From contig NC_135565.1 of assembly GCF_964340395.1 (NCBI RefSeq), positions 6,757,142 through 6,821,141 of the forward strand: DNA of 64,000 nt. The letters are read 5' to 3'. Of this stretch, positions 1 through 64,000 are shown piece by piece. The notes below the pieces were generated by a model that made no database searches, was not told the DNA's origin, and saw only the letters and a list, made by a program, of their open reading frames with translations. This stretch comes from Glandiceps talaboti. Taxonomy: Eukaryota; Hemichordata; Enteropneusta; Spengelidae. The position numbers were made by a program, and so were the translations under genes. The first letter of the stretch is position 1. Every line of letters starts with the position of its first letter.

Positions 1-59
1 GAGTTTCATTCAAACTGTCTATAACTCTTAAAGACATCCAGCAGACAGAGAGACAAACA

Positions 60-183
60 AACAAACAAACAAACAAACAAACAGATAAATGGACAGACAG
101 AGACATACATGTGTACATACATACATACATATATACACACAAACACAGACATACATACATACATACATACATACATACATACA

Positions 184-215
<32 letters not shown>

Positions 216-222
216 GACAGAT

Positions 223-256
<34 letters not shown>

Positions 257-262
257 AAAAAC
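60..262. repeat. Compound tetranucleotide microsatellite (ACAA/ACAT/ACAG)
   Basis: Runs of ACAA, then ACAT, then ACAG follow one another. The long open frames on both strands here (Cys/Tyr/Val or His/Thr/Tyr repeats) are artefacts of the repeat. Confidence 0.95.
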
Positions 263-399
263 CAGATAGATAAACAAGCAGACAAGGGGTAAAAAAATAA
301 ACTCCTTCCAACCTTCCTTGTCAAAAGCAATGATTTTGAGAAAGTATTAACCGGCACTCCCAAGTTGACTAGACTGGGTTGACACAACATTGTATAAGG

Positions 400-775
400 T
401 TATTTAAAATTGCTGTATTTCCCTGACACAAACCATTGTTTAAAATTGCTGTATCTCCCTGACACAAACCATTGTTTAAAATTGCTGTATCTCCCTGACA
501 CAAACCATTGTTTAAAATTGCTGTATCTCCCTGACACAAACCATTGTTTAAAATTGCTGTATCTCCCTGACACAAACCATTGTTTAAAATTGCTGTATCT
601 CCCTGACACAAACCATTGTTTAAAATTGCTGTATCTCCCTGACACAAACCATTGTTTAAAATTGCTGTATCTCCCTGACACAAACCATTGTTTAAAATTG
701 CTGTATCTCCCTGACACAAACCATTGTTTAAAATTGCTGTATCTCCCTGACACAAACTATTGTTTAAAAGTTCAG
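400..775. repeat. 36-bp tandem repeat, about 10 copies
   Basis: The unit contains TTGCTGTATCTCCCTGACAC and repeats every 36 bases with almost no divergence; only the first and last copies carry changes. Because 36 is divisible by three, several frames stay open and read as 12-residue repeats. Nothing else (start context, splice sites, flanking coding sequence) supports translation. It lies upstream of the first visible AKT1S1 exon, probably in an intron. Confidence 0.95.
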
Positions 776-1390
776 AAATAGTGATTCTGAATTAGTGGCA
801 AACTGACACTGGTCTCAGCTAGATGTTAGTTTGTTTATTGTCATCTGAGACTGTCAAACTGAGATTGGTCTCAGATGGCTATTTTTTGCAAACTGAGACT
901 CTCAGTTCATGGTCTCAGTTTAATGTTTTAGGTACCCCACAACTTAAACCTAATTTCTGAGAAATCAGTAACAGTTATGTTAAAAATCACCAGTTGTGTC
1001 CAAGCAGGCCAGACTGTTAATACAAATTTTGATGAAATTTGTATACAATTATTTTACTGTTTTTTTTTCAAACCAGAGTGTAAAAGTTCATAATTAGTTC
1101 TTTGAAAACTTTATAGAAACATTGTTATTAAAATTATGTTGCAGCTCCTTTCTAGAGCAATCGATAAATGTGTGAAAGTATAAATAAGTGCCTATGTATT
1201 TGTTAGACTGAGTAATAAACTTGTCCAGGTTTACTCTGTTCTGAGTTGTCACAACGTATACATCGGTACTTTGTAATAAGCTGTGTTAACATTTGATATA
1301 AACTTTGTTAGCAAGTTGCTGTAAACCTGGAAACTTTCGCTAAAGACTTATTTTTGCTTCTTTCACTGGACGACAAAGACGCAAAAATAT

Positions 1391-1525
1391 GTAGTGACTA
1401 AAATACATTTTTTGTACATAAACACAGTATACCAGTCTGGTAATTAGTAAAATATAAGTAGTGACTAAAATGCCTTTTTGTACATGAACACAGTATACCA
1501 GTCTGGTAATTAGTAAAAATTAGTC
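1391..1525. repeat. Two copies of a 67-bp repeat also found at 63.3 kb
   Basis: Each unit begins GTAGTGACTAAAAT and contains ACCAGTCTGGTAATTAGTAA. Two adjacent units start at 1,391 and 1,458. The same unit, slightly diverged, recurs in tandem at about 63,266-63,430, so this is a dispersed tandem family. Confidence 0.85.
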
Positions 1526-1603
1526 TTTGAGAACTTAAACGCAAAATTTTCTAGTAGTGAAAATATCTCTAGGTTTACAGTATTATTTGTCATCTTCTTA
1601 CAG

Positions 1604-4600
1604 AGTAATTCTGCTGACATTGAAGAACTTAAGAAATCAGAGTATTACTCACCATTATATAGGATTGTCTGTTACCATGGTAACACTGAGAGATCAGCAG
1701 CATTAGGTGAGTTAAAACTATTGTTGTGACATGTTGATAAAAACTTTTTGATGGATGATGGTGTAATAGGCCTTTCCAAAGTATGCCACATGGTGGCGCT
1801 CTCTACTTCCAGTCTGTGTATACCTTGGTGGTATACATGGTATAGTTTACTCAGTTAATCATAGAGCACTGCTGCTTTCCTCAATATCTGAACAATATGA
1901 AAAACATCCCTGATTTACATTTCTATAGAATACCAAGGGACAAAGCTCTTAAAGAAACAGAACTATAAGGTGATGATACCCCCAATTTGAGCGAGGGTGC
2001 TGTATATATTCTCAATTTTCTGTTTGCAGTCTAGAATGGCCTATTGCACACAATAGGGTGGCATTTCTGATGACTTCCAATGCCATAATTTTACAGTGTA
2101 CATTTTTGGGGACTTCTAATGTTAACGCTATCTTCATTACCATTTACAGGGTGATTAGATTTGTACATCAGAAGCAATCTACCACATCAAACATCAATAT
2201 AGTTTTAGTTTGTGTCTATCTTAGTAAACCAAGACCTCGATTGCCAGAGTTGTACTTTGAAATTTGTATAAAATTGAACAGAAGGGGTTGCATCTATAGA
2301 TAACTCATGCTTGTCTGTATTATTTTAGGTCACCCTATCACTGGTAACCACGACGTTGTCAAGACAACAATAAACAGTCTACAACAACAGCTTGCCACAT
2401 ATCTAGCCAATGAAAAAGCAGCAATGGAGGAAAGGATAAGGTGAAGTTGAATATATAATTATATGAGTTTACTAGCAGTGGTTGGATAGATATACATGTA
2501 TGTATACTGAAAGTAGAGATTAATGATTGATAGACCCTAACAATGAACAGCCCCCTCTAGTGGCACTGTCTAGTGGGTACCAGTAGATAGATCCTAGCTG
2601 TAAATAGCTCCCTCTGGTGGCATAGACTAGTGGGTCTATACACATAATTGAAGAATGAAATAGGTTACAACTAGTTGATAGACCCTAGCTGTAAATAGCT
2701 CCCCCTGGTGGTACAATCAAGTCAGTCTATATACATGTACATGAATGAAACAGAGTACCACCCAGTAGATAGATCCTAGCTGTAAATAACTCACTCTAGT
2801 GGCATGGACTAGTGGTTGTATTGATACAGAAGATAAAATGACACTTTACAAGCTGATATTGGCCCAGCAGTGAATAGCTCCCTCTAGAGGTAGGGCTTTA
2901 AATGTGAATTGTATGTTAGGAGGTAGTTGTGATATCAATAATCATCATGTACTAAAATCCTAGGATGTAACTAAAAGTGTCTTTAAATTTTGTTTTATTA
3001 GGCAGTACACGGAACAACAAAAAGAAATCTACATGAAACTTCAGAAGAAAGCGTACACAGATAAAAATGCAGTGGTTGGGTAAGTACATTAGTGTAAGAG
3101 TGAATTTTTAGGTGACACTGTTGGTGTTGAAGCATTTTTATGAAAATCTTCCTTTACACAGATTTTTGTGGATGTTGGTGTCAGTAGCACACTTACAGTG
3201 CATCCTCCTAGTGGTCAGGGGGTCCCAGGTTTGGCCAACTTCTCTTTTTCTCTTTCAGCATATTTTGCTATAAGGAAAACTGGTGGTACATTGGCATAGA
3301 ACGTCTGCATTGTTGTATCTTGTGACTTTAGTGGGTTCAAAAAAGGAAAGGGGTGGGGGGGGGGAGGTGTGGTACAGTCACTGGAAGTCATGGTAGCATG
3401 ATTGGTAGACCCCCGCACTCTGGCCAACTTTCCTCCTTCGTGATTTTACTACATTTAGTGAAAAGTAAAAGTGGGCACTCATCTGTTTTATGGCATCTGC
3501 AGTGTTTTAGCTTGTGGTTTGGATGGGTTTTACCATAGAAGAGAAAAAAAGGAGAGTATGGTAGCATTAATGGACTTAAACCTGGGTAGCATGCCTAGTA
3601 GTAGTAATGTGTCTGTCTAGTGATTAGAGAGTCTCAGGTTTGATTACTTGCAGTAGCCGACTTTTCTCCTCACAAAATTTCAGTTTACTACATTATCCGT
3701 TGCAGTCTTAATTAGAACAAAACATTTGGACTGTCTCCAAAGGAAGCAATTGTATATGTTATGAAATCAAATACTTTAACAAACATTTCAACTTTTAATT
3801 TTATTGTTAGATTAATCCTTGAAATGGAAGAACAAAAACTGAAGGATTCATTATCTGATGCAATGATGGAAAGTCCATTATCACCACCTAATAGGACATT
3901 ACTAGGCAGCTCACCAAGAGGTAAGTATAGTTCTAATAGACGATTAGGGAAAATAATAATAATAAATGATAATAATAATAATGTTGGTTTTTATACAGCG
4001 CTTTCCCACTCTGTACGTGCTCAAAGCACTTTACAATTATTACCCCTGGCACAGATCTATAGTAACACAACAGCCCTTTATACTTCCTCAACTCCCTGGG
4101 GAGCATACAATTCATTACAATCTCTATAAGTGCATAGGATTAAAGCATTCACATTTCAAGCTCTATCCTACCAAGGTCCCCAATGATACAGCTGGGTAGA
4201 CTGAGGCAAATCTTGCCCAAGGACTTTAGTCATTCAGAAACAAACGGCAGCGACAAGGCTTGAACCTGCAACCTGCAGATTCAAAAGCCAGCCACTCTAA
4301 CCATTCGCCCATCATGACTTCACGAAAGCAACAGATAGAAATATGCCATATTCCACTGTTCACAAGCTATATTAAGGCCAGAAGTAAGGGCGAGATTAGT
4401 TAAATTTTGTAGTGTAAAGACAGCAACCACAAATTAAAAATTTATTTTCCATGGCAGTAATCCAAACATACACATTTTGTTCATGTTTGTGCATTAAACC
4501 TGTGTAGGTCAATAAAGATAAATGTAAACATCAACTATGATTTCACCCCTGCAAAAGGATGTGCAGATCCTGTACTGTACTGTGGTACAGGTCTGTGTCA

Positions 4601-7600
4601 GCAAAGATGAAACAGGGTTGTAACAGAGCTTAAGTCACAGATCGGTCATCAGAAGTGCGGCAACATAGCTGTGTGTATACTGCTGGTACATTCTGTCTAA
4701 AGAGCTTACATAATGAAACCGTGTATTAATACACCATATTCTAGTTACCTAAGATCCAATCATTTGTCATGTAAGAATCGTAAGAGGGTGCCAAAGTTTT
4801 GGCAAATTGATGGCTAATATTTGGTCATGGTCACTGACAGTATAGTGAGGTCACTGCCTGGACCAAGACAGATTACAGTTGACCACTAGGTGGCAGTATT
4901 GTATATTTACATATATATGTATTGTTATTTTTTCCAGTTACTACAATGGTGAGGTCACCACCTGGACAAAGACAAATACACAAATACGGAGAATTAAGTA
5001 TCACACCGCTTGTCACAAGTTCAAGTCCTCAAGACTCTCAGGTGAGATTTGACTTTCAGATTAATGAATGGTATCTTGTAGGTACTGATAGATAGATTTT
5101 TCAGAGAGAGAAGTCAATCTATTATACATTTCTTAGTCCTCAAAGGGTACAGAGTTTACATCTCACAACAGAATAAATAAAAACAATATATACAACAATC
5201 CTTGAAAAAAGCGAGTAAAAACAAAGAAAATTGACAAAAAATACAACTTAGCATCGATTTAACAACGGGACAAAACTCTTTCTGTATCGACCTTTGGCAC
5301 ATTTAAGACACAGTATAATTGCTTTTACCCATTTCCCCATTTCTGTTACCGGCGTTCCCCAACCTTAGCAAAAACACTGATCACTATAAGAACATTTCAA
5401 ACAATGGACAAAATGTGCCCTTTTGATAATGGAGGAAGTTTAACACATGTACTTGGAAAGAGTAGAAGGTTTCTTGAAACTGCTAGAATGTTAAGTAAAT
5501 TCATAAATGGGAAGCATTTTTTATGTAACCACAGATACTGTTTAAACCTTTATAGTGGCCATATGATGATGATGATTGGGTACATATTTTGGATTTTGGA
5601 TTTACAAAACAAGTTTATTATGGCTTCCTACTTGAAAAATCAATGGAAAACAACATTGACCAAGTCTGTGTTTGTAACTCAATTCAGAGCAAAAAGCTAA
5701 AAAATGTGGAAAAGGTTTGTTATTGTACATACAATAACAAATATTTTACACATTTATTAATCATTTGCCATTTATTGAGTTACAAACAAGGACTTGGCAT
5801 ATGTTGTTTCATGTTGATTTTTCAAGTAAGAAGCCATGATAAAATTGTTTAATGGACTAAGCTTCCAAAATAAATACCAAATCTTCATCCATATGGCCAC
5901 TTCATTAATGTCTTACCATTGACTATTGTTTGTTTAGATTGATACCAATAGTGACAGTGAAAGGTCTCCAACCATGGTACAAACTAAACCTAGGAAGAAC
6001 AGAGATGCTGATAGTAAGTATGCAACCATCACTATGAACATAGTTATGAGGAAGTCTGTAATTATCTTACCGATGCAACCAAGTGATGTAGATCATGGAC
6101 AGCGCCCTCTATAAACACCTCATATGGTCTTCAATAGCATAAACAAAGCCATGGTTAAAGAATGCCAGAAATCATTGGTATAAACCTGCATTGATTTCCA
6201 CTGATTTCACTGATTTGTTTTTACACCTGACCACCTACCATGGAAAATATTTTGAAGTCCTGCATGTGTCTTCATCCTGAGTTCACATCCCATTAAGAGT
6301 CTGGATGCAAAATTAAAATATCACAGCATCATGGCTTCCTACTTGGAAAATCAATGTGAAACAACGTATACCAAGTCTGTGTTTGTAACTCAATAATTTG
6401 TAAAAAGCTAAAAAATGGGTTAAAAGTTTGTTATTGTATGTACAATAACAAACATTTTACATGTTTTTATTCATATTTTGCAATGTATTGAGTTACAAAC
6501 AAGGACTTGGCATATGTTGTTTCATATTGAGTTTTCAAGTTGGAAGCCATGATAAAATTGTTTTATAAATTAAAACTCCAAAATGAATACCCAATCCTCA
6601 TCCATATGGCCACTTTAGCACTATGAACCTACCAACATACATGACAAGCAATCTCAGGGTGGAATGAATTCATAATGTGTACTGGACTAGAGAAGAAATT
6701 AACATGATTGATTTTCGTTTTCTACTTTCAGCTCTGTTTGATTTGGATGGCTTTGCAGAAGACTGTGAACCATTCTTTGAATCAGAAGACGATGATGGTG
6801 ATGGTAAGTTAGCTGTCTAGAAATCTTGACATTGACAAAGTGTTCTTGGAAGTAAACACAGATAATTATGTTATATAATAACTGTCTAGAAATTGCATGG
6901 GAAACTGTGCCCCTTTCTGTTGCTGGAGTTCCCCAGCCATAGCAAAAACACTGGATAAGATCCTACTTTGTAGTGGAAAAAGTCCTTGGCCTAGGGAGTC
7001 TTTTGCATGAAAAGTCCTTGGTCTAGCGAATCTTTTGCATGAAAAGTCTATGGCATCTTAAAGGTTAAGATTCATTCTCGGCATAACATCATAGATTTCC
7101 TACACTTTCAGTAATGTGAGGATTTAGCTCTTAGAAGGGATACTCCCCAAATGTCAGCTATTTACAACCCATAACACCAAAGTAAAGCATTCTCTGAATG
7201 TACCACAACTGTTTATAGCATCCATATCAAGTACAACCCATAACACCAAAGTAAAGCATTCTCTGAATGTACTACAACTGTTTATAGCATCCATATCAAG
7301 TGTAAAAGTATACTGTTTCATTTGCTAATTGACCACATTAGAAAGATCACATGCTAGGCTTGTAAATAAACCAATTTAAACAGTATACTTTTACACTTGA
7401 TATGAATGCTATAAACTAGTGTAGCACATAGTGAAAGTGCTTTTACTTCAGTGTACTTGTTGTATAACTTTTTTGGACGAAAACATTTTATCTAAATTTC
7501 ACGGATATCTCTTTCCAGTCCAAGCAGAATTTACATATACTTTCAATTGTAAAATTCTCTTAATTAATTTTTTTTTACAGATAATTCATTAAACGAAGAG

Positions 7601-8280
7601 TCTAATTTTCATCAGCATCATCACCATTCACATCACACTATCAGTAGTAGAAGACCACAACCTCAGCAATATGCACAGTCTGTACCTATAAGTATGCCAA
7701 TGTGGAACTCAGACAGGAGGTCATTTGATGACGACGATGAAAAGGTAATTTTATGTTATTAGTCCACGGGAGACGATAGGAATGATCTATGGTCATCTGT
7801 CCATTTATATGTCTGTTAATAGTGAACTTGCAATCCAGACTGAGCATGCTCAGATGCAAAGGACTATGGGATTATCTGTGGTTATTGTAATACCTAATCT
7901 TGAACTACAGATGAAATAAACCTCTCGTAATTGTCAAGGTGACTATGAATTGAATGTAACATTATTGTTTATGATGCTAATTGGTTAGTATTTAATATCA
8001 CATTTCCCATGATGCAACATTCAACATGGTGGGTTTGCAAGTTCCCTATTGATGGCCCTAGATTTACAACCAATTTTAAAGTAAGAATGTGTATGTATAT
8101 TGAGGCATGTAATAACATGTAAAAAATATAATATATTGGTAGGTACCGGTCCCAGAGCCAGATAAGATGGTTGCCAGTATGAAGGCACTTGCACAGAGTG
8201 TACACGATGGAACAGAAATGTTTGGTGACTTGCCAAGACCTAGGCTAAATACAGGTGACTTTAAGAAACCAAGGCCGTAG
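1604..8280 (+). CDS. AKT1S1: Proline-rich AKT1 substrate 1 (PRAS40) homologue, 5'-partial, 9 exons
   Basis: Exons: 1604-1706, 2329-2440, 3002-3079, 3811-3920, 4938-5041, 5938-6013, 6732-6803, 7581-7744, 8143-8280 (stop TAG). All have AG/GT borders and matching phases, giving 318 residues without the N terminus. The match to PRAS40 is by motif. The C terminus FGDLPRPRLNTGDF keeps the AKT site RxRxxT (human Thr246, a 14-3-3 docking site) and the block before it. QQYAQSVPISMPMW matches the human block around the mTORC1 site Ser183. LFDLDGF followed by an acidic stretch sits where the human TOS-like FVMDE lies. The first visible exon, with CYHG, aligns with the human N-terminal region. PRAS40 is a cytosolic raptor-binding inhibitor and substrate of mTORC1. 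Differences: longer than the human protein (256 residues), a His-rich insert in exon 7581-7744 (HQHHHHSHH), and a TOS core FDLDG rather than FVMDE. The start codon should lie upstream of the window, since no matching exon is visible in 1-1,603. Confidence 0.9.
2530..2890. repeat. Degenerate repeat with CTCCCTCTGGTGGCA core, about 5 copies
   Basis: Imperfect copies of a block reading roughly TAGATCCTAGCTGTAAATAG then CTCCCTCTGGTGGCA occur near 2,531, 2,583, 2,679, 2,763 and 2,873, within an AKT1S1 intron. Spacing is irregular and divergence is high, so this is an old repeat. Confidence 0.7.
3185..3720. repeat. Diverged repeats with tRNA-like heads
   Basis: Three related segments carry phrases such as TCTAGTGATTAGAGAGTC followed by CAGGTTTGATTAC, which resemble RNA polymerase III A and B boxes. 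They share GTAGCAT and CCAACTT phrases. This may be an old SINE array in an AKT1S1 intron. Support is by eye only. Confidence 0.35.
3951..4322 (-). mobile_element. tRNA-derived SINE with L2-like 3' tail
   Basis: Read on the minus strand, the head carries an A box (TGGTTAGAGTGG) and a B box (GGTTCAAGCC) with tRNA-like spacing. The body ends with TTGTAAAGTGCTTTGAGCAC, then GAAAGCGCTGTATAAA and an ATT repeat tail. That 3' tail type is known from SINEs mobilised by L2-like LINEs. It lies in the AKT1S1 intron between exons 3811-3920 and 4938-5041, in antisense orientation. Confidence 0.8.
5554..5901. mobile_element. Palindromic foldback MITE, AGTGGCCATATG family, copy 1
   Basis: Begins AGTGGCCATATG and ends CATATGGCCACT. 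The two arms are near reverse complements along their whole length and meet at a centre of TTGTTATTGTAC facing its complement. Both arms share ACAAACAAGGACTTGG/CCAAGTCTGTGTTTGTAACT. It is intronic in AKT1S1. Open frames on the plus strand here derive from the repeat. Confidence 0.9.
6308..6614. mobile_element. Palindromic foldback MITE, copy 2 (left end degraded)
   Basis: Same family as 5,554-5,901, sharing ATGGCTTCCTACTTGG, CCAAGTCTGTGTTTGTAACT and the TTGTTATTGTA palindromic centre. The right end GGCCACT is intact, while the outer left arm is lost or diverged. It lies in the next AKT1S1 intron. Confidence 0.85.
7165..7420. repeat. 68-bp direct duplication with inverted arm
   Basis: A 68-bp block (ACAACCCATAACACCAAAGT and onward) is duplicated at 7,165 and 7,233. 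Its end, TATCAAGTGTAAAAGTATAC, is repeated in inverse orientation at about 7,378-7,415, giving a stem of roughly 36 bp. Probably a broken foldback element in an AKT1S1 intron. Confidence 0.8.
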
Positions 8281-8690
8281 TCCAGAATATCAGATTTGGT
8301 ACAACTTGATAAATCTATTGAAGAGATGGTTTCCTGAATGAAATATAATAATAAATGCTGCAAGGAGTGTATCTCTAGAGAGATGATTCAGATAAGGTGA
8401 ACATACCAATAGTTTGTTTATAACAAGTAAGCTGATTGGTGAAACAGCAGTACAGTCAAGTTTGTCAGGCTGTTACAATGCATATGATTGGTCAATGAGA
8501 GAGATATGGGATGTTAGCTCCTATGATATGTCTCGTTTGTTAGAGGTGTAGGAAGATTAATCTGTAACTAGGTATATGATTGGTCATAATATTAGTGCCA
8601 TATAAAACCATGAAATGGTAGTACTTTTGGCAACTGTTTTGGAATATTTCTCAGATATATATATATATATATTATGAAATAAATGTTGGA
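8281..8690 (+). promoter_or_regulatory. AKT1S1 3' UTR with candidate poly(A) signals
   Basis: AATAAA occurs at 8,350-8,355 and 8,678-8,683 downstream of the TAG stop. Either could end the transcript. The 3' UTR may also be much longer; this cannot be decided without RNA data. Confidence 0.4.
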
Positions 8691-9912
8691 AGGTGATGAA
8701 ACAGGATGACACAAAAGCAAGAAGAACATTTAGTAAAAACAGAGCTAAAATAATAATAATAACACATCTCAAAAACATTTACAACTACATATCTGGTTTT
8801 TACAACTTTGCTGCAAAGCTTAGATCAATTATGCTCTCTCCGTTTGACTTGTAACTACACAGTTATAGTATACATACAGTTGTAGATTGAATTCCTAGCA
8901 TTTCATTTTAAGTACACAAAACAATATACTTGCTTACGTCCAAAGGATGAACTGCAGTTTCTGGTTCATAACATATAAAGAATACGCACAAATTAGTAAA
9001 CTATAAGTAAAACATTTAGTAAGTGAAAAACTTAAATTAGATACTTCTGTACAATATTATGGATGGTTTTATTCCCATACATTGATAATATACCACCTTT
9101 CATTTCTTAAAAGTATATTAAAATATTACAGTTTCATGTTTACATCATTAATCATTAGTTACTTTGTTTTAGTATTCTGCTAGGTGTGCAGTGTGTCCTC
9201 TAATGATAGGCCAAATTTTGTTGTTGTGAGTCAAAATGATAAAAACTGCCATTTCTTGCGAGTCACAGTACCACATAGTAAGAGATAGGGGAACACCAAA
9301 TTTGGTGCGTCCCTAGAAATTGTGTGTATCAGTGATGCATCAAATTAGCTGAGAAGGCACACTGTAGGTGTGGTGCAGTCTTTGCCTCTACTGTGCTTTT
9401 GTTGGGTTTTAATACAACTGTCACTTTTATTTTTATGGTACAAAGTGTACACTAAAAGCCACTTCATTCTCTTTCTACATTGAGTATTTGTTTGTAGACA
9501 CAAAAAATACAAATAACGGGATTACTCTGAAATAGAACGTCATCTTGCTTGATAAAAATCACTGTGTGCTCCTCAAAAATACAAATAAGTTTTTTCTTTT
9601 GATTTATCACAAAGTTAGGGATATTAAAGGAAACATCAAATGTTGGTTGGACACAGGAAAGTTCTGTATTTCAGTGTCACAGCAAATTGGCGTAGACTCT
9701 AGAGGGCGCACTGCTCCTTGACAAATTATCGGGTGGTGTAACATTGTAGTGTGTCTGTGAACATAATATATATTGTAACGTAAACTTTAAAAAAGAGTGA
9801 ATTTCATAACACTTTTTGTTAGAATAGAAAACACATCATTACATGCTGTAAACTGAGATTTGAAGTCAGTTAACACTTTCCTAAAGCATATGTTGAGAAA
9901 TGATTAGGTCAA

Positions 9913-9959
9913 CCCACACCCACCCCCTCCCCCACCCCCACCCCCACCCCCACCCCCAC
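9913..9959. repeat. (CCCCCA)n tract, potential G-quadruplex on the minus strand
   Basis: Successive ACCCCC blocks give at least four runs of five G on the minus strand. Confidence 0.85.
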
Positions 9960-10283
9960 AGAAGCACAGAATAGGTATTTAAAAAACTTAGCAATATAAT
10001 CAAAAAATGCAATATAGCAGGTATAATCTGAATTAGTTTGAACAAATTATCTAGAACAAATCAGTTGTTAGTTTCCACTATTTCAGTAATTAGAATTTCT
10101 AAAACTTATCACATATTATAAATATAGAATAGAAATCAATTGTTACTTAATATTCAACATAGGTATTCCCAATAAGATTTATTTGTGGTGGTAAATACAT
10201 TTATTTTTTTGTCAAATATATTATACGGTCAGTACACTTTGTTCTAATCAAAATTGTTGTGTTTTATAGAATTAAGAAGGTTG

Positions 10284-10590
10284 TGGTCAGATGAAAAAAG
10301 TATAGGTACATTTAATATGGGGAGTTAAGGAGTCTTATATTATGAATCATCATCAGCTTAAGGGTATCTTGTCCATTACTAAGTTAGGTTGGATGAAAAC
10401 AGTTTAGATACATTTAATGTGGAGAGTTAAGGAGTCTTATATTATGAATCATCATCAGCTTAAGGGTACCTTGTCTCTTACTAAGTAATGTCGGATGAAA
10501 AGATAAAAACAGCATAGGTATGTTTAATGTGGAGAGTTAAGGAGTCTTATCTTATGAAACATCAGCATGGGGTGTCTTCTCCATTGCTAA
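10284..10590. repeat. About 108-bp tandem repeat, three copies
   Basis: Three diverged copies share GGAGAGTTAAGGAGTCTTAT, ATGAATCATCATCAGC and TTAAGGGTA blocks, starting near 10,284, 10,385 and 10,493. Confidence 0.85.
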
Positions 10591-13354
10591 TTTGAATACT
10601 ATGATGTGTTCATTTAGGAATAAAATGTTATTTCAGTCCTTGGAAATCAAGTTATTATAGACATTTCTAGCTACAACTCATCTTCAGAGTAAAAGACTAT
10701 ATCAGCACTGGAATTAGAGGAACCAAACAACAAGTAATATAGAATAGACTGTGAAGGTTTTATAACTCTAGTAACAGGGAGAGAAGAATTGTGTAAGATT
10801 TGTGTAGATTAATTCCCATAGGCAACCAAATTAGGAATCTTGTAATACAAGGACGGAACTCAGGTCATTGAACCTGGTGAATGTACGTACTATAGAATCA
10901 GTGGCCTTCTCAAAAACATGACTACCCGTAATCTGGTTTCTCTGAATTTTATCAGAATCCCTGTTTTACATTTTGTAAGAACATGAGCAAGTTACTATTG
11001 TAGTGATGACATTGATTCATTGGTGTAGTGTACTAGCCAACCGCCACTTCATAAAAAAGAACTGTGTCTGCTCCCTGAATGATTACATGCATTTGGTTCA
11101 AGTGAGGGGGTCTTATGTTCTGGTCCATACACCGACCACCCCCACCCACCCCCAGCTTAATAGCAAATTGTTTAGTAAGTCCACATTCTCAATTCAAGAT
11201 GAAATCCAATGATTCCATACAAGTTGAATGTAAGTTAAGGAGTTCATCATATTCTGATCCACACACTGACTCCCTAGTTTGATGACAAATGTGTATATCT
11301 CTTCACTAGATAGTCCACATTGTTAATTCTTGCCACAGTCTAGAACAGCAAACAGCTGATTGTATCCAACCTTAAATGACAAAATAAACTAAGTATAAAT
11401 TGTGAAAAAATGTCACTTTATCTTATAACTTGATTTAAATGTTAAAAATTCATATCTATTAAGAGAGTTACATATTTTGAATATCTCATCACTGTACATA
11501 TTAGATCATATCTTCAGTTTTCTTAAATATTAGGGGAAAAATTTGCGTTATATCCTACCAAATTAAATAGTCAAGATTATTAAAGATAGAAATTTAAACC
11601 CTTTCTTATTCAAATGCAAAATAGATGTTCATTGGTTGATATAGCGGTTTAGTTATTAGAATGGAAGGTATAAGCCAATCGCAATAGATGTTGCATCTTA
11701 ATGTGTTCATTTATTCAAAAAGTTTGTTTCTGTGCAGTTGGCGTTGCTAAAAATTTTGTACGGTAGATTGTTTACATAGATACCGGTAGTTACAAATGTG
11801 TCAATTGTTTCATAGATTAATGTAGAATGTGTCTCGGAAATAATTTTCAGTTACTTTGTTCAAGAAAACTCAAACCAATTCTCAGTTAAAATCAATACAA
11901 AAATCTAGGGATCACCATACAAATTATGTAAATAGAGGTCAAAATGATGTCAAAATTTAGTCATTTTAGAATCCAATATGGCCACCGACTATTGTGGTAA
12001 CTTTGTGGGAAAAATGAAAGATTGTTGATTTTCTTGAAAACAAGATTTTGAAGAACAAATTTCTGTTAATATTTCAAAGGACCAGGGAATAAATTTACAT
12101 ATGGTTAAAGTTTGGAGTAGTTTACCGGTAGTTCCTATACAGTATCATTACCATTTACACCCTCCACTCACAGTATAGTCAAAGTCGTTACTCTAGAAGT
12201 CCTGAGATGCTTGAGATGTAATCTAAAATTCATCCACAGCCACCCACACAGTCATTAACATCATGTGTTTGTTAATCAATCACACAATTCTAACCAATAA
12301 AACAGTCCCTCATAAAGTTAGTGTTTATTGGGGCAGTTATGTAATGTCCAAATATGGTATATTTGTCAGCTGAGGATGCTACTTATACACTGTTTATGTC
12401 ACTAGAACAGTTGGGGTTCACTGATTGGATGAACAACTTTTTGTGCTGATTGAGGGACTTTGACCAGACATGGTTTAGTTAGAAACCACGTTGACATCCA
12501 GACTAAGTTTGGAGAGATTTTAATAACTTTGATTTTCAGGGAAATCAATTTCTGATTGAGGGACATTCCACCTTAAATCTGTTCATCATACAGCTAAAAT
12601 GATGTTGGCTTGGTGTATCACTCAGGTGAAATGACATTTAAATACACACCCGCAGACAACTTCTAATGCAAAAGAAACAATTATATAGGTGTTGTGCACA
12701 GTGGGGATGTAGAAGTAGTCAAGTTGAAAAGTTGATTATCAGTTCGAAAAGAAACATCAATGTGTAATGTTTTCATTAGAAGCCTGTTTTTACTGCACTG
12801 TGAAAGAATAGCAATGCTTATCAGTGTTCAATGTGATTGGATCCTGCTATGTTTATTGTGTCTCTCTTATTGTTAGTCTAGAGTTTAAATATGTCTAGCT
12901 CTGTGTCACAAACGTAATGCCCCATGAGTGAAACACCAAGCCTACATCATTTTAGCTATCAATGTATGCATTCTAGCGTGTAGTACTGAGTATTAATTAA
13001 TTTGTTTCTGATGATCCAAATGTTTCATGTGCATATCAGGAGCCTTACCATTCAGCTAAGTTTATATTAGTACCCTTGTGGGCAATGCTATTATTAAATA
13101 CAACATTGGGAGGAACAACATGCATGTTTGAACCATAAAAACATATTAACACCTGCAATATTGTATTATGTGTGATGTTTTCATGATGAAATATAACCGT
13201 GTTAAAAACCCATATTCTAAACTATTACAGCCGATGTCATCTAAAATCACCGAAACTGTGTGTATCACAAATGTATATTTTATCTTGTTCCCATATTGGA
13301 TGACTACCATTTGAAATTTGAAAAGTTTGATAGTTTGTCTGACGTAATAATGAT

Positions 13355-13472
13355 TTTTACAGACCAGATATTGGTTTTGAGGACCCAGGTTGTATGGCAT
13401 AAGGGCCTTCCCAAGGTCAGACCTGTATGCTTCATTACCAAGGTCTGCAAAACCCATATCTGATCTGTAAAT
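13355..13472. repeat. Imperfect inverted repeat (hairpin)
   Basis: The left arm (TTTACAGACCAGATATTGG and onward) is the near reverse complement of the right arm ending CCATATCTGATCTGTAAA. The stem is about 46 bp with scattered mismatches and a short loop. Open frames on both strands here mirror each other because of the symmetry. Confidence 0.8.
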
Positions 13473-14799
13473 ATTTTATCATATACCATATGGAGCATAA
13501 ATTAGAAAATATTCTTTTACCTATTTTTGGACAATAGTGGTTCAACAGTTCGCACAACTGATTGTATTTGGGCAAAATGCGCCTTGGCACGATACAACAA
13601 ATCTTTGAATGACTGTGAGGGCGCTGTTCCCCCACTGAATTGCAATGGAGGTGATTCAGATGTAACACGGGGTATATGATAAGACTGCTAAATGCCCACT
13701 ATTAAGAATATCTTTTTTGTTAGAATTATATAAAAACATTTTACTCTAGGGATGTAATTATACACAGTCATGTCATATCTTCAATTTCTTTGTTGAATTA
13801 ACTATTATTTTGTGTTTTGTGAAGATTTAGTAGTCAATGTTTTTGAACTTCTAAACAATGCTTGATGTTCTGGTGCTGAAATATCACTTATGGATTTCAA
13901 ACTTATATCAATTATTAAAATACAGAATGTAGACTCTAGTCTAAATATTGTTTAGCCAAGTATTACCTAAAAGCACTTTCATCTTAGACTGATTCTTTTA
14001 GATTATTTCAAGTGAAAATAGAATGAGATAGTGACCTACCTGGTGCATTTCTTTAAAGTTGCACTTGCTGTAACGGGACCCTTTTTTTGGCAACTTTTTT
14101 GTTGGAAATACTGACTTACTCATAATATTGTACACTCTGAACAGTATTGAATTACATGTGGGTAAACATATTTTTGTAGCTGTACACATGATATATGATA
14201 TGATACAATAAGTTGATTTGGGTCCATACCGAAAACTCAGCACCCTCAATGTGATCACAGTTTCAATCTGTTTCTGAACTGATTATGGATAATATCAATC
14301 ACTGATTAACATGTACAATGTCTAATTATTGGTATTTTAACAATTTTCAGTGAATATATTGTCAGTTTTTTGATCGAAAAAATAATATTCCTGTTACAGC
14401 TTGTGAAGCTTTAATAGGATCTACATCATCAGAGGACTTTAAATAAATAGACTACAAAATGAGGGTTGTATACATATTCATCCCAATTATCAATTTTGTT
14501 CTTAATTTACATAATTATAAAGACATAGTTAGCAAACTTAAATATTAATAATTGTACATGGTTGATGAAACAATACAGAAAACGTCTCACAGGAAAAAAA
14601 TTAGTTAAAACTTTGAAGGTGTGTGTGAGCTGTGAGCTGTTTCCAAATAGTGTCATACGATCGATCTAACTGCTTTTCACTAAACTGTATTAGCCTTTGA
14701 TATAGACACTATTTTATCCAATGTGGCTTTATTAGGAATGTCAATTTTTGACCATAACATCACTACAGAAGATTTCGTCTTATCTTGCAAATGATATTA

Positions 14800-15600
14800 A
14801 ACAATGTACTAAGATCAGTGAGACTGATCACAAGGTTTCATGTTGAGATAGACGCAATAAAGATAACACACAAACATCCCTTACACAGTGTCTGCTCTGT
14901 AGACACAATAAAGATAACATACAAACATCCCGTACACAGTGTCTGCTCTGTAGACACAATAAAGATAACACACAAACATCCCTTACACAGTGTCTGCTCT
15001 GTAGACACAATAAAGATAACATACAAACATCCCTTACAAGGTGTCTGCTCTGTAGACACAATAAAGATAACACACAAACATCCCTTACACAGTGTCTGCT
15101 CTGTAGACACAATAAAGATAACACACAAACATCCTTTACACAGTGTCTGCTCTGTAGACACAATAAAGATAACATACAAACATCCCTTACAAGGTGTCTG
15201 CTCTGTAGACACAATAAAGATAACACACAAATATCCCTTACACAGTGTCTGCTCTGTAGACACAATATAGATAACACACAAACATCCCTTACACAGTGTC
15301 TGCTCTGTAGACACAATATAGATAACACAAAAACATCCCTTACACAGTGTCTGCTCTTTAGACACAATAAAGATAACACACAAATATATCCCTTACAGAT
15401 GTATGCTCTGTATTTTGTTACATTTGTGTCTGTTTTTGCCATCATTAACAAAAGACAGAGCAGACACTGTAAGGGATGTTTGTGTGTTATCTTTATTTTG
15501 TCTACAGAGCAGACACTGTGTAAGGGATGTTTGTGTGTTATCTTTATTGTGTCTATTTCAACATAAAACCTTGCGATCAGTCTCACTGATCTTGATAATC
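14800..15600. mobile_element. Inverted-repeat element filled with 51-bp tandem repeats
   Basis: The ends are inverted copies: AAGATCAGTGAGACTGATC at about 14,811 faces GATCAGTCTCACTGATCTT at about 15,573, followed by a matching flank of about 30 bp. Between them lie about 11 direct copies of a 51-bp unit (GACACAATAAAGATAACACA and onward), then a spacer and two inverted copies. This is foldback-element architecture. The 17-residue repeat frames are artefacts of the unit length. Most plus-strand units contain AATAAA. Confidence 0.85.
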
Positions 15601-16019
15601 GTTAATAACATATTTACAAGCTAACATGAAATCTCCTGTAATGACTATATTCAAATATCGATTGTTAATCTTCATAATTATCACTGGTTATCCAATTTTC
15701 AAACCAGCAAGTTATATTTAAAAACATTGAATTTCAAAAGTTACTTAAATTACTTGATAAAATTTGTCAATTTCAATAATTAAAAGTTTTACATGGAGTG
15801 GTATAACATAAAGGCAATTTTGTTATAAGTATTGAATATAACACCAAAGCTATTCAGTTTAATTTATTGCGTGGATGTTGCATTATATTTTTCCAGTGTT
15901 GGGGTTGATGTATGGTGAGTTTAAGGTTAGGGCCCCCGAGCCTACACACTTTGTATAGTTATGACTGTGGTTGATACCAAACAACTTGAGTGACAGATTT
16001 CCAACTCGAACATAAAAAA

Positions 16020-16308
16020 CAGGGTTCATACATTGAAAGTCAAATAAAATTCCAGGACTTCCAGGAGTTTTCCAGGAATATTCAGATCAACTTTGGTCAT
16101 GTTAACCAACGAAATTCAGATCGCAAATGCATAAAAAAAAAACTTGTCTCAAAATATTTTGTTCAACTATCAAGAGTTTACAACAAATAACATTGATTGT
16201 TCAGTCAAATGAGTTTCCAAGCATCGATCGCATTTTTCCAGAACTTTTCCAGGAATCTTGTGAAATTCCAGGACTTTTCCTGGACAGTCCAGGAACATAT
16301 GAACCCTG
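16020..16308. mobile_element. hAT-type MITE with CAGGGTTCATA termini
   Basis: Starts CAGGGTTCATAC and ends CATATGAACCCTG. The interior holds several TTCCAGGACTTTCC-like repeats in both orientations, typical of non-autonomous hAT elements. No perfect 8-bp target duplication is visible. Confidence 0.8.
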
Positions 16309-17499
16309 GTTAAAACTTTGCTTGTGTTTACTTTTGGTCATATTGTACTTCAACGTCATGTACAAATATATACAATATAAAGTTTGGGTTGATTAATGCT
16401 AAGATTTTTTTTACGTGAGAACTCTGTAGGTCTACCATAAATTAGACATTATTATCTATGTGGTGTTATATATATACACATTTTATCGAGGAATGCAAAT
16501 TATCCAATCAAAAACAGAAAAAAAAAATGTGTTGAAACTAAATTATAATGAAACTTATTCAGGCTCCTCAGGTTCGTGTTATCATTCAACTTTTATGATA
16601 ACTAATATTGTGGGTGCTTTATAGACACTTTTTTCTATCGTCGCTTGATAGGCAACTCTTAGCTAGCAATAAATGAATGAAAAGTGTGTGTTACTTGAAT
16701 CTCTTAGGTAGATAGGATGGAGATAAGTTTACACATGTACGGCAGCAAAAGCTATTTGGAACAATGTCATTGTAAGACTGAATGTTTATAGACCCTGCAT
16801 TCATAATTAATCATGAAAATTTCTTCTCGCAGTCGAAAAATATCTTGAAATAGAATCCCAAATTGTCCACCAACATCTCATGAACATTATCAGAGGTGAC
16901 AATAACATATTGTGGTACACCCCTGATAATGCTGATGGGGTAGTGTATAAATTTGCAAGTTACTTCCAAGAAATGTGTTGACTCTGTGAGTAAAAATTTT
17001 CTTACCTGTTTACTTCGGGTTTAGAAAGCCTGCAAAGGTTGCTATGATAGCACTTCTTGTTCCAACAGGCAACAGTACATCACAACATGTAGCAAGTTTG
17101 CTGTGTGGTTGAAATATCAATGAAATACTTGGGGTGATACTGTTGAAGAAGAGCTGGACCGTACTGCTTATTCGTGCACTGTAAAAGAACTGTGGTCTAG
17201 CTAAATGTTGCCTATCAATATTTCATTGAAAGTACTTTATAGATGTCTACTCTTTCCATAGTATGATATACTTATAGTTACTATTTTGTGATAGATGATC
17301 TATTATATACCTAGATAGACTAGATTGGATATAGATGATACAGTCTATAGAGATATACACTTGTATAAGATTTGTGCCAAAAGTAAGGATTAGATATTAA
17401 ACTGGTTTTCATCTTTCTATATATTATAGCAATCCAATAAACTATTGCTACTCACCAACAAAGTACTTGTTGAGTTTGGTGTAGTGTGTTGATATGGAT

Positions 17500-17725
17500 T
17501 CAGTGTGTGTGTGTGTGTGTGTATGTGTGCGTGTGTTCATGCGTATGTGTATGTATGTATGTATGTATGTATGTATGTATGTGTGTGTGTGTGTGTGTGT
17601 GCATGTATGTAGGTATGTATGTATGTATGAGTGTGCATGTCAGTGTGAGTCTATGTATGTATGTGTGTGTATGTATGTATGTATGTATGTATGAGTTTAT
17701 GTGTGTCTGTGTGTGTGCATGCATT
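17500..17725. repeat. GT/GTAT microsatellite
   Basis: Alternating (GT)n and (GTAT)n blocks; the open frames on both strands are repeat artefacts. Confidence 0.95.
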
Positions 17726-18700
17726 AGGATTGTAGGCACAATCTCTTTTTAGCAAAGAGTCAATCTATGAATGTCCTCTTTCAAATTATACCTCAATGAC
17801 CTGTTTGAGAACTTTCATCAGTACCTGTACTTGTGGTAACTGCAAAACTATAGCAGGAGAATGTGTTACATGTATGGAAGTTGTTAAGAAGCTAATTAAG
17901 GTATTGTTTTGTATGAGGACATCGATGGATTGACGCTTAGCTTAAACTTGGCGGTGGTTGTAGGACAGAGTAGAAAGGGATACAAATGTCCAAGTAACTG
18001 TACCTCAAGGCTGCACACATGTAAATCTTTAGAACGGCGCCCTCAAGGGGTTGAATTTGCCGCCTGATACTGGTAACATCATTGCTTGAATTAAATGTTC
18101 ATCATAATCCAGAATCTAATTATCACCAAAATTCAATCAATTGATTCTCGTCTCATATGTGATCTTTCAACAAAATTTCATCCAAACAAATCCAACCTGT
18201 ATTGAAATATCCTACTTGCAAATAGAAAAGACGTAATGCCAAATATTAATGTTTATTGACACTGAGGGCGCTGTGTGCGGTACCTTAAAACGGACGCCAG
18301 TACTAGAAGGAGACAACATTCTCCCCGTTAAGTAATTACAGGGTTGTGGTTGTCACTGTTCTGGGCAGGAAATTTGTCATGATATTATTATCATCATAAT
18401 ATATACAAAACCTCAAAAATATGAAAGTACGTGTCAAGTTTAGTGAACTGTTTTATTACTTGATTTGTGTAATCGTTTCCAGAAAGTAAAGCCACAGTGG
18501 CCTGTTTACATCAATCGACGTCAATAACAAATGGACAATTTTAATGAATCTTCTCTCCCTTGGTAAAAAAAAAAACTCGACGGTAGCGATCCGACCTTAC
18601 TAAAGTTTTCTGGTCGTTTGTAGTGAGAAACAGTTAGCCAAAGAGGCGAATTAGGTTTATTTCATATCGACAGTTTCTTTTGTTAATAAATTCATGCTAT

Positions 18701-18702
<2 letters not shown>

Positions 18703-18781
<79 letters not shown>

Positions 18782-18802
18782 TGTGTGTGTGTGTGTGTGT
18801 AC
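18703..18802. repeat. (GT)n microsatellite
   Basis: About 50 GT units with a few AC interruptions near the right end. Confidence 0.95.
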
Positions 18803-18929
18803 GTGTGCATGTGCATGTGTGTAGACGGGGACTCCCCAAGACTGGGATGTTGATGTGCGACCTAAGTTCAAAACATCTAGTCTACCCATGTATAATTATT
18901 CAAAGGCTGAAAGCAGACCCATTGTTAGG

Positions 18930-19100
18930 GATAAAAAGCATGAAGACATTTCCCAGGTCATTGACCCCATGATTAGGAAATTTCCAGATGAAAAGTCAAA
19001 CCATGTTTAGGGATGTTTTCGAGAAAAACGTAACCCATTTATGCGGCACATACCGGCGGCGTATACCCATATAACTTTGTATGAGTACCCCTCCCCGGGG
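18930..19100. repeat. Dispersed repeat shared with 61.9-62.1 kb
   Basis: TTTCCAGATGAAAAGTC and GCGGCACATACCGG with a following GTATACC/GAGTACCCCTCCC segment have clear counterparts at about 61,935-62,060 (TTTTCAGATGAAAAGTC, GGCACATACCGGTATA). Same orientation in both places. Confidence 0.7.
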
Positions 19101-19101
19101 G

Positions 19102-19104
<3 letters not shown>

Positions 19105-19163
<59 letters not shown>

Positions 19164-19170
19164 GGGGGGC
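19105..19170. repeat. (GT)n followed by a G tract
   Basis: About 26 GT units end in a run of ten G. Confidence 0.9.
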
Positions 19171-21976
19171 GTGGCCTTGTAAACAGGTTTTCAAGTTTTC
19201 TTTCATAGTAAGAGTTCAGTAATACATCAGGTAATACCCGTAGTTATCGTAACAGTCACCAATATCGCCATTGTAAGTTGCTATTGTGTGTAGTATGAAT
19301 GACTCATTTCTTCATAGACGACACTCCCAGCGAAAGTAACCAAGTCGTGGTTTTCGAGTTAGTCCTTATTACTCAGATCACGGAGTCTTTCGTGTAGTGT
19401 CTATGCTCATATACACGGTACAGTGCAGCGTGCAACCCAGCCTGTCATCATAGGTAGAAAAAAACACAAGTCAAATAACTATGTCAAGGTATTGTATGGC
19501 GAAAAAAAATTCAACAGGTAGCCATTTCAATCACCCTGCTCAATGAGGTATATTAGAGCCCAAAGTTTGCTCACAATATAAACTGACATTAAGAATAAGA
19601 TAATAAATGGTCCACGGCCACGGTACGGATGTATCAGTAAATGTGTTGTCGTCTGAGATATGACTAATTAAGACCATGGACGGGTATAAGCCGATTGTCC
19701 TGATTCTTAGAATACAGCGCTTTTAGCAAAGGAATACATGACGTCATCAACATCCAAGCCTTGGGTTGTTACGTATGAATATCTACACAAGCTGCCATAT
19801 CACAACATAGACTGGTCAATGTGTATCGGACGTAGGGGGCATACGTGCAAAGTGATTACGAGTCTGGTATTCATCAACAGGTGGTTGTTACGTCATCACA
19901 CATAACTCAAACGCATACCGCGTACACGGACAGTGATCGCCAAAGCGTATTTCCGGGTCCAGTAGCGATCGAACAGTGACCGGTATAAACACTCGGACGG
20001 TAACCGTCAACACTAACAGTACGCCTACATCTAATACGATTTCCCATTCTGGAACATACATTGCTGTCATCGTCTGGAATACGAAGTTTACCAGTTAGTT
20101 TTGGTCAATCGGTGAACGGGAACCTTGGAAGTTTGTAATTTGACAACTCGAGATATTACCGAAAATCAACAGAGCTAGCATCGACTCCCAGCTGAAGATC
20201 TAGCGTTCATCTATGGAAGTTTAACGTTGATTTAGTAGCCAACAGGGCGTCAATAGTAAAAGGTAATACAATCACAGTGTATTTTACTGTAGTTTCTTAG
20301 TTATAACTGTCCTCCTACCGCCATGGTACATACTCTCTAGTTATGTTGACACCCTGTGCCAATCATTGTATCCCTGTACGTCCAACCCCCATGGCCCCCG
20401 TCACCGCAGATCGAGCAAAACAAAATCCATGCTACCGAAATAGTGCATTTTCTTGGAGTAGCGTTACTTCCCTGGGCGTAGTACATGTACCGCATTTTTT
20501 CGGTATGCTTTTGTTTCGATGCATCACAAGGCCATTGTCAACAGTACGTTGTTTTTACTCTCACCGTGTTTTCACTTTGTTTGATTAAATTTGCATAATA
20601 AATTGTCTGCGTGTACAAAACAGGGGATGAAGTTACATTCATGGCCGCAGGATTTTTTAGTCTATAAAGTCAGTGACCATGTAGAAATACAGAGTTAAAG
20701 AACGTCAATACCATTTTGTCCATGGGCACGAATAATCGAGGATACTGAACGAATTATCGAGGTTAAATTTCTTTTCAGGAAGTTTCCTTTTCATATAATA
20801 CCCATTTTAGTTCTATTGATATCGGTGTACAGTTTAGAAACATAACATTTTTTTTCCGTGTGTAACTCTGTCCCTTGCCTTTGAAATGGATCAAGTTACC
20901 CTGCTCATGTGTCAGTTAGAAGTGTTTGTCAACCCAGCTCGAAGGACCCGATCAACGTCCAGTTGTATTTGCAGGCTCGAACTATATGTAATGCCAACAC
21001 AACCGTTTTAACCAAATTTTGGAACGTAATCAGTATATAAAACAAATACTCGCCATTCCACAAAATTGTACAGTATACGCAGAAAACACTTCATGCCAAA
21101 AAGGGTCGCTCCTGGAGTTGTTGTTTTCGATTATAAAACTGTTTACACGTCTAATGCTATTATCATGAGTACACCCTACATGCCTCTGTGGTCTCGTACC
21201 CCCCCCCCCCCTTCCGTGTTTGGAGAGACACGAAGGCAATATGCAGGCAAACAGAAGGCCTTATGATAGACAATCGAAGATGAGTTTTAATACATTATCT
21301 TGTAGGTCACAATATATCTCGATATCTATCTGCACCTCGTGCTCTATTTTGACGTCGGTATCTCTGTTGTTGCCGTGTCGGTGTAATTTTTAACTACTTC
21401 GTGCGATAGTTTGATAAAAAAAATCTAGTCCGGTAAATCACGAGTCTGGATGCCAACATGGTCTGTTAACCAGTAGAGGTGTACATAGCGATACCGTATA
21501 GGGACTAGAGTAGTGAATCACCGGTACGTCTCCTGCCTACATGTAACTATTAAAACCGAGTCCAAGTACTCGGTTCAGGTAAACTCAAACTAGCCACGTC
21601 ATCACCCATGTCACGACACATTCCCTATAGTAGGAAATTCGTAGAAACGCTCGTGGAATGTTAATTGATCTTATCACTTACCATAGTGATAGTATATGGC
21701 ACAGCCATTAAAATATACAATGATTTCTTTAAATTATTATCCTACATTGTATTCTCGTTATTATTAACCAGTCTGAGTACTTTCGCTCTCGTTAAAAAAA
21801 AGTTGGGAAACATTTTCGTCTATTTCCGCAAAATGGCCCGGTGGTTTTACAGCAATTTGGGAAAAGAATTATATCGCTGCCGGAAATAGACCGGGTTTCT
21901 TTACGACAGTTGGGAGTGTGCTTTATTAATGTCGTAAAGAGTCCTGGGATTTTACGACAAGTGGAGAAAGTGTTCT

Positions 21977-22013
21977 ACCTCAGACCACTCTATGGTGGTA
22001 TAGTGGTCTGAGG
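21977..22013. repeat. Short inverted repeat
   Basis: ACCTCAGACCACT and AGTGGTCTGAGGT are perfect 13-bp arms around an 11-base loop. Confidence 0.8.
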
Positions 22014-22319
22014 TTCTACACGTGAGGGTTTTATGTATAGATCTACATATAACGAGATATCGTTGATTCAAGGAGGCGTGTACCGTTTTATACCTGTTTA
22101 TGATGTCCGTGCTGATCATATCCATCAACCCAAATGAAGTAAATCTGTCAAATAAATCCTATCCCAACTCGATATGAAGATTACATGTCATAAATGCTAG
22201 ACTTTTTAATCCTGTATAGACATGAATTTGTTGAATGTTACTGCTTGCTTTTTTGGTATATCATTGATTCGACCTGGTCTGCTTTATTCTGGCCTGCCTG
22301 TCTTCCATTGTCCCTCCCT

Positions 22320-22367
22320 GTCTGTCTATCTGTCTGTCTACCTTCCCTCCCTCCCTCCCTCCGTCCC

Positions 22368-22416
<49 letters not shown>

Positions 22417-22439
22417 TCTCTCTCTCTATCTATCTCTCT

Positions 22440-22532
<93 letters not shown>
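22320..22532. repeat. Long pyrimidine tract, mainly (CT)n
   Basis: CTGT and CCCT blocks lead into more than 150 bases of nearly pure CT repeat. Confidence 0.95.
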
Positions 22533-22533
<1 letters not shown>

Positions 22534-22615
22534 TTCTCCACCGCCACTGTTTCACTCCTTATGTCATATTAAATAAAACACTCCAGTTCAAAAAATTTGA
22601 CAGACATACTGTCAT

Positions 22616-22672
22616 TATGTGTCCGTGTGTGTCAGATTATTATGATAATAATCTGACACACACGGACACATA
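22616..22672. repeat. Perfect palindrome, 28-bp arms with one central base
   Basis: TATGTGTCCGTGTGTGTCAG and its continuation up to 22,643 is exactly reverse-complemented from 22,645 to 22,672, with a single G at 22,644. Confidence 0.9.
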
Positions 22673-23529
22673 CTCGTCTGGCTGTCATATCTCCAGCTCT
22701 CCACTGTGACAAGACAAACACACCACGATTACGTCGTTTAGCATACGCTAAGACAAATATGACATTTCACCTTTACGGAATTATTTATATTTGTTTATCC
22801 TAAGAACAACCTCAGAAAATAACAACGTGGCGTAAAGTTGAACTCATGCTATAACATAACCAATTTCTGTCTGTAAGATACGCCTACCCTTCTCTCAGCC
22901 GCTAAGTGCATTTAATTATTCACAGAGTTTGTGTTTTAATACCAGCATCGCACTGTCAGGAGATACAGACGAATTTAACAAATTGCGGTTGACCGGTCTA
23001 TCAAATACACGTCCAAACACGGAAAAAACCCTGTAAAATTCAAAGTCGACAGATACAAAATCAACATCACGGAAGACAAACACGGATGCTCGATAAGTCG
23101 TATTTAAACATTGATAACATCTACCCCTATCTTGTCTACAGTGACGTCATCACGGTGATCTAACAGGTGGCTGTACGCCAATGATTCACATAGCATTTGA
23201 AATAGACATTCATGATATATATTTATTACATTATGAATCAATTTCTAATTATAGAAACAAACAATGTTATTTTTGTTACGTAATATTATATGAGTCGGTT
23301 ACATTGCCATTAATCTCATTAATGTTCCACCGCTGTTTATTTTTTTTTTGATCGCAAACGTTCTAAATACAAATATAGTTGTTTGTTATTAAAAAAGGAA
23401 ATGATGATGGCTATTAAATTTATAAACTAGTTATTATTATCCAATTACATTCAATATTGTGTTGAATTTTGTTATTTTTGACGCAGTTCATAATTATAAA
23501 ACACTAGGTAACGCACGCTCAATGCTCTC

Positions 23530-23625
23530 TGTCTGTCTGTCTCTGTCTCCACCTCTCTCTGTCTGTGTATCTGTCTGTCTGTGTCTCTCTGACGCTGTGT
23601 CTCTGACTGTCTGTGTCTGTCTGTC

Positions 23626-23656
<31 letters not shown>
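23530..23656. repeat. CTGT/CT microsatellite
   Basis: Mixed CTGT and CT repeats. Confidence 0.9.
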
Positions 23657-23657
<1 letters not shown>

Positions 23658-23914
23658 AATAAATTGTTTTATCTATCCCCCATCCATTTAATATACAACA
23701 ATGACAATATTTAGCCTTATTCGATATTTCATAAGTAATTAATAAATTGATTATTTACACAATAGTTCAAATGTCAATACAATATTTTCCAAATACACAG
23801 TGTACACTACACTACATGTAATACCATTCATCGTCAAGGTTCGCAGTAATTGGTATTTGATTGATGTACGTGCAGACAATTCAATATTTAAATCGTTATC
23901 GATGCTTATAGACT

Positions 23915-24020
23915 ATAGCTATTGAAATTACTATCGACACCCATATTGATAGCTCTTGAAATTATTATAGATACCCATAGTATTAATAGCTCTTGAAATA
24001 TCTATCGACACCCATGGTAT
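23915..24020. repeat. Diverged tandem repeat, about three copies
   Basis: Copies of a block with AGCTCTTGAAAT and ATCGACACCCAT occur in succession. Confidence 0.7.
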
Positions 24021-24539
24021 GTAGAAATTACTATGTTCAGACCAACAGCTGTACTACTGATTCCCTACTTCATTTTTCTCCTTCGTGGTGAAAAAAACAT
24101 GTATTTTCTGAACATTTTAAAACACGTTATTATTTTTCAGCCGAAACTGTCAATATAAGTTGACGAGAAACGCTTTATCGAGAACATAAAAGTTGCCGCT
24201 TCACCCGTTCCTCCTTCCCCCACGAGATAGAAACGATTTGACGAACACAGCTTATTGATGGAAAGAGGAGTTACTGGTCAGGGGTACCGTATTTCGTTTC
24301 CATGCTCGCCTCAGACACGATAACAGACATTGCTCGATTCTCTGTCCAGATTAATCCAATGAAACAGCTTGGAGGCAGACGACAACTCCGAGTCACTTTA
24401 TTAAAGTTTCAACCATCATATTATTCCAAAAAACGACGTGTTCCCGGGCAACAGTAGTGTTCATGCTATGCACGTGTTAACGTGTCTAACTAAAGTGACT
24501 TATTGTGGTAATTTTTTGACAGATATTGATAGAAAAGGG

Positions 24540-24566
24540 TGACAGACTTCAACCCGGAACACAACT
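24540..24566 (+). promoter_or_regulatory. Myosin 5' UTR end with in-frame stop and Kozak context
   Basis: TGA at 24,540-24,542 is in frame with the ATG at 24,567, and no further in-frame ATG lies between them. The start has A at -3 and G at +4 (AACTATGGCG), a good initiation context. This fixes the start and rules out an N-terminal extension within this exon. No TATA box is evident upstream; the 24.1-24.5 kb stretch is CG-containing. Confidence 0.75.
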
Positions 24567-27500
24567 ATGGCGGATAGTAAAATGGTGGACGACTTGGCAA
24601 CCCTCAGTGTGTTGAACGAAAAGACGATATTAGAACAACTGAAGAACAGATACCATAAAGATTTAATATATGTAAGTATACTGACAACGACAGTCGACTA
24701 TATTTTCTCCTTATTTTTTACAAACATAACTTTGGAGCAAAAAAAGATGGTTAAGCTATATAATAATTTTTATAATATCATATTAATAGAATAAAATGGT
24801 TATTGAGGTACAAGCTACGTCGACGTCAGATACTAAATCGTGGTTCGATAAATTACTTTTCTTCAATCTGCCACGCCAGGCAGAATTGCTTATGGATTCT
24901 GTTTCTTCGATTCGTGGCGGAATAAAATAGATCATTGTAGGGTATGGCTTGTAGGACTATACGCTCCGTACTTGTTACAGTCCGAGTCAACAAACTTTTG
25001 AAATTGCGAAGGCAGTTAACGTTGACTACATTTTGGTTTGTATTTAGGGCGCTTATAATTAATGACGTTGACTATTTGACCCTAAATGCACCAACAATTG
25101 TGGGTCATTTTTAAAAAGTTTTTTTTTAAAGGAAAGGTAAAGCTTGAACGGTTTCCTATTAACACCGGGGCTCGTTTAGAACACATTAAATCATTCGATA
25201 TCTTAAAGGGCTGTTAGAGTAGACAAGGCCTTTTTTCCCCAAACCTCTTTTTGTTTTGCTCTCGAAACTTTGAACAATCTGGGATTTATAAATGACACAA
25301 CATTGTCGACCGCTAAAAGGTTTGTTACTTGTGTAATATTTAGCGTTACGGTCGAATTGGATTCAGCAATGTTCTCTTATCTTCCATTTCGGGTGTATGG
25401 GGGTGATGTTATTGCGTTCAACAAGACCGTAAATATGTTGGTGATACTGAAATACTTGTACTTTACATTGTCGTAAAAACTACTCACCCCCTTTCGGCAA
25501 CGGTGCAGTTGTTTTGACTTGCGAAAATGAACTAAAGAGTCAATCTTTCATTTTGCCCAGTTTCGGGTACCATTTTCTATCTATTGTTTATTGGATGTCT
25601 GGTCAGTGGTTGTTTGTTACTTAGCAACTGAAGATATCAAGAATATTCAGACATATTCCATAAATTCAAATTTATTTCCTACCACCATCATGACAGGACA
25701 GTCTGGGTAAGACCAGCGGCGCGCTTTCAAACTACCATGATGAATCTAGTGGTCTCAGCTTCAATGCAAAGTCCGAACTACGACTAACATGATTATCCAG
25801 TTGACTGCTTTACCTGAAAGCACGAACTCTTTTATCACTTGTCAAAGTTTAGATTGTGAACTCGTCTGAGATGCGAAGTCATACATGACGGTCCAGTTAA
25901 ATTAGATAAGGTGCCACGAGACGACACACAAACGACCACGAACTTTTCATTGCTGTCTCTTTTCACTCTCCAATTATGAGGTAGTGAAAGACGGTACAGA
26001 TCACATGTTTGAATGAAACTATTGACAGACGATCTCGCTGTCAAAGCCTCAATATTTACCGGTGAACACATTTACGATATTGTTTAAAATTGCGTTCTAC
26101 CATTTAATGTTGTTGTACAGTGTTCACAGTAACTTACCTAAACATCATGCTTAATTTGCATATGAGTTGAATATTTTATTATGCAAATGAGTTCATTTTG
26201 TTTTCCTACATGTTAAGCATATTGTTTGATGTGCTTAAAATGGTCTTGGCAAGAACTTGTATTTCCATTACTGTATTTGCAAGAATTCAGTGTCACTATT
26301 TGTATAATCTAAGTATGTACTTATTATTTCCAAGTAGTTGTCAATATAGTGATAAAAAATTGTCCTCGCACGAGTGTTTTTGATAAATCCACACAAACTG
26401 ATCAATATTGCATGTCATTTTATTTACTTTTCAGACCTATATTGGTGATATACTACTAGCAGTCAACCCGTACCGTTCGCTACCAATCTATAAATATGAG
26501 GTATGTGACGTCATGATAAATCTCCCGCCAAAATATTATATTGACAAAATTCTTCTTTTTCATAACTTTGTTCCTCATTTCATTCACATTTCAGACAGGA
26601 ATCATAGAAATAAATCTTATTTGTAATTAAGTCAATTTTTTATGATAAGAGGAAATTGAACTAAAGCAACTCACCAAAGTCACGGGATATCACAATTGCC
26701 TGGTGTGTGTAGTGTGTGACGTGGGCGGGCGGCTATATATTTTAACACCTCGCTCCAAAGTCATAGAGCAAAACACAGTCTTGCTTTTCTGTAACTTTTT
26801 GACATATTTACATGTTATTCTAGACTACAATTAACGAAAAGGTCCTATTATTATACGTATTGGTGTTGATAGTTCCAATGAGGCAAGCCAAATTGAACAA
26901 AATTTAGCATGTTCAATAAAATTGCGTTCACTGACGCAATTTTTGGTACGGCTCATCAAACCAGAGAAACCATCCTTTCTTATGGATTGATGTCATGCAG
27001 CGCGCAGTGAGAAAACAAAAAATCCATAATAACCAGTTAAGGGTGACCCTATTTATATGTTTCTCTTGCCAGAGAGGGCGCTGTCTCACAAAATATTAGG
27101 GGCGGGTGAATTTTTTTTTAAATTTTGATGTTAGAGCTGAACATTTCTGTCGGTCGGGTAATGAGAAACATAAGAAAAAGATAGGGTCACCCTAATGTAC
27201 AAACGTTGGTGCAAAGTTATTTGTTCTACTATAATTTTAAGTTTTGTGTCCGCAATCTTCATATTTTGATGATGACGGTGCCATGCGTCATGATACAAAA
27301 TGAGTATGCAACACCAGCATGCAGCTGTGAAGGAAAAAAAAAACATTCTTTAGTACGTTCAAGTAGATCCTACAAATAATCTGATGTTTGTAAGAATATA
27401 TAGCTGATGTGTAAACAGGTTATAAATGATATACAGATGATTTCAGTATTGCTTGGCGATTCAAAAATGTATTACAAGGAAATACATGTGGCGACCCAGG

Positions 27501-27981
27501 CCAATACGTCTTATCTATAGACATTCAAAAAAGACGTTGTAACTTTCATGTCAAGACGTGCGTCGGGTAAATGATGTACAAATAATTTAACTGAGCATGG
27601 AAATTCTTATATTTCGATTTTGTTCACATTTTTGTTTTTCATGTAGGAATCGACAAAATATGTTAACTTGAAATACCGACGGACAGTGCGCCCTCACGTG
27701 TTCGCCATTGCTGATAAAGCGTACCAGCAAATGAAACGTACAGGTGTAAACCAGTGCTGTGTGATCAGTGGTGAATCTGGAACTGGTAAGACTGAAAGTG
27801 CTAAATTCATCGTACAACACATTATGAATCATTGTCATTCACATCAACGTGGGCTACAAGACAAGATATTACAGGTAAAGTATAAAAACAAAGTAATTTG
27901 AATCTTTGTGATAGAGAGGCGCTATTGATTACCATTGATATAATATTATCTCCGTTACTACGAATGGGCGCTGTCATTTTC

Positions 27982-28012
<31 letters not shown>

Positions 28013-28109
28013 TGTATGTATGTATGTATGTATGTATGTATGTATGTATAAATTGCCGAGACAGAGAAATGCCAGGTGAAAACCCGAACATTTCTAAATA
28101 TTTCATAAC

Positions 28110-28142
<33 letters not shown>

Positions 28143-31100
28143 TGTATGTATGTATGTATGTATGTATGTATGTATGTATGTATGTATGTATGTATGTGTT
28201 TGTTTGCTAATCCGTGTTCCATTAGTTTCCAAATCAATCAATCAATCAACCAGTCAGTCAGTCAGTCAACCAACGAACCAACCAGTCATCAGTCAGTCAG
28301 TCAGTCAGTCAGCCAGCCAGTCAGTCAGTCAGTCAATTTTGTCTTTGCCCATTCATTCGTTTGTTAATTCATTAATTAATTAATTAATTAATTAATTAAT
28401 TCATTCATTTATATGATGTATTTGATATTTCTCCTTTGCTCTCTTGGAATATCCTGATAACAATTTTAATTTATATCTGTACATTCTCTGATCACAGGTA
28501 AATCCTCTACTTGAGGCCTTTGGTAATGCTAAAACAGTAATGAACAACAACTCCAGTCGCTTTGGCAAATTTATCGAAATCAAATTTACAACGGACGGCA
28601 AGGTAGTTGGAGGTAAGAAACAACAAACAGCGATTTGGAATCATGTCATGACTTTAGACTGGTAATAGATATTGAATATTATTTCTTATATGTGTATTAG
28701 GAGAAGTACATCCCAATTCAAGTGACCGTTCAGTGGCTCTGCTTGATACAACAACGTAGAAACCAACTGCGCATGCTTAAGATAGCAAGATTAAAAGAAT
28801 ACAGTTGTATGCGACATTTTTTATTATCCAAATTTAAGTGTCACCATGCACACATCAATTGCAGACGTCAAAACATTGGCGCGCGGGTGTCTGCGTCTGG
28901 TATGATTTATTTCATTTAGACAAAGTGTAGCAAAAATTGCAATTACCTTGCTATCTTGAAGTGTAGAATGTGCAGTTTCTTATTGGTTTGTGCATGATTT
29001 TATCAAACAGAACTGCTGAATTTAACGTTAACTTGAAATAGGCCGTATAAACAATGTGCCTGACTTACAACACATATGCTGATAGTAGTAAAAGTTATTT
29101 TTCTGATCAAAATGTGAATTTGTCAATGTAAAAAATCCATACCTCTTTCAGATCTATAGTTTTTCAATAATAATTCTCACTATCCGCCCATTTTTTCTTC
29201 TCACAGCTAGCATTGATGACTACTTGTTGGAAAAATCCAGAGTCGTTTTCCAGAACCAGGGAGAGAGAAATTTCCACATTTTTTATTACATGTTTGCTGG
29301 TCTTACAGAAGATGAACGGTATAGATACTATCTTGCTGAACCAGAAAAACACAGGTACAACAATCTAGTTACAATGTCCGTACCCTCATGCAACATCAAA
29401 GTAAAAATCAAAGAACTGATACTGCTCGTTTCAAGTGACCGTTCACCGGATTTGTTTGATACAACCATGCACAAACCAGTGTAATTGCATATTCTACGCA
29501 AGATCACAATTTCTTACTACTTTTATTTAAATGAAATATTGCAACTAGACAGACACGTGGGCGCCAATGCTTTGATGACTGTATTTGATATCTACATTAT
29601 GGCATCATGTTACTTAGTTTATTTCCTTTTAGACAAAATATCACAAAAACTGTATTCATTTAATCTTAGTATCTTCAAGTGTAGCATATACAGTTTCTTA
29701 TTGGTTTCTGTGTGGTTGTATCAAACACAGCCAGTGAATGGTAACTTGAAATGAGCTGTAACATAATTATTATACAATAACTTGACATGGACTCATTATC
29801 AAAGCTTCCCGAAAATAACTATAGTTGGTTCTATGTATAGCGTGCTTTACTGTTAAACATATTTGCATAATTGTACATTCCAAAATATTTGCATAATTGT
29901 TTGTATACATGGCAACTAATTTGCATATTGTTTGTATACATGGCAGTTAATTTTCATATTGTTTGTATATGTTATAATTTTGTCTAACATTAATTTTGTA
30001 GATTTCTACGTATTTGCATAATATATGTGTAAGCTTATGTCAGCATTTGTGTACAGTATTTCTATATTTCAGCATTTTCGTATATATATTTGTATATTTC
30101 AATGTTTGTATATTATAATATTTATACATTTCAGCATTTTTATGTTATTTGTATATTTCAGAATCCTAAACAGTAACCATTCAGTGAAGGAAGTATTTAA
30201 TTCTGACAGAGATTACCAACACTGCCAATCAAAGTTTGATGAACTAAAGAAGTTATTACTTACCGTAGGATTTTCACATGAAGTAAGTTTTCCTCCTTCC
30301 CTACAATGAAATCCAGATGACCAGCGTGAAAGGAAATAGACACAACTTTGATTTTCAAAGTAAACTCTTATTAAACTCTTAATTGATAAGACCCCTGTAT
30401 GTAAACAATTACATTCTTTGGAAAGGCCAATTCAAACAATCAACGCCAAGTGTAGTATTTGATATTTGGATGTGTCCTAAAATAGATGTCTTGTGTTCAA
30501 GCTCAGGCTAAGGTTTAATCCATTGTATCGAATGATTTTTTTTGTCTATTATCTATTCACTTTGGATGGGGAGGGGGCTTGTGAAAGAAGCAAGTCCAGA
30601 ACGTTAACTTTTCAAGATTTGAAATTTTATGGTATGTTCATAGGCCAAAATTTACAGTAAAGCCATACACGTGACACCCTACACATCCTTAATACAATTT
30701 TACATATCTATTTTATTGTTTTCTCAGGACATTGACATAATGTTGACAGTCTTAGCTGCCATTGTCAACTTAGCTGATACTGAGTTTGAACTTGATTATG
30801 ACCTTGATGGTGCCTTTGTTGGTGATGAATATTATCTGAAAGTTGGTAAGATAATTTTGTAGTGTGTCCAAAATATCTTTCTTGTCATAAATTTTATGCA
30901 ACTATAGAATGTTCTACTCTGAATTTACACAGTAGTTTATTGTTAATCGGCAACGAATTCAAACCTAGGTACCATATTTTTAGTCCCTGAATATTGACCA
31001 TTCTTTTTATGCACGGGTTAGCTGTTGTGATCATTCGTCTATATTATAGTGCACTATACGACTGGAATTATATGCTCAGGGATAGATTTAATTTACAATG

Positions 31101-32395
31101 TTTTGAAAGACTTTTCACAGTATTTGTGACCCACAGAGTAAATGAAATTGCGTCTTGAAATCTTTAGCAGACCTTTGACATATAGATGTGACAAGGTTAA
31201 TATATGTATGTTGTCAATACTCCAGATATGAAACCCAGGCATACGAAGTTATAATGAAATAAGTACAACCTACCCTACTGAATTTGCTGTTGTTTTCACA
31301 TGGCAACAGTTTCATGGCCATAGTCCGGATGCTTCATCAGGTTCACTTATCTAACTCCCCGGTTGTGTAGAATTGTAATTATTGTATGACACAGATAGGA
31401 CAATCTTCCGTACTGGGTGTTAGACACCATTCATCGGTTAGCGTCATCTTGGTTTTGTTCTGATACGTACTCCTTTCGGTAGACCCTTCTTTTGACGAGA
31501 TTGTAGGCAAACCTAATATTATAAAAGCATTATTTAACGTTATCTATAATTTTCATTTTTTCAATTGTATAATGATATTCTTTTATTACAGTTGCCACTC
31601 TACTAAGCGTGGATCCCGTGGATCTTGCAGCCGCTTTGATATCAACAACTACATTCGCCAAAGGTATGAATAATGTATCATCATTCTAGCATTAGAAAAT
31701 GAAAAAAAAAGTTTCAGTTTGATTTATTTAACATAAAACCAGTAACCATCATTTGATAAACACGAATTAGTATTTGTAACGTCCTTTTAAAATATATCAA
31801 ATACAAAGCGTTGCACTGTGGGATCTTTCTATATTATGTGTAATAAAATATGTAGTTTCGAAATTGGTTGTGCCAAACGGAGAGAGTGAACAGCAACCTG
31901 AAACGCTGTAAAACATTTCGATATTAATTTCTACAGATCGATTCATTTTGAGTTTCTATCATCAATAAATTGTTCTGGATGATAATGATGACGACGTCTT
32001 TGTTATCAAGTACATGTTTGTTGAAATATTTAGTTTGAAATTCTTGCTGACAGGTGAGAGAATCGTAATGTTGAAGAGTGTAGAGCAAGCTAACGATGGT
32101 AGGGATGCATTAGCCAAAGCTCTGTATGCACGTTTGTTTGGTTGGATCGTTGGTCAGGTTAATGATATGTTGGCACCGAGAGATGAATATAGGTGGGTTT
32201 ATTTCAAAGTTATTTTTGGTTTCTGGTTTACTTATTCATATCACAAAAGAAGCACAGTGAAGTGTTTCCTACACGTTGCAGTGCAAAATAGTAGGGTGGG
32301 TCAACCACGTCACCTCCACCACCACCACCACCACCACCACCACCACCATGGTCGCTGCTTTCACCATCACCACCATCCCACCGCCGTCGCCGCCC

Positions 32396-32469
<74 letters not shown>

Positions 32470-32947
32470 TTTTCATTTTTTAAACATAATTACATTATCA
32501 CATATTTGGCGCTCAATTTCTAGTAGGATAATTTTAATTGTTTGTCAACCTTCAATGTGGCGATCATAGACATAAGCTAACTTATCGTCGTATGATAACT
32601 TACCATCTTGTTGTTAATTTTGTATTCCAAAAAGTCTTTCCCAATCTGTAAACAGACATTGCGAATCTGAATAATAATCATGCCAGTATTTCTGTTTCTG
32701 TTTGTATTGACAGCAATGAATCAAGATGCAGTATTGGGATCCTAGACATCTTTGGCTTTGAGAATTTCAGTCATAACAGTTTTGAACAACTCTGTATCAA
32801 CTTTACCAATGAACAATTACAGTACTTCTTTAATCAAAACATCTTTGCCTGGGAGCAATTAGAATATGCAAATGAAGGCATCTCTATGAAGGAAGTCAAG
32901 TTTAATAACAACAGAGGATTACTGCAGTTATTCATGGAGGTAAGAGG

Positions 32948-32978
<31 letters not shown>

Positions 32979-35334
32979 CATACATACATACATACATACA
33001 TACTTACTTACTTACTTACTTACAGTGAAACAAAGGAACATGGCTTACACAATTTGCACATTTCTTTTTTGTCACGATGAATCTGGCATGTGAGAAAACA
33101 CAATAAAGTGTATGAATAACTCAATTTTTAGTAATGAGCAAAACTTTGTTATACAGCTTTGAATCCTGACAACTTATTTTGCAGGAGATATTTACATATA
33201 TCATGTACGATAAGTTGTCATTGCAATTTATTTGAGAACTCATTTGATGATTGTCTTGTCAATTCATTTGCTCCCTTAGAGACCTATCGGAATATTTGCT
33301 CTACTCGACGAAGAAAGTAAATTTCCACAGGCCACTGACGACACTCTGGTTCATAAATTCAATGATCGCTTGTCAAGGCACCCATCCTACACTGCTACAT
33401 CCGGGGTTTATAGAGGAGCAGTCTTTGGAATACGACATTTTGCAGGGGAGGTAAGTTGGTAATGTAAACACGACACAGTTTGTAACAAGGACAGCATTTT
33501 CTACTAAAATCAATGGACAATGCATAACACATACCATGACGTATCTAGGAACAAATCAGCGAGGACAGCAACATGATAAAAAACATTGTACCAAACGGTA
33601 ATTTTTTTTATCATATTCAGGAAATGGTGAGACTTCCAAAATTGTCAGTCATGATTCAATTTGCTTTAGTTTTAATAATATTTTAATATGTAATAACTGT
33701 CACCACCAGAAAACAAAACATAAGATAATACCTGTATCTGTGTAAGGTAAGACAAAACTAAAATGGTTGTTAAACATCTTTTCAACAACTATGGTGTACA
33801 AGGAGTTATTGATCTTCTTAGTACTGTAGAAAAAGAAGGCAAATAGTTATATTAACCATTCATACAGTCCAGCAATGACCAATACTCTGTATAGGTGAAA
33901 ATGCTCAGTTCATCTTTCAGTCAGTCAGTCAGTCAGTCAGTCAGTCAGTCAGTCAGTCAGTCAGTCAGTCATTAAAATAAGTTTCAACGTCGATTTACTT
34001 CAATTAATACTTACACAACTATATCCCTTTTTGTATCTTAGGTTGTTTACAATGCTGTAGGGTTCTTAGAAAAGAATCGAGATAGTCTGAATCAGAATCT
34101 TACAGGCTGTCTGAAGAACAGTGAGAACCCTTTCATAAATAAACTATTCCGTGCAAAGATATCCAGTACAGGTTCTATTCACAGGAGGTAAGGAATAGAC
34201 ATTGATTTTCTTGATTGTTTTTGTTGTATGCTTCTGAGTTTTTAATATTTTACTCAACATGTACGTAAAACCTTAATTAAACTATCCTTAATTACATTCA
34301 TAAGGTCGATAATACAAAGTGATTACTTACGAGTGACGTTTCACTTGGCTTTACCTGAGCGACAGGTAAAGCCAGGAAAGGAACATTTTGACTAAGCCTG
34401 TAGACCTGGAGGTGAAATGTTACTCTTAAGTAATTAGAACCATTGGTCATGGTACAAGAATTAATTATTATTATTATTAACTGATTAAACTACATGTATT
34501 CTTGATAAAACCATAAATATTGCGTCCACTCCAAGATCTATGATTAAACTCTTAACATCGTTACATTTTCGAAAATCTTCCAAGTTGGCATTGTTAGCAA
34601 AATGGGGGTTCCCTGAGACAAATAGACCTTATAGCTGATGAATAGTGTTATAGTAGACCCTATCGATGCAATATTATAGCAACGATGTGATTGGAGAAGA
34701 GCTAGAGAGGCTGGTGTTACTTGATATGTTGTGTTGTATAGCATTTCATAGAATTATCATTGTATTTGTAGGAATGATGGTCGCTCAAAAGACAGGAAAG
34801 CCATACTTCTATGCCCTTCACGACCTCAACGTCAGTCAGGTGATCAACAGAAACAAAAGTAAGTCATGGTCTCTGTTATAGCTACACTTAGGCGTTTGAG
34901 CAAGCGCCCACCAACGGTGTCATGATGACAAATGATAAAATGCACCCAGGGCGCTAAAACGGTCCTGTGAATCCTGCCTGGATTCCTGTGATTTCATTGG
35001 TATAGAACTAGCTTTCTGAGATTCCGTGGTTAAGCAACTATAATTTTGAAACTCTGGGTTATCATTCATACTGAATTATATATCTTTTCTGGCTATATCA
35101 CCACAAGAGGATATTGTTTTAACAACTTGGTAAATTACAAGTACATGTACTGAAAATATATATGTCCTTACAATGTCCATTTTCCAATTTCTACTTTCTC
35201 AGAGTCAGCGCAACAAAGAAAAGTGACAATAAAAACCAGCAGACAACACTAAGTTCATGCTTTAAGGTAAGTGCATATCTGTTTATCCACACCTAAGAAA
35301 CACGGCCATATGATTTATTTTCTGTCTGTCCGCC

Positions 35335-35393
<59 letters not shown>

Positions 35394-37258
35394 CCGTCCG
35401 TCCGTCTTCAATACCATAATACAACTTGAATAAAAAACAATAAATTTTCTTCTTTTCTTGTATTTTGTTATGGTTGTTTTTCAACGAATTCTTATGTGTT
35501 TTTTATTCACCCTTTGGTCATCTTTGCAGGAGTCATTAACTGACTTGATGGAGAAGGTTTTAGCCGCAGAGCCACAGTTTATACGATGTATCAAACCAAA
35601 TCATCAGAAACAAGGACGACGATACGAAGACAAAGTAGTGTTAGACCAACTACGATGTACTGGTGTACTACAGACTACCAGTATAAGACGTTTAGGGTAT
35701 GCCGTCAGGTTGCCATTTGAAGACTTTATGAATAGGTATGGTCTATTGTGCCCATATAGGATACATTTAATCTGTAAATCATTCTGTTGTTGCATAACTA
35801 TTCTTGTAAATATGGATAATTACTGATGTTATTCGATATACTGAAGCATGTAAATTTATTACCAGTATTTGGAAAGACCTATTTGTTACATTTATGCAAA
35901 TAAAATGAACGTTTAGAGGCCTTGCATTGAGCATCATAGAGAAACGAAATGTGTTGTCTTGAAATTTAAATGATACTTCAGGGTCATTTAAGACTCAATT
36001 AAAGTCACAAATCGATACGAGTACAACACTAGACGTGTTATGTAAATTTCTGTTTAGAAAATAATATTGTCTGTGCATATATGGTAAACTCAAAAATTTC
36101 TCAGCCAATGTCCTCACACAAACTCTCCTCTGTAAATGTATGTTGTTTTACCAAACCAATGTAATGTATCACTTGAATAATGCAAACCTTACTTTAAAAT
36201 TGCATACAACTATCCGTTTTTTTCTGTATACCAGGTACAAGTTTCTCTGTTTTCCACTGACAGCCAAGGTACAATTAAACGCCGTCAACTGTTATCATTT
36301 ACTGGAATCAACTGGTCTCACAGACTGGCAAGTTGGCAAGACGAAGGTAAGACATTGTACCACGTTTGTGCAAAAAGAGGCTTTAAAACACACACAAAAT
36401 CTTAAAATATGACCCAAAAAATCGGTATGAAGGCAACAAAAGGAACATTTAATGTGTAAAAGAACACATCCCTTCCAACTATCGAAAATGTGGTTCAATG
36501 TTCTGATGTTTGATAAATGTGTGTGCCCAAGTGTAGCATATCCATGGAGCATACGAATACAAATTCTGTTCTTCGTGCATTATTCAACCATCTCTGTATT
36601 AACGATAGACGAATTTCTGATTGGTCAGTCACATCTGTCAATAACTCGGCGTAATTTGACTCCGCCCAACCCAAAGTTAAACCGCAATAAAATCGCTTTT
36701 ATTCGCGCATGCCCTCACCTACTAAATTGTCTGCTACTTCTGTTTTCCCCACAGGTGTTTTTGAAGTATTGGCACAGTGAACAACTCGATTCCCTTATGG
36801 ACTCCCACGTCGCAAATGTTGTGACGTCACAGAAATGCATCAGGGGTTGGTTAGCAAGGCGAAGGATGAGACATCTCCGGAAGCAATTACTCCTTGTGAT
36901 GTCTGAATTTCTGACTAATGTCCAAGAAAGTGGTGAGAAGGTCTTTGAGGCTGTAGTAGAGACACATCAACACAATGTGAAGAAAAAGGGCAAGGTATTC
37001 AATATTTCGAATTTAAAGCGCACTCCCTAAAGCATAGTATACCTCCGTTCACACCAAGCAGTTCGCATGAGAGCGCCCTCAAAGTTTGGATCTCGACAGC
37101 TGTTGCTAGTAATAATTTATTGGGTTCACTAGACTCCAATTTTGAAATTGCCATAATGTAATCAAATGGCCTTATCTCATACACGATATTTCTACGTAGT
37201 TTCATCTAAACCAATTCATGATTTTGAGCTTTCCTGCTAACAAACAACCAGGCAGAGC

Positions 37259-37296
<38 letters not shown>

Positions 37297-40200
37297 GAGA
37301 CAGACAACCAAACAAATAAAGGTGAAAACATAACCTCCGTCCAACCTTAATGGTGTATATAATAATTCGGGTGTTGTATGGTGTTCTCCGTGCCTCTAGG
37401 AAGAAATACGGGTCAATTATGATAAAATATGACGTATTTCAGTTCGTTTTGATAGGTTTACTCATAATTTTGTTTGGCCTGGCTTGGTTCTGATTGGCCA
37501 AGCTCGGCTTCTTAAGTTTTGTACCGTTCAGTTCGATTCCGGCGAAGGCTGACAACTGATACACAATGTTTGACACTAACACTATATTATCAAGTAAACT
37601 ACTCGTTTAATTAATGGAAAATATTGGATTATGAAATAATGAACTTTTCTTCTGATTTGGTTTTCACAGGTAGGCAAAGCTAAGACACCCGTTAAGACAG
37701 CGGCAGTCGTAAAGAGGACCTCACCAGCTAAGGAGGTCACCACCACTACTCCAACCATCACCACCACCACCACCACCACGAACAACAATGAGGCATTCGA
37801 TCCGAGTGAACTCCAAAAGGTATATATGACGTCAGAGCAGGATATGACGTACAATCAAATTAGGTTTACATACCATGGCCAGTTAAAATATTTAGAAAAC
37901 AAAATCATTGATCCATAAAACATTTCCTAAGCATGGTACTGAAATGTTGGAACAAAGTAAAAGCCATGTACAAAAACAATGAAATATAAGGATACATAAC
38001 AAAAACGTCAACACATTGATATAGTGTACTCAATCAACTTTGCACTATACATTCTGGGGATGTTTTCTTTTCGTTTCGTCCTAAACTTGAAAACTACTCT
38101 TCTGCTGACACGTGCAGAATTCTTGTAATAGTTCGGGATGGAACTAGGTGGTGGTATGTATGCATCATCATAATCATTATTAAAGAAAGTATAAGTAAAC
38201 ATATTCTTATAACATATTTTCTTTCTCTCTGACCGAACAGTTCATACTGGCGGATACAATGTCAGTCGTCCCATCTCTTGATCCCAGGGTATGGTGTCGT
38301 CTCTACCTTCTGGAGAAAACCAAAGCCATTGATGCGTTCAGTATTGGGTCTCCCACAGTTGTTGTGGATGGGTCGTCAAGGCAACAACGTGGAAGGTGAG
38401 TTTTGGTTCCTTGGTCTAATGTGGATCTTGTAAGTTGACCAGGATAAATGATGTGGAGAGTATTACATTCATATATGTGTTGATTTAAGGCAGTGCCCTC
38501 AACGACATATCTTTCATTCTATGCGAAATCAAGAAACTGCTCATTGAAGACAAAGATACATTACTGGTTACCATAGTTACATACTTACTCATTATTTGAA
38601 TATTTTCAGAATTGGATTCCAATCCCTATCCTATTCCAATGAAGATTCTCAATCGCAACGAATACGTACGTTTATTGGCAAAGGTGTACAGCTAGAGATG
38701 GATTCAGAAGGCCATGTATGGGCCACTAGACTAACCAAGAATGACGTATTTGTCAGGGGTTGGACTCGACCTCAGTATTGCTGTGTTTCCGCTGAGGTCA
38801 TCAAAAACGGCGGACGTCTGTTGTATGGCGAGGCGATGAAGGTAGGAGCACTTTAGCAATACAAATAGTTTCTTTTTTTAAATAGGTAATTCTGGAAACA
38901 AAATTGATAGGTAATATACTTTGATTAGCATATAGAAATGGGTCAGTCTCAAATTATAATGAATGTGATATTCAATTTAGAACAAAAAATATGGAACATA
39001 TACTCTGGTCGTTCTACGTCACGACAACGGGCGTCTATGTCATGACAAAGCGTGTCTACGTCACTGGTTCTGCTGTATTCGAAATGTGAGTCAAAACGTT
39101 CAAAATTGCCATTATTTTCCTGGACTTTTCTTTATGATATTACTGGTGCTGGTATACTACCGGAAAATACTTGAGACCTAAGGGTTGTCACTATTAGTCT
39201 ATCGACTCGTATTGACAAAGACCCCTTAGGTCACTCGTATTTTCCTTGGTTGAATGAAGAAAAATATTGGAGAATAATATCTGAATATAGTTGTCTCCAA
39301 ACACTTCTTCAAGTAAAGCTATAAATTAGTAAAAAAAAAATCAGTTGGCACGTTTATCTTTCTCTACACAGGTGTTTGATATGAATGAATTTATAGTACA
39401 TGTAGCAATGGAAGAAGAAAGATCAGGAAGCCATGATTTTATCAGACATCTATGTATCACATCGTTGAGTTTCATCAAGAACAGTGAAGATGACAAAAAG
39501 ACGCCATGTTGGATATCAATAGCTGTACTGCCAGCTCTAAGACAGAGAATGAGTGATCCAACAGGTAATGAAAATATGATATTATAAAAAGAAATGATTA
39601 AATTTAACAGGTAACATAACATTCATCTTGTCAAGTCATATGGTGGAACATTACAACTGTTACATGTCAAGTAAACTCCGATTAAATGTAGCTATGGATT
39701 ATGTCCTGTTTGTGCATCACACACATATGTAGAATACATACATATATTACTTTCTGATCTTCGCACACAGCTGATAGACCAAGTAATAACACCCGAATCA
39801 CTCTCATATCTCATATCTGACTCAACTTCTGTATGTACGTACCAGGATCACACTTGAACTTTAAAGGGAATTAGCTCAGACTACACACAGTGTTTAAAGA
39901 TCTACACTCGAGACGAAGGCAAGCACCCAGCATAGTGCCTCGTTCATTGACTTCCCGCGAAGCCAAGTCCTCTTGCCAAATCTGAAGTGCCTGTCAGTCC
40001 CCAGTGACCTTTATTGTGACGTCCTTAAAGTCTAAATATACATAACGCATGACCAATGGCCAAATAATCAATGCATTCCATATAGAGCTTTTCTGGGCGT
40101 GATCATGCCCTAAAAATATACTCAAAACATTGATAAATGATCACTATGAATCCTAGATATTTATGAAATGCAGACCGTCGTCTCATGTATTCGAGTATGC

Positions 40201-43200
40201 TTGGAATCCTGTGTGGCACGGTCTAAATCCGATATCCTTGAGACAGTCTATTGACCTTTCAGTCAAACTAGGCCATGCGATGTTGTTAAAATATTAAGTT
40301 TACTGAAATATAAATATGTCATCTGTGACACTTTCCCCTCTTTCCAAAATTTGTAACGCCCTCGTTACAGACTAAAATATCTAAAAAATAATTTACCCTT
40401 CATAAATGAAAATTGAAAAGAAGTAATTAATGCTGTTTCGTATGAAGTGTTAGAAATGTAAAATTTATACGACCCTTGAAAACTAAGATTGCTAAAATCT
40501 CAAATTCCGAACCAGATATACTTGTTTCGTCAACATGTACTTTAATGAATAAATGACATCAAAGAGAGACATCACAGATAAGTCGAAAATTGAATCGTAG
40601 AATAATTATATCCTGAGTTGGCTATTGAATTGTGTACTTCTCAATCACATCACAAACATACGTTCGACTGGCCAGTCTTTTTCAATCATTCACACAATCA
40701 TACTGATCGATGTGACCATTCATAACGTACTGTTCGGGCCCCCTCTATTTTCATTAACACTACCAGACAAGTACAGTCATCAATAGAATTCTCAGGTCTA
40801 AAGAACTTTGCTAGGAATATTATATCTGCAGCATTTAAAAGTTGAACATAAAGAAATATAAATAGGAGAATGTTTTAATGTTGACCAAGTTATACCCGAT
40901 TGATCGTGTACATAACTAAATTATAACATAAGTATTCCTATCTGAAAGGAATGTAGGTATCTGTCTCGTAAAATCAAATGATGACATTAAATATCTATGC
41001 TATGAATAAATATTAACTCTTAAATATTTCATCACGCCAATATTGAAAATTGTCACTGACAAACGGTCAGCATGCCATATTCGTGATCATATTCCAAATT
41101 GAATCTTTAACTGCAGACGAAATCAATATTATGAAAAATGGTGTAGCATAAAAGTGTGTGTCAGTGACGTCGTCTTTGTTTAGTGAAGTCAAAATTAACC
41201 AGTCAATGTTATTCAAGTAATCTAAGTCCAGTAACTTGTGATTTCACCCTGATATCAGCTATCAAGAACACTGACCTAAATGTATTGTCTTACAGCTATC
41301 CTTAAGTTACACTAACTAATCAGCTGTTACAGTCATCAAGAGAAGTCAGTTGCGCCAACACCATCATTGTCGTGTAAGAAACCCTACGTCATTATTTAAA
41401 CATTACAGGCATCTTAGCTGTTCATCCATGTTTAAAATTTGACATCTTCAGTATGTTAACGACTTATACAGAACTATTAAGACCATTAATATTAATCCAA
41501 TAAGTCAATTTAGTTTTCATTACAAGTAACCTGATTGACCATAAGTAGGTTGGTAATTTTCTCATTGCAATTCAATATACCCTTTGAATCAATACCACTA
41601 GAAATTATGCACGCAGCTCAAGTGAAAATAGTCCTTTCTCATCGAGTATATGGGTGCAATTTTCTTTGTATCTATAAATGATTATGGACATTTTTGTTTG
41701 CCTTTTGGTGACCCCATAATTGGAAGTTTGAACGATTAACAGTTCATCTGAGGAATTTCATAAATTCTTGCGGAATATGAAAGGAATTTCGTATAAACAA
41801 TAACACAGTTCATTTCGGTCGGATCTCTGTTTTACACCCAATTCGAATTCAAATAGTTATCTTGTACAGCAGATTCAATAAAATACTATATCAATTTGGT
41901 TCCTTCCTTTACCATAGGAACCTTACATCACAAAATCAGACTCAACGTGTGAGCAACGCATTTATCTGTAGCGTTTTCGGCTCACTACAACTCAGAGTCA
42001 ACAAAACTTCGAGGAGTTTCCAATACTCCATACTTCAAGAAATATCCTTATTAAAACTAAAATTTTCTCCATAGATAAATCAATAATATTCTTTCTGCTT
42101 GTACGCGACCATTGAGATGTAAAACAGCATCACTGAAATGGTTGTGGTAAGAAAATAGATTCCCAGAATTGTTCGTCGTCAAACTAAATCGAACATACAA
42201 TTATTATTTCTTACACATGTCTCTCATGATTAGCTTTGTACACACAGTAACAAACTCGCTGATCGTGAATAGAAATGAATTGAGCAATAATAATAATGTC
42301 AATCTTTAAAAAAATTTTACTACCGTATGATTAATGAGTTCTTTGTCCGTCAAAAGTCTTAAATATGTACTTCACATGCAAACTGCTGCGTTCTGTATAA
42401 GCGTCCGATATTTTTTGTTGAAAATTAAAGTGTTCTTCATACTCGTGCTTGTAGGAATCGAATGTCAGTTGGTCGCGTTGATGGCTTCACCTAAAGTTTG
42501 TCATAGTCTTTATTGTTGTCTCGTTATTCAAAATTCCACGCTTTCAGACACATTCTCTCCTTCTGCAATGTTATATTCCGTTACTGCGATGTTATCAGTT
42601 CTAGTTCGTGTAGGATTCCCACCATTGGAACATAATCGTTAAAGTTTCCTTTCGAAAAGTTCTTGAATCTTCTCCGCATCCCTTTTTGTACAAACTTTTT
42701 CTTCTCATGCATCATTGTTTCTTCGTTACAGTGTTAATTTGTTTTACTCACCCAGTGGGGTTGTGTTTTTCTTCTTAAAGGTTGTCGGTAAGTCTTCGTA
42801 AGGTTCAAACTTGATTCATTATACACACAAATGGTTGTTCAAGCCCCGGATCTCCATCAATATTACTACTTTCTGTTGTTCAAGCCCCGGATCGCCACCA
42901 ATATTACTACTTTCTGTTGTTCGCACACAGCTGATAGACCAAGTAATAACACCCGAATCACTCTCATATCTCATATCTGACTCAACTTCTGTATGTACGT
43001 ACCAGGATCACACTTGAACTTTAAAGGGAATTAGCTCAGACTACACACAGTGTTTAAAGATCTACACTCGAGACGAAGGCAAGCACCCAGCATAGTGCCT
43101 CGTTCATTGACTTCCCGCGAAGCCAAGTCCTCTTGCCAAATCTGAAGTGCCTGTCAGTCCCCAGTGACCTTTATTGTGACGTCCTTAAAGTCTAAATATA

Positions 43201-43749
43201 CATAACGCATGACCAATGGCCAAATAATCAATGCATTCCATATAGAGCTTTTCTGGGCGTGATCATGCCCTAAAAATATACTCAAAACATTGATAAATGA
43301 TCACTATGAATCCTAGATATTTATGAAATGCAGACCGTCGTCTCATGTATTCGAGTATGCTTGGAATCCTGTGTGGCACGGTCTAAATCCGATATCCTTG
43401 AGACAGTCTATTGACCTTTCAGTCAAACTAGGCCATGCGATGTTGTTAAAATATTAAGTTTACTGAAATATAAATATGTCATCTGTGACACATACATACA
43501 TACATACATACATACATACATACATACATACATACATACATACACACACACATACATACATACATAAATACATACATACATACATACATACACACACACA
43601 CATACATACATACATACATACATACATACATACATACATACATACATACATACATAGTATACATACATACATACATACATACATACATACATACACACAC
43701 ACACATACATACATACATACATACATACATACATACATACATACATACA

Positions 43750-43780
<31 letters not shown>

Positions 43781-45159
43781 TTAAACATATTCTTTCCTTA
43801 TTTAGTTCTAGATGAGATAAGAGAAATTAGAAATGAATATCGGACTGCTAAGGAGATAAAGGAAGAAGCTGAAAGACTCTCCAAGGTAATACATAATTTA
43901 ACTACTTAGATAAGTTCAAGTGTGTCCATGACAAGTCTCGCCTCAGGCCATCAAACAAGCTCGACATACAAAGCTTAGGGACTATGGTCACCAGTCTGGC
44001 AGCGAGATTAGACCCAATATTCAACGACACCTTACTATAACCTTTCGGTCGTGAAAATCGGTCTACACTTGAATTGTAGTCCAGCCTTCTCGAAGCATCC
44101 CACCTCTAGCCTATTAAACTTCAACATAGTGGAGCACAAATAACAACGATCGTCCATGACAAAACACCACAAGACGTTTGAGAATCTTTTTGAACAATAC
44201 AAACAGTGTCAATTGTATTTATTGGGTAAATTGAAGTTAGGGGAATCTCTTGTTCTTCTTCAGCTTTGAATGTTTGTGTACTTTATATTTCACACAGAAA
44301 AGACGATGGGCTAAAATGAATACAAGGTCTTCGAATTTTGAGAAAGGTGAACGCAAAGCCGGACGACTTGTAAGACTTGAAGAAAGAGAAAAGGCCATTG
44401 CTGAGGGGTTGCCATGGAAATATAGTTGGGTGAAATCAGACGATGAAGAATCAGACAAAACGCCAGGTAAAATAATTAAATGTTTCGTTCTCAGAAAATG
44501 TCTGAATGCCAAAGCGTCTTAAACACACAATTGCAACATAAAGGTTTTGTTTGAATATGAATGATACTCATCTGTACCGGAGCTAGGGAGTTATACTTGA
44601 GCCGTGAAATTGATTGGACCACCTAAGGGACCGGACAGAATTTACGGCAGAGGGGGGGGCTGGGGAGAAATTGGGGGGGGGGGGCATGAAAAAAATGGGA
44701 GGCTTGAAGGGGGGGGGGCCATGGAAATTCTCATGGTTTGAAAGGGGGGGGGGGCCGCGAAATATTTTGTCATTGAAAAAAATTAATATGTTATAAAATT
44801 TAGCATTGCATGAGATAGCACTTGATATCGCCTTTAATATTGAATGTCTACACTTTCATTTATGTATTAAAATGGAAGTGTGTACGTTTGTATTTAGTGA
44901 AGCATAAAAACACTACTCAAGATTAATTTGATACACCCTTAATTACTCTTATATACTCCAAGTTGTTCACACACACACACATATGTATACATACATACAT
45001 ACATACATACATACATACATACATGCATGCATGCATGCATGCATACATGCATACATACATACATACATACATACATACATACATACATACATACATACAT
45101 ACATACATGCATGCATGCATGCATGCATACATGCATACATGCATACATACATACATACA

Positions 45160-45192
<33 letters not shown>

Positions 45193-46503
45193 TTTAGCAC
45201 TGTGGAAACAGGTTCAGTGTGTAATTACCATCAAGGATACATTACAGGTCCTAATATATATATATGGTAATATACTAGCATAGGACCTGTAATTTATGTG
45301 TTTAAAAAGTGACCTTTTGGTGAAAAATGTAAATACAAAAACGTCTGGCCAGATTAATTTAGATAGGTGTTTTATTTCTTTCCTTGACACTATTCTTGAG
45401 TTTCACTCTCAGACTCACTAGAGTCTGAAGATATGAGGCAAGACTTGTCTTTCTTTCTATCTAAAACCAGTGAAATTAAACTATTTCCCTCCTCAGCATC
45501 ATCAAATGCATCTATCTGTACTAAATACTGTAAAGCATTTAGATGTCTGCGTGGTGTTAAAGTGGCCATATGGATGAGAATTTGGTATTTATTTTGGATT
45601 TTTATTTGATAAAACAGCTTCACAATGTTTTTCTACTTGAAAAAATAAAGCGAAAGGACATATACCAAGTTTATGTTCGCAACTCAATAAAATGCAAAAC
45701 ATTAAACAATGTGTGAAATGTTTGTTATTGTACGTACAATAACAAACTTTTTACACTTTTTGCATCTTTTTGCATTGTATTGCGTTATGAACATGGACTT
45801 GGTATATCTTCTTTCGCTTTATTTTTTCAAGTAGAAAAACATAGTGAAGCTGTTTTATCAAATAAAAATCCAAAATAAATACCAAAGTCTCATCCATATG
45901 GCCACTTTAAGTGTTTTTTCATCAGTGACATGAAGTCACAAATGTCTTACATTTACAGGTGTATTGGTAATGCATTTGGTGTAGGAAAGTGAAAGCTGCA
46001 TAAAATCCTTAGTTTGCTAGCACTTCATGACATCACAAATGTCTGACATTAGATAGTTATTGTGTTATGAGTATAAATAGATATTTGAATACACTATGTA
46101 GGTGATGTGATGTCCTTAGATACTCCCCACAAATGTCCCCACTACAGTTTTTCACAAATCACGCATGTGAATGTGTGTTTAACTCTGTGTCTGTGTTTCT
46201 GTGTATGTATCAGTGAATGACAGTTAAAACCACCACATCAAATGCCTTGGTATTAAGTGATGACTACTTATGGTGTCTAGTTGGGAAATACACAATATTA
46301 TAACACATGTGTATGATTACATGTATGGTCAAAATGTTTTATTTTGTTTTGTTTTCTAAAAAACTTCCTCTACAATTACTAAGTTGTTTGGGCTGAAATA
46401 GTAACATAATAGTAGTACCAAAAGAAATATTACAGTTGTGCTACAGTAACAAAAAAAATTGTACTCTTTTTAGTTATTGTAGGGGGCAGGATATTGTGCA
46501 CTT

Positions 46504-46535
<32 letters not shown>

Positions 46536-47329
46536 TTTTTGGGGGGGGGGGGGCATGAAATTTTTATACTTTTGAAAGGGGGGCTGTGAAATTTTGGTCA
46601 CAGTGGATGGGGGGGGGGGCAGGAAAAAAAACAAGTCAGAGATAATTTCTCCCCAGCCCCCCCCCCCCCCCCCCTGCCGTAAATTCTGTCCGGTCCCTAA
46701 CATGACTGGTTTGTACAGCTGACTACGAGTGACCACTCGTCTGTGCACATCCATTTACATCTCTCACTTTCTGACATGTACTATTTTTTGTACGCCATTT
46801 ACACTTCTAGATACAAGTGACGTACAATCTGAATCTGACCAGAGTACAGCTGAGTCATCGTATTACGTCAGTGACGTATCGTCACGATACAGACAACAAG
46901 GAGGCGCAGATATACGTACAGCTACTTTGAAGAGATTGGAACAAACAGATCCGGGTAATTTTGACCTATGAACTCTTCTTATATTAAACTTAGTTTGATG
47001 TATACAATATAAATTTTTAAGTGTTTCTGCTGCTGCTGCTGCTGATGATGATGGTGGTGGTGGTGGTGGTGGTGGTGGTGGTGTCGGCGGCGGCGGTGGT
47101 TGTGGTGGTTGTGATGGAGGTGATGATGATGACGATAGAAGTGAATGTGGTAGTGATGATGACTTCGTCGAAGTTATAACACTAAACACTATACAGTTAC
47201 ATATATCAATAGTAGCTGGTAAGGTGAAATAAGCAAAAAAATAATCTTGCGCACTAAATACACCCTGTAACTTAGTTAGTTAGTTCATCCATTCATTCAC
47301 TCACTCAGTTAACTCACTGTCGGTCTATA

Positions 47330-47414
<85 letters not shown>

Positions 47415-47707
47415 TTGCTAACTTCTACATTATGTAACGAAACAGTGAACCAATAAAATAGTAAAATCCAAAAATACGTAGAACTATCAAATCAATGAAA
47501 ACACTATTCTGACATACTTTATGTTCTATTATTTATACAGGTTTAAGACGTCGACAGAGTCGGCATCACTACGCCCCTGAACCAGTTACAGACGAGAAAT
47601 TATACACGTCAAATGTGAGCGGAATGAAAATTGAAAAACGTAGACAATGGGCGAAAGTGAGAGAATTTATACGACAAGACGAAGAGAAAGAAATAACACA
47701 GGAATGA
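24567..47707 (+). CDS. Unconventional myosin with a SMAD-type MH2 domain in its tail, 25 exons, 1,217 residues
   Basis: Exons: 24567-24671, 26435-26500, 27647-27874, 28498-28612, 29207-29354, 30162-30282, 30728-30845, 31592-31663, 32054-32192, 32714-32939, 33280-33450, 34042-34187, 34772-34858, 35203-35266, 35530-35735, 36235-36346, 36755-36994, 37670-37819, 38241-38395, 38610-38841, 39372-39564, 43806-43885, 44298-44466, 46811-46954, 47541-47707. Every junction is AG/GT and phases match, so the frame runs unbroken to TGA. Motor (about 1-725): P-loop GESGTGKT 99-106, switch I NNSSRFGK 150-157, switch II DIFGFE 382-387, actin-face [11 protein letters not shown] 616-626. The TEDS position is Glu326, which in other myosins removes the need for head phosphorylation. 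One IQ motif lies near 733-750 ([13 protein letters not shown]). Residues 789-838 are Lys/Thr-rich. Residues 839-1031 resemble MH2; 1032-1217 are highly charged. By eye the head is nearest to class III, but there is no N-terminal kinase. Class assignment needs a tree. Expected role: actin-based cytoplasmic motor. Confidence 0.95.
27041..27192. mobile_element. Small Harbinger-like MITE
   Basis: GGGTGACCCTAT at the left faces ATAGGGTCACCC at the right, both flanked by TAA (27,038-27,040 and 27,193-27,195). GG-starting inverted repeats with a 3-bp TAA target duplication are typical of PIF/Harbinger elements. Further inner arm identity covers ATGTTTCTC/GAGAAACAT. It is intronic in the myosin gene. 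Confidence 0.8.
27985..28400. repeat. Cluster of microsatellites (GTAT, CAAT, CAGT, ATTA)
   Basis: (GTAT)n at 27,985-28,048 and 28,112-28,197, (AATC/CAGT)n at 28,232-28,335 and (AATT)n at about 28,370-28,400, all within one myosin intron. Long open frames over them are artefacts. Confidence 0.95.
28717..29038. mobile_element. Foldback MITE, TTCAAGTGACCGTTCA family, copy 1
   Basis: Left end TTCAAGTGACCGTTCAGTGG matches the inverted right end (…GTTAACTTGAAA). It shares CAGTTTCTTATTGGTTT and TATCAAACA with the second copy 390 bp downstream. Intronic. Confidence 0.75.
29429..29751. mobile_element. Foldback MITE, TTCAAGTGACCGTTCA family, copy 2
   Basis: Same length (about 322 bp) and ends as copy 1: TTTCAAGTGACCGTTCAC at the left and GGTAACTTGAAA at the right, with TTTGATACAACCA/TGGTTGTATCAAA inside the arms. 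It begins 75 bases after a splice donor. Open frames here are artefacts. Confidence 0.75.
29860..30010. repeat. Diverged AT-rich tandem repeat
   Basis: Repeated ATTTGCATAATTG and GTTTGTATACATGGCA blocks within a myosin intron. Confidence 0.6.
32317..32470. repeat. (CCA)n and (CAT)n trinucleotide repeats
   Basis: CCA repeats followed by about 24 CAT units, starting about 120 bases after a splice donor. Confidence 0.95.
32951..33024. repeat. (CATA)n/(CTTA)n microsatellite next to a splice donor
   Basis: CATA units begin about 11 bases after the donor of exon 32714-32939. Confidence 0.95.
33918..33970. repeat. (CAGT)n microsatellite
   Basis: About 13 CAGT units in a myosin intron. Confidence 0.95.
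35322..35406. repeat. (CTGT)n microsatellite
   Basis: CTGT units passing into CCGT variants, in a myosin intron. Confidence 0.95.
37258..37306. repeat. (ACAG)n microsatellite
   Basis: About 11 ACAG units in a myosin intron. Confidence 0.95.
38241..39564 (+). other. Exons encoding the MH2-like (SMAD C-terminal) domain
   Basis: Three exons (38241-38395, 38610-38841, 39372-39564; residues 839-1031) read through landmarks in SMAD MH2 order. [17 protein letters not shown] matches the WC...YYE...VGE.F opening. PTVVVDG matches the P.LTVDG strand. [12 protein letters not shown] matches [23 protein letters not shown] matches V.AECLSD.AIFVQS. VFDMNEF matches [17 protein letters not shown] with TPCWIS matches MC.IRMSFVKGW and TPCWIE, the most diagnostic pair. 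The L3-loop segment between SFIKN and TPCWI is shorter than in SMAD2/3 (EDDKK rather than GAEYRRQTVTS). The SMAD C-terminal SSxS is absent because the protein continues. Known MH2 roles are oligomerisation and binding to phosphoserine and receptor or cofactor partners; the role here is inference. Confidence 0.85.
39745..40330 (-). repeat. 3' LTR (minus orientation)
   Basis: Matches 42,902-43,490 without visible mismatch from TCGCACACAG onward; the outermost 16-19 bases differ slightly. Confidence 0.85.
42902..43490 (-). repeat. 5' LTR (minus orientation)
   Basis: Pairs with 39,745-40,330 at a constant offset of 3,160 bases. A 3-base indel lies near its inner edge. Confidence 0.85.
43491..43780. 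repeat. Long (CATA)n microsatellite
   Basis: CATA units interrupted by short CACA blocks; ends about 25 bases before the exon at 43,806. Overlapping open frames on both strands are artefacts. Confidence 0.95.
44980..45190. repeat. (CATA)n/(CATG)n microsatellite
   Basis: Two CATG blocks alternate with CATA blocks inside the Harbinger-like element. Confidence 0.95.
45390..45560 (-). pseudogene. Possible coding remnant inside the Harbinger-like element
   Basis: The minus strand reads an acidic, Ser-rich stretch ([12 protein letters not shown], then [13 protein letters not shown] and stop) with protein-like composition. Its apparent upstream part lies in the inserted MITE. It could be a fragment of an element-encoded protein; I do not recognise it. 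Confidence 0.3.
45561..45906. mobile_element. Palindromic foldback MITE, AGTGGCCATATG family, copy 3
   Basis: AGTGGCCATATGGATGAG at the left and its complement at the right are flanked by TTAA on both sides. The centre is a perfect palindrome, TTGTTATTGTAC facing GTACAATAACAA. It shares the structure of the copies at 5.6 and 6.3 kb. It is nested in the Harbinger-like element. Confidence 0.9.
47022..47165. repeat. Trinucleotide repeats (CTG/GAT/GGT/GGC)
   Basis: Short CTG, GAT and GGT runs within the last myosin intron; the Pro/Ser-rich minus-strand frame is an artefact. Confidence 0.9.
47332..47412. repeat. (CTGT)n microsatellite
   Basis: About 19 CTGT units in the last myosin intron. Confidence 0.95.
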
Positions 47708-47863
47708 AATAATATATATGCATATTTATAGGCATATTGTAACTTATATACGATCTGTTACTCTCATGAAATATAGAGTCATACATTACTCAGAGTTTCA
47801 CGCTTCCAGCGATCTTCAGACTCAGTTTCAGATTCAGGTCTGAAGAGTAACGACTTATTACAT

Positions 47864-47998
<135 letters not shown>

Positions 47999-48682
47999 GT
48001 AACTATAAAATGATGTGCATGAGAACGTAACGTTCATACAACATATCAAAGACTTTCGTGAATTTTCGACAATCATTCAATACAGGGTTAAATGTGTCCT
48101 AGATATAGCTAATGTCAGAATACATGTTAGAACGATCATGTTGTATGCTGTGAGCAAGACAAAACACAAGGACAGATCTAGAACTTAACTTTTTTTCTGT
48201 AAACTTCAGTATTGGGACTGAAAGAGTTGAAGAAGTTGATATGTAGTGGCGTAGTGATTGCCAGATGTTGAGGTTTTGTACAACGGTAATAATCTGACAT
48301 TTATCAAAAGGCCAATGTCACTTCAATTGGACTGGGATAGAAAATTAAAAGGACTATAAAAAGTAAATAATCTCCTAGTTCCAAGTACACATATGTCTGA
48401 CAGGGGAAAATCTCCTCCAAAATAATAGCAATATTAATCAGCAGTATTTGAACTTGAATTCTTGTACTAAAAGAAGAGAGAACTTACATTTCTTCCACTG
48501 AGGGCGCCCGTTATCGACAGCAAAAACACGCAACATTACAATAGACGAACTTCGTGGAAGCCACCAGCGCATATCAGCATTTTAGAATTGAGATGTATTT
48601 CAGATGAAGATACATGGTTTTTTACTTTATATACCCGGTATAAGGTATTGAAAAGTGAAAGGTGTAAATATAATGATAAAAT

Positions 48683-48688
48683 AATAAA
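48683..48688 (+). promoter_or_regulatory. Candidate poly(A) signal of the myosin gene
   Basis: AATAAA about 975 bases after the stop codon. Another lies near 49,190. The choice is not resolvable from sequence. Confidence 0.3.
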
Positions 48689-49691
48689 AATAATTTCTTA
48701 TCATATACTTCTCTTGGTTAGGCGTTCTGTTTTTTTTAATGAAATGTGAAATCCCACCGCAGCCACTAGTTCCATAAAACATCGCAATACTGTAATATCA
48801 GAACATGTCAGTCGAATCGCTGCTGACAATTCTAACTATGCAGAGATTCAAGTGTTTTGATATGAGTAGGGGAGAGGTTAGGATGTCAGCATCACGGAAG
48901 TGAAGGGGAAACAGTACTAGTGTGGTAAGATGTTGGGGACCACAGTAAACCTAGTTATTTTCGCCAACAGAAAATTTTTCGATTTTGGATTTCGACGTCC
49001 TCTACTTCTTCACAAAGACTAATGTTTAAATGAGTTGTAATGTACGGTCTCTGGTGCACTGTACAAGAATGCACGTAAGCATCTACTTATTAAAGTGTAT
49101 TTGTTTTCCATCAAATAAGCGAATATAAGTCGTTAGCAAAAGCTTCTAGGACATGATGGCGTGGATATGTTGCCCTCGGTCAGGCCAAATAAAAAAAGTT
49201 GTTTGGTTACAGTTACCCGACCCCACCTAGTTTTTCACCCCGACCCTAATTTGTTTTATGTATTCGAGAAAAATAATAATAAAATTGCGAAAATCGTGAA
49301 ATCTCGCAAGAAATAGTGAGTGTGGAAACTAACATCAACCTACAAAGACAATATAAAACTGTTCTTCCAATCTGTAATGGCTTTACATCTGATGATAGGA
49401 AGAAATAAACAAGACAGAGACAATTTGGAAAACAATGGAAAACCTGAACTAGACACTCACACATGAAAAAAATATATATAATAAAATAAAATAAAAATCT
49501 ACCTACCCCATCTATTTTAAAATTGAATGTAATCGGAACCACATATTTTTTTTACGCCTCACAACAATGGTCAATATGCCGGTAGACAATGACACCTCGT
49601 CTTTGGGACTTCTAGCCATCAACTCTGTCAATTTGACCCAAACACAGGTCACAGGTCACAGGTGTTAATTAATGCAGTGTCTAGATGCCTG

Positions 49692-49932
<241 letters not shown>

Positions 49933-50685
49933 ACACGTGGCCGCTTAAACTGAGGCAGGTGTTATCAAGCACTGACAAATTGTCAATCGATTGATGTAAG
50001 TTTTTTGAGATCACCTCACAATATTTACATTGCCTGGTTTTATGTATACACTGATTTCTTAAAAGGGAAAGGATTATGGGTAAATTGTAGATATTGTACA
50101 TAAAGGAAAGTAAAAGATTATGAAAGGAGGTGATATATAATTTGCAAGAGTTTTCAAATATTCAAAATGATATACATATCGTTTAAATATATCAAACCAT
50201 TTTGTTTACAAATCTTGTCATGAAGCATAATTGCTGAAGATGAAACGATTCGACATACATTTTCTCTGAAAGTATTTATTAAGTGTTTCAATTGGTCAAA
50301 TACCAGATTTGTCAACCGAGGAATCGTTGTACACACCTTTACAAGTGGCTAACAAGATCGCCATTAACGACGTATCCTACCGGTATATATTTCAGTTGTT
50401 TGTATTGCAACAGGAATTATGTCCATGGTAGAGGGCGTTATAACCTCAAATTCGGTGGTTGCGGCAGTTTGTCGATGTTTCCCGAGATTGGTCTATCGTC
50501 GTAAACCACGACCTCTTGAACGGCACCGTCCAAAACGCGCCGCCAATAGTCTCGTTATTTCGCAGTGTCGTGGAAGAAATACCAGCTCTTGTTTGCGAGA
50601 ATGAGATTGGTCTATTAAACTGACCTGGTTAATATGGTGTCCGGGAGGCGGAAGAATTGAATGAGTCCCCATAAAATTTCAGTAA

Positions 50686-50720
50686 CCACCACCACCACCA
50701 CCACCACCACCACCACCACC
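50686..50720. repeat. (CCA)n microsatellite
   Basis: About 11 CCA units. Confidence 0.9.
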
Positions 50721-52629
50721 ATTAGATGATGAACGATGAACATTCACGACTATTTATCTGAAGGGAGTAAGCATTTAGGAGTTATGAATATGCCTGATGA
50801 AAAAGAAAAGTTCGAAGTAAAACAATAATTTGTGACAACAGTTCCTCCTTGTCATAGATTTTGCCCTACTTCACTGACTATTTTACCCTATTTTATAGGC
50901 CGCTATATAATTATGCACACAAAGCAACAGTACGTTTTGGTAAAACTGACCTGGTGAAAACTAAAATCGTTATTGTGAAATGGAAATTTGATATTTTGGT
51001 GAAAACCCCCGCCCAAAAAGTAGGACAATTAAACAAAACTCATATATGAAACTTTTTACATAGCCCCAAAATTTACATAATGCTACAGACAAGTAAGAAT
51101 ATACTTGTCTGTGATAATGCATACTGTTTATAATCTCAGTGCAATGGCACTCAAAATTATACTATCAGGTGCTCAGAATTACAACTCTTCGCGCATCCTT
51201 CCCTGCCGATATATCCAGACCGCAGATTCGATGCACATTTTATAAGATAAAGTGAAAAACAGTATTTTGTTTCAAGAATCAAGTTACAATATATTAATGC
51301 GTTGTCTTTAAATACATACATTCTTTTTTTACCCTTCTGGTTGTAATAACCTGTATTTCGAATGTACGATCTATTTATACTTGCTGGTTATGACGTACAT
51401 TTGTACTAGAAATGTAACAATACACTCATTGTCAGGAGTTTGGAACCAGGAAGTAGCATAATCCATCAACTTCAGTTACGTCGTCGACGAGACTGTTTAC
51501 TGTACAGCGATAGAGCTAAAGTTTGAGGAACTGTGAATGAAGGTAAGGTTTCATTTATCTCTCAGAATTGCGTACAGACTCGGGAAACTTTAAAGAGCCT
51601 CTGCCAGAACGTGTTGAATGTCTCGAAACAATGACATTTACAGTAGCTGTGTTTTGAAGGCTAACTCGATGCTATTGCTGGCTAACTCCATGTTCACGAA
51701 ATGTGGTTGTTTTTAGCGATTAGGCAATATCCTTTCATACAAAAAAAGTTTAGAAAGCAGTCATAGTTTTCACTTTCAATTTTATAAGTGTATGTTTTGG
51801 TAAATAGTTGAGTAGTTGTCGAATCTTCAGCCAAATCAAATGAGCCGTGTTGATGTTTCATGTGCCACCGCACTGCACGTCGACACCGAATTTTAATAGT
51901 TTGAAATTGAGGCAACTCCGAGCTTGGGTATAGTTTTCACATAAGCCGTTATTTACACGTGAAAACAATATATATAAACACCGATGTTACAAACTATAAA
52001 ATGACGCTATCAAACATTGGCAGCGCTGTTAGTCTTAATTTTATATCTAAATCAGCGTTCTTCGATTGATGGGAGAAAAAATGTTGAGAACATGGCAATC
52101 AGGACTTGAGGGAGTGTTGTTTGGTCAGAGATTTAATACCGCCACTAGTGTGATTAAAGTGGGTGGATTAAGGTTAAAAATTAAAAAATATCACACTAAT
52201 GGTGTTTTTAATTACTAGTTACAAGATATAGCTGTAGCTATGTATTTATACATGGACGGAATATGGGATAGAAATAAGAAAAAACGGTTAAAACAACTTT
52301 CAAATTATGTAATGACGTGACATGTACGCTCTGATTGTACACGAAGCTCTCATCCGATATCTTAGCCAGCCAAGGTCATTCTGGAGGAGGCTCTAACAAA
52401 GTGTACTCTATAACTTAAGATATGTGTCATGTACTTGGTTCCCACCTACATGTACCTTTATATGTAGTTGACCTTGAAGTTGAACAACAAATTGTCCTGG
52501 ATAGAGGGAAAATAATTGATATCCCAGTTTGGGTCTTGTTATCCATGCATAGATTTCCAAATTCCACACAATGACTTTTTATTTTTTTTATTTTTTTTTT
52601 ATTTTTTTTATTTTTTTTATTTTTTTTTT

Positions 52630-52854
52630 TTGGGGGGGTCACTGGTAGATATTTACCCAATTGTCTGTTTTTTTTTAAAATTTTTATTTGGGGGGGGGGG
52701 GGGTCACTGGTAGATATTTACCCAATTATCTGGGTTTTTTTTAAATTTTTATTTGGGGGGGGGGGGTCACTGGTAGATATTTACCCAATTATCTGGGTTT
52801 TTAAAAAATTTATATTGGGGGGGGGGGGTCACTGGTAGATATTTACCCAATTAT
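52630..52854. repeat. Tandem repeat with G tracts, four copies
   Basis: A run of 7-14 G followed by TCACTGGTAGATATTTACCC recurs about every 60 bases, at about 52,632, 52,690, 52,755 and 52,816, preceded by a T-rich stretch. Frames over the T tract are artefacts. Confidence 0.9.
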
Positions 52855-53592
52855 TAGTCGTAACAAAAACACTGCGATAGTATATCAACCCAGTATATGT
52901 ACTCTGACAATGGAAATGATTTTTCACTTACTCTTGAACATTTTGTGAGGTTGATTTTCATGTCTTCTTTCAGAATTCAAAATACTCACATTTTGACTGG
53001 TAGTCAAAACATTTTCATTTCTCAGTTGTACACTGATACATTGTTTATAGTTTTTTAAAACATGTACAAATTTTTACATTTTTATTATAAATAAAATAGG
53101 AATTAAACAATACGCCGTATTCCGGTTATCGAAGAAGCCCCGAAAAGATAAAAGATATGATTGTTTGGCCACTAGGGGCGCTGTTTTAGAACCGGAAGTG
53201 AGGGCCAGAATTGTAGAGCATAGAGTCTATAGGCATCGTAACCACTGACTAAAGATTTTCTGTCATTCCCCGTAACTTTACGCTATAATATTGCATTATC
53301 GCCCATCAAATAACGAAATAGCAAATTAACCTCTTGTTCTCCTAATATTTCGCGTAAGTTTGGCTCTACAATTCGACCGTGAGGAAAACCCAAAAGTAGC
53401 AACATTTTGAAACGGGTAGTACACTGACATCTCACTCACGTTTTCAGTGTGACCTCGTCCATTTGCGTTACCGTTGGAGAAATTGTAGCGATTGCTTCCA
53501 GTCAAACATCGGAACGGAAAAAGGTACAAAAACAGAGGAAAGAACACTCAAAATCACAATATACGCTACAGTTATTGCAGCTTGTATAAAAC

Positions 53593-53815
53593 CAATCTGA
53601 TTAAAATCCGATGTAGATGTCGGCTAATCGTTCATTGCTATTTTACTTTCGTTATTGTGCCTGAATTGACCTTCGTGGTACATGTTTGATCGCCTCCTCT
53701 ACCGATCAGGACAAAAACGTAAACATGTACCACGAAGGTCAATTCAGGCAAAATAACGAAGGTAAAATAGCAATGAACGATCAGCCGACATGTACATCGG
53801 ATTGTAATCAGATCG
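53593..53815. mobile_element. MULE-like foldback MITE, copy 1
   Basis: Ends CAATCTGATTAAAATCCGAT and an inverted near-copy. Arms are near complementary throughout, including ACCACGAAGGTCAATTCAGG. The flanks GTATAAAAC (53,584-53,592) and GTATAAGAC (53,816-53,824) form a 9-bp target duplication with one mismatch. Long inverted repeats with a 9-bp duplication suggest the Mutator-like superfamily. Confidence 0.8.
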
Positions 53816-54227
53816 GTATAAGACATGGTATGATGAGTGAACCACGTAAACGTTACATGGAAGGCCGATTCATTGAAGGGGTGGGCGGTGTGGTACATCA
53901 ATCATAATAACAATATTTATGATTCGTTGCCGACTTCAATGGGGTTTTTTATACACTGATGGTCCTGAATAAAGAATAGCAAGCTAATCAAAGTGTGATA
54001 GTAAAGATGAGTATATCAATACAAATATGTTTATGCCAACTTATAACCAGTACATGAAATGTTTTTTTCCGGACAAAGTTTTATGATTTCACCCGTGGTG
54101 CTACACCACTGTTCTAATAAACAAGAAAGGCCTAAGTATGCGGCGACATCAGTTACAATATAAACATGTGGCTTGGTAATTGTCGACCGAACTCTCAATA
54201 TTGCAATGACTGTAGCTGGAAGCTGTT

Positions 54228-54469
54228 CAATCTGATTAAAATCCGATGTAGATGTCGGCTAATCGTTCATTGCTATTTTACCTTCGTTATTTTGCCTGAT
54301 ATTATTTTTCTTGGTACATGTTTACATTTTTTAGCCTGATCGTAGAGGAGGCGATCAGGCAAGCTAAAAAATGTAAACATGTACCAAGAAGGTCAATTCA
54401 GGCAAAATAACGAAGGTAAAATAGCAATGAACGATCAGCCAACATCTACATCGGATTTTAATCAGATTG
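54228..54469. mobile_element. MULE-like foldback MITE, copy 2
   Basis: Same ends and arms as the copy at 53,593, with an extra central stem (TAGCCTGATCG facing CGATCAGGCAAGCTA). It is flanked by a perfect 9-bp duplication, GAAGCTGTT (54,219-54,227 and 54,470-54,478). It interrupts the minus-strand coding remnant. Confidence 0.85.
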
Positions 54470-54822
54470 GAAGCTGTTGTCAGATTTGTAATTTTCTAAT
54501 CGTTCTTTTGTCAAGCAACAGACACCAGTAAGGTAAAGAAATATGTTTATCATGTCTACATCGGGTATATTTCGAAGGTCCTCCGTCCAACTTTCAATGT
54601 TTCCGCTGTCGATTAGTTCTATCTTTTGATGCTTGACATCCACTATTCGTCTCCTCTTCCGTTCTCTCAGAAAATTATCATTTTCTAGTGTTTCAAGACC
54701 AAGGTTGACAGCATTTCTGGCGATATCTAGTAGATTTAGAAGTAGTAATTTTCCACTCTTTTATGAATGCACGGAGTTCTTTTACGCCCATTTTGTTGAC
54801 AGCTTCATACATCGCCATACTA
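54458..54822 (-). pseudogene. Broken transposon-type ORF (possible SWIM/YqaJ-family N terminus)
   Basis: On the minus strand an ATG near 54,822 opens MASNSMAMYEAVNKMGVKEL; a one-base frameshift near 54,735 then leads to NLLDIARNAVNLGLETL, later LRNIPDVDMINIFLYLTG and KERLENYKS. The PDxxxxxIxxYL then NYKS pattern recalls N-terminal parts of repetitive SWIM zinc-finger/YqaJ-type proteins of invertebrate genomes; this is recall, not a search. The MITE at 54,228-54,469 cuts it off. Confidence 0.45.
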
Positions 54823-55689
54823 TTAGATGCCATGACGAAAATTCTGGCCCTCACTTTGTCAGATATGGTGCGCCCTCTCGCGATACTTTCCTGCGAAACA
54901 ACCGGAAGTTCGATAACCGGAATACGCCGTATTGCAAAATATGCTTATGTTATGAAACCAATACTGTATCACAGCTGATAACTGTTGTGTTCTTTTGTCT
55001 TTTAATCTTTTTATCTTGGTGATTAACTTAAGTCAACAAATGAGTTGGAAGTTTCAAGGAGATTCAGATTAATCAAATTAAGATAGACACATTTGACAGA
55101 TTTAGAATTATGAAACTGACTCTGTGTCAAGAACTATGCCTCTACAAATATACTTAAACAAATACTTTGATGTCAAAACACTTAAATTGTAAACCATGAC
55201 ATATCACTTGAAACTGTGTAATGCCTGGCTGACAATTGCAATATATCGACATGTCATCTCTACCAGGTCAACAACAGTCCTGGGTACATAGCTACATCAT
55301 GGATGTATTAGGTTCTCACTAATAGTACATCCATGGCTACATACATTTCATTATCTGGGTCGAAAAATATTTTTACTCATATTTTTACATTTTCTGTATG
55401 TGAAATACCATGATCCACTATCTATAGTGTTCAATGTGGAATCATTTCTAGTATGCAATACTATCTGGAGATACAGCAGAAGTGAGTAAGCTGTAGGAAA
55501 CAGAACCCAGAATGGATATAATTGTCACATGTGTCTGTCTTTTAGTACAGAGGGTGGTTTAATAAAACAAGGACTACGTGAAACACATCAGGCAGACCTG
55601 TCATAATTTTAACAGACAAAACAAAAATATGCACCATATCATGACTGCACACTATGTACAGACTTTATGATGGAGACACATGACAACTA

Positions 55690-55905
55690 TATTACAATGT
55701 ACATAAAAACACCCTCTGCAAGAGACAGTCAAAGGCAACAATTGTATTACAATGTATATATATCCACTCTGCAAGAGACAGACACATGCAACAATTGTAT
55801 TACAATGTATGCAAATCCACTCTGCAAGAGACAGTCAAAGGCAACAATTGTATTACAATGTATATAAATCCACTCTGCAAGAGACAGATACAAACAACAA
55901 ACATA
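55690..55905. repeat. About 54-bp tandem repeat, four copies
   Basis: The unit contains CTCTGCAAGAGACAG and CAACAATTGTATTACAATGT; four copies with small changes. Confidence 0.85.
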
Positions 55906-56107
55906 TCCATTCTGATGTCTCTTCCTGCACTGTGCAAAGCTTAACTTTTTTCTGCTGAAATGTTATCTAAATGCAAAGAAAACATTGCAATGTTTGCCTA
56001 GCCAAATGATACTATGTAACAATATCAGTATGGTTTTTTAGCACCAGGTGATAAAATGTAGCAATGTTAGCAAGATATTTGTAGACCAAATGATACACTG
56101 TACATGT

Positions 56108-56215
56108 AGTCTGGATGCTAACATGGTTTCTAAACTAAACCATGTAAGTGGAGGTGTAAATCATAATGTATATCCAATATAGGGACTAGACTAATGTAGT
56201 GATGGAAGTTCACAA
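56108..56215. repeat. Dispersed repeat related to 57.2 kb and 21.4 kb
   Basis: GTCTGGATGCTAACATGGT followed by GTGGAGGTGTAAAT and TATAGGGACTAGA. Counterparts lie at 21,446-21,520 and 57,205-57,260. Confidence 0.65.
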
Positions 56216-57204
56216 GATTTTTGTAGACAAGATGATATAATGTGGTATGGTACATGTAATATTTTGGACAAGGCAGACCAAGCTCTATTTCAGATGATAT
56301 GGTCTTATTCAATGAACAAACAATATTTACAGCTAGTTATGATAGAAGTAAACCTAACCCCACTCAGTTTACATCTAAAAATAATGATAATACATTATTA
56401 CATTGTTATGTAAATCACCTTTTGCTAACTACATGTAAGGAATGAGATACAAATGTAACAGGTACCCACATGTAGGTCAGCTCCCCTGCTAATTGTATTC
56501 ACTCCAATATGAGTTACCAAAATCTGACCCAAAACTTAAATTTTGAACTTGCTGGCAAAATACATGAATTAAAATTAAAAGTGGCACAAGTGGAAGTTAT
56601 ACTGTTTTGGGCATATTTGTTGTTGTATATTTAAAAGGTACTCGCACAGTATTCTACTTACTGAAGCACATTTAACCATTACTGCAATTAACTGAACTCA
56701 AACCTGGTATTCTCTTATACATGATCCGATAATGTAATTTGTCATACATATCAAAAAATGTCTAGATATCCCTACTGCACAATCAACTCTTCTAACCTTA
56801 CCAGAAAACAATTTGCCATGATGTGGAATGTGTTAACATTGAATCTATGGGAATGGGCTTGGAATTCTTATTTTCCCATCATGAGGAAATCAAAATTCAA
56901 AATCCCCCATTCATCACTGAGGATTTTAGGGCTACAAGACTATATTAACAATACATTTTAATCCTGCCACAGTCATAACTTTTAACAGTCCTTGACATGG
57001 AGAGGGTTATATTGTGTTTTTATGTGAGTATTTTCACTTGAGAAAGAACCTTATGAACTCAGTGCCATTTAACTAAAAGAACAGGTTGTAAATGTAAACT
57101 TTGTACTGTATTACATGAATATGAATCATTATTTGTTAATCTGTGGCTGTGTAGATCTATGTGTACAGTGACATATTGTAGCTAAAATGTAAATAATGTC
57201 CACA

Positions 57205-57500
57205 GGCTGGATGCCAACATGTGAGTGGAGGTGTAAATGTTAACGATACTGTATAGGAACTAGACTGTGAGTGGAGGTCTAAATGTTAAAGATACTGTAT
57301 AGGAACTAGACTGTGAGTGGAGGTCTAAATGTTAACGATACTGTATAGGAACTAGACTGTGAGTGAAGTTCTAAATGTTAATGATACTGTATAGGAACTA
57401 GACTGTGAGTGAAGTTCTAAATGTTAACGATACTGTATAGGAACTAGACTGTGAGTGAAGTTCTAAATGTTAACGATACTGTATAGGAACTAGACTATCT
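57205..57500. repeat. 46-bp tandem repeat, about six copies
   Basis: The unit TGTGAGTGGAGGTCTAAATG plus ATACTGTATAGGAACTAGAC repeats every 46 bases. It appears to be an amplified piece of the dispersed family at 56.1 and 21.4 kb. Confidence 0.9.
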
Positions 57501-59205
57501 ACTTCAACAACATTTGTACCAAGCACAACCTTTGCAGAAATACAGTCATGTAAATAAATCACCAATAACTTAAAGATATACAGTGCTTTTTGCTAAGACT
57601 TAGGAAACTGTGAACTGAGAGAGAAACGTGGTAAAACTTATAAAAGTTATACATTGCCATACGTATATGGTTTAATACCTAGGCTTTACTTGTATTTTAT
57701 ACTATAATTTTGGTGAAGTACTCCACGTACTATAAATCTTGTGAGATTTTGTAGATTTACATCATCCCTGTCTGCAAACATTTTCTAGTAGTATTAATTA
57801 CATATTTTAAGCCTCGTTATTTAGAGATGCTAGAAAGTTTTACATTTTCAAAAGTAAAAAAAAAAAAAAAAGTCCACAGTACAGGAAACAAGAAGTGTAG
57901 AAACGTCCTTCCACGGCCACAATGTACAGGGTATGTAGTATAACAAAAGCAAGGTTGAACCATCAAGGTAGCATCATACTTTGGAATCCATAGTTCAACT
58001 CTGAGATTTTTGATAAAATATACAAGAATTTACATGTACATGCACTGAGTGACATCATCTTGTTACATAATATGTTTAATATAGACACAACATTATTTTT
58101 TCTTGTGAAAAATCCTACTTTGTTTGAATGTAAGCTTGAACTGTGTGTTTAACTGGGACATAGTTCATGACCCCGTGACCTTGTACACAGGAGAGCTTAC
58201 CCCAATTACATAACACACAGTATACATACATGTACATATACATGCATGTACTATACAATGCTCAGATGTGATTTTGTCATTGTGTTTACATTACATGGTA
58301 GAACCTAGTCCTTCCTACTGCCATTGTAGAACAGTGTATGTCAATGAAGGTGTATAAATCTAGCTGTTAGACCCCTCTGTTCTGCTTACTGTACAGGTGA
58401 CTGAAGGTCGCTATTGAGGACACTAACACCCAAACCATGGAGTAGAATCTCACTAATACATCCATGCCCAGACATACATGTAGTCACTCATGACCTGTGA
58501 GTTTTATATTCAGCAACCCCAAAACCCCAGATTCAAGGTCTTACTACATGTACAAGACTAAATGTGATAGAAATTGATTATACTAGGGAGTCTAACCCTA
58601 TTCTTATCACTAAGTGTAACTCCCTAGCTTGAATGTGTATTTTTAATTTGGTCATAGATTATATGTATTTCATAATAAAAATATCTTGTACATGTATATT
58701 TATATATTTGTGTCAAATAAAACATACAAGTAAATTGTTATCTTGACACCCACACATATAAAAGTTCATTGTTCATAAGTGGTCATCTGTTGTTTAGTCA
58801 TGTTCCAGGAAGTCACATTCAGAATAATCTCAGTGATTAAAATCTAATGCAGTGCATGAACTTGGTGCGTTTTCTTTGCAATGTATTTTACATGTAATAC
58901 ATTTCCTTTGTTTTGTTTTTGTTCAGTGAGTGATTGCCTTATTCCTACATCTGATAAAATATCATAAGAGTTCACTTTCAAATTGCAAGCACTGAATGAT
59001 TTGAATCAATCAATGAGAATACATGTATTGTTATTGTTTGATGGTTCTCTTTGTTTCAAATTCAGTCCTCAAGTGTTATACGGTAAGACAGTGAGATGGA
59101 TTAATATGATTCTATTGTAAGTATACATTAGCATTTGCAGTAAAAAAAATGGGCAATGAGTCAATGTAGAGAACACAATAAATAGTAATACATGTATTTA
59201 CCATT

Positions 59206-59475
59206 CAGGGGTGAAGAAATCCATTGGTCCTGGGTCTGGGACTAGCAATTTTTTTTGCGGACCACACAAATTTTACCTTGTCTGGTCTGTCGGACCAGTA
59301 CCTTACTGTTAATAACTATGTTAAAAAGTTGTCTGAATATACAGATTCATAGGCAAGATTTTAATGTTTCACATTAGCGGGAACTTGGACCACTAATTCT
59401 TTCAGCAGGACCACTGGATTTTTTAAGGCACTGGTCAGTGACCACCAGTTCACAGAAATGATTTGTTCACCCCTG
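59206..59475. mobile_element. hAT-like MITE with CAGGGGTGAA termini
   Basis: CAGGGGTGAAGAAATC at the left and GATTTGTTCACCCCTG at the right are inverted ends of the hAT type. The interior has GGACCA/TGGTCC repeats. No matching 8-bp duplication is visible. Confidence 0.65.
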
Positions 59476-60103
59476 CTATTCTAAACATAGTAATATTAGT
59501 CCAGAGACTTAGAGACTTATAGATTAGAGAATTGATGCTGAATTTCAAATCTAGATTTGGAAAACAGTGACTTTGCTATCTGATACATGTATATATAATA
59601 TATGCAAGTTTGACTGTTCTTCTAAATGGTCAGATATAGCCAAGTCACTCTGGTGTATATCAAAAATAAAATGTTTATGGAAATCTTATCTTGTTCTAAT
59701 TGCTGAAGTGTTCATTTGTAAGGAGATCACCATATGTGTAATTTTATGATTTGTGTATACAAATATTGAATGTGTATTTTTCTGTACATATCAAATTACA
59801 TCTATGGTCATCTCTTACAACATGATAAAAGGCTGGTTTTCTGTGAAATATGAGTAACCTTGGAAGCTGTGATTGAAATATAACCCATTCAGGTTTTCTC
59901 TATGGTCAATTATTTATCAACCATATAGTATAATTTAACTGTACGCTTGTACATGTATGATAATTAGGGCATAGGTCTCTACATTTTTAAAAGTTTGTTC
60001 CTCTTCATATACAATTGTCAAAATGGAGGTCTGTCATTTGCTTGAAAAGAATGGAAATTGGAAAAAAATCAGTCATTGATCCTTGACACCCCCCCCCCCC
60101 CCA

Positions 60104-61075
60104 GTGTACAAGCAAATACCCTCTAGGGAGAAAGAGGACCAACTTGTACTTAGTTGTGTACAAACAAATACCCTCTAGGGAGAAAGAGGACCAACTTGTA
60201 CTTAGTTGTGTACAAACAAATACTCCCTAGGGAGAAAGAGGACCAACTTGTACTTAGTTGTGTACAAACAAATACTCCCTAGGGAGAAAGAGGACCAACT
60301 TGTACTTAGTTGTGTACAAACAAATACTCCCTAGGGAGAAAGAGGACCAACTTGTACTTAGTTGTGTACAAACAAATACTCCCTAGGGAGAAAGAGGACC
60401 AACTTGTACTTAGTTGTGTACAAACAAATACCCCCTAGGGAGAAAGAGGACCAACTTGTACTTAGTTGTGTACAAACAAATACTCCCTAGGGAGAAAGAG
60501 GACCAACTTGTACTTAGTTGTGTACAAACAAATACCCTCTAGGGAGAAAGAGGACCAACTTGTACTTAGTTGTGTACAAACAAATACTCCCTAGGGAGAA
60601 AGAGGACCAACTTGTACTTAGTTGTGTACAAACAAATACTCCCTAGGGAGAAAGAGGACCAACTTGTACTTAGTTGTGTACAAACAAATACTCCCTAGGG
60701 AGAAAGAGGACCAACTTGTACTTAGTTGTGTACAAACAAATACCCCCTAGGGAGAAAGAGGACCAACTTGTACTTAGTTGTGTACAAACAAATACTCCCT
60801 AGGGAGAAAGAGGACCAACTTGTACTTAGTTGTGTACAAACAAATACTCCCTAGGGAGAAAGAGGACCAACTTGTACTTAGTTGTGTACAAACAAATACC
60901 CCCTAGGGAGAAAGAGGACCAACTTGTACTTAGTTGTGTACAAACAAATACTCCCTAGGGAGAAAGAGGACCAACTTGTACTTAGTTGTGTACAAACAAA
61001 TACCCTCTAGGGAGAAAGAGGACCAACTTGTACTTAGTTGTGTACAAACAAATATCCCCTAGGGAAGAAGAGGAT
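60104..61075. repeat. 52-bp minisatellite, about 18-19 copies
   Basis: The unit runs GTGTACAAACAAATACTCCC, TAGGGAGAAAGAGGACCAAC, TTGTACTTAGTT. Copies are nearly identical, varying mainly at ACTCCCTAGG, ACCCCCTAGG or ACCCTCTAGG. The last copy degenerates. Confidence 0.97.
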
Positions 61076-61934
61076 TAATTTGAAATATATACATTTGGCA
61101 CAACAGTCAGCAGTCGAATACTTGATTAAAAAATATCTCAGTCTTTTTGTTTAGGATTTGAATTTTAATGTGGCTTTGAAATATTGTTATCTGACAGTTG
61201 GTCCATAACGAAAAAAAATCTCGCTATCCGTATCTCCATTTTCTAATAATAACACACCACTAATGGTCTAAACATGGATCTGAAACCCTGGCCTTTAAAA
61301 AAAAAAGATTTTTATTTATGTTAGATGGAAACATTTGAAAGCAAATCCGATCACAATATCTGCTCAGAAAGGAAACATTAGTCTTCCAAGTATGTGTTTT
61401 CACTTTACTTCTGTATTGATGTGATGTTGGTAGCAGAAATAAATTGATACATGTACAAAATATAAAGTTTCTATTTTTAATAGACAACTACAAATTACTG
61501 TAAAAAAAACCATGCTACCATAAATCATCCAGACTTGCTATAAATGCCATACGTAGGGTCAAAGGTCATGTCATGTCACTCTTACTGTCCTAGTATTACA
61601 TTACAATCACTGGCGTTGTCAAGACAACACAACATATTGAGGTGTAGATAAAGTTACATGTATGTACATGTCTACCAAGTAGATGGTTTGGGAATATTAT
61701 ACTGAAGGGGGAGGGGATACGCCCCAGTTACATGTATTTCGGTGGGGGGTGGGGGGGGGGGGCATTTCTAAACATCTACCTACATGTGTGTATATCGTCT
61801 TATACAGACCTTGTTAATAATATAAGTGTTAGGGGTTTCCAGTCACAAGTATTGGCTCAATTACTTTTATTTTGATGCTGGGAGGGCATTTCTAAATCTG
61901 TATGAAAATGTTTCCCATGTTCTATCGACCCTGC

Positions 61935-62060
61935 CACGATGAGGGAATTTTCAGATGAAAAGTCTTACATGTAGGAATTGTTCACATGAAAAAGTGAGTA
62001 TTTGCACGGCACATACCGGTATATACCTTTTTAGATGTAACTTGTAAGTACTCCCTCCCT
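61935..62060. repeat. Dispersed repeat shared with 18.9-19.1 kb
   Basis: TTTTCAGATGAAAAGTC and GCACGGCACATACCGGTATA match the copy at 18,930-19,100 in order and orientation. Confidence 0.7.
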
Positions 62061-63265
62061 GTACTACATACATTTTGTATACTGCATGGGGAACAGTCAT
62101 TACTATTGTCTCTGTACCATACACTAATTTGTAATTCTGATGTAAATTATCCCAGATGTCAAATTTAGGATTGAATTGTAAATAGGACACAGGCTAGCAG
62201 AAAATGTCACTTTCAGTAATTATTTTATTGTTCCAATATTTGGATACTTTCACTTGTGGAGAATTTGACACCGATGTATCCATGGCAACTCAACCATTCT
62301 CATGCTATAAATCCATAAAATTCATAATAATTGTAAGTATACATGTACTGTGACATGATGAAGGTGGTGTGAGTCATAGTGGGTGTTTCCTAAATGTAAA
62401 ACTTGTACGTCGGAGATTAGCCAAGAAATTGCCTTTGTTATCAAACTTTAACAGTATAGTATTATACATGTATCACTGTATGTCAAGATATTTTATTTGT
62501 CTGCAGTTCTTTGTAATCAACTACTTTGTAGTAGGTAAAAGTATACTATAGACTTACATGACTTGTATGTAAGGGAGCCTTCAGTATTTACAAGGGGGGA
62601 GGGCAGGAGGAAATCACACATGGTCTGTTAAGAAAAACATGACCCTCCCCCTATTCTCCATTCGTAAAAAGTTACCTTCCCCTTTGTCCCATTTTGTAAA
62701 ACATGACCCCCCCCCCATGACATTTGCATATACTGAACGTTAATCAATATTTCCATTATACATGTATGTATACATACAAATTAAATAATTTTGATTCTGT
62801 ATTAGAAAGCAATATTTGTACATATACTACCATTGCAGGAGTTATATAGAAACGCCTGCGATCAGAACGGAAAAAAAGTTTACTTCTTATCACTATCAAA
62901 CTGACAAGCATTGATACAAAAACAACACCGGGCCCCTCTGATGTAGGTTGATGCACATACATGTACTTGTCTGTGGTTCACGCCACTCTTTTATCAGTTT
63001 GTCTGTGTCTGCGAAAGTCTGTCATGTTGTAATATACAGTCATGTAACATTCGAGTGTAAGCTTATATAATGCAACGTAATAGTCTGTCTGGTCCTAAAA
63101 ATAAACTTTGAATACTTACAACAGATGTGATCGTGGAGTTTGTATTTTAGCAACTCCGCTTGTGTACAGTCCTTTTCGAAATCTCTTGAACGGATTTTGA
63201 AATCTAAACGACAGAAGTCATCTGAGTATTTCAGAACAACCGGATCAATGCCATTCTAATAGAAA

Positions 63266-63430
63266 GGCAACTAAAATGCCTTCTTGTATGTGAACACAAT
63301 GTACCAGTCTGGTAATTAGTAAAAATAAGTAGTGACTAAAATGCCTTCTTGTACATGAACACAGTGTACCAGTCAGGTAATTACTAAAAATTAGTAGTGA
63401 CTAAAATGCCTTCTTACAAATACAAATTAA
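63266..63430. repeat. 65-bp tandem repeat, same family as 1.4 kb
   Basis: Units at about 63,266, 63,329 and 63,394 carry AACTAAAATGCCTTCTTGTA and ACCAGTCTGGTAATTAGTAA, closely matching 1,391-1,525. Confidence 0.85.
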
Positions 63431-63512
63431 TGCACTAGTCACAGTAATTAGAAAATTGATTTTTAGCACAACTGAACTTGTTCAGTAGTGCTATAGGGAT
63501 CGCCCGGCGTCT

Positions 63513-63515
63513 GTC

Positions 63516-63554
<39 letters not shown>

Positions 63555-63570
63555 ATGTGTGTGTGTGTGT
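63513..63570. repeat. (CTGT)/(GT)n microsatellite
   Basis: CTGT units lead into GT repeats. Confidence 0.9.
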
Positions 63571-63579
63571 AAACAACTT

Positions 63580-64000
63580 AAAGTCAAAAACCGCTGAACC
63601 GATTGCCACGATATTTGGTGGGTCCATTACTTTGGGTGTCTAGTTGGGAAATTGTTCAAATCAAAATGATCGCATCACAGGTGTGTGATTTGGGTCAAAA
63701 AATGTGATTTTTGGTCAAAAAACTTAAACTCAGAAACTACTGGGCAGATTGGTGCGAAATTTGGTGGGAACATTCTTAAGGTGGTGTAAAGTAAGATTTG
63801 TTCATGACGGGATGATTCCATCAGTGATATGCAAATTAGGGCTAAAAATGTGTCTTTTTGGTTAAAAATCTATAATTCTAAAACTACTGAGCAGATTGGG
63901 CTGAAATTTAATGGGAATGTATCTAGGGATGTATGGACGAAGAAATATTAAGCTTACCATGATTCCATGAGTGATATGCAAATTAGGTGTAAAAATGTTC
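63580..64000. repeat. About 145-bp diverged tandem repeat, three copies to the window edge
   Basis: AAACTACTGAGCAGATTGG-like blocks at about 63,587, 63,735 and 63,879 are each followed by AAATTTGGTGGGAA-like sequence and later by GTGATATGCAAATTAGG. It probably continues past the window. Confidence 0.75.

Follow-up and report, generated by a model that had tools for sequence, protein, structure and literature searches.

A probable class-80 myosin of the hemichordate Glandiceps talaboti bears an MH2 domain that looks like that of Expansion rather than those of the SMADs

Can a myosin motor be joined to an MH2 domain of the kind found in SMADs and, if so, does the joint protein tie actin-based transport to TGF-beta signalling? 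Both questions are raised by a locus in a stretch of 64,000 nucleotides of the Glandiceps talaboti genome (the window), for which an earlier note, made from the sequence alone, had proposed a 25-exon frame running from a myosin head into an MH2 domain. We conclude that the locus encodes the G. talaboti class-80 myosin and that its MH2 domain is of the Expansion (Nα-MH2) type, and we give identity and domain type, taken jointly, a probability of about 0.9.

Rebuilt from sequence, the gene occupies 24567-47707 on the + strand and comprises 25 exons (Table 1), with GT-AG borders at 24 of 24 introns; a single frame stays open through 1217 codons to the stop. This model contains every junction that the earlier note had listed (36994/37670, 37819/38241 and 39564/43806). 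The 1217-residue product is 100% identical over its 1217 residues to NCBI's separately made G. talaboti model, "myosin-IIIa-like", and motor and MH2 are therefore annotated as a single gene.

Table 1. Exons of the myosin gene in the window and the parts of the protein that they encode
Feature	Position	Strand	Content
Exons 1-8	24567-24671, 26435-26500, 27647-27874, 28498-28612, 29207-29354, 30162-30282, 30728-30845, 31592-31663	+	
Exons 9-16	32054-32192, 32714-32939, 33280-33450, 34042-34187, 34772-34858, 35203-35266, 35530-35735, 36235-36346	+	
Exons 1-16	24567..36346	+	residues 1-708: start codon and nearly whole myosin head (PF00063, residues 7-712)
Exon 17	36755..36994	+	residues 709-788: end of head and weak IQ motif (734-747)
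Exon 18	37670..37819	+	residues 789-838: linker rich in Thr/Pro/Lys, poorly conserved
Exon 19	38241..38395	+	residues 839-890: MH2, N-terminal helix region and first strands
Exon 20	38610..38841	+	residues 890-967: mid-MH2 (FIGKGV, VFV)
Exon 21	39372..39564	+	residues 968-1032: end of MH2 (VFDMNEF, LSFIKN, short L3 loop, TPCWIS)
Exon 22	43806..43885	+	residues 1032-1058: tail after MH2
Exon 23	44298..44466	+	residues 1059-1115: conserved tail, first WA[KR] motif (W1062)
Exon 24	46811..46954	+	residues 1115-1163: Ser-rich tail, low conservation
Exon 25	47541..47707	+	residues 1163-1217 and stop: second WA[KR] motif (W1199)

Several repeats accompany the gene in the window. Intron 21 (4.2 kb) holds two direct repeats, 39760-40300 and 42920-43460, which are identical at 541 of 541 bases with a spacing of 3160; they enclose no open frame of at least 130 aa, and a recent insertion or duplication is the probable explanation. 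At 14758-15601, both strands carry repetitive open frames that have the look of a tandem array. By eye, 53550-54480 shows stretches that resemble one another in either orientation (e.g. CCGATGTAGATGTCGGCTAATCG), perhaps a fold-back mobile element.

The protein has a complete myosin head followed by an MH2 domain. As had been proposed, the head is intact and shares one gene and the + strand with the IQ and MH2 regions: the Pfam Myosin_head match is complete (E 3.2e-212), and the P-loop GESGTGKT, switch I and switch II DIFGFE are kept. The IQ motif reaches 11.2 bits, under the Pfam cut-off of 20.3. By sequence, the head's best solved relatives are myosins VIIa and X, aligned over about residues 5-549. 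The assignment of residues 839-1031 (exons 19-21) to MH2 was upheld by the PF03166 profile, which matches residues 855-1018 at E 3.5e-26, its 92.9 bits exceeding the cut-off of 25. Neither a kinase nor an MH1 DNA-binding domain, the latter a SMAD feature, is among the ten Pfam families listed at E <= 1 for the 1217-residue protein; the sub-threshold P-loop families and Mucin in that listing we took as noise. A six-frame MH2 search of the whole assembly gave ten exon matches, with none in 14 control genomes, and exon 20 exceeded the cut-off by itself (41.1 bits). Their translations assign the ten to this myosin and to four SMADs, whose types (Smad4, Smad1/5, Smad2/3) we named from general family features.

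The fusion is conserved in Ambulacraria. Both domains occur together in eleven further full-length proteins (P0002-P0012; precomputed Pfam): one from Ptychodera flava, nine from echinoderms (three sea stars, three sea urchins, a brittle star, a feather star and a sea cucumber), and P0011. The last, a protein of 1234 aa, comes from a contig whose 4700 bases leave scant space for introns, so that the contig looks like a transcript; in the MH2 tree P0011 pairs with the sea cucumber (97/100). A thirteenth match, P0013, is a short isoform of 748 aa that also carries both domains and is excluded from our counts of twelve. The search for relatives admitted lengths from about 670 to 2160 aa (between 0.55 and 1.75 query lengths), a range outside which SMADs and other short MH2 proteins fall. 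A rearranged profile, with MH2 first and the Expansion domain added, returned only P0001 and P0002 among the 8000 scored candidates sharing most words. The counts thus cover neither the MH2 myosins of lophotrochozoans, sponges and choanoflagellates nor full-length Expansion and Rebuff. Precomputed Pfam further annotates five echinoderm proteins (P0003, P0007-P0010) with PF10401, the IRF-3 domain, consistent with the shared SMAD/FHA/IRF fold.

A myosin with an MH2 domain is not new, and the statement in the earlier note that no described myosin carries one has to be withdrawn. Sebe-Pedros et al. 2014 already report myosin III-like proteins with a C-terminal MH2 (PF03166) from Sa. rosetta and O. 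carmela (PMC3942036). In the description by Kollmar and Muhlhausen 2017, class 80 is characterised by a C-terminal MH2 and was then confined to echinoderms and hemichordates, with similar orphan MH2 myosins in lophotrochozoans whose motor trees are polyphyletic (PMC5583752). Our protein has the myosin head with MH2 C-terminal to it, and its orthologues lie in echinoderms and hemichordates; class 80 is thus assigned by architecture and clade rather than by a motor-domain tree. A further hemichordate genome hence confirms MH2 on an animal motor. The open-licence literature yielded no functional paper on class-80 myosins.

Which kind of MH2 does the motor carry? Sequence comparison points to Drosophila Expansion (PDB 4r9p), although the comparison with Expansion and Rebuff rests on this one solved domain. 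Expansion outscores every SMAD compared, with 64.5 against 49.2 bits for a single-sequence query, 113.8 against 74.5 bits in a PDB search with a profile of seven myosin MH2 domains that lacks Expansion, and 113.5 against 77.3 bits when a profile of twelve myosin domains is set against the SMADs of this genome; SMAD4 is second. The profile without Expansion was used because a PDB search with Expansion in the profile is circular for it. Rows for designed Pizza proteins in both PDB profile searches, and other rows near E 1 in the search with the Expansion-containing profile, we put down to chance. Used as the query in turn, Expansion scores 63-90 bits on the twelve myosin domains and 9-31 on the four SMADs. 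A profile of the four SMADs gives the myosin domains 58-78 bits and Expansion 47, which makes Expansion the more divergent of the two and puts the myosin domains nearer to the SMADs.

Two structural features agree with the scores. The stretch that holds the L3 loop, from F[VI]K to P[CI]W, has 8 residues in all twelve myosins and in Expansion, and 14 in all four G. talaboti SMADs. In the myosins (12/12) it contains no Arg and has a net charge of -1 to -3; that of Smad2/3 in this genome is also at -1, but includes an Arg. The short, divergent L3 loop, a feature of Nα-MH2 domains, is thus present in the G. talaboti protein, and the long SMAD loop with its phosphoresidue site is absent. The second feature is the extra N-terminal helix on the sandwich, which in Expansion has been argued to block trimers and is described for no SMAD (PMC4388265). 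The MH2 fold that the earlier note expected from structure prediction is seen in the model of the sea-cucumber orthologue P0013 (mean pLDDT 56.2 overall), which matches both 4r9p and SMADs; the G. talaboti protein itself lies outside that model. There a helix is predicted at residues 404-419, and the alignment to 4r9p begins at residue 400, with most SMAD rows beginning at 418-423 and two at 393-394. Overall, the domain looks like the Expansion type rather than the type that serves TGF-beta signalling.

These features bear on the most tempting functional reading, in which the motor couples actin transport to TGF-beta, its MH2 binding phosphorylated SMAD tails or receptors and moving them. Its appeal is plain enough, since the domain is an MH2, shares a phase 0 intron (K|VFD) with the Smad4 of the same genome and has SMAD4 as its best match behind Expansion. 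The SMAD L3 loop reads phosphorylated residues (PMC4388265), however, and here it is six residues shorter, acidic and devoid of Arg in 12/12 proteins. The predicted N-terminal helix is expected to cover the face by which SMADs trimerise, and Expansion and Rebuff, which bear this kind of domain, were found inactive in TGF-beta signalling. Nor does the protein have a SMAD-type C-terminal end. The phosphoprotein binding and TGF-beta link that the earlier note envisaged thus find no support; the evidence speaks against them, and we regard a SMAD-like function as very improbable.

With the Expansion-type reading of the domain, a different mechanism can be proposed. A motor with a short neck and no class III kinase would walk on actin bundles, and its MH2 would serve as a constitutive docking tail to transport or tether a partner, putatively at the apical cortex or in protrusive actin. 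Docking would probably differ from the phosphoserine and trimer mode of SMADs, given the shortened L3 loop and the helix expected over the trimer face. A role as cargo adaptor is plausible, and for the mechanism as a whole, an actin motor whose MH2 tail docks a partner constitutively, the odds appear to us about even. The two WA[KR] motifs, both C-terminal to MH2 in 12/12 full-length proteins, are a candidate second binding site beside MH2. If the Expansion/Rebuff module proves to be the same, the Drosophila results on partners and apical localisation become direct hypotheses for this myosin class.

Chitin synthase could be the partner in question, by analogy with the chitin role of Expansion and Rebuff and with class-36 myosins that bear a chitin synthase. 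The nearest solved domain is indeed that of Expansion; loss of Exp/Reb alters the apical chitinous matrix (PMC6176944); and lophotrochozoan MH2 myosins cluster near the class-36 proteins (PMC5583752). Against this, an exon-by-exon search of the whole G. talaboti assembly for chitin synthase (PF03142) gave no match at E <= 0.001, one candidate having been scored, in a search whose controls responded in 4 of 14 named genomes, all four bacterial and none an animal. Open-licence literature on chitin synthase and hemichordates, or on Kkv and Rebuff, held nothing on this gene. We keep the partnership as a weak rival, one that we would not expect to hold.

Hardly credible at all is a prediction error merging two adjacent genes: the G. 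talaboti fusion is known here from genomic sequence and gene models, yet mostly separate genomes yield the same long fusion in eleven further full-length proteins, as prediction errors would not, one of them on an apparently transcript-sized contig, and the same architecture describes the 2017 class (PMC5583752). In G. talaboti an actin motor and a SMAD-like MH2 domain really are encoded by one gene.

Where the domain came from is a separate question. The K|VFD intron fits common descent of MH2, but a single intron is little evidence, and the myosin's other MH2 intron coincides with none of the others read in Smad4, Smad1/5 and Smad2/3. A 17-row MH2 tree splits the four SMADs from the myosins plus Expansion at 100/100. 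With a long Expansion branch (3.21) and an interior in which 8% of 200 bootstrap replicates separate the myosins by a branch, the tree is mute on who descends from whom. The Rebuff paper (PMC6176944) counts a C. elegans protein and a human entry, "Mad homolog 3 isoform X1", among the Exp/Reb proteins, a grouping that sits uneasily with the label "protostome-specific". We speculate that Nα-MH2 is an old tail of MH2 myosins rather than a protostome invention, and that ecdysozoan Expansion and Rebuff are the motorless remains, or a spun-off tail, of such a myosin; this is tentative, at somewhat less than even odds. If true, insect regulators of chitin and apical matrix would share with a deuterostome motor a docking function at apical actin. 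Should the myosin and Expansion/Rebuff modules be the same, the question of whether MH2 arose first in myosins or in SMADs would also gain a third branch for rooting. Searches of the open-licence literature, a weak negative, found nothing linking Expansion-type MH2 with myosin, or MH2 with myosin III and echinoderms; to judge by title, none of the papers that combine Expansion with Rebuff and MH2 concerns myosin, and the text of Beich-Frandsen et al. 2015 (PMC4388265) nowhere mentions it.

Among known systems, class III myosins are the group after which NCBI names the protein ("myosin-IIIa-like"), but they are characterised by an N-terminal kinase (PMC3942036), whereas the head here begins at residue 7 and no kinase is matched. 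Class-80 myosins, compared by description, have the same head and C-terminal MH2 in the same Ambulacraria; we found no difference beyond a further hemichordate species. Also by description, the two proteins reported in 2014 combine a myosin III-like motor with a C-terminal PF03166. Their sources we take to be Salpingoeca rosetta and Oscarella carmela. SMADs have the same fold and Pfam family, and Smad4 the shared intron, yet their L3 stretch is longer (4/4 in this genome), no N-terminal helix is described for them, and their MH2 is C-terminal, Smad1/5 and Smad2/3 of this genome ending in SSMS and SSVS, whereas the myosin continues for about 190 residues after MH2 to end in KEITQE. Nearest of the solved MH2 domains, by sequence and by fold, is the Nα-MH2 of Drosophila Expansion/Rebuff, which shares the short L3 loop and the N-terminal helix. 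In those proteins MH2 is N-terminal, with no motor described in the sources consulted, whereas in the myosin it lies C-terminal to the head; the same kind of domain as Expansion's is now placed on a deuterostome myosin.
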